In this document: in pieces, positions 1 to 64,000 of the stretch
Position numbering within the stretch: position 1 is the first letter of the stretch
How the letters are laid out: each line of letters begins with the position of its first letter
Source: Paludibacter sp.
GTDB lineage: Bacteria; Bacteroidota; Bacteroidia; Bacteroidales; Paludibacteraceae
Length of the DNA stretch: 64,000 nt
NCBI GenBank assembly: GCA_028710415.1
Contig: JAQTUE010000006.1
Coordinates: 62,001 to 126,000, forward strand
Direction of reading: 5' to 3'
Program-made: the position numbers and the translations under genes
Notes under the pieces: generated by a model
The model's input: only the letters and a program-made list of their open reading frames with translations
Databases searched by the model: none
What the model was told of the DNA's origin: nothing

Positions 1-1
1 T

Positions 2-256
2 ATCTCGGTAGAAGATGTAAACCGCGCAAAGGTATTGGATGCTGCCATAGAATTGACTGCTGCATCGGTAAAAGAAGATGGTTGTATTGCCTATGATATT
101 TTTGAAAGCGCTACCCGTCCCAATGTGTTGCTGATTTGCGAAACATGGAAAGACAGTGAAGCAATCTCAAATCATGATAAGGAGGCTCATTTCATTAAAA
201 ATATTGCTATTCTGAAAGAGTTTTCAACTATCAAAGTCGAGAAATTCGAATTTTAA
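2..256 (+). CDS. Antibiotic biosynthesis monooxygenase (ABM) domain protein, 5' end outside window
   Basis: The frame is open from base 2, so the true start lies left of the window; the first in-window start-like codon is a TTG at 35, which I do not accept as the start. About 84 residues are visible. The pattern of a CIAYDIFES strand, a CETW strand and a closing F-STIKVEKFEF strand fits the small dimeric alpha+beta barrel of the ABM family. Members are quinol or polyphenol monooxygenases, or haem- or AI-2-related enzymes, so the substrate cannot be read from the sequence. No partner gene is visible upstream. The family call is fairly secure; the function is not. Confidence 0.7.
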   Translation: MSVEDVNRAKVLDAAIELTAASVKEDGCIAYDIFESATRPNVLLICETWKDSEAISNHDKEAHFIKNIAILKEFSTIKVEKFEF

Positions 257-717
257 TGTAAGTAGTTCCCGCAACATTAATATCATCCGGATATTCATTT
301 ATGAGTGTAGCTTGTGTAGTGAGGCATAGTATCCTGAATATGTCAAGAAAGAACCAAATCTTACCCAAATAAAGGTTGGTATACCTTACCTGGATATTTT
401 TAATTCAAATTGGAAAACTAAATTCAATTTAAAGGTTAGTTACTTGATTTTTATCTACTTGGTTTTAATCAATTCTTTTGAACAATCATTATCAGCGCTT
501 TGTTTAAGTGTTGAATAGACTGATTACATACGTTTTTGTGAATTGACAAAGAGATAGTTTAATACGGTATGGTTTGAACTAATTGGATGAATAAATACTA
601 TCTTTGTTTATTGAATTTGAAGACTAAGATTAAAATTCTGAACAGTTGAGAAAATGGTATTGAATTGTATCGTTTTAAGTATCAATTATTAGCTTCAACC
701 TTTTACTTTCTCAAAAG
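257..717. other. AT-rich intergenic stretch, no gene seen
   Basis: This 461-base gap has no convincing reading frame. TATCTTTG at 599-606 matches the Bacteroidota -7 pattern TAnnTTTG and has a TTTG at 573-576, but the spacing is 22 rather than 19, so it is only a weak promoter candidate for the gene at 718. An 8-bp inverted pair, TTGAGAAA (646-653) and TTTCTCAA (707-714), flanks the last 60 bases before that start codon. It could be an autoregulatory site of the toxin-antitoxin-like pair downstream. Confidence 0.4.
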
Positions 718-1281
718 ATGGCAACCGAATTTCAAATTAAGTTTAACGAAGACAAGGCAATCAATGCAGTATTGTACATTGTTGGAAAGTTAAGGAGAAA
801 AGATTTTCATAAAATCTTTAAGATACTCTATTTCTCAGATAGAGAACATTTGAATGAATTTGGCAGATCAATCACCGGAGACAAATACATCGCAATGCCT
901 GACGGGCCTGTGCCAACAAATCTGTATGATATTTTTAAAGCTGTACGAGGTGATGGTTATTTTAAAGAAAACGGTAAGAAATTTGCTAAGTATTTTTCTG
1001 TCGTTGACTGGGATATTGTAAATTCAAACAAAGAACCGGACCTACGCAAGTTATCAAAAACAGACTTAAAACACATTGATAAATCCCTTGAATTATATGG
1101 GGAAATGTCCTGGGATGAAATCAGAGAAAAGTCACATGATTATGCCTGGAGAAATACTCCAACCAACAAAGAGATTAATTTTGAAGATATCATCAGGGAA
1201 GTTGGTGGAGATGATGATTATATCAATTACGTTAAAGAGCAAAACTTTCTTATAAGTCTTGTAAATAATGACGATAAATGA
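718..1281 (+). CDS. Panacea-domain (SocA/DUF4065-like) antitoxin candidate
   Basis: The 187-residue protein has the Panacea/SocA layout. A helical N-terminus carries KIFKILYFSDREHL (about residues 32-46), then an ITGDKYIAMPDGPVP stretch (about 53-67) and a Tyr-Asp motif, and the C-terminal half has SWDEIREKSHDYAW. Proteins with this domain are phage-associated proteins or antitoxins; SocA of Caulobacter is the characterised example, and the domain is shared by antitoxins of many unrelated toxins. Its stop overlaps the next start by 14 bases, as expected for a co-translated pair. Both genes are clearly more AT-rich than the hydrolase genes to the right, which suggests separate acquisition. Family call is good; the antitoxin role is inferred from context. 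Confidence 0.7.
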   Translation: MATEFQIKFNEDKAINAVLYIVGKLRRKDFHKIFKILYFSDREHLNEFGRSITGDKYIAMPDGPVPTNLYDIFKAVRGDGYFKENGKKFAKYFSVVDWDIVNSNKEPDLRKLSKTDLKHIDKSLELYGEMSWDEIREKSHDYAWRNTPTNKEINFEDIIREVGGDDDYINYVKEQNFLISLVNNDDK

Positions 1282-1711
1282 TAATTTAAATAAGAACGAC
1301 AAAGACCGGTTATTTAAATTGTCATTCATAAAGGGAGCAGTATTTATCAATAAATTTGAAAATATTGACCACCCAAAATTCTTTATTATAGTAGGATTAA
1401 GTAAAGACAAGATTTTCACATGCTCAGTATATATAAATTCAAATATACCAAAAGCAATAATGAAAAGGCAAGCTCTTTTAGATTTACAAGTGCCAGTAAA
1501 AGGGACGAAATACAGTTTTTTGAATCATGATTCCTTTGTTTGTTGTTCTACTCCACTACTAATTGAAACAGTTACTATTCAGAAATGGATTGCTTCTAAA
1601 ACTTGTTTTTTCAAAGGTCAATTGGATAAGGAAGATTTAGAAAATGTTACAACAACTATGATTCAGTCCGGTTTATTATCAGACGAAGAGCTTGAATTGT
1701 ATTTCTCATAA
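1268..1711 (+). CDS. Putative toxin partner of the Panacea protein (unrecognised family)
   Basis: This 147-residue cytosolic protein overlaps the 3' end of the Panacea gene. I do not recognise the family with confidence. The first 100 residues look like a small beta barrel: a KGAVFI strand, a DHPKFFIIVGLSKD segment, a strand with CSVYIN, then FLNHDSFVCCS. A helical tail with LDKEDLENVTTTMIQSG follows. The 'DHPKFFIIVG' start and mid-protein 'HDSFV.CS' resemble the SH3-like barrel of PemK/MazF-type RNases, so an RNase toxin is one possibility. No catalytic residue can be asserted. AT-rich like its partner. A hairpin terminator lies about 150 bases downstream. Confidence 0.5.
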   Translation: MTINDNLNKNDKDRLFKLSFIKGAVFINKFENIDHPKFFIIVGLSKDKIFTCSVYINSNIPKAIMKRQALLDLQVPVKGTKYSFLNHDSFVCCSTPLLIETVTIQKWIASKTCFFKGQLDKEDLENVTTTMIQSGLLSDEELELYFS

Positions 1712-1752
1712 TTAGATTTCGGTCACCCTAACCTGGACAGGCCAGAATTAAG

Positions 1753-1792
1753 AATGGAACGCTGATAAACGCTGATTTGGCGGATTTAAAAC
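1753..1792. repeat. Short 10-bp-period repeat
   Basis: AACGCTGATA, AACGCTGATT and the weaker TGGCGGATTT follow each other in 10-bp register. It is short, so chance cannot be excluded. It is listed because several other intergenic regions in this window hold short-period arrays. Confidence 0.35.
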
Positions 1793-1857
1793 GGGTAAGA
1801 AAAACACTTCGTATTTTGATTTTAATACCAAACATAACAAATCCTAATTGTAAAGAT

Positions 1858-1900
1858 AAAAGAGACTGTATCAAAAGTGATGCAGCCTCTTTCTTATTTT
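1858..1900 (+). terminator. Hairpin terminator
   Basis: An imperfect inverted repeat around a short AAAA-type loop pairs AAAGAG.CTG.ATC (left arm about 1858-1872) with GAT.CAG.CTCTTT (right arm about 1878-1892), with one A-C mismatch and one G-U pair, followed by TTCTTATTTTT. It sits between the toxin-like gene and the PEP-mutase-like gene. Confidence 0.65.
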
Positions 1901-2052
1901 TCGTTCAGGTATCATCTTTAATCAGTCTTGAACTATTCAGACTATGTATCTGTTAAACATCGACGAAACCATCAAAAGGGCATAGCCCTGCTGGTTTGTA
2001 TAATTCAATGAGAAGGTAGAACGGTTTATGTAAAACAATAAAATACAAGATT

Positions 2053-2925
2053 ATGGTTTCAAGTATTCAAAAAGAAAAAGCTGACTTGTTCCTGAAATAT
2101 CATCAGGACAAAGAGATTCTGGTACTGTTAAACTCGTGGGACAACGGAAGTTCTAAATTGGTAGAAGCGAGTGGTTATAAAGCCATCGCAACAACAAGTA
2201 TGGGGATAGCGGCCTCATTAGGGTATCCTGACTGCCAGATCATACAATTGTCAGAAATGATTCATGCCATAACGGGAATCGTCAATAGTGTACAGGTTCC
2301 GGTAACGGTGGATATAGAAGCCGGCTATGGAAATAATATAAATGAAATCATTGAGTCGGTTAAACAGATCATTGCAACCGGAATTGTAGGAATAAACATT
2401 GAAGACAGCATGGATTTAAGTCCGGTATTGCTTGATGAGATGGAGTTTTGTGAACGGATATCAGCGATTCGTGCCTTATCAGATTCACTGGGCTTTCATT
2501 TAGTCATTAATGCCAGGACTGATTCATTTTTTACTTCGACAGGTTCATCACTGGAAAAATTATCTGAATCAATCAGACGTGGCAATAAATACCGGGAAGC
2601 AGGTGCTGACTGCATCTTTGTTCAGCCGGTATGGGATCGGGAAACAATTGCGACTTTGGTTAAGGAAATTAATGCCCCGATTAATATACTTTCAAACCCG
2701 GGAAATGGAGCAGGATTACCTCCATCTGTCCGTGAACTACAGGATTTAGGTGTTGCCCGGTTAAGCCTGGGTTCAAGTGTGATGAAAGCTACGTTGGCAT
2801 TGATTAAGAAAATTGCGAACGAATTGTTGGAAAAAGGAACCTACAATATTTTATCAGATACCCTGACACCGCTTCCCGATGCTATACAGGCGTATAAAAT
2901 GGCAACAAGGTTAAATACTAAATGA
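2053..2925 (+). CDS. Isocitrate lyase / PEP mutase superfamily protein
   Basis: The 290-residue cytosolic TIM-barrel protein belongs to the ICL/PEP mutase superfamily. Visible motifs are TSMGIAASLGYPD (about residues 48-60), VPVTVDIEAGYG (about 82-93), GINIEDS (about 115-121) and INARTDSF (about 150-157); the acidic residues in them bind the divalent metal and substrate. It has the length of the short enzymes such as 2-methylisocitrate lyase or carboxyphosphonoenolpyruvate mutase, not full isocitrate lyase. No propionate or phosphonate genes are nearby, so the substrate is open. It appears to be monocistronic. Confidence 0.8.
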   Translation: MVSSIQKEKADLFLKYHQDKEILVLLNSWDNGSSKLVEASGYKAIATTSMGIAASLGYPDCQIIQLSEMIHAITGIVNSVQVPVTVDIEAGYGNNINEIIESVKQIIATGIVGINIEDSMDLSPVLLDEMEFCERISAIRALSDSLGFHLVINARTDSFFTSTGSSLEKLSESIRRGNKYREAGADCIFVQPVWDRETIATLVKEINAPINILSNPGNGAGLPPSVRELQDLGVARLSLGSSVMKATLALIKKIANELLEKGTYNILSDTLTPLPDAIQAYKMATRLNTK

Positions 2926-3070
2926 AGAATACTCCTTAACCCGGACAAGTAAGAAATAAGAATGTACCATCCGCGTTCTATTCTTAAACAAAAAGCACAT
3001 TATTTTCTTTTAAGTACTGATATGGGGTAAGCGTAAAAAACGAAACAACAGAACATAAACATAAAGAAAA

Positions 3071-3598
3071 ATGAAAAAGACTTCACTCTTGATTTTAGCA
3101 CTTGCTACATCCTTCTGTTTCGGGTTTGCATTTAAGACAGTCATAACAGAACAATCAAACGACCAGCCACAAATGAAAAAAGTGACCGGTATCGGGGGAA
3201 TCTTCTTTAAATGTAAAGACCCTAAAAAAATGAGGGAATGGTATAAAACAAACCTGGGATTACAAACAAATCAGTATGGGGCAGTCTTTGAATGGCATCA
3301 AGGGGCAGACTCTACCAAAAAAGGATTTACACAATGGAGTCCGTTTAATGAAAAAACAAAATACTTTGAACCTTCGACCAAAGACTTTATGATCAATTAC
3401 AGGGTTGAAAACCTGGAATCACTTGTTGCCGGATTGAAAAAGAATGGCGTAATCGTTGTGGATACCATCGAAACAGTGGACTATGGTAAATTTGTCCATA
3501 TTCTTGACGTGGAAGGAAATAAACTGGAACTCTGGGAACCAAACGACATTGCATACGAAAAACTGGGGAAACAACTTGGAAGCTTGACAACGAAATAA
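3071..3598 (+). CDS. VOC (glyoxalase/bleomycin-resistance fold) protein with N-terminal signal peptide
   Basis: The 175 residues begin with a signal-peptide-like segment (lysines at 2-3, hydrophobic core about 5-22). One VOC module follows, opening with MKKVTGIGGIFFKCKDP at residue 35 and closing with ILDVEGNKLELWEP. That closing strand carries the metal-ligand glutamate typical of the fold. VOC proteins are normally cytosolic and start almost exactly at that internal methionine (base 3173), so either this one is exported or an alternative start makes a cytosolic form. The substrate is unknown; members include lactoylglutathione lyases, dioxygenases and drug-binding proteins. Confidence 0.75.
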   Translation: MKKTSLLILALATSFCFGFAFKTVITEQSNDQPQMKKVTGIGGIFFKCKDPKKMREWYKTNLGLQTNQYGAVFEWHQGADSTKKGFTQWSPFNEKTKYFEPSTKDFMINYRVENLESLVAGLKKNGVIVVDTIETVDYGKFVHILDVEGNKLELWEPNDIAYEKLGKQLGSLTTK

Positions 3599-3603
3599 AA
3601 CAG

Positions 3604-3666
3604 GAGCAAGAGGTAAGGAGTAAGGAATGAGAAAGTAGTAGGTAGTTGGTAGTAGGTAGTAATCAT
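3604..3666. repeat. 7-bp-period intergenic array
   Basis: Nine consecutive heptamers are in register: gagcaag, aggtaag, gagtaag, gaatgag, aaagtag, taggtag, ttggtag, taggtag, taatcat. The purine-rich strand points the same way as transcription and lies just upstream of arr. No inverted arm is visible nearby. Confidence 0.7.
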
Positions 3667-3750
3667 GCAATTAAGAATGAATATTTTGATCGATCTATAT
3701 TTGATAATGGACAACCTAACACTTCGGAATTTATAAAAACAAAATTACTA

Positions 3751-4179
3751 ATGGACAAATCAATAAAAACGACAAACAACCAGAATTCAGAGAACTACTA
3801 TCACGGGACAAAGGCAGATCTAAAACAGGGAGACTTGATTGAACCGGGCTTTAATTCTAACTATGGACAAAGAAAGAATGCAAAATACATTTACTTAACA
3901 GCCACGTTGAATGCTGCTACCTGGGGAGCTGAACTTGCTTTGGGAGAAGGTGCTGAACGAATTTATATTGTAGAACCAACAGGTGCAATCGAGGATGATC
4001 CGAACCTAACAGACAAGAAATTCCCGGGTAATCCAACAAAGTCATACCGTTCGCTGTATCCGTTAAGGGTGATGGGTGAAATTACGGAATGGGAAGGACA
4101 TTCCCCGGAGCTACTCAAAGAAATGAAAGATCACATTGAGCGACTGAAGCAACAAGGTATTGAGGCAATAGAGGATTGA
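3751..4179 (+). CDS. arr: Rifampicin NAD(+) ADP-ribosyltransferase (Arr)
   Basis: Arr inactivates rifamycins by ADP-ribosylating the C23 hydroxyl. The 142-residue product from the ATG at 3751 matches the usual Arr length of about 140. A longer reading from a TTG at 3646 would run through the heptamer array and is rejected. Visible family motifs are YYHGTKADL (substrate histidine), YIYLTATLNAATWGAELA with the conserved tyrosine, ERIYIVEPTG, and LTDKKFPGNPTKSYRS with the aspartate. Such genes occur in many environmental chromosomes without known clinical selection. It lies between two VOC genes but shares no obvious operon with them. Confidence 0.9.
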   Translation: MDKSIKTTNNQNSENYYHGTKADLKQGDLIEPGFNSNYGQRKNAKYIYLTATLNAATWGAELALGEGAERIYIVEPTGAIEDDPNLTDKKFPGNPTKSYRSLYPLRVMGEITEWEGHSPELLKEMKDHIERLKQQGIEAIED

Positions 4180-4263
4180 GAATTTGAGAAAAAGAGCAAC
4201 TTTCACAAATTATTTTTGATTCATAATTAGAAACTATACAGCATCAATTAAAAATTTACAACT

Positions 4264-4659
4264 ATGAAAGTAAAAGTAATCAGTGTTCCGGTATTGGACC
4301 AGGAAAAAGCATTGCAGTTTTATACTGAAAAATTGGGCTTTATCAAAAAGATAGACGTGCCGATAAGTGAAGATAGCAGATGGTTGACTGTGGTGAGCAA
4401 GGAAGAGCCAGATGGACCTGAAATCCTGTTGGAACCTGCACCCAACCATTTTGAACCGGCCAAAACATATCAGAAAGCGCTGTTTGATGCCGGAATCCCT
4501 TATACACAATTCAATGTTGACAATGTTCAACATGAATATGACCGGCTTGTAAATCTTGGAGTTGAGTTTAGCATTATACCTACTGAAATGGGGACAGTGA
4601 AATTTGCAGTGTTCAATGACACCTGCGGAAATAATATTCAGATTATAGAAATGGTATAG
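4264..4659 (+). CDS. VOC family protein (glyoxalase superfamily)
   Basis: The 131-residue cytosolic protein is a single VOC module. It opens with MKVKVISVPVLDQEKALQFY and ends with VFNDTCGNNIQIIEMV, where the glutamate near the end is the usual metal ligand. The segment GPEILLEPAPNHFEPA is typical of the uncharacterised extradiol dioxygenase-like subgroup. It is a stand-alone gene closed by a strong bidirectional terminator. TATTTTTG at 4211-4218 fits a -7 box, but no well-spaced -33 box was found. Confidence 0.8.
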   Translation: MKVKVISVPVLDQEKALQFYTEKLGFIKKIDVPISEDSRWLTVVSKEEPDGPEILLEPAPNHFEPAKTYQKALFDAGIPYTQFNVDNVQHEYDRLVNLGVEFSIIPTEMGTVKFAVFNDTCGNNIQIIEMV

Positions 4660-4672
4660 GAGAGAAACAATA

Positions 4673-4718
4673 ATTAAACAGAAACGCCCTGTCATTGCAG
4701 GGCGTTTCTGTGTTTAAT
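4673..4718. terminator. Bidirectional terminator between convergent genes
   Basis: A near-perfect hairpin pairs TTAAACA..GAAACGCCCTG with CAGGGCGTTTCTGTGTTTAA around a six-base loop; a two-base bulge is the only defect. It lies between the VOC gene and the convergent RelE-like gene and overlaps the last codons of the latter. Confidence 0.85.
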
Positions 4719-4968
4719 CATAAATGTCTTTTCTGTGTCCCAGTGCTATAAAACTCACCACAAGTTCAGAGTTATAAATATCGTAAATGATTCGGTAATT
4801 GCCTACTCTGATGTGGTAACCTTCCCGTCCTTTTAACTTCTTGCAACCTGATGGGCGTAGATTATCTGCAAGGTTGTAAATGGCTTGTTTTATTAGGGAG
4901 TAAAAAGGCTCATTGATTTTGTCCAACTCTTTAATTGTATGTTTTTTGAAGTTAATGATATAGGCCAT
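4714..4968 (-). CDS. RelE/ParE-type toxin
   Basis: The 84-residue protein has the compact RelE/YafQ/Txe fold. It opens with a strand (MAYIINFKKHTIKELDKI), then LADNLRPSGCKKLKGREGYHIRVGNYRIIYDI, and ends in a short strand and ALGHRKDIYD. The 'YRIIYDI' and 'GHRKDIY' blocks are the family signature and contain the basic and tyrosine residues used by ribosome-dependent mRNA interferases. It starts two bases after the antitoxin stop on the same strand, the standard antitoxin-first order. RelE-type is more likely than gyrase-targeting ParE, judged from the terminal HRKDIY, but this is not proven. Confidence 0.88.
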   Translation of the reverse strand: MAYIINFKKHTIKELDKINEPFYSLIKQAIYNLADNLRPSGCKKLKGREGYHIRVGNYRIIYDIYNSELVVSFIALGHRKDIYD

Positions 4969-4970
4969 TA

Positions 4971-5183
4971 TTATTTTCTATTTCGTTTTTCTTCAATCAT
5001 TCTAAAAGCTTCGTCCATTGGAATCTGTTGGCCATCATCTTCTCCCCGGACTTGATCGTAAAGGCGTATGTCTTCCAGCTCTTCAAGGTTTTCGAGCAAG
5101 GTCTCAAACTCTTGGGCGGGTAAAATGACAAAGATTTTCTTACCTTTATTGTCTTTTATAAATTGTGGATGTACGGAAATCAT
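4971..5183 (-). CDS. Phd/RelB-type antitoxin
   Basis: The 70-residue acidic protein is the upstream partner of the RelE-like toxin. An N-terminal strand region (HPQFIKDNKGKKIFVILPAQEFETLLENLEELEDI) matches the YefM/Phd-type DNA-binding and dimerisation part. The C-terminal half is charged and probably unstructured, and would wrap the toxin. An 11-bp inverted repeat 38 to 75 bases upstream is a plausible autorepression operator. Family assignment rests on size, order and the ILPxxEFExLLE block. Confidence 0.8.
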   Translation of the reverse strand: MISVHPQFIKDNKGKKIFVILPAQEFETLLENLEELEDIRLYDQVRGEDDGQQIPMDEAFRMIEEKRNRK

Positions 5184-5220
5184 AATGATTTATTTAGTGG
5201 GTTGGAGAATTAGTTCAAAT

Positions 5221-5258
5221 AAAGTTTGAAATTTATTATGGGTTAACTTTCAAACTTT
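5221..5258 (-). promoter_or_regulatory. Inverted repeat, candidate RelB operator
   Basis: AAAGTTTGAAA (5221-5231) and TTTCAAACTTT (5248-5258) are perfect inverted copies separated by 16 bases, just upstream of the antitoxin start codon. Autoregulation by the antitoxin through paired half-sites is the rule for RelBE-type loci; binding here is inferred. Confidence 0.5.
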
Positions 5259-5530
5259 TATACAGAATATCGAAATTAAATTTAGCTATTTTCGAAATAA
5301 GAAATTTATTATATCTACTATGAAAGAAATAATCATACAGTAAAATAGTTTATTATGGAAATAACAGTGATAGGGATAAAAAGTTTCGGATATTCCTTTT
5401 CTCAATAAAACGCTTAAAGTTACTGCGTACGCTTTAAGGTTTGATTGAAAAATACATTTCAACCCCCTTTCAGAAACATCCGGTTAGGTTTTATGATTTA
5501 ATAAACTGTATTTTTGCAGGGTTTATTAAC
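5259..5530. other. Divergent intergenic region before the hydrolase cluster
   Basis: An AT-rich gap between the toxin-antitoxin pair and the first GH3 gene, with no gene seen. TATTTTTG at 5509-5516 fits the TAnnTTTG -7 box and would place the mRNA start only a few bases before the ATG at 5531. No properly spaced -33 TTTG was found. Confidence 0.4.
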
Positions 5531-7729
5531 ATGAAGCTAAGTATGAAAATCACCCTCTTCCGAATCCTGATACTGTCGATGGTTGTACAGGTTACTGTAT
5601 CGGCCCAGAGTGCCTTCCCGTTTCAAAATACTGCTTTAACTGATTCCGAAAGGCTGGATAACCTGCTGTCGGTTATGACCCTGGACGAAAAGGTAAATGC
5701 CCTGTCGACTAACCTGGGTGTACCGCGATTGGGAATACGCAATACCGGACAATCTGAAGGGCTGCACGGCATGGCATTGGGTGGTCCCGGTAACTGGGGT
5801 GACTTTAATACCAAAGTATCTCCCAAAACCTATCCGACAACTAGTTTCCCACAATCATACGGACTGGGTGAGACCTGGGATCCTGAACTACTTCAAAAAG
5901 TGGCGGACCTGGAAGCTACCGAGATACGTTTTTATACCCAAAACCCGAACCTGAACAAGGGGGGCTTGGTAATGCGGGCTCCCAATGCCGATCTGGCCCG
6001 TGACCCACGTTGGGGACGTACCGAGGAAAGCTATGGGGAAGATGCCTTTCTGGGTTCACGCCTGACAGTGGCATTTGTAAAAGGATTGCAGGGACCTGAT
6101 TCCCGATACTGGAAGTCGGCATCCCTAATGAAACATTTTATGGCCAACAGCAATGAAGATGGACGTGATTCCACTTCTTCCAATTTTGACGAAAGGCTGT
6201 TCCGGGAGTATTATTCTTTTCCATTCTACAAAGGGATTATCGAAGGAGGATCACGGGCATTTATGGCATCATATAATTCCTGGAATGGAGTACCCATGAC
6301 CATAAACCCGGTATTGAAAAACGTTACCCGTGATGAATGGGGCAACAACGGTATCATCTGTACCGACGGAGGAGCATTGAAACTTCTGGTGAATGCACAT
6401 AAAGCATTCCCTACCTTGACAGAAGGTGCTTCAGCAGTGGTAAAAGCTACTGTCGGACAATTCCTGGATACATTCAAACCATATGTCTACGAAGCATTGA
6501 GTAAAGGATTGCTGACTGAAAAAGATATTGACAATGCTATTCGAGGGAACTTCCTGGTTGCACTGCGCCTGGGGTTGTTGGATGCCGATCAGACAAAAGT
6601 ACCGTATGCCAACATTGGAGTCACAGATACCGTTTCACCCTGGTTGAAGCCCGAAACGCAAGCCTTTGTGAGAACAGTAACAGCAAAATCGGTGGTGCTG
6701 CTTAAAAACTCACTGAATTTATTGCCCTTAAACGCTTCAAAAATAAAATCCATCGCAGTGATCGGTCCAAGGGCTAATGAGGTATTGCTCGACTGGTACA
6801 GTGGGACACCCCCGTATGCAGTCACCATCCTGCAGGGGATCAAAAATGCAGTCGGGAAGGATGTGGAAGTATTCTATGCGCCTTCCGATGAAATGGACAA
6901 GGCAACCTTCATTGCCGGTAAAGCTGACGTGGCTATTGTCTGTGTCGGGAACCACCCTTACGGGACTGATGCCCGATGGTTGGTATCGCCCGTGCCCAGT
7001 GATGGACGGGAAGGAGTGGACCGCAAAGCTCTCTCCCTGGAACAGGAAGACCTGGTGAAAGTAGTTACCAAGGCGAATCCTAAAACCGTGATGGTACTGG
7101 TGAATAATTTCCCTTTTGCCATCAACTGGTCGCAGGACAATGTGCCGGCTATCCTGCACGTAACCAATAACAGCCAGGAACTGGGGAATGGGTTGGCGGA
7201 TGTACTTTTTGGAAAGGTAAATCCGGCTGGGCGTACTACCCAGACCTGGGTAAAAAGCATTACTGACCTTCCTCCGATGATGGATTATGATATCCGTCAT
7301 GGACGTACGTACCAGTACTTCAAAGGCAAACCACTGTATCCTTTTGGATTTGGACTGAGCTATACTACTTTTTCTTATTCAGGACTTAAAACCTCGAAAC
7401 CAACACTTACAGATTCCATACTGGTCTCGGTAAATGTGACGAATACCGGTAAAAGGGATGGAGAGGAAGTGGTGCAACTCTATGTAGCCTATCCGGGTTC
7501 GAAAGTGGAACGACCTATCAAACAGCTGAAAGGATTTAAAAGGGTATTTATTCCTGCGGGGAAGACACTGACGGTGAATATTCCGTTGAAAGCGATGGAC
7601 CTGGCATACTGGAATGTGGAGAAACATGCCTTTACTATGGAGAAGGGAAAAGTGAAGTTGATGGTGGGGAGTTCGTCGGAGGAAATAAGACAAACGATAG
7701 AAGAACCCCTGGCCCCTAAAGGGGAATAA
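5531..7729 (+). CDS. GH3 beta-glucosidase/beta-xylosidase, secreted
   Basis: The 732-residue protein removes non-reducing-end beta-linked sugars, probably in the periplasm. A signal peptide ends near VSAQS. The GH3 barrel follows, with GLHGMALGG, APNADLARDPRWGR, LMKHF and the nucleophile motif CTDGG (Asp279 from this ATG). Then come the alpha/beta sandwich, with the RTTQTW region, and the FnIII-like C-terminal domain from LYPFGFGLSYT. The sequence around the nucleophile is TDGGA rather than SDWxA, a pattern I associate with the beta-xylosidase-like branch. An upstream TTG frame from 5441 is rejected because ATG 5531 starts a clean signal peptide. The last residues (EEPLAPKGE) are encoded by a repeat that recurs after the stop. 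Confidence 0.88.
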   Translation: MKLSMKITLFRILILSMVVQVTVSAQSAFPFQNTALTDSERLDNLLSVMTLDEKVNALSTNLGVPRLGIRNTGQSEGLHGMALGGPGNWGDFNTKVSPKTYPTTSFPQSYGLGETWDPELLQKVADLEATEIRFYTQNPNLNKGGLVMRAPNADLARDPRWGRTEESYGEDAFLGSRLTVAFVKGLQGPDSRYWKSASLMKHFMANSNEDGRDSTSSNFDERLFREYYSFPFYKGIIEGGSRAFMASYNSWNGVPMTINPVLKNVTRDEWGNNGIICTDGGALKLLVNAHKAFPTLTEGASAVVKATVGQFLDTFKPYVYEALSKGLLTEKDIDNAIRGNFLVALRLGLLDADQTKVPYANIGVTDTVSPWLKPETQAFVRTVTAKSVVLLKNSLNLLPLNASKIKSIAVIGPRANEVLLDWYSGTPPYAVTILQGIKNAVGKDVEVFYAPSDEMDKATFIAGKADVAIVCVGNHPYGTDARWLVSPVPSDGREGVDRKALSLEQEDLVKVVTKANPKTVMVLVNNFPFAINWSQDNVPAILHVTNNSQELGNGLADVLFGKVNPAGRTTQTWVKSITDLPPMMDYDIRHGRTYQYFKGKPLYPFGFGLSYTTFSYSGLKTSKPTLTDSILVSVNVTNTGKRDGEEVVQLYVAYPGSKVERPIKQLKGFKRVFIPAGKTLTVNIPLKAMDLAYWNVEKHAFTMEKGKVKLMVGSSSEEIRQTIEEPLAPKGE

Positions 7730-7775
7730 GAAAAGAAAGAACCCCCAGCCCCTAAATGGGAGCAAGAGAAGAAAG
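7702..7775. repeat. Two tandem copies of a 36-bp repeat overlapping the GH3 stop codon
   Basis: The unit begins agaacccc and contains the small palindrome cccctaaagggg. Copy one (from 7702) supplies the last codons and stop of the GH3 gene; copy two (from 7738) is non-coding and differs at about six positions. Short cccc-taaa-gggg palindromes of this kind are common intergenic sequences in Bacteroidota. Confidence 0.75.
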
Positions 7776-7906
7776 ACATCGAGTACTTACGATAAGGGGA
7801 TTAAAATAAGAACAAAGAAAAGAAAATAATATAGCCAATACTAACTCAGTTCCCTGCAATTTATCCCGATTTATCGGGAAGGGTTAGGGGTTCTTAAATT
7901 TACAAC

Positions 7907-10267
7907 ATGAAAAAACACGTATTTCCTGCCTTGCTACTGATGGTTTGCATGAGCATGCAATTGGTACCGGCACAGCAAAAAAGACTTTTAGGCGACCATG
8001 TGGATATGAGCCTTGACTTCAAGGATTTCCACAACACTTATTTCTTTGCCGATAAACTGGCATCGTTTGATCCGGCTACCGCTAAAGGAACGATCAGTTG
8101 GAAGCGCAGCTCGTTATTTGCACGTCAGGCTTTTGATGTCAATACCATTCTGCCTCAGGATCTGACCATGCTTGACTTTCCGGGTGCAGCCTATCAGCAA
8201 AATCCGGAATTAAGCTTTACGGTGGAATTTATTACCCCGCGTACATTGCGTATCAAAATGCTGACAACACCCGTTGAGCCGAAACCATTCGATTCACCCA
8301 TGTTGGTCAAGGAACCCGGCAAGGATAACTCGTGGAAATACTCGAAAACCAAAACAGGGCATTTGTATCAAAGCGCTTTTGGAAAAGTGTTGATCGAAGA
8401 AAATCCGTTCCGCATTATGCTGTTGGATGCCTCCGGAAAAATGCTGACCGATACCCGCCGCTGGAAGGACAATGATTCCACCCAGGTAAAAATACTGCCG
8501 TTCAACTTTATCAAAAAAGGAGTAGATAATAGCCGGGAGATAAATCCGGTATTTTCACTTTCACCGAATGAAAAGATATTCGGTTGCGGGGAATCGTTTA
8601 CAAAACTGGATAAACGGGGACAAAAAGTCAACCTGTTCGTTACCGACCCTCAGGGTCCTGAAACGGACGGCATGTACAAACCGATTCCTTTCTTTATGAG
8701 TAACCGGGGATATGGCATGTTTATGCATACCTCGGCACCCGTTACCTGTGATTTTGGAAATACCTACGTGGGTGCCAACAAACTCTTTATGGGGGATGAA
8801 GCCCTGGATTTATTTGTTTTTATCGGGGAACCGAAAGACATATTGAACGAATATACTGAAATCACCGGAAAGGCTTCCATGCCTCCGCTGTGGTCATTTG
8901 GTACCTGGATGAGCCGCATTACTTATTTCGAACAAAAGGAAGGGTATGAAGTAGCAGCCAAATTGAGGGAGAATAAAATACCTGCCGATGTGATTCATTT
9001 TGATACCGGATGGTTTGAAACAGACTGGCAGTGTGATTACAAGTTCTCACCTTCCCGCTTCAGCGATCCACAAAAGATGATCAATGACCTGAAAAAGGAT
9101 GGTTTCCATATCTCTTTATGGCAACTGCCTTATTTCACCCCGAAGAATAAATTCTTCTCGGAGATCATCGACAAGAACCTGCATGTGAAAAACAGCAAGG
9201 GTGAGATGCCTTATGAAGATGCAGTGCTCGACTTCTCGAATCCAAACACCGTGAAATGGTACCAGGATAAACTGGCCGGACTGTTGAAAATGGGAGTAGG
9301 GGCTATTAAGGTAGACTTTGGCGAAGCAGCACCAGTAGAAGGAATCTATGCTTCCGGTCGTGGCGGCTGGTACGAGCATAACCTTTATCCGTTGCGTTAC
9401 AACAAAGCGGTGGCTGATATAACAAAAGCTACCAACAATGAAAATATTATCTGGGCACGCAGTGCATGGGCCGGAAGCCAGCGTTATCCGTTGCATTGGG
9501 GTGGTGATGCCGCCAATACCGACATAGGCATGGAATCGGAACTACGTGGAGGACTGTCATTCGGGTTAAGCGGATTTTCATTCTGGAGCCATGATATCGG
9601 GGGATTTGTAGTCTCTTCACCTGAAGATTTATACCGCCGGTGGTTGCCCATGGGCTTTTTGACTTCACACAGCCGGGCACACGGTGCTCCTCCCAAGGAA
9701 CCCTGGTTATACAACAAGAGTTTTGTAAAGGCATTCCGCGAATCAGCTGAAATGAAATACAAGTTGATGCCGTACGTTTATGCCCAGGCTAAGAACTGCA
9801 CCGAAAAAGGGTTGCCGATGGTACGGGCAATGTTTATAGAATACCCGAATGATCCCGGAGCATGGCTGGTTGATGACCAGTATTTGTTTGGTTCAGACAT
9901 CCTGGTAGCACCCATGATGCAAAACGGAACTTCCCGCCAGGTTTATTTGCCGGGCGGAAAATGGATCGATTACCAGACTGGAAAGACCTATCCGGCAGGG
10001 TGGAATAAAATTGAAACTGAAGAGATACCTTGTGTTATCTTAGTTCGTGATGGAGCAGTAATTCCTCATGCCAAACTGGCTCAATCCACCGATAAGATTG
10101 ACTGGTCGAACCTGGAATTAAAAGTTTACGGTGATCAAACAAACAGCAGCGGACTTGTTTGCCTGCCAACCGACAATAAACTGGTACAGGTGGAAGTTGC
10201 CAAAAAGGGAACAGGTTATCAGGTTGTAAATGGATTGATTTCCGGGGTGAATTATCTGGTAAAATAA
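7907..10267 (+). CDS. GH31 alpha-xylosidase, secreted
   Basis: The 786-residue protein is a retaining alpha-glycosidase. A signal peptide ends near VPAQQ. A beta-sandwich N-domain and the GH31 catalytic barrel follow. The nucleophile is Asp470 in IKVDFGEA and the acid/base Asp534 in HWGGDAAN. The KxDFGE form with a following SFWSHDIGGF block is that of YicI-type alpha-xylosidases; alpha-glucosidases usually have WxDMNE or similar. It would remove alpha-1,6-xylose from xyloglucan oligosaccharides. It lies 177 bases after the GH3 gene, in the same direction. The weak point is substrate: GH31 also includes other alpha-glycosidases. Confidence 0.88.
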   Translation: MKKHVFPALLLMVCMSMQLVPAQQKRLLGDHVDMSLDFKDFHNTYFFADKLASFDPATAKGTISWKRSSLFARQAFDVNTILPQDLTMLDFPGAAYQQNPELSFTVEFITPRTLRIKMLTTPVEPKPFDSPMLVKEPGKDNSWKYSKTKTGHLYQSAFGKVLIEENPFRIMLLDASGKMLTDTRRWKDNDSTQVKILPFNFIKKGVDNSREINPVFSLSPNEKIFGCGESFTKLDKRGQKVNLFVTDPQGPETDGMYKPIPFFMSNRGYGMFMHTSAPVTCDFGNTYVGANKLFMGDEALDLFVFIGEPKDILNEYTEITGKASMPPLWSFGTWMSRITYFEQKEGYEVAAKLRENKIPADVIHFDTGWFETDWQCDYKFSPSRFSDPQKMINDLKKDGFHISLWQLPYFTPKNKFFSEIIDKNLHVKNSKGEMPYEDAVLDFSNPNTVKWYQDKLAGLLKMGVGAIKVDFGEAAPVEGIYASGRGGWYEHNLYPLRYNKAVADITKATNNENIIWARSAWAGSQRYPLHWGGDAANTDIGMESELRGGLSFGLSGFSFWSHDIGGFVVSSPEDLYRRWLPMGFLTSHSRAHGAPPKEPWLYNKSFVKAFRESAEMKYKLMPYVYAQAKNCTEKGLPMVRAMFIEYPNDPGAWLVDDQYLFGSDILVAPMMQNGTSRQVYLPGGKWIDYQTGKTYPAGWNKIETEEIPCVILVRDGAVIPHAKLAQSTDKIDWSNLELKVYGDQTNSSGLVCLPTDNKLVQVEVAKKGTGYQVVNGLISGVNYLVK

Positions 10268-10289
10268 AAAGATTAATGTAACAGGAACT

Positions 10290-10640
10290 ATGAACAGTTA
10301 CAAAATACTATTCCATTTTGAATCAGGGGAATATGCCTTACTCGAAATAAAGAGAATCTTGGATCAGGAAACCGATAAGTCAAAGCTATACTTTTGGTTA
10401 TTGTACGATAAATCAAATTCGACCTTAAAGAAACTCAATTTTGTATCCATGAGCCAGGATGAAGACAATCAAATCCGGACTTTCGAACATGAACATCTGG
10501 CTTTTGATACTCAGATAGCTGTTCTCTTTTCAGCCGACACCGAATACTTTATGGATGTATTGTCTGTGGAAGAAGAGCTGGCAATTGTACTAAAACAGGC
10601 TATTTATGAATTCCTGGATAAGACAGAATTAGCCGGCTAA
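10290..10640 (+). CDS. Hypothetical protein, 116 residues
   Basis: I do not recognise this protein. It has no signal peptide or membrane segment. It opens with a strand-like SYKILFHFESGEYALLEIKRIL, has a central YFWLLYDKSN strand, and is acidic overall, with a helical end (VEEELAIVLKQAIYEFLDK). It starts 22 bases after the GH31 stop, so it is probably co-transcribed. A cytosolic protein among secreted hydrolases is unexpected; it may be a bystander or a regulator. An alternative is that the frame is not expressed, but its composition and spacing look genic. Confidence 0.6.
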   Translation: MNSYKILFHFESGEYALLEIKRILDQETDKSKLYFWLLYDKSNSTLKKLNFVSMSQDEDNQIRTFEHEHLAFDTQIAVLFSADTEYFMDVLSVEEELAIVLKQAIYEFLDKTELAG

Positions 10641-10725
10641 AATAGAACTGACAACACATAAGTAATATCCTTATTTTAAAATTTAGCCTGGTATACAGGA
10701 CAAGCATAATTACACATTAAAAACA

Positions 10726-12318
10726 ATGAGAGCAAAGCAATTATTAATCATCGTTGGGAGCCTTTTGAGTGCTGGACTATTTGCACAAAGCAACCCAACG
10801 GATATTTCAGTAAAACCCGAACGGGTTATCTCGGTCGATTACCGGAATGTACAAGGGAATTTGAACACCATGTTTAAGGAATGCATTGGTGCAGGGCGTG
10901 CCAATGAAGGGTTGCGGGCAGATTGGCAACAACAACTGGCTTATGTGAAAAAAGAATGCGACTTTAAATATATCCGCATGCATGGCTTGTTAACCGACGA
11001 CATGGCTGTATACCACGAGGATAGAAACGGGAAACCTGAATATAATTTCATGTATATCGATGTATTGTTCGATTTCCTGCAGAGTATCGGGATAAAACCA
11101 TTTGTAGAATTGGGATTCATGCCATCGCAATTAGCGAGTGGTTCACAGACTATATTCTGGTGGCGGGGGAATGTTACTCCTCCGAAAGATTACACAAAAT
11201 GGGAAGACCTGATCAGGCATCTGACCCTCCATTTCGCCGAACGTTACGGGGTAGATGAAGTAAAATCCTGGTACTTCGAAGTATGGAATGAACCTAATTT
11301 ATCGCCCGGATTCTGGACAGGTACCCAGGAGGAATATTTTAAACTTTATCAGTACTCAGCGAAAGCTATTAAAAGTGTAAACAAAGAATTTCGTGTGGGC
11401 GGACCTGCTACTGCCGGAGCTGCCTGGGTGCCTGAAATGATTGCTTTTTGCAGTAAGAACAATGTTCCGATTGATTTTATCAGTACCCATGCATATGGTG
11501 TAAAACAAGGATTCCTTGATGAATATGGAAATTCAGGTACTGTGTTGAGTAAAGACCCTATGGCCGTTAGTGGTGACGTTTTGAATTCACGTAAACAAAT
11601 AGCAGGTTCTGCCATGCCTGGCCTGCAACTACATTATACCGAATGGAGCTCTTCGTACACACCTGCCGATCCGATCCATGACAGTTACCACCAGGCTGCT
11701 TATATCCTGGAAAAGATTAAACAAGTTGGCAATGCAGCAAATTCAATGTCCTACTGGGTATTTACCGATATCTTTGAAGAAGCAGGGCCACGGTTCACCC
11801 CATTCCATGGTGGATTCGGACTGTTGAATACACAGGGAATCAACAAGCCTGCCTTTTACTCTTATCAGTTTATGAATAAACTGGGCAGCACTGAGTTAAA
11901 AAACAGCGATACCCGGTCCTGGGTTTGTAAAAATACCACCGGCAATGTTGAGGCCCTTTTATGGGATTTCACAAATACCCATCCGGGTGATTCTGTAAAC
12001 AACCAGGTATACTACATTCGCGATTTACCTGCCAAGTCAAAAGGGAAAGTCACCCTGAACATTTCAGGTATCCCACAGGGAACTTATACCCTTGAAATAC
12101 ATAAAGTGGGATATAAGGCAAATGATGCTTATTCAACTTACCTGGCAATGAACAAACCTCATGATTTGACAAAACAACAGGTTGCGAAGATAAAGAAACA
12201 AAATGATGGTTCGCCTGTTTCCATTGAATCAATTAAGGTTAAAGTGAATGGGATATTCAGTAAAGTGTTGGAATTGCATGAAAATGATGTTTACTTTTTG
12301 AATCTGATTAAGGAATAA
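10726..12318 (+). CDS. GH39 beta-xylosidase-like glycosidase, secreted
   Basis: The 530-residue protein is a clan GH-A retaining enzyme. A signal peptide ends near LFAQS. The TIM barrel contains the acid/base Glu189 in VWNEPN and the nucleophile Glu306 in HYTEWSSS; the block FHGGFGLLNTQGINKPAF closes the barrel as in GH39 xylosidases. A C-terminal beta domain ends in VYFLNLIKE. GH39 members are beta-xylosidases or alpha-iduronidases; the plant-glycan neighbours favour xylosidase. A fragment homologous to its last 32 residues lies downstream of the next gene. Confidence 0.88.
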   Translation: MRAKQLLIIVGSLLSAGLFAQSNPTDISVKPERVISVDYRNVQGNLNTMFKECIGAGRANEGLRADWQQQLAYVKKECDFKYIRMHGLLTDDMAVYHEDRNGKPEYNFMYIDVLFDFLQSIGIKPFVELGFMPSQLASGSQTIFWWRGNVTPPKDYTKWEDLIRHLTLHFAERYGVDEVKSWYFEVWNEPNLSPGFWTGTQEEYFKLYQYSAKAIKSVNKEFRVGGPATAGAAWVPEMIAFCSKNNVPIDFISTHAYGVKQGFLDEYGNSGTVLSKDPMAVSGDVLNSRKQIAGSAMPGLQLHYTEWSSSYTPADPIHDSYHQAAYILEKIKQVGNAANSMSYWVFTDIFEEAGPRFTPFHGGFGLLNTQGINKPAFYSYQFMNKLGSTELKNSDTRSWVCKNTTGNVEALLWDFTNTHPGDSVNNQVYYIRDLPAKSKGKVTLNISGIPQGTYTLEIHKVGYKANDAYSTYLAMNKPHDLTKQQVAKIKKQNDGSPVSIESIKVKVNGIFSKVLELHENDVYFLNLIKE

Positions 12319-12380
12319 TGAATCTCAAACTTACTATTTTACAATCAGAATTGAATTTGAAAATATAAAGTATTTTAGAC

Positions 12381-13892
12381 ATGAAAAGAACTATTCTAAT
12401 TACATTGCTCATTCAATTGAGTTTTTTAGCAAATGCTCAGCATCAAACGAATGCCAATAAAAAAGGTGATGGGTATTTTATGAATCCAATTTTTGCAGGC
12501 GATTACCCTGACCCAAGTTTGTTGCGTGATGGAAATGATTATTATATGGTTCATTCCTCTTTCGAATATTACCCCGGATTGCTAATCTGGCATTCGAAAG
12601 ATTTGATTAACTGGAAGCCGGTAGCAAATGCATTGCACAAATATGTAGGTTCTGTTTGGGCTCCCGATTTAGCAAAATATAAAAATAAATTTTATATTTA
12701 TTTCCCGGCAAATAACACCAATTATGTGATAACAGCTGATTCTATTAATGGTCACTGGAGTGATCCGGTAGATTTGAAAATTGGGAATATCGATCCTGGT
12801 CATTTTACAGATGCTGAAGGGAAACGATATTTATATTTTAGCAACGGAGCTTATGTACCATTGTCGGACGATGGACTTTCTGTTACCGGAGAACTCAAAT
12901 ATGCTTACAGTGGCTGGATAATACCACGTGAATGGACCATTGAATGTTTTTGTATGGAAGGCCCTAAGCTTGTTAAACGAGGGATCTATTATTATCTGAC
13001 GGTTGCCGAAGGTGGGACAGCAGGACCTGCAACAAGTCACATGGTCATTTCTGCACGTTCAAAATCACCTTTTGGTCCATGGGAAAATTCACCTTTCAAT
13101 CCTGTGATCAGGACAAAAGAAAACTCTGAGCAATGGTGGTCAAAAGGTCACAGTACAATCTTCGAAGATGCAACGGGAAATTGGTGGACAGTTTTTCATG
13201 GATATGAAAATGGATATTATAATATGGGGCGTCAAACCTTACTACAACCAATAGAATGGACAAAAGATGGTTGGTTTAAAACACCTGAGGGCATCAAGAC
13301 AAATGAACCTATTAAAAAACCGCTGGCAACTGTTTCAGAAGTAGCATTTACATTGGATGATAGTTTTGAAGGCAATGAGTTAAAACCCCAATGGAAATTT
13401 TTTGGAGAATATGATACCACCAGGTTCCAGTTGGTTGATAAGAGTTTAGTCATAAAAACGAAGGGGAATTCTGTAGGTGATTGTTCTCCTTTGCTGTGTA
13501 TTCCATCAGACCATTCATATATGGCACAAGTCGAAATGTTTATCGAAGGGGGAGCTACCGGGGGATTAGTACTTTTTTATAACAAGACTGCACATTCGGG
13601 GATATTAGCCGAAAAAGAAAATGTTCTGGCTGATCTTAGGGGCTGGCAGTTTACAACAGAAAAAAGTGTAATTAAAAATCATGTATTTCTTCGTCTAAGA
13701 AATATTAAGAATACAGTGGATATGTATTATAGCATCGATGGAGAAGAGTGGAATAAAATAGAAAATTCAGTTGAAGTTTCTTCTTTAAATCATAATGTTC
13801 TAACAGGTTTCTTAAGCTTGCGTCTTGGACTTTGTTCTATGGGCAATGGAAAAGTTACATTTAAAAACTTCATTTATAAACCCATAAAATAA
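12381..13892 (+). CDS. GH43 beta-xylosidase/alpha-L-arabinofuranosidase, secreted
   Basis: The 503-residue protein is an inverting five-blade propeller enzyme. After a signal peptide ending near NAQH, the three catalytic acids of GH43 are present: Asp44 in YPDPS (base), Asp138 in NIDPGHF (pKa modulator) and Glu193 in CMEGPK (acid). A C-terminal beta-sandwich of about 190 residues follows, with substrate-loop-like residues GGLVLFYN and VDMYYSIDGEEW. This layout is that of xylan side-chain or xylobiose-cleaving GH43 enzymes. The gene is more AT-rich than its neighbours, and a remnant of a GH39 gene sits directly behind it. It may be a later insertion. Confidence 0.88.
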   Translation: MKRTILITLLIQLSFLANAQHQTNANKKGDGYFMNPIFAGDYPDPSLLRDGNDYYMVHSSFEYYPGLLIWHSKDLINWKPVANALHKYVGSVWAPDLAKYKNKFYIYFPANNTNYVITADSINGHWSDPVDLKIGNIDPGHFTDAEGKRYLYFSNGAYVPLSDDGLSVTGELKYAYSGWIIPREWTIECFCMEGPKLVKRGIYYYLTVAEGGTAGPATSHMVISARSKSPFGPWENSPFNPVIRTKENSEQWWSKGHSTIFEDATGNWWTVFHGYENGYYNMGRQTLLQPIEWTKDGWFKTPEGIKTNEPIKKPLATVSEVAFTLDDSFEGNELKPQWKFFGEYDTTRFQLVDKSLVIKTKGNSVGDCSPLLCIPSDHSYMAQVEMFIEGGATGGLVLFYNKTAHSGILAEKENVLADLRGWQFTTEKSVIKNHVFLRLRNIKNTVDMYYSIDGEEWNKIENSVEVSSLNHNVLTGFLSLRLGLCSMGNGKVTFKNFIYKPIK

Positions 13893-13911
13893 AAAATGGG
13901 CTAATCAGGTT

Positions 13912-14010
13912 TCCTGTGTCTCTATCAATATGAAGAGAAATGGAAAGTTTAGCAACGAGCTTGTAATGCGCAAAAATGTTTTATACTTTTTGAATATGAT
14001 CAAACAATAA
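13912..14010 (+). pseudogene. 3' remnant of a second GH39 gene
   Basis: A short open stretch ending at TAA 14008-14010 encodes VSIN, NGKFS and YFLNMIKQ in order. The intact GH39 upstream ends with VSIE, NGIFS and YFLNLIKE at the same spacing. Over the last 23 residues 12 are identical, and most of the others are conservative. Nothing homologous is seen farther upstream, where the GH43 gene begins, so this is a scar of a lost or replaced GH39 copy. Confidence 0.72.
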
Positions 14011-14179
14011 AATTATAAATTCAATCAGCGTTAATTTTGAATGCTGGATGAATACTATCATGAATGAAACATTAGTTGAATAGCATTAAAGATTCTGTTT
14101 TCTAAAAGTAAAGAATTCTTACTTTACAAAGACAAGAAAAAAACTGTTATAGAGTGAATTGTTTTTTAAAAAAGTATTT

Positions 14180-14210
14180 ATTGGATATCCCGGTAAATGC
14201 TTTAATTTTG
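14180..14210 (+). promoter_or_regulatory. Housekeeping-type Bacteroidota promoter for the GH95 gene
   Basis: ATTG at 14180-14183, 19 bases, then TAATTTTG at 14203-14210. This fits TTTG-N19-TAnnTTTG with one mismatch in the -33 box. It leaves a leader of about 75 bases before the ATG at 14290. The rest of the 14011-14289 gap is AT-rich, with nothing recognisable. Confidence 0.6.
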
Positions 14211-14289
14211 TAAGGTGATAATTTTCCTCCTTAGCCGGGTGTTATTGTTGAAAAGAAAGTATTAATAAAATAAAGCATAATTTTATTCC

Positions 14290-16689
14290 ATGAAAAAAAT
14301 CTTTTTTATTGCGATTGCTGTCCTTTGCCTGCCTATAAGCAAGGTACACGCTCAGTCCAATCATATCTTATGGTATGATCAACCGGCTACCTATTTCGAA
14401 GAAAGCCTGGTATTGGGAAATGGCAAAATGGGTGCTTCCGTGTTCGGGGGTGTCAATTCGGATAAGATATTCCTGAATGATGCTACCCTGTGGTCGGGTG
14501 AACCGATGAATCCCAACATGAATCCGGAAGCATATAAAAACCTGCCAGCCATCCGGGAAGCATTAAAAAATGAAGACTATAAACTGGCTGATTCACTTAA
14601 CCGTAAATTGCAGGGTAAGTTTTCCGAATCGTATGCTCCGTTAGGGACCTTGTTCCTTGATTTTAAAACAAACGGCATCCCACAGAAGTATTACCGGGAA
14701 CTGGATATTAACAATGCCATTTCCAGGGTAGAATATGAACAGAACGGGGTTACTTATACCCGGGAATATTTTGTTTCCTATCCTGATAAAGTGATGGTGA
14801 TTAAACTTACCAGCAGTAAAAAAGGAGCCTTGAATTTTGATCTAAGGTTTGAAAGTCTGTTGAAACATAAAGTATCACTGGAGAATAAAACCTTGCATGC
14901 GCAGGGTTCCGCACCTTTTGAATCCAAACCAAGCTATCTCGGCAAAGTGGCTAATGCTGTTGCTTTTGATGAAAGTAAAGGTACCCGTTTTTCTACAATT
15001 GCCAGGATTAAAAATACCGACGGAACGGTTATTACCACCGACAGTACCCTGGCAGTAAGGAATGCAACCGAAGCTATTGTTTTTGTTTCAGTGGCTACCA
15101 GCTTCAATGGTTACGATAAAAACCCTGTCACCAATGGATTGGATAATGAGAAAATAGCATCCACTCAACTCGGAAATGCTTTACCAAAAACCTATAAAAC
15201 ACTGAAAAGTAACCATGTAAATGATTACCAAAAGTTCTTTAGCCGGGTAAGCCTGAATCTCGGAGCAACAACTGCTCCCAATTTGCCTACCAACGAAAGG
15301 CTGAAACGCTATGCGCTGGGAAAAGAAGATAAGAACCTGGAGGTACTTTATTTCCAGTACGGCCGTTACCTGTTAATCAGCAGTTCCCGGACATTGGGAG
15401 TTCCTGCAAACCTGCAAGGTCTCTGGAATCCATATCTTCGTCCACCCTGGAGTAGTAATTATACAACCAACATCAACACTGAGGAAAATTACTGGCTGGC
15501 AGAGAATACGAATCTTTCGGAGATGCATCTGCCTTTGCTGAGCTTTATCAAAAACCTGTCAGAAACGGGCAAAATAACAGCCAAAACATTCTATGGAGTG
15601 AATGGCTGGGTTACGTGCCATAACTCCGACATTTGGGCTATGAGCAACCCGGTTGGAGGTTTTGGAGGCGGCGATCCTGTCTGGGCTTGCTGGAATATGG
15701 GTGGTGCCTGGTTGAGCACCCATTTATGGGAACATTACCAGTTTACACAGGATAAGGGTTTCCTAAAAAACGAAGCCTATGAACTCATGCGGGGTGCTGC
15801 TCAGTTTTGCCTTGAATGGATGGTTGAAGATAAAGATGGCAAACTGATCACTTCTCCTTCAACTTCCCCTGAAAATAAATACATTACTTCAACAGGATAC
15901 CATGGAGCAACGATGTATGGCGGTACTGCCGACCTGGCAATGATCCGTGCCTGTCTGTCGCAGGCCATTGATGCTTCCATACTTTTAAACGTCGATGAAG
16001 AATTCCGTATGAAACTGGAAAGTGCTCTGGATCGCATGCTTCCTTACCGGATTGGGAAAAAAGGCAATCTTCAGGAATGGTATTACGATTGGGAAGATGC
16101 AGATCCACAACATCGTCATCAATCCCATTTGTTCGGGTTGTTTCCCGGTCATCAGATTACACCTGATGCAACCGTTGCATTGGCCAATGCCTGCCGGAAG
16201 AGCCTCGAAATTAAAGGGGACGAAACTACGGGCTGGTCAAAAGGCTGGCGCATCAATCTCTGGGCAAGGCTCGGTGATGGAAACCATGCCTATAAAATGT
16301 ACCGGGAACTGCTTAAATATGTAGACCCTGATGGTGTAAAAACAAGCTACCACCGGGGTGGGGGAACGTATCCAAACCTGTTTGATGCCCATCCGCCGTT
16401 TCAGATTGATGGTAACTTCGGGGGTGCAGCAGCAGTTGCCGAAATGCTGGTGCAATCCACAGAAAAACAGATTAAGCTGCTGCCTGCCTTGCCGGATACC
16501 TGGAGTGAAGGTTCCGTAAGTGGTATTTGTGCCCGTGGTGGGTTTGTTATTTCCATGGATTGGGCTGATAAAACCCTGAAGACAGTTACCGTATCGGCTC
16601 GATGTGACGGAAAAACGACTTTGGTCTCCGGGAATAAACAAAAAGAGATTACACTGGCAAAAGGTCAACAAGTAACCCTGAACTGGTAA
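14290..16689 (+). CDS. GH95 alpha-L-fucosidase (or alpha-L-galactosidase), secreted
   Basis: The 799-residue protein is an inverting (alpha/alpha)6 enzyme. A signal peptide ends near VHAQS. The N-terminal domain begins with LWYDQPATYFEESLVLGNGKMGASVFGG-type blocks typical of GH95. In the barrel, Asn394 and Asn396 of NINTEENYW, Glu528 of TSPENK and Asp707 of DGNFGG correspond to the catalytic apparatus known from the bifidobacterial 1,2-alpha-fucosidase. On plant glycan it would remove the terminal alpha-1,2-fucose of xyloglucan side chains, which matches the GH31 alpha-xylosidase in the same cluster. It seems to start its own transcript with the GH3 gene behind it. Confidence 0.9.
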   Translation: MKKIFFIAIAVLCLPISKVHAQSNHILWYDQPATYFEESLVLGNGKMGASVFGGVNSDKIFLNDATLWSGEPMNPNMNPEAYKNLPAIREALKNEDYKLADSLNRKLQGKFSESYAPLGTLFLDFKTNGIPQKYYRELDINNAISRVEYEQNGVTYTREYFVSYPDKVMVIKLTSSKKGALNFDLRFESLLKHKVSLENKTLHAQGSAPFESKPSYLGKVANAVAFDESKGTRFSTIARIKNTDGTVITTDSTLAVRNATEAIVFVSVATSFNGYDKNPVTNGLDNEKIASTQLGNALPKTYKTLKSNHVNDYQKFFSRVSLNLGATTAPNLPTNERLKRYALGKEDKNLEVLYFQYGRYLLISSSRTLGVPANLQGLWNPYLRPPWSSNYTTNINTEENYWLAENTNLSEMHLPLLSFIKNLSETGKITAKTFYGVNGWVTCHNSDIWAMSNPVGGFGGGDPVWACWNMGGAWLSTHLWEHYQFTQDKGFLKNEAYELMRGAAQFCLEWMVEDKDGKLITSPSTSPENKYITSTGYHGATMYGGTADLAMIRACLSQAIDASILLNVDEEFRMKLESALDRMLPYRIGKKGNLQEWYYDWEDADPQHRHQSHLFGLFPGHQITPDATVALANACRKSLEIKGDETTGWSKGWRINLWARLGDGNHAYKMYRELLKYVDPDGVKTSYHRGGGTYPNLFDAHPPFQIDGNFGGAAAVAEMLVQSTEKQIKLLPALPDTWSEGSVSGICARGGFVISMDWADKTLKTVTVSARCDGKTTLVSGNKQKEITLAKGQQVTLNW

Positions 16690-16745
16690 TACTTACATTA
16701 TTCAAAAACCAATCTAAAAACAACTCATATTTTTTTATTAAACCA

Positions 16746-18950
16746 ATGACAAAATTTAAAACAATCCTGCTTTGCCTGGTTGTAGGAATCGCAATTCAGG
16801 TTTCCTCACAGTCAAAGAAACCAGTTTATACCGATAATTCTCAACCCATCGAAAAGAGAGTGGAAGATGCCCTTTCCAGGATGACGCTCGAAGAAAAAGT
16901 GAAACTTTGTACTGCACAGTCAAAGTTTAGTACCCACGGCGTACCTCGACTTGGCATTCCGGAACTCTGGATGAGCGATGGCCCTCATGGGGTTCGGATG
17001 GAAATCCTTTGGGACAGTTGGGATCATGCTAATTGGACAAATGACTCGTGTACGGCTTTTCCGGCTCTAACATGTCTGGCTGCTACCTGGGATCCTGCCA
17101 TGTCGCACCTTTATGGCAATGCTGTGGGCGAAGAAGCCAGGTATCGTCGCAAGGATGTATTGCTTGGTCCGGGTGTAAATATATATCGTTCCCCGTTAAA
17201 TGGCCGTAACTTCGAATACCTGGGTGAAGATCCTTATCTGGCAGGACGTATGGTAATTCCGTACATTCAGGGTGTTCAGGAAAATGGTGTATCAGCTTGT
17301 GTGAAACATTTTGCGTTGAATAATCAGGAACGATGGCGTGATCGTATTGACGTACAAATCAGCGACCGTGCGTTGTACGAAATTTACCTTCCTGCTTTCA
17401 AAGCTGCTGTTACGGAAGCAAAAGTATGGTCCATCATGGGTTCATACAACAAAATACGTGGCCAATATGCCTGTGAGAATGAGTTGACACTCAATAAAAT
17501 TCTGAAAGGTGAATGGAAATTTGACGGATGTGTCATCACCGACTGGGGTGGAGCGCACAATACCAAAGAAGCAGCCCTGAACGGACTTGATATTGAAATG
17601 GGAACATGGACCAATGGTTTTACGTTCAGCAAATCCAATGCATACGAAAGTTATTTTTTGGCAAATCCATATTTGAAGATGTTGAAATCTGGAGAAATAC
17701 CTGTTTCCAATGTCGATGAGAAAGCTGCACGCATCCTGCGCTTAATCTTCCGTACGGCCATGAATGTAAACAAACCCTACGGTTCACTGGCGAGTGAAGA
17801 ACATCACATGGTAGGACGTACAGTCGCTGAACAAGGTATTGTTTTATTGAAAAATACAGCCAACCTGTTGCCAATTGATGCTTCTAAATATAAAACTATC
17901 GCTGTCATCGGTGAAAATGCAAACCGCAGGCTTACCGAAGGTGGTGGTTCCTCGGAACTAAAACCAAAACGTGAAGTTTCTGCCTTGCAGGCATTGACTG
18001 AAAAGTTTGGTGACAATAAGATCAAATATGCTATGGGATATGGATCCGGAGCAGTTTCTTACGATATGGTGAATAAATCGCCTTATGATGAAGCTGCCTT
18101 GCGCAAAGAAGCAGTTGAATTGGCTTCAAAATCGGATATTGTCATCTTTGTTGGAGGTTTGAATAAAAATACGCAACAGGATAGCGAAGGGGACGATCGT
18201 CGCTCGTATGGCCTTCCCTTTGGTCAAAACGAACTGATTGCCGAATTGCAAAAGGCAAACAAAAATATTGTATTAGTCATGCTTAGCGGGAATGGGTACG
18301 AAATGCCATGGCTGAAACAAGCCACAACACTGGTGCAAGGTTGGTACGGAGGCTCGGAAGCCGGGCATGCCATTGCGAATGTGATTGCAGGTGAAGTGAA
18401 TCCAAGCGGTAAATTACCGTTTACTTTTGCCGCTAAGCTAAACGACTATGGAGCACATTCGTTCGGAGCTATTGCTTTTCCGGGCGACAGTATCAAGGAA
18501 GAATATAAGGAAGATATTTTAGTGGGTTACCGCTGGTTCGATACTAAAAAGATCAAACCATTATTCCCATTCGGCTTCGGACTTTCATACACAACATTTG
18601 AATATGGAAAGATTGCTGCTGATAAAAAACAATATGCAGCCGGTGAAACTATAAAGTTGTCGTTCACCTTAAAAAATACAGGGAAAGTTGATGGTGCCGA
18701 AGCCGTACAGGTATATGCTTCCCAACCAAAGTCTTCCATGGTTCGTCCTGCCAAAGAGTTGAAAGCATTTAAAAAGGTATTCCTGAAAGCCGGTGAAACA
18801 CAAACTGTGGAATTGGAAGTAAAGGCAAATGATTTAGCTTTTTACAACGACAAGAACCATTCCTGGTCACTGGAACCGGGGGAATTTATTCTGCGTAATG
18901 CATCTTCATCTGCTGATGTGAAAAGCAGTGTGAGCATTCAGGTTAAATAG
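16746..18950 (+). CDS. GH3 beta-glucosidase, secreted
   Basis: The 734-residue protein is a three-domain GH3 enzyme. A signal peptide ends near VSSQS, and the barrel carries MSDGPHGVR, GPGVNIYRSPLNGRNFEYLGEDP, CVKHFALNNQE and the nucleophile Asp266 in ITDWGGAH. The alpha/beta sandwich has GGSSELKP, and the FnIII-like end starts at LFPFGFGLSYTTFEY. These blocks are those of broad beta-glucosidases rather than the xylosidase branch of the first GH3. It follows GH95 by 56 bases and ends at a strong terminator, so it closes the hydrolase cluster. Confidence 0.9.
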   Translation: MTKFKTILLCLVVGIAIQVSSQSKKPVYTDNSQPIEKRVEDALSRMTLEEKVKLCTAQSKFSTHGVPRLGIPELWMSDGPHGVRMEILWDSWDHANWTNDSCTAFPALTCLAATWDPAMSHLYGNAVGEEARYRRKDVLLGPGVNIYRSPLNGRNFEYLGEDPYLAGRMVIPYIQGVQENGVSACVKHFALNNQERWRDRIDVQISDRALYEIYLPAFKAAVTEAKVWSIMGSYNKIRGQYACENELTLNKILKGEWKFDGCVITDWGGAHNTKEAALNGLDIEMGTWTNGFTFSKSNAYESYFLANPYLKMLKSGEIPVSNVDEKAARILRLIFRTAMNVNKPYGSLASEEHHMVGRTVAEQGIVLLKNTANLLPIDASKYKTIAVIGENANRRLTEGGGSSELKPKREVSALQALTEKFGDNKIKYAMGYGSGAVSYDMVNKSPYDEAALRKEAVELASKSDIVIFVGGLNKNTQQDSEGDDRRSYGLPFGQNELIAELQKANKNIVLVMLSGNGYEMPWLKQATTLVQGWYGGSEAGHAIANVIAGEVNPSGKLPFTFAAKLNDYGAHSFGAIAFPGDSIKEEYKEDILVGYRWFDTKKIKPLFPFGFGLSYTTFEYGKIAADKKQYAAGETIKLSFTLKNTGKVDGAEAVQVYASQPKSSMVRPAKELKAFKKVFLKAGETQTVELEVKANDLAFYNDKNHSWSLEPGEFILRNASSSADVKSSVSIQVK

Positions 18951-18961
18951 TTTTTTAAAAC

Positions 18962-18988
18962 GACGGGGTGGCCAAAAGCCACCCCGTC
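18962..18988. terminator. Strong hairpin terminator, convergent genes
   Basis: A perfect 11-bp stem, GACGGGGTGGC / GCCACCCCGTC, with loop CAAAA sits between the GH3 stop and the stop of the convergent DUF6249-like gene. Confidence 0.9.
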
Positions 18989-18995
18989 AATAATA

Positions 18996-19415
18996 TTATA
19001 CGTTTTTGTTATCTTTGATATATTTCATTTCTATCAAAAATGCAACGACTAATCCCAGCCCGCCAAATAATAATACCGAAGCCCCGTAAACTACTCCTGA
19101 AATTTCATAGGCATTGTTCTTTAACTCCATGCTGTTGTACCCTGCAACAGAGTTCAGGCAAATAAAATAACCTACCAGCAACCCTAATCCAACCCCCAGA
19201 AATAAACAGGCCACTTTCAATGTGCCGAAAATACTGTTCCCCGAACTTTTTATTGGAAACGAAAACTTGTTTTCAATCATAGAAGCTTCAAATTTATCTC
19301 CGATCTTTTCAATTATTGCCAGACGCTCTTTTTTACGAACAAAAAGGTCAAACAATCTGAATACTCCAAGGGTTATAATTCCTACAACCAAAGGAATGGT
19401 AATAAAGTCCATCAT
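18996..19415 (-). CDS. DUF6249-like membrane protein, putative member of the ECF regulon
   Basis: The 139-residue inner-membrane protein has three hydrophobic segments (about residues 5-22, 66-88 and 108-128). A charged cytosolic loop with RKKERLAIIEKIGDKFE lies between the first two. It resembles the DUF6249 proteins often encoded beside Bacteroidota ECF sigma factors. Its own upstream region contains TGTAACC-N15-CGTCAA, matching the sigma factor promoter on the other strand, so it is probably transcribed by that sigma. The molecular role is unknown. Confidence 0.7.
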   Translation of the reverse strand: MMDFITIPLVVGIITLGVFRLFDLFVRKKERLAIIEKIGDKFEASMIENKFSFPIKSSGNSIFGTLKVACLFLGVGLGLLVGYFICLNSVAGYNSMELKNNAYEISGVVYGASVLLFGGLGLVVAFLIEMKYIKDNKNV

Positions 19416-19457
19416 AATCTTTTGTTTTTAAATAAATAATTTCGTTCTTTGCACTGT

Positions 19458-19485
19458 TTGACGCAACTAATAGGAAATGGTTACA
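19458..19485 (-). promoter_or_regulatory. ECF-type promoter for the DUF6249-like gene
   Basis: Read on the minus strand: TGTAACC, 15 bases, CGTCAA. Spacing and both boxes match the promoter on the opposite strand at 19521-19548. Confidence 0.7.
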
Positions 19486-19520
19486 AAATAAGTCATGATT
19501 TAAAATTAATATTCTAAACC

Positions 19521-19548
19521 TGTAACCAAAACCCGTCGATAGCGTCTA
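19521..19548 (+). promoter_or_regulatory. ECF-type autoregulatory promoter of the sigma operon
   Basis: TGTAACC at 19521-19527, 15 bases, CGTCTA at 19543-19548, with the start codon only 10 bases downstream. An AAC-containing -35 box with a CGTC -10 box is the usual form of ECF sigma promoters. Confidence 0.75.
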
Positions 19549-19558
19549 TACTAACAAT

Positions 19559-20104
19559 ATGGAGAATCTGGATGAACTTAGCTACATAAAACGGATCCTG
19601 GAAGGCGATACAAACTTGTTTTCTGTTTTTCTGGAACGTTATAGCCGCTCTATCCATTCGTTGATTGTAAGGATTATTCCATCAAACGAAGATGCTGAAG
19701 AGCTTACCCAGGATACTTTCCTGAAAGCATTCCGGAAACTCGATACTTTTAAAGGGGAATGCAGTTTTTCAACCTGGCTGTTTCGTATAGCCTATAATAC
19801 GGCTATTTCAGCAACAAGGAAGAAAAAATATATTTTCCCGGTGATTGATGACAGCATGTTGGAGAATGTTTCCGACGAAACCATGGATCTGGTCTTTGGG
19901 GATGATGAAGATGAAAACAGATTGCAGCTCTTGGAGGAAGCTATTGCCAAACTGAATGTGGAGGAGAAAACACTGATTACCCTCTATTATTCGGAGAATA
20001 AATCCATTGCTGAGATAGCCGGTATGATGGAGCTAACCACCGACAATGTGAAGGTAAAACTTTTCAGGGTGCGTAAGAAACTCTATGTTTTAATGAATAA
20101 ATAA
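19559..20104 (+). CDS. ECF-family RNA polymerase sigma factor
   Basis: The 181-residue protein has sigma region 2 (about residues 10-80, with SNEDAEELTQDTFLKAFRKLDTF and FSTWLFRIAYNTA) and region 4 (about 125-178, with the helix-turn-helix SIAEIAGMMELTTDNVKVKLFRVRKKL). The acidic linker between them (FGDDEDENRL) is as in other ECF sigmas. It is followed without a gap by a small membrane protein that may be its anti-sigma factor. Matching promoters upstream and on the divergent gene suggest autoregulation. The inducing signal is unknown; there is no FecR-type anti-sigma, so it is not a TonB-linked PUL sigma. Confidence 0.92.
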   Translation: MENLDELSYIKRILEGDTNLFSVFLERYSRSIHSLIVRIIPSNEDAEELTQDTFLKAFRKLDTFKGECSFSTWLFRIAYNTAISATRKKKYIFPVIDDSMLENVSDETMDLVFGDDEDENRLQLLEEAIAKLNVEEKTLITLYYSENKSIAEIAGMMELTTDNVKVKLFRVRKKLYVLMNK

Positions 20105-20491
20105 ATGGATATGCAAGATGATAAAGCAATTATAAAAGCACTTAAATCTCAGGAAAGTTCCGTGCTTTCCCCGGATTTCAATACCAGGCTGATGGGTAAG
20201 GTATACTTGGCTGCTGAGAAAAGGAAGAAACGTGCGTACATTCTTTCTCTTTGCTTCCTGTCGGCTGTTTCGTTAGGACTGATAGCAATGGGTATTTATC
20301 TGCTAAAGGATTATTTACCATCCGACTATACCATTCATTTTCCAAGTTTCAAAAACCTGTTGGGATCATTATCCAGATATGGATTTGGCTTTTACATTGC
20401 CTTCCTGATTCTGATCCTGGTGGGGCTGGATACTTATTTCAGGCAACTGCTGAATAAAAGGAAAAACCATAAATACAACCATTACAATTAA
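20105..20491 (+). CDS. Small membrane protein, putative anti-sigma factor
   Basis: The 128-residue protein starts at the base after the sigma stop codon. The cytosolic N-terminus of about 42 residues (LSPDFNTRLMGKVYLAAEKRKKR) precedes two membrane segments, about 44-66 and 92-112, and a basic tail. A short cytosolic arm in front of a membrane anchor, encoded directly after an ECF sigma, is the usual arrangement for an anti-sigma factor. It has no zinc-binding HxxxCxxC motif, so it would not be a classical ZAS protein. Role inferred from position. Confidence 0.65.
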   Translation: MDMQDDKAIIKALKSQESSVLSPDFNTRLMGKVYLAAEKRKKRAYILSLCFLSAVSLGLIAMGIYLLKDYLPSDYTIHFPSFKNLLGSLSRYGFGFYIAFLILILVGLDTYFRQLLNKRKNHKYNHYN

Positions 20492-20542
20492 AATACAGGG
20501 AAAATAGAATATCACAGTTGAAATATGAAAATCTTGAACTCA

Positions 20543-20576
20543 GAAGGAACATTCCGCTAGATAGGAATGTTCCTTC
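20543..20576 (+). terminator. Hairpin terminator of the sigma operon
   Basis: A perfect 13-bp stem, GAAGGAACATTCC / GGAATGTTCCTTC, with an eight-base loop, followed by AGAGTTTTATTTTT. Confidence 0.85.
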
Positions 20577-21136
20577 AGAGTTTTATTTTTAAATTATCTG
20601 TTCGTTTTTTACTCACCCAAACTGCTCATTCCTACCTGCATGTTCATTAGATGTGAATCTTAATTGACTTTTCCGGAAGGAAGCGAATCCCATAGTGCAT
20701 GCTGTCTTTTTTTTAAAGCGAATCCTTGGAATCCATGTTGAATTTGTTTGGGGTTGGGAGGGGGTTCGGTTAGGGTTCGGTTAGGGTTCAGTTAGGGTTC
20801 AGTTAGGGTTAGGATAGGTAAACCTCACTGAACCCTCACTGAACCCCCTGGAAACCCCCTCTATACAGTGAATGAATGGTTTTGAAATTCAAAATGAATT
20901 GCTGCGGTGTGAAATTTAAAAATGAAACAAAATCAGGAGTGATTTTGATTCAGGGTGAGTATCGGCTTCAATGATATTCGAAGTCTGTCGGGTGATGGTG
21001 ACATAAGCAAAAATCAAAATAGAGTATTAAAATGGATTCAATAAAAAATTCATTTTTTCCATCTACTTAGTACAGGTTTTGACTATTGTGTTTGTATTTA
21101 ATTTCAACACTTAAAACGGATATTATCCTAATCTTT
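20577..21136. other. Convergent intergenic region containing a periodic array
   Basis: A gap between the sigma operon and the convergent higA. No gene was seen. Apart from the 11-bp-period array at about 20763-20850, only a short direct repeat (aaagcgaatcc-like) around 20680-20725 stands out. Confidence 0.5.
20763..20860. repeat. 11-bp-period array with inverted arm (copy 1 of 3 of this architecture)
   Basis: Left arm: four units in 11-bp register, ggttcggttag twice and then ggttcagttag twice, followed by a partial unit. Right arm from 20821: aacctcactg, aaccctcactg, aacccc. The right arm is the reverse complement of the left except for one regular mismatch per unit, so the transcript or single strand could form a hairpin of about 30 bp with a short loop. 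Confidence 0.8.
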
Positions 21137-22117
21137 CTAAACATCATAACCTTTAGGAATTGGCTCGGATGCCAGTAACGCTGTTTCTTTATCTCCTTCA
21201 TAAGGCAATGTCCATTTCCTTGCAAAAGTAGAGGCTTCCAGCTCTTTATCCATTGTTTTATCGGGATATTCAATTTTTTCAAGGAAAATATCTTTTTTCC
21301 CGTGTAGCAGGATATGACCCGCTTGATGGAAAAAGGAAGCACAAAAATCATCATTCTGAATTAATTTTTCTCCCAGTTGAATAAGCGGTATTTTATTTAA
21401 CCAGCGGGTTGATCCGGTGATCGAAGTTTTTGGCAAGTCAGGTGTACACACAACCTTAACTCCCACTTTCAAACAAATATTTTGAAGTTCGTTAAAGAAA
21501 CCTTCCGGTTGAATAGACATCAATTCCTTTATTTCGGGCAAAGCTTCTTTAAAACGTTTCTCTGAGTAAGTGTTTGCAGTAAGTTTTGCAGCCTGGATTT
21601 CTCCTTTCCGCAACCAGGCTGAAATGGCATAAGGCTCCCTGATCTGTTTTAGAGAAATGCTGAATGCCACTTTCAATTCCCGGTTGAAGTAATAATTCTC
21701 CCAGGCTGCAGGACTGCTCATGCCGAAGAACTTAAGTAAATGCATGGTTTTTTCTTCCATGTTGGCAGATTCCGGAATCCAGCCTTTTTTTATCAGTTCC
21801 GATAAAGGAAATAATCGTGCCCATTGGGCTGATTGTTTGAGAATCTCATGTCGTTTTTCGCGAGCTATGTATTCATCATAATGGCGCTGGTTAATGATCC
21901 AGAAATGGGCAGGTATCCGGGTGACACTTTCAAATTGCACTGCCATATCAGGTGTAATGGCGCTATCGCCTTTCATTACTGCAATGATTGTTTTTTCGGG
22001 TTTGCCGGTACGTATGGCAAACTCCTTTGGTCCCATACCCATCTCCTGAAGCTTCTCCTCCAGGGTTTCACCCGGATGTGGGAGTGACTGTGGAAAGTAT
22101 TGATTTTGATTTGACAT
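21137..22117 (-). CDS. higA: HigA-type antitoxin: XRE HTH plus ImmA/IrrE-like domain
   Basis: The 326-residue protein starts with the HigA-type helix-turn-helix (HPGETLEEKLQEMGMGPKEF, then TGKPEKTIIAVMKG, to about residue 80). A long C-terminal half follows that resembles the ImmA/IrrE metallopeptidase fold. The expected HExxH zinc motif reads HQAGH here (FFHQAGHILLHG), so the catalytic glutamate is missing and protease activity is doubtful. It lies two bases after the HigB stop, the reversed toxin-first order of higBA loci. It should neutralise HigB and repress the operon. Confidence 0.85.
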   Translation of the reverse strand: MSNQNQYFPQSLPHPGETLEEKLQEMGMGPKEFAIRTGKPEKTIIAVMKGDSAITPDMAVQFESVTRIPAHFWIINQRHYDEYIAREKRHEILKQSAQWARLFPLSELIKKGWIPESANMEEKTMHLLKFFGMSSPAAWENYYFNRELKVAFSISLKQIREPYAISAWLRKGEIQAAKLTANTYSEKRFKEALPEIKELMSIQPEGFFNELQNICLKVGVKVVCTPDLPKTSITGSTRWLNKIPLIQLGEKLIQNDDFCASFFHQAGHILLHGKKDIFLEKIEYPDKTMDKELEASTFARKWTLPYEGDKETALLASEPIPKGYDV

Positions 22118-22119
22118 GG

Positions 22120-22461
22120 TTATTTCTCTTTGTGGTAGTTTATTATTTCAATAATCTCTACGCCTGATATTTCCAACCAGATATATTGACCGGCATCGTT
22201 TAATGGAATGGGATTTTCCAGGGGTGTAAATACCAATCGGTATGGTTGATCCAAATCGCAACTCCATTGGCCTTTTCTGTTTTGAGTCAGTTCGTGGAAG
22301 TTACCTGGTAAATCTCTGAGATCTTCCAATGTATTTGCAAACTTCAATTGTGCCAATCTTCTTTTTAACAAAATAGCCCTGACTTTCCCAAGTTCCTTTA
22401 GCATCTTACGGTCGTCGTTTGCTAATTTTTCAAGTTTCTTATCCTTAAATTTTATTTCCAC
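22120..22461 (-). CDS. higB: HigB-like RelE-superfamily toxin
   Basis: The 113-residue protein has the HigB/plasmid-maintenance killer pattern. It opens with EIKFKDKKLEKLAND, then has an RRLAQLKFANTLEDLRDLPG helix with the 'LP..FHELT..R.GQWS' block, and QPYRLVFTP followed by a strand with IEIINYH. It is predicted to cleave ribosome-bound mRNA. It is the first gene of the higBA pair, with a 15-bp palindrome 25 bases upstream that probably serves as the HigA operator. Confidence 0.87.
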   Translation of the reverse strand: MEIKFKDKKLEKLANDDRKMLKELGKVRAILLKRRLAQLKFANTLEDLRDLPGNFHELTQNRKGQWSCDLDQPYRLVFTPLENPIPLNDAGQYIWLEISGVEIIEIINYHKEK

Positions 22462-22463
22462 AG

Positions 22464-22500
22464 CAAAGATATTAATTGTTTTGACTTACAGTATCTGTAA
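22464..22500 (-). promoter_or_regulatory. higBA promoter/operator candidate
   Basis: A perfect palindrome, TTACAG-TAT-CTGTAA, at 22486-22500. On the minus strand TATCTTTG (22471-22464) fits the -7 box, so the palindrome would cover the spacer and -33 region. The -7 box is only two bases from the higB ATG, which would mean an almost leaderless mRNA; this part is uncertain. Confidence 0.5.
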
Positions 22501-22559
22501 CCTGAAATAATTATTATTGTTTAACTATGTAGCTTTGTCTTAATTTGTTAGTATTGGAT

Positions 22560-23096
22560 TTAAATAAATTCTTTCAATTTACTCCATTCCTCAACTTTCT
22601 TCTCCCACTTTATGCTTGCATTTGCCGGACTGCTTGAAGGTAATGAAATGAGATTTACAGTATCAATGTTTGCAATGTATTTCCTGAATAAGCGTTCTGA
22701 TGTCTTTCCATTAAATCCGATGGCTTTCAGGTGAGGGTGAGAGGAAATAAAGTCCCTGATATCGTTGGGCATTTCTTCGGAGATATTGCTGTCCAGACTT
22801 CCATTCCTAATGCAAGTGCGGCAAGTATCCCAAAGGGCAATTTTGTTTTTAGTCAACCATGCTTTTTTATCCTCGTAGTTGTCAGGCACCTGTTTTCCTG
22901 TAATTCCGGAAAGTAGTTTCCAGAAAAGATTGCGTGGATTCGCATAATAAGCCTGTTGTTTCAATGACTCCACGCCAGGCATGGTTCCCAGGATTAGAAG
23001 ATGGCATGCTTCATCTTCAATCGGGGGAAGTCCTTCAATATTCCCCCCAATTGGAATCAATGGATCAGAGTCTTTCTTTTTATTGAATGTTGCCAT
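22560..23096 (-). CDS. DNA-deoxyinosine (hypoxanthine) glycosylase, UDG superfamily
   Basis: The 178-residue protein belongs to the uracil-DNA glycosylase superfamily, in the branch described as hypoxanthine-DNA glycosylase. It has LLILGTMPG near residue 30, the AYYANPRNLFW segment that binds the flipped base, IGFNGKTSERLF, and the closing LPSSSPANAS loop. It would start base-excision repair of deaminated adenine. It follows the RDD gene by 35 bases on the same strand, so the two are probably co-transcribed, although their roles look unrelated. Confidence 0.85.
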   Translation of the reverse strand: MATFNKKKDSDPLIPIGGNIEGLPPIEDEACHLLILGTMPGVESLKQQAYYANPRNLFWKLLSGITGKQVPDNYEDKKAWLTKNKIALWDTCRTCIRNGSLDSNISEEMPNDIRDFISSHPHLKAIGFNGKTSERLFRKYIANIDTVNLISLPSSSPANASIKWEKKVEEWSKLKEFI

Positions 23097-23131
23097 AACC
23101 TTATTGTTGCTCCCTGATGGATGCCGGGATA

Positions 23132-23872
23132 TTATTTTCCGGTGTAGTAATTGTAATCTTTTTGCAAGGTATTCAGTAATTCTCTTTCGCTTTTAAATGG
23201 ATTGCGAATATTCATGACAGATTCTATTTTCCGGACCAGTTGGGTTAAGAGTTTAAAATTGTCCTGAGTGAAAGCTATTTCGGCATTTTCCTTTATAATT
23301 CTCATATCATTATCACTGAATAGCATGACCATATTCTGTGCAAAATAGGGTTCGTATTTTTCATCAACATCCATGAGTATTGTGTGCGATATATTGTATT
23401 TTGATTTTTCAGAAATAACAGATGTTCCAGCAGCCATATCTCCGAGACGTTGGGTATGTTTTGTGATCATCATCGTAACCAGCCCGGGAGCAAAACCCAT
23501 GTTAATATCCACCAGGCAAAATATCCATCGGATTAAAAAATCAAAGAACCCTGCCTGATAGCCATCAATCTTTACAACTTTTATCTTCACAAGTTTCTTT
23601 CCTAAGGTCTGTCCTTCCATGAGTGTTTCAGAGACGAGCGTATAAAATAAAACCGGCAAGGAAAGCAAGCACACAATGGCAGTATACAGGATGTTGTTTT
23701 GTCCTGAAAAATCTTTTACATTAAATATCTGGAAAAACAAAATATATGCAACTACTATGTACGCAATTTTTATCAGTAAATCAGCACCATAAGCCAAAAT
23801 GCGTTCTCCAACAGATGCCGTTGTAAAATAGAGCTTAACATTTTGTGTCGTTATTATTTGTAAATTTGACAT
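23132..23872 (-). CDS. RDD family membrane protein
   Basis: The 246-residue protein has the RDD core. TASVGERILAYGADLLIK carries the Arg and Asp of the name, followed by three membrane segments (about residues 30-48, 60-78 and 113-130), and GQTLGKKLVKIKV lies between the second and third. A cytosolic C-terminal tail of about 110 residues is predicted helical. It is divergent from the SpoIIM operon, with start codons 23 bases apart, the arrangement I expect for this conserved Bacteroidota cluster. The function is unknown; transport or ion exchange has been proposed for RDD proteins. Confidence 0.85.
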   Translation of the reverse strand: MSNLQIITTQNVKLYFTTASVGERILAYGADLLIKIAYIVVAYILFFQIFNVKDFSGQNNILYTAIVCLLSLPVLFYTLVSETLMEGQTLGKKLVKIKVVKIDGYQAGFFDFLIRWIFCLVDINMGFAPGLVTMMITKHTQRLGDMAAGTSVISEKSKYNISHTILMDVDEKYEPYFAQNMVMLFSDNDMRIIKENAEIAFTQDNFKLLTQLVRKIESVMNIRNPFKSERELLNTLQKDYNYYTGK

Positions 23873-23887
23873 TTTTTTATATTTTTG
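23857..23887 (+). promoter_or_regulatory. Consensus promoter of the SpoIIM-MoxR operon
   Basis: TTTG at 23857-23860, exactly 19 bases, TATTTTTG at 23880-23887. Both boxes match the Bacteroidota consensus fully. The start codon at 23896 would be only a few bases after the transcript start. The promoter lies inside the 5' end of the divergent RDD gene. Confidence 0.72.
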
Positions 23888-23895
23888 TATTTAGT

Positions 23896-24885
23896 ATGAG
23901 AGAAATAGCCTTTATAAAACAGAATAAAACAAAATGGTTAGCCTTTGAAGACTCTTTAAAGGAGAAAAGGAATCATAATCCGGATGAACTTGCCGGTTTG
24001 TATATCCAGTTGTTGAACGACCTTTCCTATTCACAGACTTATTATCCAAAAAGCAAAACCACGGTTTATCTTAATTTTCTGGTTTCGCAAATGTACAGAA
24101 AAATTTATAAAACCCGACGTTTAGAACATAACAGGGTTGCATATTTTTTTAATACGGAAGTACCATCGCTGGTATATCAGTATCGTAAGCACGTGTTGTT
24201 TGCGTTTGTTCTCTTTTTCTTTTTTTGTTTGTTGGGAGTGTTGTCTGCACGAAACGATCAGACTTTTGTTCGCCTGATCCTGGGAGATGATTATGTAAAC
24301 ATGACCCTTAAAAACATTGATAAAGGGGATCCGATGGCTGTTTACAAATCGGGTAATTCAATGGGTTCATTTATCGGAATTACAATGAACAATATTGGAG
24401 TAGCGGCAAAGGCATATATTTATGGACTTTCGGCGGGAGTCTTTACATTTTATGCTGCTTTACAAAATGCCATCATGCTCGGGTCTTTTCAATATTTCTT
24501 TTATGAACAGGGTGTTTTTGTTGCCAGTCTAAAAGGCATTTGGCTGCACGGTGCCATGGAAATATTCAGTATCGTTATTTCTACGGCTGCAGGATATATA
24601 CTGGCAAGTTCAATCCTTTTCCCTAAAACCTACTCTAGATTGGTCTCATTCAGAACCGGAGTTCAGGATAGCCTGAAGATTTTTATCAGTATAATTCCTT
24701 TTTTTGTTGCTGCAGGTTTTATCGAAGGATTTGTAACCCGTCACTCCAATACCATGCCTCTTTGGCTTGATATAGTCATCATTGCCGGTACTTTGTCCAT
24801 TATTTCGTTTTACTATTTAATTTATCCATTTATAATCCATAAAAAACAAAGCCATGTCGGAATTCCAACTTTACAAAAAGCGTGA
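23896..24885 (+). CDS. SpoIIM-like (stage II sporulation protein M) membrane protein
   Basis: The 329-residue inner-membrane protein has the SpoIIM architecture. An N-terminal cytosolic helical domain of about 100 residues (REIAFIKQNKTKWLAFEDSL) precedes five or six membrane segments with the GSFIGITMNNIGVAAKAYIYG and LHGAMEIFSI blocks. A longer frame from 23845 is rejected, because the promoter lies inside it and the protein family starts at MREIAF. In non-sporulating Bacteroidota it heads the operon with MoxR and DUF58. It overlaps the next gene by 32 bases. Role in the cluster unknown; envelope-related complex suspected. Confidence 0.85.
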   Translation: MREIAFIKQNKTKWLAFEDSLKEKRNHNPDELAGLYIQLLNDLSYSQTYYPKSKTTVYLNFLVSQMYRKIYKTRRLEHNRVAYFFNTEVPSLVYQYRKHVLFAFVLFFFFCLLGVLSARNDQTFVRLILGDDYVNMTLKNIDKGDPMAVYKSGNSMGSFIGITMNNIGVAAKAYIYGLSAGVFTFYAALQNAIMLGSFQYFFYEQGVFVASLKGIWLHGAMEIFSIVISTAAGYILASSILFPKTYSRLVSFRTGVQDSLKIFISIIPFFVAAGFIEGFVTRHSNTMPLWLDIVIIAGTLSIISFYYLIYPFIIHKKQSHVGIPTLQKA

Positions 24886-25771
24886 TTTTAGTGCCTTTAT
24901 GAGTGACACAATGCAGTTTTTCAAACAATTCTGGAAGAATTATTTCAGGAATTATGTTGTAATCAACGGGGCACTGCTGTTGTTGATGTGTGTGTTGTAT
25001 TTCATATTTTTTAAAGACCTGTTTAAGGACCTGTCGAACCCGGGTGCACATGCCGGATCGTTTTTTACGAACAGCAGTAATTTAACCATTGTGGGAATCG
25101 TGTTATTCATTATAGTGTCAATTGCTTTATCCGTTTTTTCCACAGCTTTTCCAATGATCTATTTAAAATTACTGAAAACAAAAGGGGAAGAACCTATCAC
25201 TTCCTCCGAACTTTTTAATGGAATAAAAGATATTGCCGGACGAATGATTTTGTTTGGATTGATATCAATATTCATTTTGCTTCCACTTGCATTCATTGTA
25301 TTTGGACTCGGAGCGCTCCTCAGCATAATAATTATCGGAATTCCAGTGCTTATATTGGCTATGCCTACTTTTATGGTTTGGAGTTTGCAGTCTTTGTATA
25401 TCTATCTTGATGAGGATGCTTCGTATTTCAGTTCGTTGGGTAAAGGCTTGAAAATTACATTTGAAAAATACTGGCACGTGGTGGGTTCAGCTCTTGTCTT
25501 GTTTATGTTTGTCATGATTGTCAACGGCATATTCAGCATGGTGCCTGCAATGATGATGATGAGTTCAGTTATTACAACTGGTGGCCATCCGGAGGCAGTG
25601 ACAATGACTCCAACCATGCTTTCATTCTATGTTCTCGGAATGATTTTTACATTCTTTGCCTATAATATCCTGTACATTCATCAAGGTTTGATTTATTACA
25701 GTTCTCAAGAAAATAGTGCACATTTCCAGGCTCTTTCTGAGATTGAAAACATAGGCAGAGATGAGGCATAA
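24854..25771 (+). CDS. Polytopic membrane protein of the MoxR operon
   Basis: The 305-residue protein has about six hydrophobic segments (roughly 35-55, 78-100, 130-150, 152-175, 210-235 and 250-275) and a soluble N-terminus beginning with SEFQLYKKRDFSAFMSDTM. The core resembles the membrane domain of glycerophosphodiesterase-like or DUF4013-type proteins, without any catalytic domain. It is translationally coupled on both sides (overlaps of 32 and 11 bases). Its position between SpoIIM and DUF4129 is conserved in related genomes as far as I know. Function unknown. Confidence 0.7.
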   Translation: MSEFQLYKKRDFSAFMSDTMQFFKQFWKNYFRNYVVINGALLLLMCVLYFIFFKDLFKDLSNPGAHAGSFFTNSSNLTIVGIVLFIIVSIALSVFSTAFPMIYLKLLKTKGEEPITSSELFNGIKDIAGRMILFGLISIFILLPLAFIVFGLGALLSIIIIGIPVLILAMPTFMVWSLQSLYIYLDEDASYFSSLGKGLKITFEKYWHVVGSALVLFMFVMIVNGIFSMVPAMMMMSSVITTGGHPEAVTMTPTMLSFYVLGMIFTFFAYNILYIHQGLIYYSSQENSAHFQALSEIENIGRDEA

Positions 25772-26594
25772 AGTTCTGATTCTGTTTTTTCTATTCTGGA
25801 CATTCCAAACATTGCCGTTTGCACAGGTTGCAACACACAGGTTACAGAAGTATTTGCCAAAACTTTCTACCGACTCAATTATTTCCGAAAAGAAGGAGGA
25901 ACGAATTGTTCAAATGAAAAAACTCTTTCAATCGGTACCCGGTGATACTGCAACAAAGAAAGTAGTATCACTGGATCCTGATTTTAAGGAAAAATACCTT
26001 TCCGACCAGGGCTTTAATTATAATCATGAAGAAGGCACTAAATCCTTTTTAAAGCGTTTATTGGAAAAATTAAGCTTGCTTCTAAATAAACTTTTTGGAA
26101 CCGACAAGCTGTCTAAATACTCTGACCTGACCCTTATAGTCTTTAAAATACTATGCGGATTGGTTGTTTTGGTTGCACTTTATTTTGTGATACGCCTGTT
26201 GATGAATCACAAAGGCAAGTGGTTTTTCTCAAAAAAGAATGAAGCCATACCTATTGATATCAATAATACGGAACAGCTTATACAGTCGGCCGATTTTGAA
26301 CAACTTATATCCGGGATTGAACAGCTTGGTGATACCCGCCAGATTATCAGGCTTTATTATCTTTGGTTACTGAAAGACCTGAAAGATAATGAACTCATCG
26401 TCTGGGTACCCGAAAAAACAAATTCCGATTACCTGTCTGAGCTGAAAGAAGAAAGTTTACGAAAAAAGTTCTCCTACCTTTCTTATCTCTACAATTACAT
26501 CTGGTACGGCGAGTTTGCGATTGGTGATGAAGATTATATCACTGCCAAAAGTGCGTTTTTAAATTATCTGAAAGGAGACCGGCAACATGGATAA
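25761..26594 (+). CDS. DUF4129 domain protein, membrane-anchored
   Basis: The 277-residue protein has a signal peptide or first membrane segment (about residues 4-22), an exported linker, a central membrane segment (about 127-147) and the cytosolic DUF4129 helical domain, with RLYYLWLLKDLKDNELIVWVPEK and YIWYGEFAIGDEDY. DUF4129 proteins accompany MoxR and DUF58 genes. It overlaps both neighbours by a few bases, so it is a tightly coupled operon member. Molecular function unknown. Confidence 0.8.
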   Translation: MRHKVLILFFLFWTFQTLPFAQVATHRLQKYLPKLSTDSIISEKKEERIVQMKKLFQSVPGDTATKKVVSLDPDFKEKYLSDQGFNYNHEEGTKSFLKRLLEKLSLLLNKLFGTDKLSKYSDLTLIVFKILCGLVVLVALYFVIRLLMNHKGKWFFSKKNEAIPIDINNTEQLIQSADFEQLISGIEQLGDTRQIIRLYYLWLLKDLKDNELIVWVPEKTNSDYLSELKEESLRKKFSYLSYLYNYIWYGEFAIGDEDYITAKSAFLNYLKGDRQHG

Positions 26595-27792
26595 AACGCT
26601 CAAAATATACATTGCCGCACTAATTGGAGTAATAGTTCTGATTGTTGTTCAGGATATGTATAAGACAACGCCAACCAATTGGAAGCCTTCCTATTCGTTG
26701 GATAAAAAAAATCCCCTTGATTTGTATGTCTTTAATCATGAAGTGGAAAAGATTTTCCCGAATGATAAACTGAAACGAGTTACGGCTACACCCTTTGAGT
26801 ATTTCAGGGAAAATAAAGAACCTGCTAATTTCTTGATAATAAATGAAAATATGTACAATCTGGCCGATTCAGTTATTTTGGAACAGGTTAGTAAAGGCAG
26901 CAACCTTTGGATCAGTGCTGAAAATTTCATGAAGAGTTTTACTGATACTCTTAATCTGAATTACAGTTATGTAGAAAATGATTTTTCATTGGAGAAACAG
27001 GATTCTGTTAAGCTTACGTTGACAATGTCAAACTGGAGCAAGAAACATTTTTATTTACATCCGGTTTTTAATACCTATTCCTTTGTTGCTATGGACAAAG
27101 CTACTACAACCATACTTGGGAAAATGGAGATGCCGGACGGAGAATTATATCCAAATTTTGTACGTGTTAAGTTTGGCAAGGGAACTATTTTTCTGCATAA
27201 TCAACCGGAGGTGTTTTCGAATGTGGCCATGTTGTATCCAAATAGTTCGGCCGACTATGTTTCCCATGTGCTTTCGTATATCCCACAGGATAAACCGCTT
27301 ATTTGGTTTGTTCAGGGGCAGACACGCAATACAGGCAGGCCGGTAAATGAGACCGCCCTTTCGGTAATATTCCGGTATCCGGCATTGCGCATGACCTGGT
27401 TGTTGTTTATTTATGGCATCTTGCTGTATCTCTTATTTAATGCCAAACGCCGCCAGCGTATTGTTCCTGTGGTAAAACCGTTGAAAAATACAACCGTTGA
27501 ATTTGTACAAACCATTGGGAACCTGTATTTCCAGGAAGGCAGTACGTCCAATATTCTTGGAAAAAAGATCATCTATTTCCTTGACCGGATTCGGCACACC
27601 TATTACCTGGATACAGGCAAGTTGGATTATAATTTTGCAGAAAAACTACAAAACAAATCGGGAAAGGACAAAGTATTGATTGATGCAATCCTGACTTGTA
27701 TCAGTGATTTTCAAAAGCTTAAAACATCTGTTCCTTCGGATTTGATAAAGTTAAACAATCTGATTGAAGAATTCTGGAATGATGAAAACTAA
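26587..27792 (+). CDS. DUF4350 domain protein, membrane-anchored
   Basis: The 401-residue protein has an N-terminal membrane anchor (about residues 6-22) and an exported part of about 240 residues with the DUF4350 pattern (FLIINENMYNLADSVILEQV, then GSNLWISAENF). A second membrane segment (about 264-283) leads to a cytosolic helical tail of about 115 residues. The exported domain resembles a glutamine-amidotransferase-like Rossmann fold that lacks the catalytic residues. It is the last gene before moxR, 18 bases away. Role unknown. Confidence 0.8.
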   Translation: MDKTLKIYIAALIGVIVLIVVQDMYKTTPTNWKPSYSLDKKNPLDLYVFNHEVEKIFPNDKLKRVTATPFEYFRENKEPANFLIINENMYNLADSVILEQVSKGSNLWISAENFMKSFTDTLNLNYSYVENDFSLEKQDSVKLTLTMSNWSKKHFYLHPVFNTYSFVAMDKATTTILGKMEMPDGELYPNFVRVKFGKGTIFLHNQPEVFSNVAMLYPNSSADYVSHVLSYIPQDKPLIWFVQGQTRNTGRPVNETALSVIFRYPALRMTWLLFIYGILLYLLFNAKRRQRIVPVVKPLKNTTVEFVQTIGNLYFQEGSTSNILGKKIIYFLDRIRHTYYLDTGKLDYNFAEKLQNKSGKDKVLIDAILTCISDFQKLKTSVPSDLIKLNNLIEEFWNDEN

Positions 27793-27810
27793 AAATATAT
27801 AACTTATAGT

Positions 27811-28815
27811 ATGGATATGGAAACCGAACAAATTGAAATCAAAGACATTCATTTCGAATCACGTATCGACCTGGGTGAATTGCAGCAAAACATGGATGCT
27901 GTCCGCCTGGAATTAAAAAAAGTAATAGTAGGGCAGGACAAAATGATCGACCATTTGCTGGTGGCCATGCTTGCCAACGGCCATGTGTTACTGGAAGGGG
28001 TTCCCGGGGTAGCAAAAACTATCGCCGTGAAACTGCTTGCCAAAGCGGTGGATGTAAAATTCAGCCGCATCCAGTTTACGCCCGATTTGATGCCCTCCGA
28101 TATCCTTGGGACTTCAGTATTCGATCTAAAAAAGACTGAGTTTGAATTCCGTCCGGGGCCTGTGTTTTCTAATCTGGTATTGATTGATGAGGTGAATCGT
28201 TCACCTGCAAAAACTCAGGCAGCCCTTTTCGAAGTTATGGACGAACGTCAGATCACCATCGATGGGAATTCCTATAAAATGGACACCCCTTTTCTGGTCA
28301 TGGCAACCCAAAACCCGATAGAGCAGGAAGGGACTTATCGGTTACCGGAAGCACAGCTCGACCGTTTTATGTTTAAGGTGGTGATCGATTATCCCGGTCT
28401 GGAAGACGAATACGAAATTATCCGCCGTGAGCATGTTGCTGTGGAAGGCGATAAAACAGTTGATGTGAAAGCAGTGATTACAGGGGCGCAGATTATGGAA
28501 TACCAGGGAATTGTTCGCAGGATTATTGTCGAAAAGGATATTATTGAGTATATCGCTAAGATAGTCAAGAATACCCGTGAAAATCCGTTCCTGTATCTGG
28601 GTGCTTCCCCTCGTGCTTCGATAGCCATATTGAATGCTTCCAAAGGGTTTGCAGCTTTGCGTGGACGCGATTTTGTAACTCCTGAAGATATTAAAGACTC
28701 TGCAGTGGTTGTATTGCAGCACCGCCTGATAGTATCCCCCGAAAAGGAAATGGAAGGCCTGAAAGTTGAAGATATTGTGAAACAAATTATTGAATCGGTA
28801 GAAGTTCCACGTTAA
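27811..28815 (+). CDS. MoxR-type AAA+ ATPase
   Basis: The 334-residue protein is a cytosolic AAA+ ATPase. Walker A is GVPGVAKT (residues 63-70), Walker B is LVLIDEVNR (about 125-133), then MATQNPIEQEGTYRLPEAQLDRF and an arginine-finger region, with the C-terminal lid (LGASPRASIAILNASKGFAALRG in two pieces). MoxR ATPases act as chaperones that mature partner proteins, usually containing VWA-like domains; the partner here is probably the DUF58 protein encoded next. Its stop abuts the DUF58 start. Confidence 0.93.
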   Translation: MDMETEQIEIKDIHFESRIDLGELQQNMDAVRLELKKVIVGQDKMIDHLLVAMLANGHVLLEGVPGVAKTIAVKLLAKAVDVKFSRIQFTPDLMPSDILGTSVFDLKKTEFEFRPGPVFSNLVLIDEVNRSPAKTQAALFEVMDERQITIDGNSYKMDTPFLVMATQNPIEQEGTYRLPEAQLDRFMFKVVIDYPGLEDEYEIIRREHVAVEGDKTVDVKAVITGAQIMEYQGIVRRIIVEKDIIEYIAKIVKNTRENPFLYLGASPRASIAILNASKGFAALRGRDFVTPEDIKDSAVVVLQHRLIVSPEKEMEGLKVEDIVKQIIESVEVPR

Positions 28816-30147
28816 ATGAAGGTACTGAAATCTTTATATATCAACCATCTGTTTTTTTATATCCTGATGGGTATAGGAGGACTGTTTTTTCTTTCATTCT
28901 TTGTGAAATGGATGTTTGATGTGGCAGTAATCTTGTTTGTGCTGTATTTGCTGGTCACGGTTATCGATATTTTCGCGCTCTATTATAACAAAAATGGTAT
29001 TGAAACCGTGCGTGAATTGCCCGATAGATTATCGAACGGTGATGAGAATATTATTCAGATCAGCCTGAAGAATAATTATCCGATACCGGTCTTTCTGGAA
29101 ATAATTGATGAGATACCGTTTCAGTTTCAAAAGCGTGATTTTCTGATTCAACTACGGTTAGCTGAAAATGAGAAGAAAGTAATCAAATATTCCCTTCGCC
29201 CTACCGAGCGTGGAGAATATTTCTTTGGGAAGCTGAATGTTTATGTAAAATCATCCATACGTCTTGTTTCAAAGCGCTATGTTTCAGCCGAAAACTCATA
29301 CATTGCCACTTACCCCTCATTTATTCAGTTGCGGAAGTATGATATGATGGCATTCTCAAATCAGATGTTAGGATATGGTTTAAAGCGTATCCGCCGGATA
29401 GGCCAGACCATGGAATTTGAGCAGATAAAGGAATATGTGCAGGGAGACGATATGCGTATCATCAACTGGAAAGCTACTTCGAAGAAGAATTCCTTAATGG
29501 TGAACCAGTACCAGGATGAAAAGTCACAGCCTGTCTATCAGGTGATCGATACAGGTCGCTCCATGCAAATGCCCTTTCTGGGACTCAGCCTGCTGGATTA
29601 TGCCATTAATGCCACGCTGGCATTCAGCAATATTGTGTTGAAAAAATATGATAAAGCAGGCATGTTCACCTTTTCAAAAAAAACCGGTAACTATGTGGCT
29701 GCTGACCGGCGTGCCGGACAAATGCATAAACTGATGGAATCGCTTTATCGCATTGAAACTGATTTTCTAGAGAGTGATTTCAGTAGATTGTATGTGGATA
29801 TGAAGCAGACTGTCACACAGCGGAGCCTGATTATGCTTTATACTAATTTTGAAACGATGGATGCCCTGCGCAGGCAGCTTAGCTATCTGAAAGGCATTGC
29901 AAAAAACCATTTGCTGATTGTAGTATTTTTTGATAATACAGAACTGAACCGGCTTATTACCAAACATGCTAAGAACGTGCAGGAAGTCTACGACAAGGCA
30001 ATTGCTGAAAAGTTATCTTTCGAAAAGCGTCTTATTGTTCAGGAACTGAAACAGCATGGCATCCAGTCCATCCTTACCCAGCCTGAAAACCTCACCATGG
30101 ACACTATCAACAAATACCTGGAACTAAAAGCAAGAGGAATGATCTGA
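28816..30147 (+). CDS. DUF58 domain protein
   Basis: The 443-residue protein has two N-terminal membrane segments (about residues 12-30 and 34-56) and a beta-rich region. The DUF58 signature lies around 195-245 (QIKEYVQGDDMRIINWKA and DTGRSM), inside a VWA-like fold. DUF58 proteins are the usual clients of MoxR ATPases, and the metal-site-like DTGRS supports this. Its last codons form the left arm of a perfect hairpin. No BatA/BatB genes follow, so this is the short version of the cluster. Confidence 0.88.
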   Translation: MKVLKSLYINHLFFYILMGIGGLFFLSFFVKWMFDVAVILFVLYLLVTVIDIFALYYNKNGIETVRELPDRLSNGDENIIQISLKNNYPIPVFLEIIDEIPFQFQKRDFLIQLRLAENEKKVIKYSLRPTERGEYFFGKLNVYVKSSIRLVSKRYVSAENSYIATYPSFIQLRKYDMMAFSNQMLGYGLKRIRRIGQTMEFEQIKEYVQGDDMRIINWKATSKKNSLMVNQYQDEKSQPVYQVIDTGRSMQMPFLGLSLLDYAINATLAFSNIVLKKYDKAGMFTFSKKTGNYVAADRRAGQMHKLMESLYRIETDFLESDFSRLYVDMKQTVTQRSLIMLYTNFETMDALRRQLSYLKGIAKNHLLIVVFFDNTELNRLITKHAKNVQEVYDKAIAEKLSFEKRLIVQELKQHGIQSILTQPENLTMDTINKYLELKARGMI

Positions 30148-30166
30148 TGATCATTCCTCTTGCTTT
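30127..30166 (+). terminator. Perfect hairpin whose loop contains the DUF58 stop codon
   Basis: An 18-bp perfect stem, left arm 30127-30144 and right arm 30149-30166, with a four-base loop TGAT. The stop TGA (30145-30147) lies in the loop, and the left arm is coding. The following T-run is weak (TTGTTC). Confidence 0.75.
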
Positions 30167-30245
30167 GTTCAAATGACAATTTGTGAATAGCCTTTTGGTA
30201 AGCCTGACTTTATGAAAAGTATAATTATTCTGTCTGCTATTAACT

Positions 30246-30656
30246 CTACGCAAGAAAAAGTGCTGCAGCAAAGGGTATCATGATAATGAGTGAAATAATC
30301 AGTGCCTTCCAGATTTTCTTTTTGGGTAGAATGTTTTCGTCAGGTATGTTTCTTTTGAAAAAGAACTCTGAAAGTACTAAACCACCGATAGCATTTACAA
30401 GGTAAGTGCTGCCTGTATTAGGTGTGGCAAACAAATTCAGTATATAGATACTAAGTGCTGTGTATACTACCGAAAATGCAAGTACCTGATAAGCTTCTTT
30501 CTTCTTCTGTAAGGCAAATAAATTCTGCATTAATAATACACCTCCAAAGATAGAAGTAAAAAAGATTGAAAATCCCCAAACAGCTCTTTTTGAGTAAATC
30601 TTTACAATCTCTTCTGTTCCTGTTAATTCAAATTGCGATAGTTTGTCCGGTTCCAT
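30246..30656 (-). CDS. Hypothetical four-segment membrane protein
   Basis: The 136-residue protein has four hydrophobic segments (about residues 26-46, 57-75, 80-97 and 113-134) and a short charged N-terminus. I do not recognise a family. Lengths and spacing resemble small integral membrane proteins of unknown function that are common in Bacteroidota. It stands alone on the minus strand, convergent with the MoxR operon and 166 bases after the next minus-strand gene. No signals for function. Confidence 0.6.
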   Translation of the reverse strand: MEPDKLSQFELTGTEEIVKIYSKRAVWGFSIFFTSIFGGVLLMQNLFALQKKKEAYQVLAFSVVYTALSIYILNLFATPNTGSTYLVNAIGGLVLSEFFFKRNIPDENILPKKKIWKALIISLIIMIPFAAALFLA

Positions 30657-30822
30657 GTATTTTGTGTGTTTTATCTATAACTTTCAGGTACAAATATAAG
30701 GAATAGTTTTGAATATTAAACTAAAGATTGTTCTCTGGTTTTTTCTGGCAAATGCTGAGTTGCAGTATCAATAATCGTTCTGATAATCAATTATGAGCAA
30801 ACACAAAAGATAGTTCCCGGTA

Positions 30823-31542
30823 TTACTTTATCATCTGATCAAATACCAGATAGTATATTCTGCCAATGATGGATAAGATAACCAAAAATATAAAATAACT
30901 GCTTCGTTTGGTAAGTTTATCGGAATTTTTATTCCGCTGTATAGTTATAAATGCCCAGGACAGAAATGCAATTAAGAGTAAACCTGCAGGCAAAACAATA
31001 AATTTTTCTTTTGTTACATAGAATGCTATAAACAACGAAATAGCAATCATCGGAATGGTAGAAAATAATTTATTTTTCTTTCGTGCAGCTATCTGTTGAA
31101 GTACGCCAAAGTCTGCAAGGCTTTTTATCAGTTCATCCCTTTCAGCAATGCTTGCCGGAATTAAAATCATTTGGTTGGTTTCTGCTGATTTAATAACGAT
31201 CATTCCTTCTGCACTTTCAACGATATATTGAATTTCGTCTTTTGCGATCGTAATCGTAGGAACATTGTGCTGCGTGCGGGTGATTGTGTCATCAACTATC
31301 TCAAGTTCATACGTGTCCCACATCTTCTTTTGCCTGCGCATGCTTGCCCAAAGACTTATCCCCACACAAACTGCAATGAGCGGAATTACTGTATAAAGGA
31401 TATCATAGGAAGCATTTTCCTGTTGGTAGGTTGCTGCAATAACACCTGCACAAGCTGCCATGACTCCAATGGTTAGCGAACGAACCGTCACTTTTTTTGC
31501 CTGCGCTTTATATCCTGCCGGATCAAGTTTAAATATGCTCAT
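30823..31542 (-). CDS. Hypothetical membrane protein with a YcxB/PH-like middle domain
   Basis: The 239-residue protein has two N-terminal membrane segments (about residues 22-40 and 45-63). A soluble middle of about 80 residues has short strands (WDTYELEIVDDTITRTQHNVPTI in two parts, then EIQYIVESAEGMIVIK), and two or three segments follow near the C-terminus. Two helices, a beta-rich PH-like domain and further helices recall YcxB-like proteins, but the match is weak. Function unknown. Confidence 0.6.
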   Translation of the reverse strand: MSIFKLDPAGYKAQAKKVTVRSLTIGVMAACAGVIAATYQQENASYDILYTVIPLIAVCVGISLWASMRRQKKMWDTYELEIVDDTITRTQHNVPTITIAKDEIQYIVESAEGMIVIKSAETNQMILIPASIAERDELIKSLADFGVLQQIAARKKNKLFSTIPMIAISLFIAFYVTKEKFIVLPAGLLLIAFLSWAFITIQRNKNSDKLTKRSSYFIFLVILSIIGRIYYLVFDQMIK

Positions 31543-31949
31543 ACATTGTCCTGATTTTTTGTTATTTATTTCAAATTAGTGCTTAAATATTCACATTACA
31601 AATGTAGTGAAAGTTTTTATAATAGTTCTGAATCGACAATTGCATTCATCGTGTTAAATGAAGCCGTGATATTTATTTTTAACTTCCAATGTCCACATCG
31701 TGCAGAATGCCCAGGAATTAATCCATAAGAACTTCCTGAATGTGCTTTGATTAGGTTAGTTGTTTTCCCCATAGTGTTTTCTCCTGTTATGTTGAAAGGT
31801 TCTTATTCAGCGGTAAAAGTAAGGAGGAGCTATGCCGAGTGGTGGCTTAGGTGGAAGGAATTTAAGTATGATTTTTGAAATACTTTGAATGGTTTTTATT
31901 CCAACTATTCTTTTCATTGATTTTAATTATCCATCATCAATTTGTCAGG

Positions 31950-32132
31950 ATAACACCATGATGTCACCACGATATCACTGATAATCCATATATAATCCAT
32001 ATATGATCCAATAATAATCCATATATAATCCATACTTATATAGATATGGAATATATATGGATTATTATTGGATGATTAATTGGTTATTTATCTATAAAGT
32101 GCGACATCATGGTGACATCGTGGCGACATCTT
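31950..32132. repeat. 11-bp-period array with inverted arm (copy 2 of 3 of this architecture)
   Basis: Left arm: caccatgatgt, caccacgatat, then five ataatccatat-like units, all in 11-bp register. Right arm: the same units in reverse complement. The inner stem is perfect over 22 bp (32006-32027 with 32052-32073). An outer stem pairs 31960-31978 with 32112-32130 with two G-T type differences. The sequence is unrelated to the arrays at 20.8 and 54.5 kb. Confidence 0.82.
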
Positions 32133-32200
32133 CAAGGAAATGTTCCGAGTTCAGTGTTATGTGAATAGAATCATGCTACAAAGGGAATAACCACTTCAGA

Positions 32201-32263
32201 TAGTGACGGCCTCACTCCGAGTGAGGCCGTCACTACTAACCAGTTAACCAATCAACCAATCCA
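32201..32263 (-). terminator. Regulator-gene terminator: hairpin plus 8-bp repeats (composite element, copy A)
   Basis: Read on the minus strand after the regulator stop: 8-bp units of the ggttgatt type (32263-32236), then a 15-bp perfect stem beginning TAGTGACGGCCTCAC, with a five-base loop (32235-32201). The same order and the same stem start occur after the GH31 gene at 57672-57793. Confidence 0.8.
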
Positions 32264-32264
32264 C

Positions 32265-35200
32265 TTACTTCAGGTTCCGGTATTCCTTGGGTGTCAGGTG
32301 GTACTTCTTGGCAAATTCGCGGTAGAAGTGGGCCTTGTTGTTGAAGCCGCAGACGAACATGATTTCCTGAACGGTTTTGTTGGTGGTCTTAAGCAGCTTT
32401 TCGGCCTGCTTGAGGCGGATGGAACGGATGTATTCGGTGGGGGTCTGGCCGATGAGTTCCTTCATCTTACGATAGAGCTGCATCTTGCTCAGTGCCAGCT
32501 CGCCGGCAATGAAGTCAAGGGTGAGGGAGTCGTTGTCCATTTGCTGGTGGATGATCCGGGTGATGTTCAGCATCAGTTCCTTGTCTTCTTTGTGGATGAG
32601 CTTACCTTCGTACTGTTCCAGGGAGGCATAGGTGGATTCACTGTAATCGAGTATTGCCTGGTTGCGGTGGAGCAGGCTTTCGACCTGTGCTTCCAGGTGA
32701 CGTGGATGGAAAGGCTTGCTCAGGTAAGCGTCGGCACCGGTTTCAAGTCCTTCAATCTGGTTCTCCACCGAGCTTTTTGATGACAACAGGATAATCGGGA
32801 TATGGCGGGTGAGTTCCTGCTTTTTCATGATCTTTATAAATTCTACCCCATCCATCACCGGCATGATGATGTCGCAAATGATAAGCAAGGGCATCCGTAT
32901 TTTCATAAGCTCCAACCCTTCACGGCCATTGGCAGCCTGGGCAATTTCATACCGGCTGCTCAGGAAATCACAAAGCATTTCCCTGATTTCACTTTCATCA
33001 TCAATGATCAGGATCAACCCTTCTTTTTCGGTGTCGGGGATAGAGATCTGTATTTTCTGCTCCAGGTCTATTGGTGTAGATTCTTTTGGTAGTGGTGAAA
33101 ACAAATGGGCATCATGCTTTTTGGGAGATGCCGTTTCATCCATGTCCTGCTGGGGCAGGCTTACCACAAAAGTAGTGAAGGATTCACCATCACTTTCCAC
33201 TTCAATAGTTCCCTGCAATACTTCCACTATGTTTTTGCACAGGGCAAGGCCTATGCCGTTACGGGTTTCGATACCCTTCGAGAGTTGCATTTCAAACCGT
33301 TCCAATACTTCGAAACGGTCGAAGATAGTTTGCTGGTATTCGGGTTTGATGCCTATCCCTGTATTGGTGACTCTTATGATCAACCGGTTATGTTTTGTTT
33401 CTGCCAATACTTTTATAGTCTCATTCTCCGGGGTGTATTTTACAGCATTTGAGATCAGGTTGAACACAATTTTCTCAATGCTGTCACGGTCGGTTTGCCA
33501 TATAATTGCAGGAGGAATAAATGAGAAACTCAACAGGATCTTTTTCTCTTCGAGCATTTCCATGAAGTTATCGGACACAAACTTGACCAGTTCAGGTATA
33601 TCCACTTTTTCAATATCCAGCCGGAGATGACCGGTCTCTGCCTTCCGGAAATCGATGAGCTGCTGTATCAGTGTCTGCATACGTTCGGAGTTCGACTTGA
33701 TAATGTTGACATATTTCCGTGTATACTCATCGGTGGAATGGGTGCGGAGCAATTGCTCGCAGGGTCCGTAAATCAGGGTGAGTGAATTGGAAAACTCATG
33801 GGCAATGTTGGTAAAGAAACGCAATTTAGCCTGGTGAATTTCTTCAATCTTCTGTTTTTCCAGGTCCTTGAGCATGATATCATTCCGTGCAGCCAACTGG
33901 TCTTTCACAACCCGCCTGATAACAGTAAACAATGCCAGCAATAGCATTGAATAAATCAGATAGGCAATCGGACTGGCCCACCACGGTGGTAAAATACGGA
34001 TGGGCAGGGTATAGTATTGGTTGCTCCATATTTTATCGGCATTGCTGCAGTGTACTTTCAACAGGTAATTCCCCTCGGGCAGGTTGGTAAACACGATGGT
34101 ATTGGAAGTCCCCAACTGGATCCATTCCTTCTGGAAACCCTCCAGCATATACGATATCTCACATTTTGTGCCCGAGAGGAAATCCAGCGGAATGAATTTA
34201 AAGCTGAATGATTTGTTTTTATACGACAGGGTCAGGACTTCACGTTTCGATTTCATGCGCGAATAATCCGATATATTCGACTCTATATTGTCGACGAAGA
34301 ACGCATCAAGTATCAACGAAGGCATGTAGTTGCTGTGGGATATTTCGAGGGGATTGAACAGGTTAAAGCCACTGATTCCCCCAAAATAAAACTGATGGGT
34401 ATACGGATTGTTGTAAAAGGCACCATCGGAGAACTCGTTATTCTGCAAACCATCTTTTTTGAAATAGGACACAATCCGGAAGGAAGACTTATCCTGAATT
34501 AATTTGGCCAGCCCCTTGTTAGTGCTCAGCCAAAGGTTATGTTCCTTATCTTCGAGGATGCCATGGATGGTATTGTTAGGCATGCCCTCTTTTTCGGTAT
34601 ACCGGGCAAATACCGGCCTGCCTTTGTCAAAACGCAGGAGTTTGTTCAACCCCATGCTCGTTCCTGCCCACAGTGTCCCCCGGGTGTCTTTATACAGGCA
34701 CAGGATATCGTCGCTGCTGATAAAATCAGTTCCTTTAGCCGAATACCTGTAGTTTTGAAACTGTCCGGTACCGACATTAAAGCGGTTGAGGCCGCCGCCC
34801 CGCGTAGCAATCCACAAATGGGTGGCGTCGTCACGAATAATGGAATACACTATGTTGTTACTCAGTGAGGTAGGGCGATTGTTACTGTAAATGTATTGGG
34901 TATAATTTTTAATGGAATAGGGGTTGGTACTCCGGTCGATTTCCAGCTTGTACATACCATACCCACTGGTGCCTACCCACAAGGTATTGGCATCGTCGGG
35001 AAGGATTGAATACACGGAGGAGAGGTTGATCTTACGCTGCAGGCTTTCGGTGACCGCCAGGGTAAAAATCTTTTTCCTGTTGGTGTCGTAATAATTGATA
35101 CCCAGCCCATCAGTGCCGATCCAGTACTCATTGCCACGACCCTGTACCATGGTAAAGACTGAATTGTTCAGCAGACCGTCAGCAGTTGTAAAATGCTGTT

Positions 35201-36329
35201 TGATGGTGGCTTCCTGTTTGTCATCCTTACGGGTAAAAGTATAAATCCCACTTCCTTTGGTACCTACCCAAAGCGTCCGGTCGGGGCTTTCGAAGAAGGT
35301 ACGTACCGAACTGTTGCCGAAATTTGGGGTATTCTCGGACGAATAGGTGCGGAATTTCTCCCGTGAAGGGGAGAGTTGCCAGATCCCCCGGGTGTCGGTT
35401 CCTACCCAAATGATGTGCTGGGTTCCCACGTAAAGTGATAAAACAGAAACATTGGAAAGCACAGGCTCAATGTTTTTCGACTTCAGGTCGTACCGGTACA
35501 AACCGTTGGCTGTGCCCCACAACTGGTAATTATCAATAAAAACCATGGCCCTGATGATTCCAATTTTCTGACCTCCGGTGGTTGATTCAGCCAGAATACC
35601 TTCCGAGATACGATACGAAAAGATCTTTCCATCCACCGTTTGCATCCACATCTCGTTGTTTGTCCGGTAAAATACCGATTCAATATTCTTTAGAAGCTGG
35701 AACTGTATGACATTCTCGATCACAGGGGATTCCGGTGTTCCTTTTTTAAAGACAATTTTATACAACATCTTTTCTTCGGTGTACAACCACAGGTTGTCAT
35801 CTACATCAAAAAAGATCTTACGGGTCCTGTAATTATTTACGCCTTTGAGATGGTTGAATTGATGGGTTTTGGCATTGAAGAAGTACACACCCTGGTCGTA
35901 TATTGCGGCAAACATACGGTTTGAATGATTCCGTGCAATGAAAAAGGAGTTTTCGGTAAATATTGTCGAGTTGCCATTGTCTGTGAAAAAGCGTTCGAAG
36001 GTATTGTTCCTGGTATCCATCCTGTTAATGCCCCAATCGGTGGCAATCCATTGAATGTTCTTCTGTTCCTGAACGATATTGCGGATGATATTGTTACTGA
36101 TACTGTGAGCATTTCCAGGGTCGGGTTTATAGACTTTAAATTCCCTGCCGTTGTACCCGTTCAACCCATCCCATGTGCCAAACCACAGCAAGCCTTCCGA
36201 ATCCTGGTTAATGGCATTGATGGAGCTGTTCGAAAGCCCATCGTTGTTGGTCAGGTTCGAGATATCATAACTGAAAGCCGGAAAGGATAAAGAAATGAAC
36301 AGCAAGATAAAAAGTAGTGCTTTTTTCAT
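32265..36329 (-). CDS. Hybrid two-component system regulator (HTCS) of the polysaccharide locus
   Basis: The 1354-residue inner-membrane protein combines sensor, kinase, receiver and DNA-binding parts. A signal peptide (to about residue 22) precedes about 13-14 periplasmic reg_prop repeats (LWFGTWDGLNGYNG-like) forming two propellers, and a Y_Y_Y domain (about 700-770). Then come one membrane segment (about 790-810), HisKA with His844, HATPase (about 955-1065), a receiver with Asp1153 in CDIIMPVMDG and an AraC-type HTH (about 1250-1350). It should bind an oligosaccharide in the periplasm and activate the divergent GH130 operon. The H-box reads HEFSNSLTL where HEFRTPLTL is usual. ATG 36329 is chosen over a TTG nine bases upstream. 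Confidence 0.93.
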   Translation of the reverse strand: MKKALLFILLFISLSFPAFSYDISNLTNNDGLSNSSINAINQDSEGLLWFGTWDGLNGYNGREFKVYKPDPGNAHSISNNIIRNIVQEQKNIQWIATDWGINRMDTRNNTFERFFTDNGNSTIFTENSFFIARNHSNRMFAAIYDQGVYFFNAKTHQFNHLKGVNNYRTRKIFFDVDDNLWLYTEEKMLYKIVFKKGTPESPVIENVIQFQLLKNIESVFYRTNNEMWMQTVDGKIFSYRISEGILAESTTGGQKIGIIRAMVFIDNYQLWGTANGLYRYDLKSKNIEPVLSNVSVLSLYVGTQHIIWVGTDTRGIWQLSPSREKFRTYSSENTPNFGNSSVRTFFESPDRTLWVGTKGSGIYTFTRKDDKQEATIKQHFTTADGLLNNSVFTMVQGRGNEYWIGTDGLGINYYDTNRKKIFTLAVTESLQRKINLSSVYSILPDDANTLWVGTSGYGMYKLEIDRSTNPYSIKNYTQYIYSNNRPTSLSNNIVYSIIRDDATHLWIATRGGGLNRFNVGTGQFQNYRYSAKGTDFISSDDILCLYKDTRGTLWAGTSMGLNKLLRFDKGRPVFARYTEKEGMPNNTIHGILEDKEHNLWLSTNKGLAKLIQDKSSFRIVSYFKKDGLQNNEFSDGAFYNNPYTHQFYFGGISGFNLFNPLEISHSNYMPSLILDAFFVDNIESNISDYSRMKSKREVLTLSYKNKSFSFKFIPLDFLSGTKCEISYMLEGFQKEWIQLGTSNTIVFTNLPEGNYLLKVHCSNADKIWSNQYYTLPIRILPPWWASPIAYLIYSMLLLALFTVIRRVVKDQLAARNDIMLKDLEKQKIEEIHQAKLRFFTNIAHEFSNSLTLIYGPCEQLLRTHSTDEYTRKYVNIIKSNSERMQTLIQQLIDFRKAETGHLRLDIEKVDIPELVKFVSDNFMEMLEEKKILLSFSFIPPAIIWQTDRDSIEKIVFNLISNAVKYTPENETIKVLAETKHNRLIIRVTNTGIGIKPEYQQTIFDRFEVLERFEMQLSKGIETRNGIGLALCKNIVEVLQGTIEVESDGESFTTFVVSLPQQDMDETASPKKHDAHLFSPLPKESTPIDLEQKIQISIPDTEKEGLILIIDDESEIREMLCDFLSSRYEIAQAANGREGLELMKIRMPLLIICDIIMPVMDGVEFIKIMKKQELTRHIPIILLSSKSSVENQIEGLETGADAYLSKPFHPRHLEAQVESLLHRNQAILDYSESTYASLEQYEGKLIHKEDKELMLNITRIIHQQMDNDSLTLDFIAGELALSKMQLYRKMKELIGQTPTEYIRSIRLKQAEKLLKTTNKTVQEIMFVCGFNNKAHFYREFAKKYHLTPKEYRNLK

Positions 36330-36380
36330 TGAAGCCAAATTTGAGATATGGTATGATTAGATTTGATCAATATCAATAAA

Positions 36381-36542
36381 TCAGACCTCACCCCAACCCT
36401 CTCCAAAGGAGAGGGAGTAAGAGCTGAGGGTTGAATAATATTTATATGAAATAAATATTGTTTCATATATATTTATATATAAGCTTCTTGATACTACACC
36501 CTGGCTCCCTCTGCTTTGGAGAGTGTAGGGGGAGAGGTCTGA
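36381..36542. mobile_element. MITE-like nested palindrome without coding capacity
   Basis: Outer arms of about 37 bp (36381-36417 and 36505-36542) are inverted copies with about five or six differences and start tcagacctc / gaggtctga. Each arm itself contains a small CTCTCC-aaa-GGAGAG-type hairpin. Inside lies a second inverted pair, TATATGAAA (36443-36451) and TTTCATATA (36461-36469), in very AT-rich DNA. No clear target duplication flanks it. Repeats of the caccccaaccctctcc type are common in Bacteroidota. Confidence 0.55.
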
Positions 36543-36623
36543 ATGTTGAGATTATTAGAACAACCTATTTTCCTACTATATACAAATTTACTATCATAAA
36601 GGTTCAAAATTACACACAAAAAG

Positions 36624-36698
36624 GTATCTTTTTTCATCAAAAGAGTATCATTTTCTTAAAACGATAAAAACACATACCTTTTTGTCAAAAAAAGATAC
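36624..36698 (+). promoter_or_regulatory. Symmetric four-half-site operator, candidate HTCS binding region
   Basis: GTATC occurs at 36624-36628 and 36645-36649, 21 bases apart. Inverted copies, (C)ATAC at 36673-36677 and GATAC at 36694-36698, are again 21 apart. All four are symmetric about 36661, and each pair is flanked by T or A tracts. AraC-type dimers typically bind direct repeats two helical turns apart. It ends just before the expected -33 region of the GH130 promoter. Confidence 0.6.
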
Positions 36699-36720
36699 TA
36701 ATGGGAAGAGATTGCCCGTC

Positions 36721-36728
36721 TATATTTG
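36721..36728 (+). promoter_or_regulatory. -7 box of the GH130 operon
   Basis: TATATTTG fits TAnnTTTG. There is no -33 TTTG at the right spacing, as expected for an activator-dependent promoter. The transcript would start about 25-30 bases before the ATG at 36760. Confidence 0.5.
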
Positions 36729-36759
36729 CATTCGAATAGTACTTAAATCAAATAATATT

Positions 36760-37806
36760 ATGGATATTGCCAAACGATCAACAAATAATCCCCTGATGCG
36801 TCCCAGCGACCTGAAAGCAGGAATCAGTGGAATGGAGATTACCTGCCTGCTCAACCCGGGTGTTTTCAGGATGAATAATAAGACTTGGCTGCTGCTCCGC
36901 GTAGCTGAACGCCCCACGCAAATAGAAGATAAGATCAGCTTTCCCATTTATACTCCCCAGGGTACGATCGAAGTATTAAGTTTTGATAAGAACGACCCTC
37001 AACTGGATGCCACCGACCCGCGTGTCATCTTATACAAAGGAAAAAACTACCTGACCACCCTTTCCTATTTAAGACTGGTGTGCAGTGATGACGATATTCA
37101 CTTCCAGGAAGATCCAGCCTATCCACCTATTTTTGGACAAGGTGACCTCGAAGCTTTCGGCATTGAAGACTGCCGGGTAGCTACCATGGACGATGGTTAT
37201 TACCTCACCTTTACGGAAGTATCTTCGGTAGCTGTAGGCGTCGGACTGATCGCCACGAAAGACTTTACCCATTTCGACCGCAAAGGAATGATATTTCCCC
37301 CTCACAATAAAGACAGTGCCTTGTTCGAAGAAACTATCAATGGGATGTATTATGCCTTCCACCGGCCAAGCAGCCCTGAACTGGGCGGTAACTATATCTG
37401 GCTGGCCGAATCCCCTGACAGGGTGCATTGGGGAAACCATAAATGTGTTGCCATTACCCGCGAAGGCAGTTGGGATGAAGCACGGGTAGGAGCAGGGGGT
37501 GCTCCGATTAAAACATCAGAAGGCTGGCTCGAGATATACCATGGTGCCAATAAGGACCACCGTTATTGCCTGGGTGCTTTACTACTCGACCTGAATGATC
37601 CAACGAAAGTTCTGGCACGAAGCAAGGAACCGATCATGGAACCGATTGCCGAATACGAACAAACCGGATTCTTCGGGAATGTGGTCTTTACCAACGGACA
37701 TTATGTTCAGGGTGATACCATTAAGATTTTCTACGGTGCCAGCGACGAAGTGATCTGCAGTGCCGAATTCTCAATAACAGAAATATTAAACTCCTTAAAG
37801 AAGTAA
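36760..37806 (+). CDS. GH130 beta-mannoside phosphorylase-like enzyme
   Basis: The 348-residue protein without signal peptide is a five-blade propeller of family GH130. These enzymes phosphorolyse, or in some subfamilies hydrolyse, beta-mannosides such as mannosyl-glucose, mannobiose or mannosyl-GlcNAc. Visible blocks are NPGVFRMNNKTWLLLRVAERP, GIEDCRVATMDDGYYLTFTEVS, SALFEETINGMYYAFHRPS and IYHGANKDHRYCLGALLLDL (each in family positions). A longer frame from 36682 is rejected, because the -7 box lies inside it and the ATG at 36760 opens a typical N-terminus. It is followed after one base by an MFS gene, so import and cytosolic cleavage are coupled. The subfamily cannot be fixed by eye. Confidence 0.88.
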   Translation: MDIAKRSTNNPLMRPSDLKAGISGMEITCLLNPGVFRMNNKTWLLLRVAERPTQIEDKISFPIYTPQGTIEVLSFDKNDPQLDATDPRVILYKGKNYLTTLSYLRLVCSDDDIHFQEDPAYPPIFGQGDLEAFGIEDCRVATMDDGYYLTFTEVSSVAVGVGLIATKDFTHFDRKGMIFPPHNKDSALFEETINGMYYAFHRPSSPELGGNYIWLAESPDRVHWGNHKCVAITREGSWDEARVGAGGAPIKTSEGWLEIYHGANKDHRYCLGALLLDLNDPTKVLARSKEPIMEPIAEYEQTGFFGNVVFTNGHYVQGDTIKIFYGASDEVICSAEFSITEILNSLKK

Positions 37807-37807
37807 T

Positions 37808-39064
37808 ATGGCCAATAAATTAGCCGGAGAATTCCTGTTCTTCAAGACCCAACCTAAAAATATACGGACACTGTTGATCACCAACATGCTGTATGGGATG
37901 ATTTTACCAATCATCGAGATATTTGTTGGTGCCTATATCATGCGCAATACGGGGAATTCAACTTATGTCGTTATCTTTCAGCTTTTCATGTATATCGGTG
38001 TGGTGAGTACCTCCATTTTGAATGGTGCCTTACTAAAAGTGTTCAAAGTAAACTGGTTGTATAGTTTTGGGATTGTGCTCTCCGCCATTGCCTTGATGGT
38101 GATGATGTTTGTCCATTCCATAGGTATCGTACAGTTAGGATTTGCAGGATTTGCCATTGGTGCATCTACCGGATTCTTCTGGACCAACCGCTATTTACTG
38201 GCACTAACAGCCACAAACGATAAGAACAGGAATTATTTTTTCGGCCTTGAATCATTCTTCTTCTCCTTGTGGAGTATCGTAATCCCTTTGATGGTGGGTG
38301 CTTTTTTAGGAACGATTGACGGGAAAGTCTTGTTTGGATATGCTATCAATTTCAATATGGGGTATCAGATTATCACAGTAATCGTATTTGTTATTGCTAT
38401 TTGTGCGTGCCTGGTATTGGCGAAAGGTGATTTTGTGAACCCGGTACAAAAGAAATTTATCTATTTCAAATACCATGTATTGTGGCAGAAGTTCCTGGCT
38501 TTGGCCAGCCTGAAAGGAATGGTTCAGGGCTTTTTGGTTACAGCGCCTGCTATCCTGGTCATGCGGCTGGTAGGAAATGAAGGTTCGTTGGGACTGATAC
38601 AGGGTATCGGGGGTGGTGCAACTGCCATTATCGTCTATGTACTTGGACGAATTGCCAAACCGGAGCACAGGATGAAGATCTTTGGATTTGGATTATTTGT
38701 ATTCTTCATTGGAACACTGGTAAATGGAATCATGTTTTCTGCCATAGGGGTTATCATATTCGTACTTTGCAAGGTGTTATTCCAACCCTTACATGACCTG
38801 GCTTATTTCCCAACCATGATGAAAACGATTGATACTGTTTCAGGCATAGAGAAACGGAATGAATATGCGTACATTTTAAGCCATGAAGTCGGCCTGTTTA
38901 TTGGAAGGGCTTCGGGTATGATATTGTATATTTCACTGGCTTACTTTGCTTCCGAGATCTTTGCATTGAAATATGCCCTGATTATTGTGGCAGGATTGCA
39001 GCTGATATCACTGCCGCTGGCAAAACATATTATTAAAGAAATAGACACGAAATATAAAGGTTAA
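37808..39064 (+). CDS. MFS sugar transporter
   Basis: The 418-residue protein has 12 predicted membrane segments in two halves separated by a loop (about residues 200-225, FVNPVQKKFIYFKYHVLWQK in part). GFAIGASTGFFWTNRYL lies in the first half, and a conserved acidic loop (FGLESFFFSLWSI) follows. GH130 with an adjacent MFS carrier is a common pairing in Bacteroidota, in which the carrier brings in the disaccharide that the phosphorylase splits. Substrate unknown; a mannose-containing disaccharide is inferred from the partner. Confidence 0.85.
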   Translation: MANKLAGEFLFFKTQPKNIRTLLITNMLYGMILPIIEIFVGAYIMRNTGNSTYVVIFQLFMYIGVVSTSILNGALLKVFKVNWLYSFGIVLSAIALMVMMFVHSIGIVQLGFAGFAIGASTGFFWTNRYLLALTATNDKNRNYFFGLESFFFSLWSIVIPLMVGAFLGTIDGKVLFGYAINFNMGYQIITVIVFVIAICACLVLAKGDFVNPVQKKFIYFKYHVLWQKFLALASLKGMVQGFLVTAPAILVMRLVGNEGSLGLIQGIGGGATAIIVYVLGRIAKPEHRMKIFGFGLFVFFIGTLVNGIMFSAIGVIIFVLCKVLFQPLHDLAYFPTMMKTIDTVSGIEKRNEYAYILSHEVGLFIGRASGMILYISLAYFASEIFALKYALIIVAGLQLISLPLAKHIIKEIDTKYKG

Positions 39065-39066
39065 TT

Positions 39067-39329
39067 GTTCCGTGTTCAATGTTTCGTGTTCCGTGTTTTC
39101 TGTACTTGAAGCAGTCTGCAATTGGAATAATGATATTTAAGTTCAGTGTTCCATGTTCAGCGTTCCGTGTTTTCTGTGTTTGAAGCAGCTTACAATTGGA
39201 ATAATAAAATTAAATAATGAAACGAATTAACATGGGGCACTGTATCATCTTAATCAAGAATAGTACGCAAAAAGCAAAATACGGAACGCAAAACACGGAA
39301 CACGGAACTCAGAACACTGAACGCAAAAC
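39067..39329. repeat. 7-bp-period arrays with inverted counterpart upstream of the lipoprotein gene
   Basis: Two direct copies (39067-39131 and 39141-39205) each consist of six heptamers such as gttccgt, gttcaat, gttttct, followed by aagcag..t.caattggaataat. At 39281-39329 seven heptamers (acggaac, gcaaaac, acggaac and so on) are the reverse complement of this pattern. The region could fold back over about 45 bases. A GTATC-N16-GTACG pair (39242-39267) sits in the loop. Confidence 0.78.
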
Positions 39330-39337
39330 GAAATAAC

Positions 39338-41065
39338 ATGAGAACTTATAAATTAACTCTCTTCCTCATTCTCCTGGCAGGACATTTGTTTTCCTGCGTG
39401 GCGAGTGATAACTACGGAAAGCCGGTTGTACAGACGGCTATTCCGAGGATAGAAATGATGCCGAATGCACCAACACCCTATAAGATTCTCAACTGGAAAC
39501 AAAAGGCGAAAGATTATGATGCGTATGTGTTCGATTTCAACCCGGATATGCCGGCAGGTAAAATGATCTGGCTGGATAACAGCCAGCGCAACCTGCCACA
39601 GATAACTTTTGGACTCTATACTGCCATTCACGATGTACGTCAGGGATCTGCCCACAACAACGGGGAATTCCATGAAAGCCTGAATTCACTGTCAGCCATC
39701 CTGGGAGCCGGGTTGATAGGAATCGACAAGACCCATCAGAATGGTTACAATTATGTGAAGATGATCCAGAACTACTTCAATTCAGGTACCGGATGGAATA
39801 TCATGATGAACAATACCTGTCCGGAAGTAGCCCTCCAGGGAGGTGGGTATGGCCGTGACTGGTGGTATGATGTCTTGCCGAATGTCTTGTACTTTGCAGT
39901 ATGCGATGTGTTCCCAAATGTAGATAATGCCGACAATATCCAGCGCAGCATTGCCGAGAAGTTTTGCAAGGCAGACTCTGTACTCAATGGGAACTATGAT
40001 TATTCCTATTTTGATTATGGACGGATGCAGGGAATGGTGAATAAGATTCCTTTTCAGCAGGATGCTGCCGGAGGACATGGATACGTGCTCTATGATGCTT
40101 ATATGAAATATAAAAACCCAAGATACCTGGCACATGCAAAATCGGCTATTGCAGCATTGAACAATCAAAAGGAAAGCCGCTTTTATGAGATACTGCTACC
40201 CATGGGAATATATACAGCCGCACGGTTGAATGCCGAACAAGGTACCAATTATGATATCGAAAAGATGATGAACTGGGTTTTCGAAGGTTGTAAGAATCCG
40301 AAAGCACGTAACGGTTGGGGCGTGATTGTAGGCAAATGGGGCGAGTATGATGTCAGCGGATTGCAGGGCAGCATCATCGACGGGGGCGGATATGCTTTCC
40401 TGATGAACAGCATGAAAATGGCCTGGCCGCTTGTACCGATGGTAAAATACGATCCACGTTTTGCACGGGCTATAGGGAAATGGATGCTCAACAATGTCAA
40501 CTCAGCCCGGCTGTTTTTCCCAAATGAAATACCGGTCGGAAACCAATGGCTTCCTGAAATGAAAAACTATACGCATTCGGTAGTAGCCTACGAAGGTTTG
40601 CGGTATTCCGATTGTTACAATAAACCTGAGTTGAAAGATGTGCATCCTGTTGCATTGGGTGATGGACCAAACTGGAACTCAAAGAACCCGAAAGAAACTA
40701 TGTTCAGCCTGTACAGCACTTCGCCGGTTGGAATCATGGGAGCAATTGTGGATACTACTGATGTAAAGATGATCCTGAGACTTAATTGCAACAAGACTGA
40801 TTTTTATGCCAATACCACTTACCCAGCTTATTTGTATTACAACCCATACACAGTTTCAAAAAATGTGACCTATCATCCTTCAGGGAAAGTAGATGTATTT
40901 GATATTGTTTCAAAGAAATATGTAGCCAAAGCAATTAGTGGTGATACGCAAATTACGATACCGGCTGATCAGGCCAGTGTACTGGTTGAAATACCGGCCG
41001 GGGTTAAAATAGAAAACCATAAAAACAGGTTGACTGCAAATGGAATTCCTATAACCTTTAAATAG
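39338..41065 (+). CDS. Putative surface lipoprotein, unrecognised family (paralogue of the T9SS protein at 48.7 kb)
   Basis: The 575-residue protein has a lipoprotein-like signal (Cys20 in LFSC). The family is not recognised. Predicted mainly helical with repeated Trp/Tyr-rich hairpins, it looks like an all-alpha barrel (about residues 40-450) with a beta C-terminus. It shares long blocks with residues 20-560 of the protein at 48667: GIDKT, DWWYDVLPNV / DWWYEVMPNV, GTNYDI.KM.NW, YDVSGL, FARA.GKW.LN and NKTDF. Conserved Asp and Glu residues in the DVSGL, CxxYE and GD positions are candidates for catalysis. Its location between the MFS gene and SusC suggests a glycan-degrading enzyme or binding protein of this locus. 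Confidence 0.7.
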   Translation: MRTYKLTLFLILLAGHLFSCVASDNYGKPVVQTAIPRIEMMPNAPTPYKILNWKQKAKDYDAYVFDFNPDMPAGKMIWLDNSQRNLPQITFGLYTAIHDVRQGSAHNNGEFHESLNSLSAILGAGLIGIDKTHQNGYNYVKMIQNYFNSGTGWNIMMNNTCPEVALQGGGYGRDWWYDVLPNVLYFAVCDVFPNVDNADNIQRSIAEKFCKADSVLNGNYDYSYFDYGRMQGMVNKIPFQQDAAGGHGYVLYDAYMKYKNPRYLAHAKSAIAALNNQKESRFYEILLPMGIYTAARLNAEQGTNYDIEKMMNWVFEGCKNPKARNGWGVIVGKWGEYDVSGLQGSIIDGGGYAFLMNSMKMAWPLVPMVKYDPRFARAIGKWMLNNVNSARLFFPNEIPVGNQWLPEMKNYTHSVVAYEGLRYSDCYNKPELKDVHPVALGDGPNWNSKNPKETMFSLYSTSPVGIMGAIVDTTDVKMILRLNCNKTDFYANTTYPAYLYYNPYTVSKNVTYHPSGKVDVFDIVSKKYVAKAISGDTQITIPADQASVLVEIPAGVKIENHKNRLTANGIPITFK

Positions 41066-41094
41066 ATTCTCAATACAAACATATTTCTAACTAA

Positions 41095-41127
41095 ATTGTT
41101 TATAAATAACTGTTTATAGTATTATTG
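41095..41127 (+). promoter_or_regulatory. Weak promoter candidate for susC
   Basis: ATTG (41095-41098), 21 bases, TATTATTG (41120-41127): each box deviates by one base and the spacing is two longer than the consensus. Confidence 0.35.
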
Positions 41128-41182
41128 CCCTTCAATTCTTTTATAAAGAAAAACTTAATATTAATTGATTATACCTGTCATT

Positions 41183-44100
41183 ATGAAAAAAACGCTGTTA
41201 CTTATTTGTTTTGGGATTCTGAGTATAGTCCTGTATGCACAGGACCAGAACCAGGTAAATGGCATTGTAAAAGATGCTGCAACGAACGAACTCCTGATCG
41301 GGGTGAATGTCATTGTATCCGGAACCAATACCGGTACAGTTACGGGGATAAACGGTGATTTCAAGATTACAGTTCCAATGAATGCAACCTTAAAAGTATC
41401 GTATATCGGTTATAAGGCGCAAGAGATTAAAATGACAGGACAAAAGAACCTGACCATTCTGCTTGTGTCGGATAGTAAACTTATCGACGAAGTGGTCGTA
41501 GTGGGTTATTCCGTTCAAAAGAAACGGGATGTATTGGGTGCTATCGGCAAGGTCAGCGGTGAAGAACTATCAAAAATTCCTGTAGCATCAGCACAACAAG
41601 CCTTACAAGGCCGAGTTGCAGGTGTGGAAGTTGCTGCACAGACAGGTGCTCCGGGTGCACCGGTTTCAGTTCGGATACGCGGGGTCAACTCAATTGGATT
41701 GACAAATGACCCGTTGTATATTGTGGACGGTTTCCCGGTGGAAGGAGCCTTAAATAATATTTCACCGAATGAAATAGAAAGCATGACTATTTTGAAAGAT
41801 GCTTCCTCAGCTGCCATTTATGGTTCGAGAGCTACCAATGGGGTTATATTGATTACTACTAAAACAGGAAAAGCAGGAGCTGCTAAAATTACATTCAATA
41901 CCCAACTTGGATACCAGACACATGGTCACCTGACACCTATGGCCAATACCGACCAGTACATACAGATATACAACGAAGCAGCTGCAGCTGATAACCTGAC
42001 CTCTGTGGTTCAACGCCCGCTGATAGCCGGTAGTTTCATCAAGCCATTTCCAAATGTGAATCACATTGCGGAGATATTCCAGACAGCACCACTTCAAACC
42101 TATGAACTCTCGATTAGCGGAGGGGATGATAAAACACAATACCTGATTTCAGGTTCTTATTTCAATCAGGTAGGTATCCTTACCCATACAGGATACGATC
42201 GTTTTAATATGCGATCAAACATCAATTCGGAAGTGAAGAAATGGCTGCATGTTGGGTTGAATGTGAGTGGTGGCATTTCAAATAACCGCGTAGTATCGAG
42301 TTCCGGTGATGGAGCAGCCGGGGAAGGTGGAAGTGTGGTACGTTATGCACTCTACAGAAGCCCGGCCATACCGATATTTAATGCCTCAGGAGGTTATGTG
42401 GATTTACCTTCCGAGTACTACGGCAATTCGGCATACAATTCATTTTTTGGTGACGGGTATAGCCCCGAAGGTCTGGCAGCCAATACCGACAGGGTTAAAA
42501 AGATCAAATCCTTACTTGCTTCAGGCAATGTCCTGATTAATTTTCCCTCAAACATTTTCTGGAAGAGTACTTTCGGAGTTGATTACAGCAACCTGGAAAT
42601 AAGGGAGTTTAATAAAACATGGGGGACGTTGAATCGGATCAATGATCCAAATAGTTTAAATGTTTCAAGTTCAACCAACGTGAACTGGACCTTTAACAGC
42701 ACGTTAAACCACAGTATTAAAATTGGCGATAACAGTAACCTGACCAGTTTGTTAGGAGTTGAAGCCATAAAAAGAGCCGGTTACGGTCTTTCTGCCAGTG
42801 ACAGCCAGTTTACAAATACCGATCCAAACTTCCTGTATATCGGCAAAGGGGCTGTAGGTAAAAGTTCTGCCAGCCAGGGAGAAGATGGATCAAGCTTGCT
42901 TTCGTACTTTGCAAATGTAAATTATAATTACAATCAACAATATTACATCTCAGGAATTTTAAGGCGTGATGGTTCATCGCACTTTGTAGGTTCTAATCAA
43001 TGGGGAACCTTCTATTCAGTGTCGGCAGGATGGAACATGGATTCAGAGGAATTTATTAAAAATATTGACAATATCAGCAAATTGAAACTTCGTACCGGAT
43101 ATGGTTCTATCGGGAATCAGGAAGTACCACCTTATTCCAACCTGGACCGTTATTCCCCGAATTATTATTACACGTTTGGCGGAGCTGCTTACAATGGATA
43201 TGCCCAGACTTCACTGGGAAATACAGAATTGAAATGGGAAACCAGCAACCAGTTTAATATCGGTGTTGATCTGGAAATGTTTAAAGGATCGTTTGGAGCT
43301 ACCGTGGATTATTTTTACAAAATCACTAAGGATATGTTGGTGAAGGCACCACTTCCACCTTCGGTAGGGAATGCATCGCCACCTTATATAAACAGCAACG
43401 GAAATGTCATGAATACAGGTATTGACCTGGAATTGTTCTACCGTGAAAAATACAAAGACGGAGGATTTAATATTTCACTGAATGGAGGTTATATTAAAAA
43501 TAAAGTACTTAACATTGATGCACCCTATGTTGGCGGTATGGTTGATACAGGAGTATATGCCACAAAGACAGATGTGGGGCAGCCAATCGGGTCATTCTAT
43601 TTGTATCAAATGGCAGGTATCTTCCAGAACCAATCGGATGTGCTTACCTCAGCTTACCAGGGTAAAAATGTTCAACCCGGGGATGTGAAATACGTTGATC
43701 AAAACCATGATAATGTAATTGATGCCAAGGACCGTATTTTTATGGGAAGTGCCATACCAACCTTTACTGCCGGACTGAACCTTTCAGGGAATTATAAAGG
43801 CTTCGATGTGCTTGTGTTCTTACAGGGAGCTTACGGTCAGAAGATCTATTCCCAGGTGAATTATGATATCGAAGGTTACTACCGTGGGTTTAATGTCACC
43901 GAACGCTATTTTCAGCAACACTGGACAGGTGAAGGAACTTCCAATACTCAGCCACGCGCTTCCTGGTCAGGTAAGGCAAATAATGTAAAAGCATCCTCCC
44001 GCTTTTTGGAAGATGGATCGTATACCAGGCTGAAAAATGTACAGGTAGGTTATACCATCCCAAATACCAAAACGATAAAAATACAGAGTTTGAGGATTTA

Positions 44101-44266
44101 TCTGGCAGCTACCAATTTGTTGACATTGACCAAATACAGCGGGCTGGATCCTGAAATGACAGTGAGTACGAATTCAGCGGCTGAAGGCGATCGTGCTTTT
44201 GGAATTGACTGGGGAACCTACCCACCTCCCATCACCTATACTTTTGGAATGAATATAACCTTCTAA
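41183..44266 (+). CDS. susC: SusC/RagA-type TonB-linked outer-membrane glycan importer
   Basis: The 1027-residue protein has a signal peptide (to about residue 20, LYAQ), a carboxypeptidase-D-like repeat domain (about 25-100, VNGIVKDAATNELLIGVNV in parts), and the plug with the VDGFPVEGALNNISPNEIESM-type and GSRATNGVILITTKTGK blocks typical of SusC. A 22-strand barrel follows, ending in TFGMNITF. It imports oligosaccharides together with the SusD lid encoded two bases downstream. The start ATG 41183 is chosen over a TTG six codons earlier. Specificity cannot be told from sequence. Confidence 0.95.
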   Translation: MKKTLLLICFGILSIVLYAQDQNQVNGIVKDAATNELLIGVNVIVSGTNTGTVTGINGDFKITVPMNATLKVSYIGYKAQEIKMTGQKNLTILLVSDSKLIDEVVVVGYSVQKKRDVLGAIGKVSGEELSKIPVASAQQALQGRVAGVEVAAQTGAPGAPVSVRIRGVNSIGLTNDPLYIVDGFPVEGALNNISPNEIESMTILKDASSAAIYGSRATNGVILITTKTGKAGAAKITFNTQLGYQTHGHLTPMANTDQYIQIYNEAAAADNLTSVVQRPLIAGSFIKPFPNVNHIAEIFQTAPLQTYELSISGGDDKTQYLISGSYFNQVGILTHTGYDRFNMRSNINSEVKKWLHVGLNVSGGISNNRVVSSSGDGAAGEGGSVVRYALYRSPAIPIFNASGGYVDLPSEYYGNSAYNSFFGDGYSPEGLAANTDRVKKIKSLLASGNVLINFPSNIFWKSTFGVDYSNLEIREFNKTWGTLNRINDPNSLNVSSSTNVNWTFNSTLNHSIKIGDNSNLTSLLGVEAIKRAGYGLSASDSQFTNTDPNFLYIGKGAVGKSSASQGEDGSSLLSYFANVNYNYNQQYYISGILRRDGSSHFVGSNQWGTFYSVSAGWNMDSEEFIKNIDNISKLKLRTGYGSIGNQEVPPYSNLDRYSPNYYYTFGGAAYNGYAQTSLGNTELKWETSNQFNIGVDLEMFKGSFGATVDYFYKITKDMLVKAPLPPSVGNASPPYINSNGNVMNTGIDLELFYREKYKDGGFNISLNGGYIKNKVLNIDAPYVGGMVDTGVYATKTDVGQPIGSFYLYQMAGIFQNQSDVLTSAYQGKNVQPGDVKYVDQNHDNVIDAKDRIFMGSAIPTFTAGLNLSGNYKGFDVLVFLQGAYGQKIYSQVNYDIEGYYRGFNVTERYFQQHWTGEGTSNTQPRASWSGKANNVKASSRFLEDGSYTRLKNVQVGYTIPNTKTIKIQSLRIYLAATNLLTLTKYSGLDPEMTVSTNSAAEGDRAFGIDWGTYPPPITYTFGMNITF

Positions 44267-44268
44267 CA

Positions 44269-45714
44269 ATGAAAACGATCATGAAAAAAAGATTTTATAT
44301 ACCAGCAATAGCAGTCATAGGGTTATTCGCCTCATGTACCAACTTCCTGTCAGAAGAATTGAAAGGTGATTATACATCCTCCAACTACTATACAACTCCC
44401 GAATCAGCTACAATGGCAGTTACGGGAATATACAATTCCTTGTATGGCAATACCCTGTGGATATTCGGGGATGTGGCTTCGGACGATGCTGTAAAGGGTG
44501 GAAATGCAGGCGATCAGGCCGATATCAATGCAATCAATGATTTCTCGGCTGCGGCCGATAATGGCGTTTTGAATGTATTCTGGCAATCGACATATGAAAC
44601 TGTTGCCCGTGCCAATAATGCCATAAAGTATATTGCCCCAATGAATATTGATGCAACTATGAAGAGCCGGTTAATTGGGGAAGCTAAGTATTTACGCGCT
44701 TATTCGTATTTCAACCTAATCAATATCTTTGGAAAAGTGCCTTTAAAGCTGGAACCACAGCTTACTGCTGCTACGATCAACGTACCTTTAAGTGAAACAA
44801 GTGCTATTTATGCACAAATTGAAAAAGACCTTACCGAAGCTGCGGCTGTATTGCCGGCGAGCTATCCTGCATCCGATATTGGCAGGATAACCCAGGGAGC
44901 TGCCTTTGGATTGTTGGCTAAAGCAGACCTGTATCAACAGAAATATACCGAATGTCTGACTAATATACAGGCATTGGAAAACCTTCACCAATATAAACTG
45001 CTTAGCAATTATGCCAACCTATTCAAACCGGGATCTGAAGACAGTACGGAAGTCATTTTTGGATTCCGCTATGCAAATACGGCTGCATCATCGTTGGGGA
45101 ATAATTTAAATGTATGGTTTTCGCCGCCAACAGAAGGGGGATATTATTTCAATGCCCCTACCCAAAATTACGTGGATATATTTGTTCAGAAGACCACTGA
45201 TGGCAAAGATGACCCACGGTTGGATGCTTCTATCGGCCGGGATGGAAAACCCTGGTTCAACAATACGACATTCTCATCATCTTGGTCGGAAGCAACGGGT
45301 TATCTGGTCAAGAAATACGATGAAGATGCCAAACCGGGTGTTACCAAAAGCCAATCGACTGTCCCTTACCAGTCCATGCGTTATGCCGACATTCTACTCA
45401 TGAAAGCCGAAGCGTTGAATGAACTGGGAGGAGCGGGTGCAGTCGGGAATGCTGCCGTTGAAGTTAACAAGGTGCGTCAACGGGTTAATCTGGCTCCCGA
45501 TCTCACCACAACAACACAGTCAGATATGCGTATTGTGATTCAAAATGAAAGACGTAAAGAACTTGGATTTGAATTCCACCGTTTTTTTGACTTGATGCGC
45601 TGGGGACAGGCAACTGCAGAAGCAGCATTGGGGACAGATTTCAAGTGGACCGCACCCCGTTTTTACTTTCCAATTCCTCAATCGGAAAAGGATACAAACA
45701 AAGCATTAAAGTGA
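44269..45714 (+). CDS. susD: SusD/RagB-type surface glycan-binding lipoprotein
   Basis: The 481-residue lipoprotein (Cys23 in FASC) has the helical TPR fold of SusD. Typical blocks are YNSLYGNTLWIFGDVASD, AKYLRAYSYFNLINIFGKVPL (in parts), the YQSMRYADILLMKAEALNE block and ERRKELGFEFHRFFDLMRWG near the end. It forms the lid over SusC and captures the glycan at the cell surface. It is translationally coupled to susC. An alternative start at 44281 gives the same mature protein. Confidence 0.95.
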   Translation: MKTIMKKRFYIPAIAVIGLFASCTNFLSEELKGDYTSSNYYTTPESATMAVTGIYNSLYGNTLWIFGDVASDDAVKGGNAGDQADINAINDFSAAADNGVLNVFWQSTYETVARANNAIKYIAPMNIDATMKSRLIGEAKYLRAYSYFNLINIFGKVPLKLEPQLTAATINVPLSETSAIYAQIEKDLTEAAAVLPASYPASDIGRITQGAAFGLLAKADLYQQKYTECLTNIQALENLHQYKLLSNYANLFKPGSEDSTEVIFGFRYANTAASSLGNNLNVWFSPPTEGGYYFNAPTQNYVDIFVQKTTDGKDDPRLDASIGRDGKPWFNNTTFSSSWSEATGYLVKKYDEDAKPGVTKSQSTVPYQSMRYADILLMKAEALNELGGAGAVGNAAVEVNKVRQRVNLAPDLTTTTQSDMRIVIQNERRKELGFEFHRFFDLMRWGQATAEAALGTDFKWTAPRFYFPIPQSEKDTNKALK

Positions 45715-45763
45715 AAATTACAACTAACTATCAATTTAATAATCAACAATTAATCAAAAAATC

Positions 45764-46843
45764 ATGAAAACAAATCTTTTTAAGAATGCATTTATTGCAT
45801 GTGTGTCAATCGCTCTTTTTGCAGTCGTTTTTAACGGATGTAAATCAACCGACACCCCCGTAGTGACAGCTAACCAGACTGCTTTAACAGCTTTGGTTGA
45901 CTCTTGCACTACCCTTTTAGCCAGTTCAACTGTAACAACCGATTATCCGGCTGCTGCTATTACGGCATTTCAATCTGCTTTAACTACTACCAAAACAGCC
46001 GCTACAAATTCAACAATTACCCAGGCTGCTGTTGATAATTTAGTGGTGAATTTAAGGGCTGCTAAAACTACCTTTATGGCTGCTGCTTATGGTGCTATTC
46101 CGGTTGCAAATCTGTTAATGGGATTGACTTTTGACGAAACAGTAACCAGTAACCAAATGACCACGGAAGGCAAACCATTGACTGCTGTATTAACAGCCGG
46201 TCCATCTCAAGTATTTGGAACTGCAACTAATCTGCCAAGTTTTGTAACAGGGAAAAAGGGAAAAGCAATTTATTTCAGCAATGGATCACACCTTGAAATC
46301 AGCAATTACACAGCCAGTGATTTTGAAGGCAAGACTCTTTCTATTGCAGCTTGGGTTAAACCTGATTCAACAAGAGCAGGGAACTATATTATGTCCCTTA
46401 ATTATTGGAATACCTGGAAATTCCAACTTCAGGAACAAAACAAACCATTCTTTACAGTAACTACTTCAGTTGGTGGAACAGATGCCGATAATCAGGCCGA
46501 TAATTCAGCACCAAATAAAGCGTGGACTCATTTAGTGGTATCAATGAATTTGACAACTGGCAATTTGACTTTCTATGTGAATGGTGCAAGTACAATGGTT
46601 TGGAATAGTACAACGAAACCGAATCTTTCTGGTACAGTTAAAACTTATGCAACTGTTTTACCATTGATGATCGGAGCTTGTACTACTTATCCCGAAGTAA
46701 TCGCTAAATGGGATTGGGTAACACCTCCAATTAAACCTCAGGGTTGGGATGGTTTTATAGGTGCCATTGATGAACTGAAAGTTTACAACATCGCGTTGAC
46801 TGATGGTCAGGTATCCAAGCTTTACAGGGACGAAAATAAATAA
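45764..46843 (+). CDS. Surface glycan-binding lipoprotein with LamG domain (SusE/F position)
   Basis: The 359-residue protein has a lipoprotein-like signal (Cys26 in FNGC). A helical module rich in Ala and Thr (about residues 35-110, repeated TAFQSALTTTKTAATNST-like text) resembles a FIVAR-type spacer. A LamG/concanavalin jelly roll follows (about 125-355) with LSIAAWVKPDS, HLVVSMN, LTFYVNG and a closing GAIDELKVYNIALTDGQV. The position directly after SusD and the single carbohydrate-binding-like domain fit a surface glycan-binding protein. No catalytic residues are expected. Confidence 0.82.
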   Translation: MKTNLFKNAFIACVSIALFAVVFNGCKSTDTPVVTANQTALTALVDSCTTLLASSTVTTDYPAAAITAFQSALTTTKTAATNSTITQAAVDNLVVNLRAAKTTFMAAAYGAIPVANLLMGLTFDETVTSNQMTTEGKPLTAVLTAGPSQVFGTATNLPSFVTGKKGKAIYFSNGSHLEISNYTASDFEGKTLSIAAWVKPDSTRAGNYIMSLNYWNTWKFQLQEQNKPFFTVTTSVGGTDADNQADNSAPNKAWTHLVVSMNLTTGNLTFYVNGASTMVWNSTTKPNLSGTVKTYATVLPLMIGACTTYPEVIAKWDWVTPPIKPQGWDGFIGAIDELKVYNIALTDGQVSKLYRDENK

Positions 46844-46866
46844 ACTATAGTTTTTCGTTCATCTTT

Positions 46867-46914
46867 AAAAGGGACTTGTCTTATTCATAAGTCAGGTCCC
46901 TTTACTTTTCTAAC
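46867..46914 (+). terminator. Hairpin terminator after the LamG lipoprotein
   Basis: AAAGGGACTTG pairs with CAGGTCCCTTT (one G-U pair) around a loop containing CTTATTCATAAG; a T-rich stretch follows. It separates the binding genes from the enzyme genes. Confidence 0.7.
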
Positions 46915-46979
46915 AATAGCTTTTTCTCTGATCAACTTTATTCACTGCCATTTTAGCAACACATTATCACATCAACCTT

Positions 46980-48599
46980 ATGTTCCAACAGACCCTGAAA
47001 TACCTGATCCTGTTCTTCGTCCTGAATGTTTCAGCCCAACAGAAGCCTGAACAGTCCTGGTGGAAAGAAATCACCTTTTACCAGATCTATATGCCCTCGT
47101 TTCAGGATAGTGATGGCAATGGCATGAGCGACTTTAAAGGCATGACTTCAAGGCTGGGGTATCTTCAGTCATTAGGTGTCAAAGGAATCTGGCTTACCCC
47201 TTTTCTCACTTCCCCAAAGGTAGATAACGGTTATGATGTGTCGGACTATTATCAAATAGATCCGGTGTATGGAAACACAAATGACTTCACCAACTTCTTA
47301 AACGAAGCCCATAAAAAGGGTATAAAAGTTATCATGGATATGGTGCTCAACCATACTTCCACGGATTGCAAGTGGTTTCAGGAATCCCGTAAATCAAAGG
47401 ATAATCCCTACCGCGATTATTATATCTGGAAAGATACTCCCAATAACTGGGAATCCTTCTTTGGAGGTGGTGCCTGGAAATTGGACACCCTGACCAACCA
47501 GTATTACCTGCATAAGTTTGATGTCCGTATGGCAGACCTGAACTGGTCGAACCCGAAAGTAGTGCAGGAAGTTCAAAATGTACTCCGTTATTGGCTTGCC
47601 CTGGGGATTGATGGCTTCAGGTTTGATGTGATCAACTTCCTGAACACTGATGATGTAGTAACCGATAACCCCATCAAAGACGGAAAGCAACAGCATATCT
47701 ATAACATCAATCAACCCGGTGTTAAAGCTGCCATTGCTGTCATCAAGTCTACGGTCAATGAATACAAGGACCGCTTTACGGTAGGTGAAGTGGGCAACGA
47801 TCAGATAGAAGTTCTAAAGCAATACCAGTCCCCGGAATACCTGGATGTGGTGTTTAATTTTAATTTCGGAAGTATCCCTGCCTTCTCAGTGGAACGTCTC
47901 TTTAAGGAACTTCAAAGCATGGAAAACAACATGCCCGGCTACCCGACGTTATTCTTTGGAAGTCATGATAATCCCCGTTTGCTGGACCGTCTTGCAGGTG
48001 GGAATATTGACCGGGCAAAGGCACTCGCGGTTCTTATGCTTACTGCCAAAGGCGTTCCTTTCATTTATTATGGGGAGGAAATCGGTATGAAGAATATTAC
48101 AGCCAATACCTATGAAGAGATTGCAGACATACAGGGCAAGACATTCTATAAACTGGCTATCGATGCCGGTAAGTCAGCCGATGATGCCCTGCTGGAAGGG
48201 AATAACCACAACCGGGACAAGTCCCGCAGTCCGATGCAATGGGACGACAGCCCAAATGCAGGGTTTACATCCGGGCAGCCCTGGATAAAACTGAATGAGA
48301 ATTACAGGGAGGTCAATGTTAGCACAGAATTGAACCAGACTAATTCCATGTTGAGTACCTATAAGGCATTACTGGCTCTTCGGAATTCAGAGAAAACACT
48401 GCAATACGGCAGTTATGAGAAGCTGGACAGAAACAAAGACCTGATCAGTTTCACCAGATCCTATCAAGGGGTTAAAGTAACAGTGATTCTAAACTTTGGC
48501 AATGAACAAAACGTTCAACTTCCTGAGGGAGCTAAAATACTAATGGGTAGTACTGCATTAAAAACAAATGGTTATTTGATTTATCGTACAACGAATTAA
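46980..48599 (+). CDS. GH13 alpha-glucosidase/oligo-glucosidase, secreted
   Basis: The 539-residue protein has a signal peptide ending near VSAQQ and the GH13 (beta/alpha)8 barrel. All three catalytic residues are present: Asp216 in GFRFDVI, Glu270 in TVGEVGN and Asp330 in FGSHDNPR, with VMDMVLNHTS as region I. The layout and the lack of an extended starch-binding domain fit the oligo-1,6-glucosidase/alpha-glucosidase/trehalulose-type subfamilies, so it acts on alpha-linked gluco-oligosaccharides, including possibly trehalose-type bonds. Probably periplasmic. It is followed by a stable hairpin before the T9SS gene. Confidence 0.9.
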   Translation: MFQQTLKYLILFFVLNVSAQQKPEQSWWKEITFYQIYMPSFQDSDGNGMSDFKGMTSRLGYLQSLGVKGIWLTPFLTSPKVDNGYDVSDYYQIDPVYGNTNDFTNFLNEAHKKGIKVIMDMVLNHTSTDCKWFQESRKSKDNPYRDYYIWKDTPNNWESFFGGGAWKLDTLTNQYYLHKFDVRMADLNWSNPKVVQEVQNVLRYWLALGIDGFRFDVINFLNTDDVVTDNPIKDGKQQHIYNINQPGVKAAIAVIKSTVNEYKDRFTVGEVGNDQIEVLKQYQSPEYLDVVFNFNFGSIPAFSVERLFKELQSMENNMPGYPTLFFGSHDNPRLLDRLAGGNIDRAKALAVLMLTAKGVPFIYYGEEIGMKNITANTYEEIADIQGKTFYKLAIDAGKSADDALLEGNNHNRDKSRSPMQWDDSPNAGFTSGQPWIKLNENYREVNVSTELNQTNSMLSTYKALLALRNSEKTLQYGSYEKLDRNKDLISFTRSYQGVKVTVILNFGNEQNVQLPEGAKILMGSTALKTNGYLIYRTTN

Positions 48600-48619
48600 A
48601 TTGATAACTTTTCCAATTA

Positions 48620-48652
48620 AACTTTTTCAAAGTTCCAAACTTTGGAAAAGTT
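48620..48652 (+). other. Intercistronic hairpin between GH13 and the T9SS gene
   Basis: AACTTTTTCAAAGTT pairs with AAACTTTGGAAAAGTT with one G-U pair and a very short loop. There is no T-run after it, and the next ATG is at 48667. It may stabilise the upstream mRNA end or attenuate read-through. Confidence 0.5.
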
Positions 48653-48666
48653 AATCAAGTAAAACA

Positions 48667-51600
48667 ATGAAACGAATACTTTTCTCAACTCTTTTTATTG
48701 GATCATTTTTACTGGCATACTCCCAGCAACTATCCATTCCCCGCATTGACCTGATGCCGGATATGCCGGTTCCCTTTGTGATGCGTGACTGGAAACAGGT
48801 GGCGGTGAATTACGATAACTTTGTGTTTGATACTACCAAAACAGGAACCTATTTGCCATTATCAGCCATCAGTACTTCCAACGGGATTAATTACCCGGCC
48901 CTTAAAACCATCCGTCTGGATAGTTATGTGGGTCAGACTGATCATGGCAGGGTGGCGGAAGCCATCAACATATTACCTGCCGTGGTGGGGGCTTCTTTGG
49001 TGGGCATTGATAAGACAGTGCAATTCAATACCAATTGGGTGGCTAAAATCAAGGACTTTTTCAATAAACAAAACGGTCAGAATGTCTACCTGAACAACTA
49101 TTCCACTTCCACTGGCAATGACTGGTGGTACGAAGTGATGCCCAATGTTTTTTTCTACCAGCTGTATGCTTTGTACCCAACTGCTGATGCTGATTTTGCA
49201 ACGCAGTTTACTACTATTGCCGACAGGGAACTGGGCGTGTTGACTAAACTGGGTGGCACCGTCCAACCCTGGAGCCTGCCTTCCATGAATTACAGGGCAT
49301 TTAACCTGATTACAGGGCTTCCCAATACAACCAGTGTCCCGGAACCGGAAGCATCAGGCTCCATATCGTGGCTGATGTATCAGGCCTATGTCCAGACCGG
49401 TAATCCAAAGTACCTGCAGGGTGCAGAGCTGGCACTGGATTTTCTGAACAGCTTTGCCACAAATCCCTCGTATGAAATTCAGCTTCCTTATGGAATTGCT
49501 ACTGCTGCCCGCATGAATGCTGTGGAAGGAACCAATTACGATATCAGGAAGATGCTAAACTGGAGCTTTTCGTCCGGCCTGAATACCTTGCGTGGATGGG
49601 GTACCATTGTGGGTAACTGGAATGGGTACGATGTATCCGGGTTGATTGGTGAAGCCAATGATGGCAGCAATGATTATGCCTTTAGCATGAACGGTTTCCA
49701 GCATGCTGCAGCCCTGGCCCCGGTAGCCAAATATGATAAACGGTTTGCTCGTGCATTGGGAAAATGGATTCTGAACCTGGCCAATGCCAGCCGGTTGTAT
49801 TACCGGAATGCGTTGCCCCAGGCCAACCAGGAACCTGCCAGTTATGCCTGGTCTGTACTTAATGATACGGCATCCTGCATTCCCTATGAGTCGATCAAAC
49901 AGAACTGGAATGGAACCAGGCCCTTTGCCATGGGGGATGCCATCAGTGGAGGCGGGGCGGCAACAGATTTATCGTTGTACAGTGGTTCGAGTGTGGGGTA
50001 CCTGGCTTCCATTATTTCAAAAACCAATGTAGAGGGAATCCTGCAGGTCGACCTGAATAAGACTGATTTCCGGGGTGATAAAACATTTCCCTCATATCTG
50101 TATTATAACCCATCTGTTACGACGAGGCCGGTTAACCTGCCATTACCTGCCGGCTCCTTTGATGTGTATGATGCTATCACCCAATCTGTGTTGGGGACAA
50201 ATGTAAACGGGATATTCACGTTCAACATTCCTTCCGATAGTGTCTGTCAGTTAATTATTTACCCAACCGGAAATGTACCAATATTAAAGGGACGGCTCAA
50301 ATTGGTGAACGGCCATGTTATCGACTATCATACCGGGTATAATTACACGAACCCATTGCGGATAAAGGCATTCTCAGCATCTGATACGATCGTTCAGAAA
50401 TTGAATACCCTGCACCTGTACTGCCTGCCTGAAAATACGGTAACAGCAACTCCATCCTTTCATTGGTTTCAAAACAATGTTCTGGTGGGCACTACCACGA
50501 CAGGCACGTATACCTGGACAGCCGCGGGTACTCCGGGAATAATTCAGTTGACCTGCAAGGTGTCCGAAAATAACGATACCATCACTTCACCACAAATACA
50601 GGTAAAAGTTGTGGATATATTGGTTCCGCCACCTGTTATCTCGAATATTACTTTCTCTGATGACATGCCTTTTGATATCGGTACTGCTATTACTGCTTCT
50701 GCAATCCTGAACACCAACCAGGTTACTTATTCGTGGAGTGCTTCAAACGGTGTGTTGACAAATGACCTGACTCTTTCACCCAACTGGATACTCCCCAATG
50801 CGTCCGGAATTTATGCGCTTACCCTCACTGTAACGAATGCCTCAGGTACTTCCACATTTACCAAACAGATATTAGTAAAGGATTTGCTTGTAAGTGCCGA
50901 ACCTACACCCTTGGTTTATTATCCCTTTAACGGCGATACTAAAAATGCTGCCCAAAATGCATTGAATGCTATTTCAGTCGGTGTAATCTCATCAACCGGT
51001 GCCAATGGGGTTGTGAACGGTGCCTATCAATTTCCATCCAGTGATTCGTATATCTATACCCCGAACGATCCTGCCCTGAATTTCCGGGATAAAATAACGG
51101 TTTCCTGTTGGGTGAAACCTGATGCTTTGCCCAACAGCGAACAGTTTATTCTTTCACACGGAAGCTGGGAAGAACGTTATAAACTTTCCATCATTCCGGG
51201 AAAGAAAGTACGTTGGACCGTTAAAACCAATTCTTCAACTGTGGATGTGGATGCCGACACTTTGTTGTCAATTGGGAACTATGACCACTACACAGCCATG
51301 TATACAGGCTATTCCATGGAACTCTACCGGAACGGGGTTCTTTCTGCCTTTAAACCACAAACAGGACTCATTCAAACCACTCAGAAAAGCCTGACCATTG
51401 CCCGTAAAGATGAAGGTACTTCCCTGTATAATTTTACAGGATCGGTGGATGAAGTACGAATCTATCAGGAGGAACTTCCTCAGGCAATCATTAAACTCTT
51501 GCCCTACTCCTTTACGCTGAAAGCCATTAAGCAGGATACTGCCATTACCTCCCTGAAAGTATTCCCGAACCCCTTTAGCAATGAATTTCAGGTCACACTC

Positions 51601-51777
51601 CCTACGGGTGAAAATATAGCCCGAAAAGAAATCTATGATCTGCTTGGCAAGACTCTGTATAGTTTTTCCGATACTTCCCCCACTGTCCAATTGAATATTC
51701 CGAATGGTTTTTATATCCTTCGAATCACTGCTTCCAGCGGGAAATACTATATCTCTAAAATAATCAAGAAGTACTGA
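48667..51777 (+). CDS. T9SS-exported multidomain protein with an N-terminal domain of unrecognised family
   Basis: The 1036-residue protein has a signal peptide (to about residue 19). An N-terminal domain of about 540 residues is clearly paralogous to the lipoprotein at 39.3 kb (shared blocks GIDKT, DWWYEVMPNV, GTNYDI.KM.NW, YDVSGL, NKTDF). Then come two Ig/PKD-like domains (about 565-750), a LamG-like domain (about 755-950, with ITVSCWVKPD and FTGSVDEVRIY) and a type IX sorting domain (about 960-1036, with VFPNPFSNEF and GFYILRITASSGKYYISKIIKK). It is exported to the surface by T9SS. The extra modules suggest an endo-acting enzyme on a polymer, with the lipoprotein paralogue acting on smaller pieces; this is inference. 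Confidence 0.75.
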   Translation: MKRILFSTLFIGSFLLAYSQQLSIPRIDLMPDMPVPFVMRDWKQVAVNYDNFVFDTTKTGTYLPLSAISTSNGINYPALKTIRLDSYVGQTDHGRVAEAINILPAVVGASLVGIDKTVQFNTNWVAKIKDFFNKQNGQNVYLNNYSTSTGNDWWYEVMPNVFFYQLYALYPTADADFATQFTTIADRELGVLTKLGGTVQPWSLPSMNYRAFNLITGLPNTTSVPEPEASGSISWLMYQAYVQTGNPKYLQGAELALDFLNSFATNPSYEIQLPYGIATAARMNAVEGTNYDIRKMLNWSFSSGLNTLRGWGTIVGNWNGYDVSGLIGEANDGSNDYAFSMNGFQHAAALAPVAKYDKRFARALGKWILNLANASRLYYRNALPQANQEPASYAWSVLNDTASCIPYESIKQNWNGTRPFAMGDAISGGGAATDLSLYSGSSVGYLASIISKTNVEGILQVDLNKTDFRGDKTFPSYLYYNPSVTTRPVNLPLPAGSFDVYDAITQSVLGTNVNGIFTFNIPSDSVCQLIIYPTGNVPILKGRLKLVNGHVIDYHTGYNYTNPLRIKAFSASDTIVQKLNTLHLYCLPENTVTATPSFHWFQNNVLVGTTTTGTYTWTAAGTPGIIQLTCKVSENNDTITSPQIQVKVVDILVPPPVISNITFSDDMPFDIGTAITASAILNTNQVTYSWSASNGVLTNDLTLSPNWILPNASGIYALTLTVTNASGTSTFTKQILVKDLLVSAEPTPLVYYPFNGDTKNAAQNALNAISVGVISSTGANGVVNGAYQFPSSDSYIYTPNDPALNFRDKITVSCWVKPDALPNSEQFILSHGSWEERYKLSIIPGKKVRWTVKTNSSTVDVDADTLLSIGNYDHYTAMYTGYSMELYRNGVLSAFKPQTGLIQTTQKSLTIARKDEGTSLYNFTGSVDEVRIYQEELPQAIIKLLPYSFTLKAIKQDTAITSLKVFPNPFSNEFQVTLPTGENIARKEIYDLLGKTLYSFSDTSPTVQLNIPNGFYILRITASSGKYYISKIIKKY

Positions 51778-51783
51778 ATAAAC

Positions 51784-51816
51784 CTCAAAGCGTACGAAGT
51801 ACCTTTGAGCGTTTTC
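51784..51816 (+). terminator. Hairpin terminator
   Basis: CTCAAAG-C-GTAC pairs with GTAC-CTTTGAG around GAA, followed by CGTTTTCTT; one bulged base. Confidence 0.6.
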
Positions 51817-51875
51817 TTAATTCTTAATGATAAATAAATAATTATCAGAGAAATACATATCTAACCATCCATCCC

Positions 51876-54308
51876 ATGAAAACCAAACCCAACTATTTAA
51901 TCCTCCTTTTGCTCTGTGTCATTTCCTCCCTTTCAGCCAATGAGCTGAACCTGAAACTCAAGGGAGATTCCGCAAAAGGGTTTTATGTCGACCTGTATTA
52001 TGGTTCCATCCCGGTATCCACCCAGATGAAAACGGGTGAGATAAATGTAACGGTTGAAAATGAAGATCATTCCATCAGGGAAACAGTCACTGACTGGAAG
52101 AGTACTTCAGCCATTCAGAGCGCATCCGGAATCATTCTCTCGGGAGTCGTTAAGCTTCCGAACCTGGAAACTGATTTATTCATTACCGTGACTTATGAAC
52201 TCGTGAACAAACAGGTAGTTGAGAAACGTATTGACCTGCGCCAAACGAATCTGTCGCTGTTATATTATTCCGTAAATTCATCGTTGGATTCGAGGGAAAT
52301 CCCTTCCCGCTTTTGGAGTTTTGACAATGCCAATAACAAGGGCGGCATTGCCCATGAATCTTATCCGGCTGCCGGATACATGATTGGGGATACACTGGCT
52401 GTCGGTCTGCTTACAGATGCGGGCAACCGTAATCTCTGGACGCGCAATATCCGTCGCCGTCCTTCAACAGGCGGGGTGGGATTCCGTGCCATTCAGGAGA
52501 TTTGTGATGCCAACCTGTACCGCATTGCTTCGCAGGAGGACCGTAACAATGTGGATAATTATGTCCGGCTCACCTTTGGCGAATTATCCGACTTTAATCA
52601 CCCGGATAAAAGGGTCTCGTTTAAAACACCTTTACTCTCAGAATGGAAATCGTACAACGGGGCGGAAGTAACCCCTGATAAAGGAATTTATACACTGAAA
52701 GGTGATAAAGCGACTTCCGACATGGCAGGTTTTCGCTTGCCCTATCAGCTGCCCGATGGGTATTATACCATCCGTTTCAAACACCGTTCTGCCTTTCCTG
52801 TTTCCTTAAGGCTCTGGAAAAATGACGGCATTTCCGCCAACGATGTGCAGGGATTCCATTACCAGACCAATATCCCGTCAACTCCGGTGCTTTGGACCGA
52901 TCAGGAGGAAACTGTATTCCTGGCCAATACCGAAGGGGGAACAACGAACCTGTTGATAGCCGCCTCAAACCTTAAGACAGGGAAACCTTATGCGTTGGAA
53001 ATTAAGGATCTGGAAGTTATCCGGTCTGTAGGGCACGAACACCCTTACCATCAGTTATTTTCTGGTGTACAGGCCACAAAACGGACATTTATTTTTGTTG
53101 CCCCGGCAAAACCAACCCTTCATGATGTCCGTCTTGCTTCCCAGGTTTACCTGGCCGATGGGTTGCGCTTCAAAGGTACTGTGGAAGAGAAATGCCTGTA
53201 CGCGTGTTACCAGATGTTGATGTGGATCACCAGTGCCGGAAACTTCAAGCCGCTCAGCGTGCCCAGTATCAATTATGCCCCCGATATGTACAACCGCGAC
53301 TCCTTCTGGAGCATGATGGGCACCTACGATAAGGAAAGCAGCGAAAGCATTTTCAACGAATGGGCAGCTACCCAAAATGAGGCTGGGACGATCGGCACCA
53401 TTATTACTCCCTCTATGGGCAGCAAGGAGTTGAAAGGAAATGATGCCACACTTGAATTCCTTTGGTTTGCACTGGTCAACAAACGGCTTTATGGAACACC
53501 GCCACCCATGGATAAAATTACCAAAGCCTACCGGTATATCCTGAATGAAATTGACTCCGATGGGGATGGTATCAGCAGTGCCAGGTTTGTATTGGGCCAA
53601 AATGACTGCGTGGAATACCCAGACAGGACTTCCAACCTGGCAGTCAACCAGGGAATGCTTGCCGTAACCCTGCGGGTTGCTAAGGAACTGGGCTTGCCGG
53701 TTACCAATGAATACATCGAAAAAGCAAATGCCGGATACCGTGCCTTCTATGATAAAAAACGAGGTTACCTGATTGATAACAGGGCCTATCCGTACGTCAT
53801 TACCTTCAATGCTTTGTTACCCGAATTTGTCTCACTATGGCTCTTCAACGAACCGATCCTGACTTCGGAGATGGTGACTAACACCCTGGATAAAGTCCCT
53901 ACCCATCAGGGCTATTCCCCGTTAATCTTTCATGTGAAAAACCTGTATTTTACAAATAAAGACAAACCCTTCTCGCCCAACCTGTTTTGGGATAACGGCA
54001 TCTATTACAATGCAGGCAGCTGGATGCGCGAAGAAATATGCGGGTACATTGCCGGTATGAAGCATGACTGGAAACCTGCCGAAAAACGTATCAAAGACCG
54101 CCTTGCAACTGAAATTACCCTGAATCCCGATGAACCCTTCAGCCATGAGTTTTTGCCCTACGACCTGACCGTGCCCAACTGCTGGTGGCCGAGTACCCGG
54201 GTCTTTTCCTGGAATGTCTTTGTGCTGAAAGCCCTCGAAGTCGCCGGCATGCGTACCCCGGATCAGGACCCGGACTACCTGAAATATTGTATCCAGGCAA
54301 AGAAATAA
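51876..54308 (+). CDS. Secreted putative six-hairpin glycosidase, unrecognised family
   Basis: The 810-residue protein has a signal peptide (to about residue 21). The N-terminal half (about 25-400) is beta-rich and includes a carbohydrate-binding-like segment (YYTIRFKHRSAFPVSLRLWKN in part). The C-terminal half (about 415-790) looks like an (alpha/alpha)6 barrel: KCLYACYQMLMW, YAPDMYNRDSFWSMMGTYD, NEAGTIGTI, LEFLWFALVNK, DNGIYYNAGSWMREEICGY and NCWWPSTRVFSWN. The RDSFW and EWA-T pattern recalls GH63/GH125-like glycosidases, but I cannot assign it to a known family. Acidic residues in MYNRDSF and EEICGY are candidates for catalysis. Flanked by GH13 and GH31, it probably acts on alpha-linked glucose or mannose. 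Confidence 0.7.
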   Translation: MKTKPNYLILLLLCVISSLSANELNLKLKGDSAKGFYVDLYYGSIPVSTQMKTGEINVTVENEDHSIRETVTDWKSTSAIQSASGIILSGVVKLPNLETDLFITVTYELVNKQVVEKRIDLRQTNLSLLYYSVNSSLDSREIPSRFWSFDNANNKGGIAHESYPAAGYMIGDTLAVGLLTDAGNRNLWTRNIRRRPSTGGVGFRAIQEICDANLYRIASQEDRNNVDNYVRLTFGELSDFNHPDKRVSFKTPLLSEWKSYNGAEVTPDKGIYTLKGDKATSDMAGFRLPYQLPDGYYTIRFKHRSAFPVSLRLWKNDGISANDVQGFHYQTNIPSTPVLWTDQEETVFLANTEGGTTNLLIAASNLKTGKPYALEIKDLEVIRSVGHEHPYHQLFSGVQATKRTFIFVAPAKPTLHDVRLASQVYLADGLRFKGTVEEKCLYACYQMLMWITSAGNFKPLSVPSINYAPDMYNRDSFWSMMGTYDKESSESIFNEWAATQNEAGTIGTIITPSMGSKELKGNDATLEFLWFALVNKRLYGTPPPMDKITKAYRYILNEIDSDGDGISSARFVLGQNDCVEYPDRTSNLAVNQGMLAVTLRVAKELGLPVTNEYIEKANAGYRAFYDKKRGYLIDNRAYPYVITFNALLPEFVSLWLFNEPILTSEMVTNTLDKVPTHQGYSPLIFHVKNLYFTNKDKPFSPNLFWDNGIYYNAGSWMREEICGYIAGMKHDWKPAEKRIKDRLATEITLNPDEPFSHEFLPYDLTVPNCWWPSTRVFSWNVFVLKALEVAGMRTPDQDPDYLKYCIQAKK

Positions 54309-54330
54309 ACTCTTCGATTAAACAATTATT

Positions 54331-54363
54331 AAACAGGATGCAACTCCACATTGCATCCTGTTT
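54331..54363 (+). terminator. Hairpin terminator
   Basis: A perfect 13-bp stem, AAACAGGATGCAA / TTGCATCCTGTTT, with a seven-base loop and a T6 tail. Confidence 0.9.
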
Positions 54364-54483
54364 TTTGTTTTTACTCCCGATCCCTAAAATTCGTTTCTTC
54401 TGATTTGATCTTTTCCCAAACTTATAATTATTAATCAATCAGGTTTGGTCCTTTTTCCTTGTTGCACTTGGTCACCTTTCCGA

Positions 54484-54575
54484 GGGGGTTGCCTGGGGGT
54501 TGCCTGGGGGTTGGCTGGGGGTTGGCTGGGGGTTCCGAGGGCTATAGCCCTCGAAAGGCCCTCGAAACCCCCTCG
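54484..54575. repeat. 11-bp-period array with inverted arm (copy 3 of 3 of this architecture)
   Basis: Five units in 11-bp register: gggggttgcct twice, gggggttggct twice, gggggttccga (54484-54538). A palindromic turn (ccgagggctatagccctcg) follows, and then ccctcgaaagg, ccctcgaaacc, ccctcgaaag on the other arm, with 11, 11 and 10 bases. G-rich on one strand. The arms pair only partly outside the central palindrome. Confidence 0.8.
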
Positions 54576-54599
54576 AAAGCCTCAACCAACCAAGAACAA

Positions 54600-55084
54600 G
54601 ATAAAACTAAATTCATTTAGAATAAAGAAGCAAAAATTCAACCATGAAAAAGCTCAAAAGATCCAATTCGGGTATTTAAGATCAACATATGAATTATTTT
54701 AAAAAGATTACCGGCTTGATGCGTTTTAAAGTGTTCAGTTTAGTTGGCAGGGGATAAAAAATGACAATTTGATATTTTATGAAACAATATGCAATGTCTT
54801 GTTGTTTAACTACCTAAATGACATTCAATGTATTGGGTATTAAATAAGTTTTTGTAAATTGCGGTTTCTTAGAACAGGCAAACAATACCGTTTACGGATG
54901 GACAGGATTTGTTATGAACAAAGTAAGACCAGAATAAAGAGACGGTATTTGTGGAAATCAGGATTGGCCCTGGCTAAAACCGGGGATCTTTGTGAGTCAG
55001 TTAGATTTATGAATGTTTTATTCAATACATGATAAGGCATTAGACATTTTAAGTTCGAATCACTTATTCTTAATACATAATCTT
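54600..55084. other. AT-rich leader region of the GH31 gene
   Basis: No gene was seen. Short frames here have no family features. A new transcript for the GH31 gene probably starts in this region, since a terminator lies upstream, but no well-spaced promoter boxes could be identified by eye. Confidence 0.45.
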
Positions 55085-57670
55085 ATGAAAAAGCTTTTAG
55101 TTCTTATACTGGCGCTATGTGGTTATTTCATGATTCCGGCACAAAATAATCCAGTGACCGATGGAAATGCACGTTTTACCCTGCTAACTCCTCATATGGT
55201 GAGGATGGAATACGATTCTACCGGCAAATTTGTTGACAGCAGGTCGTTTGTTGCCATTAACCGTGACCTGCCTGCGGTATCCTTCACAAAAAAACAACAA
55301 GGCAAATTGTTGATCCTCAAAACATCATACCTTGAAATCAGGTATAAAACCGGCAGCGGGAAGTTTACACCTGAAAATCTTCAGATAACCTACTCAGAAA
55401 ACCCCAATAGGAAAATAGTGTGGAAGCCCGGCATGAAAAATACTGGCAACCTGAAAGGAACATTCCGCACCCTGGATGGACTGAATGGCGATACCCATGT
55501 AGATGAAAAAGCACCGAAAGAGTTTGAACCGGGGCTTATATCCAGGGATGGCTGGTATGTGATTGACGATACGAACAATTTTTTGTTTGATAACAGCGAC
55601 TGGAGCTGGGTGCAGGAACGTAGAAACAAGGAAACCGACTGGTATTTTATGGGCTACGGCTCGAATTATAAAACTGCTCTAAAGGAGTTTACTGTAATAT
55701 CGGGTAAAGTGCCACTTCCTCCACGGTATGCTTTCGGGTATTGGTGGTCGCGTTACTGGAACTATTCGGACGATGAAATTCGTGACCTGGTTAAGAAATT
55801 CAACCAATACAACATACCCCTGGATGTACTGGTGATTGACATGGACTGGCACCTGACGGATGGAGTCTCCTTTCGGAAGGAATCGAAAAAAGATGAGTTC
55901 GGGCAACCAATCGGCTGGACCGGGTATACCTGGAATAAAGCCCTGTTTCCCGATCCGGATCAATTATTAAGCTGGATAAAAGAGAATAATCTCAAGACCA
56001 CCTTGAATTTACATCCGGCATCGGGGATAGCTCCCTACGAGGAAAAGTACGCCGAATTTGCCAACGCCATGAAATTTGATACCATTGGGCATAAAAATAT
56101 ACCGTTTGAGGCAGCTGATAAGAAGTTCATGACGAATCTGTTTGACATTGTGTTGAACCCAATACGGGATAAAGGCGTTGATTTCTGGTGGCTTGACTGG
56201 CAACAATGGCCTTATTCAAAAACGATAGCCAAATTAAGCAATACCTGGTGGTTGAATTATTGCTTCTTTACTGAAATGGAGCGTCAAACCACAAAACGGC
56301 CTATGCTCTACCATCGTTGGGGTGGGTTGGGGAATCACCGCTATGAAGTAGGCTTTTCGGGCGATATGATCATTTCCTGGAAATCACTTGAATTCCAGCC
56401 GTATTTTACTTCGACAGCCTCCAACGTACTGTATGGTTACTGGAGCCATGACCTGGGCGGACATATGTTTGGCAATATCCCAGATGACCTGAAAAAGATT
56501 GATCCCGAAATGTACACCCGGTGGATGCAATACGGTGTGTTCAGTCCCATGTTCCGTACGCACTCCTCAAAAGATCCACGGTTGAAAAAAGAAATATGGA
56601 ATTTCACGGGGGATTATTTCGAAGCCCTGCAAGGAGCTATCAGGTTGCGGTATGACCTGGCACCCTACATTTATACCATGGCACGAAAAACCTATGATAC
56701 CGGCATTTCACTGTGCCGGCCCATGTACTATGATTATCCGGAAAGTGAAGAGGCATATTCATTAAAAACCGAATATATGTTTGGCGACGATCTTCTGGTA
56801 GTTCCGGTAACAACCCCTTCCGTCAATAACCTGTCGACTGTGAAAGTATGGTTGCCATCAGGTACTGATTGGTATGAATGGAGTACGGGTACATTGCTGA
56901 AAGGCGGCCAGACGCTGGAGCGCAGGTTCTTACTGAATGAATATCCTGTCTATGTAAAAGCGGGTGCTATCCTGCCAATGAACACAGAGGTGAAAAACCT
57001 GCAGCAAAACAATACAGACCTGATATTGAAAGTATTTGCAGCAGGTAATTATACGGCTAAGTTGTACGAAGATGCCGGCGACAACAATGATTATCAGAAA
57101 AATGCCTGCACCTTTACCACCATTCAATCGGTGAAAGAAGCCGATGGAACCTTCAAACTGACAGTATTGCCAAGAGAAGGCTCGTTCCCCGAAATGATAC
57201 AGAAACGTAACATGGAAGTACAACTCTACGGGTCAGTCATGCCGGACAAAGTGTCATTGAATGGCGTTGAACTAAAGTATGATTCAGAAAACAAAGGAAA
57301 TTCATGGGGCTATTCAGGTAATCAACTGACCGTTAATATACGGGCTCATCAAGTGGATTGCAGCCAAAAAACAGAGATTAAGGTTCAATTCCCGACACAA
57401 ACGGTTGATGTTAATGGTGTCATAGGTAAGATGAGCCGGTTGAAAAAGGCAGTAACATTGTTTAAGAACAACTGGTTTGATGGCGCTCCGATACCGGGAA
57501 TAATTTCATCAACCAACCAATTGGATGTTCGTATCAATTATCAACCAACACATTTCGAGGCCTTAATACGTGACTTTAACCTGCAATATCCGCAAATAGG
57601 AGATATTATGGACAGCACCCATGTGGCTAAGAGTGTGGTTTCTGACTGCAGGATGTATCTGGGGAAGTAG
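55085..57670 (+). CDS. GH31 alpha-glucosidase-like enzyme, secreted
   Basis: The 861-residue protein has a signal peptide ending near MIPAQ. It has the GH31 N-terminal beta sandwich, then a barrel with DVLVIDMDWHLTDG, nucleophile Asp371 in WWLDWQQW and acid/base Asp427 in FSGDMIISW, and YWSHDLGGHMFG. Two beta C-domains and an extra region of about 130 residues at the end follow. The WWLDWQQ form differs clearly from the KxDFGE enzyme at 7.9 kb, so it belongs to another GH31 branch and more likely cleaves alpha-glucosidic bonds. ATG 55085 is preferred to a frame from 55013, which would put 24 non-signal residues before the signal peptide. Confidence 0.88.
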   Translation: MKKLLVLILALCGYFMIPAQNNPVTDGNARFTLLTPHMVRMEYDSTGKFVDSRSFVAINRDLPAVSFTKKQQGKLLILKTSYLEIRYKTGSGKFTPENLQITYSENPNRKIVWKPGMKNTGNLKGTFRTLDGLNGDTHVDEKAPKEFEPGLISRDGWYVIDDTNNFLFDNSDWSWVQERRNKETDWYFMGYGSNYKTALKEFTVISGKVPLPPRYAFGYWWSRYWNYSDDEIRDLVKKFNQYNIPLDVLVIDMDWHLTDGVSFRKESKKDEFGQPIGWTGYTWNKALFPDPDQLLSWIKENNLKTTLNLHPASGIAPYEEKYAEFANAMKFDTIGHKNIPFEAADKKFMTNLFDIVLNPIRDKGVDFWWLDWQQWPYSKTIAKLSNTWWLNYCFFTEMERQTTKRPMLYHRWGGLGNHRYEVGFSGDMIISWKSLEFQPYFTSTASNVLYGYWSHDLGGHMFGNIPDDLKKIDPEMYTRWMQYGVFSPMFRTHSSKDPRLKKEIWNFTGDYFEALQGAIRLRYDLAPYIYTMARKTYDTGISLCRPMYYDYPESEEAYSLKTEYMFGDDLLVVPVTTPSVNNLSTVKVWLPSGTDWYEWSTGTLLKGGQTLERRFLLNEYPVYVKAGAILPMNTEVKNLQQNNTDLILKVFAAGNYTAKLYEDAGDNNDYQKNACTFTTIQSVKEADGTFKLTVLPREGSFPEMIQKRNMEVQLYGSVMPDKVSLNGVELKYDSENKGNSWGYSGNQLTVNIRAHQVDCSQKTEIKVQFPTQTVDVNGVIGKMSRLKKAVTLFKNNWFDGAPIPGIISSTNQLDVRINYQPTHFEALIRDFNLQYPQIGDIMDSTHVAKSVVSDCRMYLGK

Positions 57671-57671
57671 T

Positions 57672-57793
57672 TGATTGGTTGATTGGTTGATTGGTTAATT
57701 AGTTAATTGGTTGATTAAGTTGATTGGTTAATTAGGTGGCATAGTGACGGCTTCGCTAGAATCTCATTCTACCAATTAGCGAAGCCGTCACTA
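57672..57793 (+). terminator. Composite 3' element: 8-bp repeats plus hairpin (copy B)
   Basis: From 57672 to about 57735 units of ttgattgg / ttaattag follow in roughly 8-bp register. Then comes a perfect 17-bp stem, left arm 57742-57758 starting TAGTGACGGC and right arm 57777-57793, with an 18-base loop. The same element in the same order follows the HTCS regulator gene. Confidence 0.82.
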
Positions 57794-57873
57794 AAAACAT
57801 GGGGAAATAGTTGATTAGTTTTTTATTTTGGTAAAGTAGAAAAAGGTAAATTTAGAAATAAATATTTGATACT

Positions 57874-59448
57874 ATGAAACGATTTAAGATACTTGGATTA
57901 ATCGGGCTATTTTATCTGTCTGCATTCTCCCAGGCACAAATCTTGCCACCCGATAAAATCTACGGGCAGTTATTTGTGGATGTACAATTGCAATCTGTTT
58001 TTCAGGATAGCAAGACTTTTGTGGATTGTACGCCTAAAGGGAATGCTGAAGATATTGTAATAAAATACAGGTTGTTGACTAAAGATTCAGTATCAAAAAT
58101 CAGGCTGGAACAATTTGTTGCTGACAATTTCACACTGCCTGTAAATACATCATCAGATTTAAAAACTGGTAAGCCGGAACCGGTGGTTCAACATATCAAC
58201 CGTCTTTGGAAAGTGCTGGAACGTAAACCGGACGTTACAATACCAGGCAGTTCCCTACTCCCGCTTCCGTATTCATATATTGTTCCGGGAGGCAGGTTTC
58301 GTGAGGTCTATTACTGGGACAGTTATTTTACCATGCTGGGACTCCGGCAAAGCGGTGAATGGGGAATTATTGAAAATATGATACGCAATTTTTCATTCCT
58401 GATCCAGACCTACGGGCATATTCCCAATGGTAACAGGACTTATTATCTTTCTCGTTCCCAGCCACCTTATTTTTGTTTGATGATTAACCTGCTGGCAGAG
58501 AAGAAAGGTGAGGGGGTCTATGCCGAATACCTCAACTCCCTTTTGAAGGAATATGAATACTGGATGGATAAAACGGCACCCACTAAACATGTGGTGCTGA
58601 TGCCTGATGGTTCCATCTTAAACCGGTATTATGATCAGGATAGCATTCCCCGCCAGGAAAGCTACCGGGAAGATTACAAACTGGCAACAACAGAATCGCT
58701 TAAGGTAGATAAACAGAAACAAGCTACTATCTATTCACAATTCTGCCGTAACCTGCGTAGTTGTGCTGAATGCGGTTGGGATTTCAGCAGTAGGTGGTTT
58801 GCAGATGGCAGGAATATCAGCACTATACAAACAGTAAACCTGATACCTGTCGATTTAAACTGCTTGCTGTATCATCTGGAACTCACTTTGGCACATGCTT
58901 ACAAAGTAGCTGGAAATGCCGTAACATTCAACTTGTATCTTCACAAGGCAAATGCCCGGAAAGCAGCCATCAATACCTATTGCTGGAATGAACGTGAGAA
59001 ATGGTATGTAGATTATGATTTTGCTAGGCATAAACAATCCCCTGAACTGACTATTGCCGGCATCACCCCGCTGTTTGTCAATATTGTTTCACAGCAACAG
59101 GCATTGCAGGTGGAAAAAACCATGAAACAAAAGTTCCTGAAAAGGGGGGGGCTGGTTACTACCCTGAAAAATACAGGCCAGCAATGGGATGCTCCCAATG
59201 GCTGGGCTCCCCTGCAATGGATCGCGATTAAGGGACTTGAAAACTACAACCTGAAAACTACTGCAGGCATCATTGCTCACCGTTGGATCAAACTGAACGT
59301 GGATGTGTATGCCCGTACCGGTAAACTGATGGAGAAATACAATGTTGAAAATACAAACCTGGAAGCCGGTGGAGGTGAGTATGCAGGACAGGATGGCTTC
59401 GGGTGGACAAATGGGGTACTGCTCAAATTGATGTCAGTTTATCACTGA
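57874..59448 (+). CDS. treA: GH37 trehalase, secreted
   Basis: The 524-residue protein hydrolyses trehalose to two glucose molecules, here probably in the periplasm (signal peptide ends near FSQAQ). Both GH37 signatures are intact: PGGRF (residues 138-142) followed by EVYYWDSYF, and QWD.PNGWAP (from residue 437). The general acid Asp303 lies in CGWDFSSRW and the base Glu502 in GEYAGQDGFGWTNG. The length fits bacterial periplasmic trehalases. Its presence in a SusC/D locus suggests that trehalose or a trehalose-ended oligosaccharide is released from the target glycan. Confidence 0.95.
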   Translation: MKRFKILGLIGLFYLSAFSQAQILPPDKIYGQLFVDVQLQSVFQDSKTFVDCTPKGNAEDIVIKYRLLTKDSVSKIRLEQFVADNFTLPVNTSSDLKTGKPEPVVQHINRLWKVLERKPDVTIPGSSLLPLPYSYIVPGGRFREVYYWDSYFTMLGLRQSGEWGIIENMIRNFSFLIQTYGHIPNGNRTYYLSRSQPPYFCLMINLLAEKKGEGVYAEYLNSLLKEYEYWMDKTAPTKHVVLMPDGSILNRYYDQDSIPRQESYREDYKLATTESLKVDKQKQATIYSQFCRNLRSCAECGWDFSSRWFADGRNISTIQTVNLIPVDLNCLLYHLELTLAHAYKVAGNAVTFNLYLHKANARKAAINTYCWNEREKWYVDYDFARHKQSPELTIAGITPLFVNIVSQQQALQVEKTMKQKFLKRGGLVTTLKNTGQQWDAPNGWAPLQWIAIKGLENYNLKTTAGIIAHRWIKLNVDVYARTGKLMEKYNVENTNLEAGGGEYAGQDGFGWTNGVLLKLMSVYH

Positions 59449-59538
59449 TAAATTGCTTTATTGCCTAAAAGCTATCCAAAATATGATTAAAAACAAGAGA
59501 AAGTAAGAATAATTCACATTTTAGTATAACCTTCAAAA

Positions 59539-59546
59539 TAATTTTG
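59539..59546 (+). promoter_or_regulatory. -7 box candidate before the GH38 gene
   Basis: TAATTTTG fits TAnnTTTG, 76 bases before the ATG at 59622. No TTTG at the expected -33 distance. Confidence 0.35.
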
Positions 59547-59621
59547 TAATTTTATTGTTTTATTCTATTGCTGCAATATTTATCTTGAAATTACAAAGTG
59601 CTTAACATTTAAACAAATCTC

Positions 59622-62600
59622 ATGAAGAAATTAATTTATGTAGTATTTCTTGGTCTCATTTTCCCACAACTTATGAAGGCTCAGCCTATGCAACAGAAAA
59701 AGCCGTATGACATTACAAAGGACCGGTTGTTATACACGGTTGGTTATGCGCATCTGGATACCGAATGGAACTGGGATTACCCAACCACCATCAACGAGTA
59801 TATCCTGAATACAATGATGGAGAACTTCCGCCTGTTTGAGAAATATCCCGATTATGAATTCAATTTTACCGGTTCACGGCGGTATACCATGATGAAAGAG
59901 TATTACCCTGAGTTATTTAAAAAAGTTCAGGAGTATGTTCATCAGGGTCGGTGGCACGTATCCGGTTCTTCGGTTGACGAAGGGGAAGTGAACATATCCT
60001 CCTCGGAATCCCTGATCCGTCAGATCTTATATGGAAATAACTTTTTTCGCAAGGAGTTTAACAAAGAAAGTGTAGACTATATGTTACCTGATTGCTTTGG
60101 ATTTTTGTGCAACCTGCCCACTATATTTCATCACAGTGGGTTGCTTGGTTTTTCAACACAGAAGCTTACCTGGCGTGCTGCTGTTGGAGTTCCATTCAAT
60201 GTTGGCGTATGGAATGGTCCTGATGGGAAAGGAGTGATTGCAGCGTTGAATGCAACCGATTACGGTGGAAAGGTTGAACAGCGCCTGGATAAAGATCCGA
60301 AATGGATTGCACGTTTGGACGAAGATCAGAAAAAGACAGGGTATGCGTTCGACTACCGATACTACGGTGTGGGTGACCAGGGTGGTGCTCCCCGTGAAAA
60401 TGATGTGAAACGGGCAGAAGGCAGCCTGAATAACAATGATGGGAACTTCAGGGTATTGCTTTCTTCCTCGGACCAGATGTACAAGGATATAACCCCTGAA
60501 ATCAGGAAGAAGCTACCTGTTTATTCCGGCGATTTATTGCTTATCGAGCACAGTTCAGGGTCCATGACTTCGCAGGCTTTTATGAAACGCATGAACCGTA
60601 AGAATGAATTACTGGCACAATCGGCAGAGGCTGCATCGGTGATGGCGAATTGGACAGATGGAACTGTCTATCCGCAGAATAAACTGAATAATGCCTGGGA
60701 TCTGGTATTGGGCAGCCAGTTTCATGATATCCTCCCCGGCACCAGTATCCCGAAAGCCTATGAATATGCCTGGAATGATGAATTCATTGCTGCCAATGGT
60801 TTTGCAGAATCTCTTAAAAACGGTGTAAGTGGTGTAGCAGGTAAATTGAATACCCAAACAAGTGGAAAGGCCATCGTGGTGTACAATCCGGTTGCCAGGA
60901 CCCGTGATGACATAGTAACCGCAGAACTTGAATATTCTACCTTGCCTGATAGGATTGCAGTATTTGATAAAAATGGAAAGGAAACACCCTCTCAGGTTAT
61001 TGGTAAAACAGGGACTAAGCTGACTATCCTCTTCCGTGCCCAGGTGCCTTCGATGGGTATGGCGGTATATGATGTCCGGGAAGTTGCAAGCGCTCAGGCT
61101 AAAAGTATACTTTCAGTTACCAATAACACCCTGGAAAACGAATATTACAAAGTACGATTTGCGGTGAATGGAGATATTGAAAGTATCCTGGATAAAAAAG
61201 CATCAAAGGAAATACTCTCTAAGCCGGCACGCCTGGAATTCCAACATGAGAAACCGAATGCGTGGCCAGCCTGGAATATGGACTGGAATGACCGTCAGAA
61301 ACCGGCATTTGATTTTATGGATAAAGACGCCGAACTTACAGTTGTTGAACAAGGTCCGGTACGGGTAACCCTGCAGGTGAAACGCAAAGGTCAAAACTCC
61401 GGGATCACCCAACTCTATAGCCTGGCAACGGGTGATGCCGGAAAGCGCCTGGAAGTTACCAATAAAATTGACTGGCAATCGCGTGAAGTAAGCCTGAAAG
61501 CTTCTTTCCCGCTGGCAGTATCCAATGAGAATGCCACCTATAACCTGGGAGTGGGCACTATCTCCAGAGGGAATAACTCTGAAAAGAAGTTTGAGGTACC
61601 TTCCAAGGAATGGTTTGACCTGACTGATAAATCGGGTAAATACGGAGTGTCCATCCTCGAGGATTGCAAATACGGTTCCGATAAGCCCGACAATAATACG
61701 CTGCGGCTTACCTTGCTTTACACCCCGGGTATCAACAACAATGGATGGAGTTGGTTAACCTATCAAAGCACCCAGGATTGGGGTATTCATGATGTAAAAT
61801 ATGCTGTTTATGGCCATAGCGGTGACTGGAATAAAGCTGAATCGCCCTGGCAGGCTAAATTCTTCAACCAGCCCTTGATGGCATTTGAATCCCCGAAACA
61901 TGCAGGTGATTTAGGCCGGTCATTCTCCATGCTTGCCTTCAGTACCCCACAGGCCGGGTTAATGGCATTCAAGAAAATGGAACAGGGTGATTATTACCTG
62001 GTACGTATCAATGAGCTTTCAGGCAAGGACCTGAAAAGTGTAAAACTCACTTTCCCAACAATCATAGCCGATGCCTATGAAGTAAACGGCCAGGAAAAGA
62101 AGATAGGAAAGGTTGACATGAATAACAGCACGCTCACCTTCGATCTGAGCCATTATACCATCCGGAGTTTTGCAGTTAAACTGAAACCGTCAGTCTATCC
62201 TTCTGAAATGTTGGCTCAGGTACCAGTTGATCTTCCTTTTAATGTTGATGTCATCAGTACCGATGAAAACAGGGATGATGGTAACTTTAATAACGACCAG
62301 TCCTATCCATCAGAATTGCTTCCTGATGCGATTGAAAGTGAAGGTATTCATTTTGCAATGACACATAAGTCTGAGAGTGAAAACAATGCTGTTGCCTGTA
62401 GCGGGCAAACAATCAATCTTCCACAGGGGAATTATACAAAGCTGTATCTGTTGGCTGCAGCAAACGAGGATACCAAGGCTGATTTCAGTGTTGATGGGAA
62501 ATCTACATCACTCCTGATTCAACAATGGACAGGCAAGGTAGGCCAATTCTACAACCGAATCTTAAGCCGTGATAACAACTCGGTAGTTGAAATGCAAAAA

Positions 62601-62873
62601 CCCTATTCAAAGAGCAGTAATATTGCCTGGTATGCTTCGCACGTGCATAGTAGCTATCCATCCAAAAACGAGGCATATCAGTATGGCTACCTCTATAAAT
62701 ATGAGATTACTATCCCGGCAGGTGCCAAAACACTTACTTTGCCCGATAATAAGAAAATCAAATTACTCGGTCTAACAGCTGCCAGAAATAATTCCGATAA
62801 TGTGACTCCCCTGCAACCCTTGTATGATGATTTCAAGGGGAACCCGGAATTTAAGCTGAGAACTGAAAAGTAA
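59622..62873 (+). CDS. GH38 alpha-mannosidase, secreted
   Basis: The 1083-residue protein is a zinc-dependent retaining alpha-mannosidase. A signal peptide ends near MKAQP. The catalytic domain contains the zinc ligands His44 and Asp46 (AHLDTEWNWD), the nucleophile Asp157 in LPDCFGF and GSQFHDILPGTS. The mid helical domain and the large beta C-terminal region follow (SILEDCKYGSDK, RNNSDN end). An extra jelly-roll-like domain seems to occupy about residues 890-1060. Usual substrates are alpha-1,2/1,3/1,6-mannosides. As last gene of the locus before galM, it suggests mannose in the target glycan. Confidence 0.92.
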   Translation: MKKLIYVVFLGLIFPQLMKAQPMQQKKPYDITKDRLLYTVGYAHLDTEWNWDYPTTINEYILNTMMENFRLFEKYPDYEFNFTGSRRYTMMKEYYPELFKKVQEYVHQGRWHVSGSSVDEGEVNISSSESLIRQILYGNNFFRKEFNKESVDYMLPDCFGFLCNLPTIFHHSGLLGFSTQKLTWRAAVGVPFNVGVWNGPDGKGVIAALNATDYGGKVEQRLDKDPKWIARLDEDQKKTGYAFDYRYYGVGDQGGAPRENDVKRAEGSLNNNDGNFRVLLSSSDQMYKDITPEIRKKLPVYSGDLLLIEHSSGSMTSQAFMKRMNRKNELLAQSAEAASVMANWTDGTVYPQNKLNNAWDLVLGSQFHDILPGTSIPKAYEYAWNDEFIAANGFAESLKNGVSGVAGKLNTQTSGKAIVVYNPVARTRDDIVTAELEYSTLPDRIAVFDKNGKETPSQVIGKTGTKLTILFRAQVPSMGMAVYDVREVASAQAKSILSVTNNTLENEYYKVRFAVNGDIESILDKKASKEILSKPARLEFQHEKPNAWPAWNMDWNDRQKPAFDFMDKDAELTVVEQGPVRVTLQVKRKGQNSGITQLYSLATGDAGKRLEVTNKIDWQSREVSLKASFPLAVSNENATYNLGVGTISRGNNSEKKFEVPSKEWFDLTDKSGKYGVSILEDCKYGSDKPDNNTLRLTLLYTPGINNNGWSWLTYQSTQDWGIHDVKYAVYGHSGDWNKAESPWQAKFFNQPLMAFESPKHAGDLGRSFSMLAFSTPQAGLMAFKKMEQGDYYLVRINELSGKDLKSVKLTFPTIIADAYEVNGQEKKIGKVDMNNSTLTFDLSHYTIRSFAVKLKPSVYPSEMLAQVPVDLPFNVDVISTDENRDDGNFNNDQSYPSELLPDAIESEGIHFAMTHKSESENNAVACSGQTINLPQGNYTKLYLLAAANEDTKADFSVDGKSTSLLIQQWTGKVGQFYNRILSRDNNSVVEMQKPYSKSSNIAWYASHVHSSYPSKNEAYQYGYLYKYEITIPAGAKTLTLPDNKKIKLLGLTAARNNSDNVTPLQPLYDDFKGNPEFKLRTEK

Positions 62874-62900
62874 AACCGAAGGTTGTACTTGATTTATATA

Positions 62901-62932
62901 AAAAGGCAGAAGTTTTAAAACTTCTGCCTTTT
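62901..62932. terminator. Bidirectional terminator between convergent genes
   Basis: A perfect 15-bp stem, AAAAGGCAGAAGTTT / AAACTTCTGCCTTTT, with a two-base nominal loop, bounded by T- and A-runs on both sides. It serves GH38 and galM. Confidence 0.9.
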
Positions 62933-62970
62933 TTAATGGTAAATGGTACATGACCAAATTGTAAATTCCT

Positions 62971-64000
62971 TTATTCCGCACTGAATTTATATACGCACCA
63001 TTCGTCGTATTTTCCTTCCGGACGAAGCACGGGACTAGGGAAATGTGCAATGTTCGGGGAATTCGGGAAACCCTGTGTTTCCAGGCAAATAGCATCCTGA
63101 CGGTCGTATTTTTTGCCTTCCTTGCCGGTCACGTTATCAATCCAGTTTCCTGAATAAACCTGCAATCCGGGTTGCGTGGTCATTACTTCCATCTTTCGTC
63201 CGCTGACAGGCTCATAAACAATTCCTGCCAGGGCAAGTTCACCAGCCTGGTGTTTGCGGATACACCAGTTGTTATCCAATCCCCAGCCTGGTACAAATGC
63301 TGGATCGTCAACACGTTCTTCAACTGTTGTCAGGGTACGGAAATCGAATGGAGTTCCTTCCACAGGACGTATTTCACCGGTTAAAGCGAATGATTCATCC
63401 AACACGGTATAGAAATCGGCATTCACCTGTAACTGGTGGTCGCGGATAGTTCCGTTGCCGGCACCTTTCAGGTTAAAGTACGAATGGTTGGTTAACCCAA
63501 TAATGGTGGTTTTATCCGTTGTGGCTTCGTAATGGATTTTTAACTCGTTTTCATCGGATAAAAAGTAAGTGGCAGTAATTGTCAGGTTGCCCGGATATCC
63601 TTCTTCCCCATCCGGTGAGAAAAGTGTCAACACCATTTCCTGTTGGGTCACCGATTTTACAGTCCATACTTTTTCATTGTAGCCATGAATCCCCCCGTGC
63701 AGGGAGTTGGTTCCATTGTTCACCGGAAGCTGGTATTTCTCTCCGTCGAGTGTGAACTTGCCATCCTTGATACGGTTGGCAAAACGTCCGCAAATCGCCC
63801 CAAAATAGATTTCTTTTTCCATCACCTCTTCCAGGGTGTCGAAAGCAAGCACCACATCATCAAATTTGCCATTCTTATCAGCAACCATCAGGCGCAGTAT
63901 CTTGGCCCCGTAATTGGTAATGTCCACCGACATGCCTTTCTTGTTGAAAAGCGTGTACAACGACACCGGTTTACCATCCAGTTCTATCTGTAATTCTTTT
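62971..64000 (-). CDS. galM: Galactose mutarotase (aldose 1-epimerase), 5' end outside window
   Basis: At least 343 residues are visible; the frame stays open to the window edge, so the start is to the right (a GTG at 63966 is only an internal codon). Family blocks: ITNYGAKILRLMVADKNG, GAICGRFANRIKDGKF, NNGTNSLHGGIHGYNEKVW with the conserved His, LTNHSYFNLKGAG with the catalytic His, and CLETQGFPNSPN with the catalytic Glu. It interconverts alpha and beta anomers of hexoses released by retaining or inverting glycosidases. It is convergent with GH38 and may belong to the same nutritional locus. Confidence 0.92.
   Translation of the reverse strand, partial: KELQIELDGKPVSLYTLFNKKGMSVDITNYGAKILRLMVADKNGKFDDVVLAFDTLEEVMEKEIYFGAICGRFANRIKDGKFTLDGEKYQLPVNNGTNSLHGGIHGYNEKVWTVKSVTQQEMVLTLFSPDGEEGYPGNLTITATYFLSDENELKIHYEATTDKTTIIGLTNHSYFNLKGAGNGTIRDHQLQVNADFYTVLDESFALTGEIRPVEGTPFDFRTLTTVEERVDDPAFVPGWGLDNNWCIRKHQAGELALAGIVYEPVSGRKMEVMTTQPGLQVYSGNWIDNVTGKEGKKYDRQDAICLETQGFPNSPNIAHFPSPVLRPEGKYDEWCVYKFSAE

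Follow-up and report, generated by a model that had tools for sequence, protein, structure and literature searches.

What do two related proteins, A and B, contribute to a PUL of Paludibacter sp., and on which glycan? The window (the whole stretch of 64,000 nucleotides that was analysed) holds a SusC/SusD pair, enzymes and an HTCS-type regulator, and its locus is a PUL (Table 1). We lean towards a reading in which A and B are extracytoplasmic depolymerases of a PUL for a beta-1,2-mannoside-rich glycan, founding a new helical-barrel glycoside hydrolase family.

Table 1. Features of the locus around proteins A and B (positions in the window).
Feature	Position	Strand	Evidence or description
HTCS (hybrid two-component system regulator), divergent	32265..36338	-	Pfam Reg_prop, Y_Y_Y, HisKA, HATPase_c, Response_reg, HTH_18
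GH130, predicted cytoplasmic beta-1,2-mannoside phosphorylase	36682..37806	+	PF04041 2.8e-47
MFS transporter, presumed importer of released oligosaccharide	37808..39064	+	PF07690 8.2e-09
Protein A	39338..41065	+	575 aa; lipoprotein of undescribed family; predicted depolymerase
SusC-like TonB-dependent transporter	41165..44266	+	PF07715, PF00593, PF13715
SusD-like glycan-binding lipoprotein	44269..45714	+	PF07980 1.2e-39
LamG-domain protein, probable surface glycan-binding lipoprotein	45764..46843	+	PF13385 3.7e-17
GH13 alpha-glucosidase-like enzyme, accessory	46980..48599	+	PF00128 1.5e-133
Protein B	48667..51777	+	1036 aa; T9SS-type member; predicted secreted or surface-bound depolymerase
B family domain, aa 21-545	48727..50301	+	A-vs-B alignment
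B LamG (concanavalin A-like) domain, aa 791-942	51037..51492	+	PF13385 4e-23
B T9SS type A sorting domain, aa 965-1035	51559..51771	+	TIGR04183 2e-10
Protein C, second unrecognised protein	51876..54308	+	810 aa; no Pfam at E<=1, NCBIfam best 0.041, PDB best 0.23

The preliminary description had placed the reading frames of A and B correctly and had taken A and the N-terminal half of B for paralogues over about 540 residues, which BLASTP bears out at a level well past chance (322 bits, E 9e-103): residues 32-555 of A align with 21-535 of B, and 199 of the 544 aligned positions (37%) are identical. Its view that one paralogue is lipidated and the other T9SS-exported also agrees with the sequences: the hydrophobic N-terminus of A, judged by eye, closes in a lipobox-like LFSC (Cys20), and the sorting domain of B scores 40.5 bits against a TIGR04183 cut-off of 23. 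This domain, together with the T9SS genes of the source genome (three PorP-family matches above cut-off), marks B as a predicted T9SS cargo. In a tree of 79 rows all 16 B rows form one clade (support 100/100) separate from all 48 A rows, which makes the duplication an old one. Five acids of A (E113, E284, E419, D442 and D488) are unchanged in every row, and D174 is kept in 78 of the 79.

As far as Pfam, NCBIfam and the PDB reach, A and the shared half of B appear by sequence to be an undescribed family, as had been supposed. The profile search that the preliminary description proposed gave 0 families at E<=1 for A in both Pfam and NCBIfam, and there is no significant match to either, or to PDB sequences, in the shared region: A retrieved two chance-level PDB rows only (E 1.3 and 2.3), the family half of B a single one (E 0.52), and a 19-member family profile nothing at E<=10. 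Scanned one by one against Pfam, the 19 members hit four weak families; the top one, C5-epim_C (0.0041, in 5/19), was judged fold-class noise and a C5-epimerase identity was rejected. Structure prediction and a fold search, likewise proposed, favour the helical barrel that had been claimed: the AlphaFold2 model of A (pLDDT 95, pTM 0.94) has a barrel of about 12 helices and then a C-terminal beta domain of about 10 strands, with several of the five invariant acids at helix starts. The top Foldseek matches are GH127/GH146 (E 2.9e-8), GH116 is also among the nearest and all are remote; A is thus predicted to share the helical-barrel fold class with glycoside hydrolases of that type. The model also drew odd matches, to a phage SSV19 tail chain (5.7e-6) and to amylase pieces, and a single, uninformative match under 0.001 (E 9e-6) in a viral structure library. 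Since B carries a LamG domain and both genes lie within a SusCD operon, A and B could conceivably be non-catalytic glycan-binding or scaffold proteins. We consider this very improbable: PUL binding proteins are usually beta-rich or SusD-like, A is modelled as a helical barrel with five acids invariant in 79/79 rows, and the 21 core-only operons described below would be left without a depolymerase.

The preliminary description had overlooked the gene at 36682, which falls into GH130 by its Pfam match and by its high identity to an enzyme already characterised; its true start is likely the ATG at 36760. Its product is identical at 265/346 residues (77%) to Uhgb_MS (PDB 9eqq/9erg/9erh), which, in the available part of the published account, makes beta-1,2-mannobiose from mannose, also extends alpha-1,2-mannobiose and is termed a mixed-linkage mannoside synthase (PMC8950772). 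The next PDB relatives, namely Lin0857 together with the 1,2-beta-oligomannan and beta-1,2-mannobiose phosphorylases, all outrank TM1225 and the beta-1,4 enzymes, and three partner GH130s from a sample of the phylum were each closest to beta-1,2 enzymes in the PDB comparison. Because the constant partner is a GH130, the locus points to beta-1,2-mannosides and not to alpha-glucans, alpha-mannans or trehalose; since alpha-1,2-mannobiose is a further acceptor for Uhgb_MS, alpha and beta linkages may be mixed in the natural glycan.

How constant this partner is can be read from the gene order. In a one-genome-per-species collection, 318 stretches encode a family relative; the 80 loci compared here are the best 80 of these and are therefore near relatives of A. 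GH130, MFS and A occur together in 78/80, and the other two loci start at MFS or A and are cut there; tblastn was used to locate A in L079, L083 and L104 and GH130/MFS in L072 and L076, where long antisense frames occur. The C-terminal end of the HTCS is matched in 60/80 loci and the LamG-domain protein in 48/80. Among 393 genomes sampled from the order, the family is found in 41 and the GH130 (at least 60% identity) in 37; 33 genomes have both, an overlap with a Fisher p of 5e-36 (kinship not corrected for). At 32 of 38 GH130 places the contig also carries a family member, which mostly lies about 1.4 kb off on the same strand. Four of the 37 genomes lack the family, and eight of the 41 lack this GH130. 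Of those eight, three (G306, G348 and G633) carry other GH130s within the stretch read, the one of G633 lying about 10 kb from the family member and on the opposite strand; G499, G583 and G546 showed no GH130 on short contigs or stretches, and G627 and G543 count as partial or weak matches. Among 395 genomes sampled across the phylum, 19 have the family; for these distant members a GH130 lies in the stretch read at 15 of 17 family loci (expected 0.25), the other two genomes showing none there. Standing beside GH130 in most genomes checked, A and B are probably the missing extracytoplasmic cutters of beta-1,2-mannan. The association settles the PUL, not the bond that A or B cuts.

The role of depolymerase is suggested by what else these operons encode. 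Bounded same-strand runs that include GH130, SusC and SusD number 34, of which 21 contain core genes only and 13 contain extra genes; the run lists are approximate, L085, L087 and L103 being probably bounded by long antisense frames. In 19 bounding ORFs scanned, Pfam matches were found in 11 and a glycoside hydrolase in none; the 8 without a Pfam match may include spurious antisense frames. In Bacteroides xylanisolvens XB1A (L055), for example, the run consists of GH130, MFS, A, SusC, SusD and HTCS, with a flavoprotein gene on one side and a DNA methylase gene on the other. The preliminary description had proposed the missing endo-acting enzyme: the depolymerase half of this proposal gains support, 21/34 runs being core-only with no other enzyme gene, and the endo half is an inference. 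A and B might alternatively be exo-acting beta-1,2-mannosidases or mannobiohydrolases, given that GH127 and GH116, among the nearest folds of A, are exo families, and that L159 has GH130 and MFS but no A, its place being held by a GH130 akin to the beta-1,2-mannosidase BT3780. Release of mannose only would presumably deprive GH130 and MFS of an oligosaccharide, and paralogues with differing export signals would better suit an outer and an inner step; we find exo action distinctly improbable.

The substrate suggested in the preliminary description, derived from the GH13, GH31, GH37 and GH38 of the window, is not supported: none of eight relatives in which at least 10 kb was read past B showed a GH31, GH37 or GH38 there, nor did a ninth (3.7 kb), and GH130 is the constant partner instead. 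Given their absence beyond B in the eight relatives, trehalose, alpha-glucan and alpha-mannan were judged unlikely as the core substrate. The three families are absent from the 80 loci too, which says little since these reach at most 10 kb past A. GH13 recurs (9/80 loci, also L173), so that some targets may contain an alpha-glucoside; with the extra genes of 13/34 runs and the GH65 (L068) and GH2 (L078) of single loci, it suggests other residues in some targets. Protein C is a recurrent partner: four of the nine relatives whose sequence was read past B have it next to B, and it is present in 5/80 loci, most of those loci ending before its place; in the window a 704-bp gap separates it from GH31. 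It may be a glycosidase of the kind that combines a beta-sandwich with a helical barrel, a fold class only suggested by a low-confidence model (mean pLDDT 66.5, six sequences) with remote fold matches.

A different possibility is that A and B depolymerise a mixed-linkage mannan, for example an O-antigen or fungal mannan, by cutting an alpha-mannosidic or other neighbouring bond, so that beta-Man-(1,2)-Man is freed for GH130. Beta-1,2-Man is known from trypanosomatids and from the O-antigens of several Gram-negative species (PMC4264767), and it caps Candida mannan (PMC4599007); Uhgb_MS accepts alpha-1,2-mannobiose (PMC8950772) and the window carries a GH38. We nevertheless hold this to be unlikely, because GH38 was not found beyond B in the eight relatives and the 21 bounded core-only runs have no alpha-mannosidase.

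On the favoured reading, the pathway could run as follows. The T9SS-exported, LamG-bearing B and/or the lipoprotein A would attack the glycan, endo cleavage of beta-1,2-mannosidic bonds being the most likely mode. Binding and import of the fragments would fall to SusC/SusD and the LamG lipoprotein, A would trim them to short oligosaccharides, MFS would carry these across the inner membrane, and GH130 would phosphorolyse them to mannose 1-phosphate. For this scheme the family, fold class, gene order and GH130 link were computed, and the activities of Uhgb_MS and other GH130s come from publications; hydrolysis by A and B, its endo mode, the beta-1,2-Man bond as its target and the order in which the two act are what we infer.

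For beta-1,2-mannosides, phosphorylases and exo-mannosidases are already known; in the literature searched (subscription papers, preprints and CAZy being outside its scope) we found no endo-beta-1,2-mannanase or other polymer-cutting enzyme. A bolder and more tentative proposal, which we think plausible but would not call probable, makes A and B the founders of a new CAZyme family and the first endo-beta-1,2-mannanases dedicated to that task, with HTCS-GH130-MFS-A-SusCD as the core of a system widespread in Bacteroidota. The substrate would be a beta-1,2-mannan from a main natural source, in gut, rumen, digester and sediment, that has so far escaped notice. The family includes members in named gut species. 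If the beta-1,2-mannan reading is right, many unassigned PULs would gain a testable substrate, a tool enzyme would be at hand for dissecting such mannans from Candida, trypanosomatids and O-antigens, and beta-1,2-mannan would seem more frequent in nature than believed.

How does this system compare with known ones? The GH127/GH146 beta-L-arabinofuranosidases (HypBA1, Bll3HypBA1) share a fold class with the A model, at about 10-12% identity and TM 0.3-0.4 and with no Pfam match. They use a catalytic Cys/Zn site, which is without counterpart in the A/B family, where the top Cys column reaches only 63/79; with no sequence match, these families being absent also from the four weak ones hit by the 19 members, and no invariant Cys column in 79 rows, membership of A and B in GH127/GH146 was rejected. 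Yeast alpha-mannan PULs with GH130 hydrolases (BT3780, BACOVA_03624) are Bacteroides loci that touch beta-1,2-mannosides, too, there as a cap taken off by a secreted GH130, and the available part of their description makes no mention of an A-like enzyme (PMC4599007). GH130s are five-bladed propellers (PMC8950772), unrelated to A and B. The GH130 enzymes Uhgb_MS, Lin0857, Teth514_1788/1789 and BT3780 work on chain ends and short oligosaccharides; they are recurrent neighbours, and what A and B release is presumably their substrate. Neither GH144 nor GH162 is named among the 50 Foldseek matches listed for the A model. Both are helical-barrel endo-beta-1,2-glucanases, which open up a polymer with beta-1,2 linkages, and it is these that resemble the role proposed here for A and B, their polymer being a glucan and not a mannan.

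In most genomes read, the family formed by the predicted lipoprotein A and the N-terminal half of its predicted T9SS-exported paralogue B keeps company with GH130 enzymes. In the 80 fetched loci (L numbers; the best 80 of 318 stretches encoding relatives in a collection with a single genome for each species), tblastn finds A in all and GH130 at at least 60% identity in 78, each with an MFS gene alongside; in the two exceptions (L091, L107) the fetched stretch starts only at MFS or at A. As this set consists of the closest kin of A, the link was also examined with less bias across 393 genomes of the order (G numbers): the family occurs in 41 (two partial or weak), GH130 at this identity in 37 and both in 33 (Fisher p 5e-36, relatedness of genomes not corrected for). 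Of the 38 sites where such a GH130 occurs, 32 share their contig with a family member; the two mostly lie some 1.4 kb apart on one strand, and in three cases about 3.9 kb apart. Four genomes have the GH130 without the family (G318, G553, G461, G356). In G318 (L159), a second GH130, whose closest PDB entries are 4onz, 3r67 and 5a7v (the group to which the beta-1,2-mannosidase BT3780 belongs), takes the place of A; in G553, G461 and G356, SusC/SusD were not seen within the stretch read. Eight genomes have the family without GH130 at 60% or more: G306 (L163/L199) carries three other GH130s and ABC sugar transport genes beside B, G348 (L164) one other GH130, and G633 (L166/L193) three others about 10 kb off on the opposite strand; G499, G583 and G546 show no GH130 on short contigs or stretches, and in G627 and G543 the family match itself is partial or weak.

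Features of the window and of related loci
Feature	Place	Coordinates	Remarks
GH130	window	36682-37806	likely start 36760; upstream of A with MFS transporter
A	window	39338-41065	575 aa; lipoprotein-type N-terminal signal, Cys20 (by eye)
B	window	48667-51777	1036 aa; signal peptide (by eye), family domain aa 21-545, LamG domain, T9SS sorting domain
C	window	51876-54308	adjoins B
GH31, GH37, GH38	window	55013-62873	after C, across 704-bp gap
GH3, GH31, GH39, GH43, GH95, GH3	window	5441-18950	separate cluster
GH130, MFS, second GH130	L159	6835-10443	G318; SusC and SusD follow
1359-aa ORF	L169	12563-16642	after B, then GH130
1156-aa ORF	L096	17469-20939	in operon; matched by neither Pfam nor family profile
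Extra ORF	L068		GH65 (Pfam)
Extra ORF	L078		GH2 (Pfam)
Extra ORF	L064		SASA/GDSL esterase (Pfam)
Extra ORF	L076		second GH130 (Pfam)
Extra ORF	L108		Gfo/Idh oxidoreductase (Pfam)
Extra ORF	L065		FAD oxidoreductase (Pfam)
Extra ORFs	L045		MutS2 and MFS (Pfam)
Extra ORF	L047		aldehyde dehydrogenase (Pfam)

The association extends to 17 further genomes of the phylum, read for about 20 kb around the family member where the contig allowed: a GH130 profile built here matches nearby in 15, where the 2-7 Pfam GH130 matches of each genome would lead one to expect 0.25. Three seeds of this profile come from the 15 positives (L169, L172, L173), and Pfam's own profile confirms their GH130 places. Of the two exceptions, G1043 shows no GH130 on its 11.6-kb contig and G834 none within 19 kb; the GH130 pair of G834 is found elsewhere, on a contig with a fragment of the family. 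Three partner GH130s compared with the PDB (two of L163's three, one in L169) are each closest to beta-1,2-active enzymes. The partnership with GH130 thus holds even in loci where, as read from sequence, ABC permeases replace the MFS (L163, L164). In L163, L164 and L166/L193, genes of the B type have SusC/SusD or LamG genes for neighbours, together with between one and three divergent GH130s and, as read from sequence, genes resembling binding proteins and ABC permeases; SusCD and ABC import together would be an unusual mix. The long ORF of L169 matches B weakly (27% over 302 aa) and, since the family profile gives no match, this likeness lies outside the family domain.

Among the 80 loci, 34 same-strand runs that include GH130, SusC and SusD are bounded, and 21 of these hold solely GH130, MFS, family members, SusC, SusD, LamG and HTCS. 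Pfam was run on 19 of the 21 bounding ORFs; the 11 that match (including DNA methylase, MutS2, ThiF, DUF418, an AraC regulator, a sulfatase-type and a GDSL-type protein) comprise no glycoside hydrolase, and eight have no match, some perhaps spurious. A PUL could continue past a bounding gene. The clearest core-only case is L055 of Bacteroides xylanisolvens XB1A: GH130, MFS, A, SusC, SusD and HTCS, flanked by flavoprotein and DNA methylase genes. GH13 occurs in 9 of the 80 loci; ten further extra ORFs, a hand-picked set, were scanned with Pfam, one (L096) without a match. Protein C has no significant match in Pfam, NCBIfam or PDB sequences, and a low-confidence model points to a glycosidase that joins a beta-sandwich to a helical barrel, in the manner of GH116/GH94/GH65/GH63. 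It adjoins B in four of nine relatives read past B (L179, L180, L181, L183) and is seen in 5 of the 80 loci, the majority of which end before the position where it would lie. GH31, GH37 and GH38 were not found in any of the nine, eight of them read at least 10 kb beyond B (a tenth stretch, L185, does not extend to B); in the window they are either a local addition or a separate operon. The separate cluster at 5441-18950 is perhaps aimed at a xylan- or xyloglucan-type glycan.

The preliminary description had taken A and B for paralogues of an unrecognised family, and both points hold: they are identical at 37% of 544 aligned positions (E 9e-103), and neither their shared region nor a 19-member profile gives a significant match in Pfam, NCBIfam or PDB sequences. 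They are the only members seen in their genome, which has three T9SS PorP-family matches over the cut-off. A single-sequence query matches 15 of the 300 genomes from the taxonomic family (query genome counted), all from one genus of 33; in the phylum sample the family is found in 19 of 395. Named hosts in the species scan include, besides B. xylanisolvens XB1A, Dysgonomonas hofstadii, Proteiniphilum sp. X52, Phocaeicola faecicola, Prevotella illustrans, Labilibaculum euxinus and Ancylomarina sp. In a 79-row tree, drawn with a midpoint root, all 16 B rows group in a single clade (100/100). On the other side stand the 48 A rows and, with one exception, the 15 second copies; the exception (L057) is on a long branch beside the B clade. 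As the B clade stands apart from the A rows, the A/B split dates from long before the divergence of the sampled taxa.

The helical barrel proposed for these proteins also emerges from the AlphaFold2 model of A (79 sequences, pLDDT 95, pTM 0.94), in which some twelve longer helices come first and about ten strands after them. Foldseek returns 30 PDB matches under 0.001, the best being GH127/GH146 arabinofuranosidases (2.9e-8, 12% identity, TM 0.37) and the lower ones BT_1003, GH116, a phage tail chain and partial amylase matches; judged from the model, the likeness is at fold-class level only. The catalytic site of GH127, with its cysteines, was considered for A and B and rejected because at any one column cysteine is conserved in at most 63 of 79 rows. 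E113, E284, E419, D442 and D488 (A numbering) are invariant in all 79, D174 is kept in 78 and D130 in 77. Helical barrels of this kind tend to carry their active-site acids at the start of a helix; in the model E113, D174, E284 and D442 occupy such positions, at a helix start or immediately ahead of it.

We propose that A and B would open a glycan outside the cytoplasm, that SusC/D and the LamG lipoprotein would import the pieces, and that MFS and GH130 would take the last steps. That A and B are the depolymerases is very probable; a substrate containing beta-1,2-mannosides is nearly as well favoured, and cleavage of the beta-1,2-Man bond itself, in endo fashion, is slightly favoured. Natural glycans in the literature that are candidate substrates are Candida mannan, trypanosomatid beta-1,2-mannans, O-antigens of several Gram-negative bacteria and some mushroom mannans (PMC4599007, PMC4264767). 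The portions seen of the literature on '2-mannan' with GH130 name no endo-beta-1,2-mannanase, and no '2-mannanase' paper appears, by title or abstract start, to concern beta-1,2-mannan; the wider literature holds nothing closer among the matches listed. Since subscription papers, preprints and CAZy lay outside this search, such an enzyme may possibly have been described elsewhere recently. The window's GH130 itself is identical at 265 of 346 positions to Uhgb_MS, a 'mixed-linkage mannoside synthase' described as converting mannose to beta-1,2-mannobiose and as extending alpha-1,2-mannobiose too (PMC8950772). One PDB title among its matches names a 1,2-beta ligand; after Uhgb_MS the ranking continues with Lin0857, 1,2-beta-oligomannan and beta-1,2-mannobiose phosphorylases, and TM1225 and the beta-1,4 enzymes come behind these beta-1,2 enzymes.
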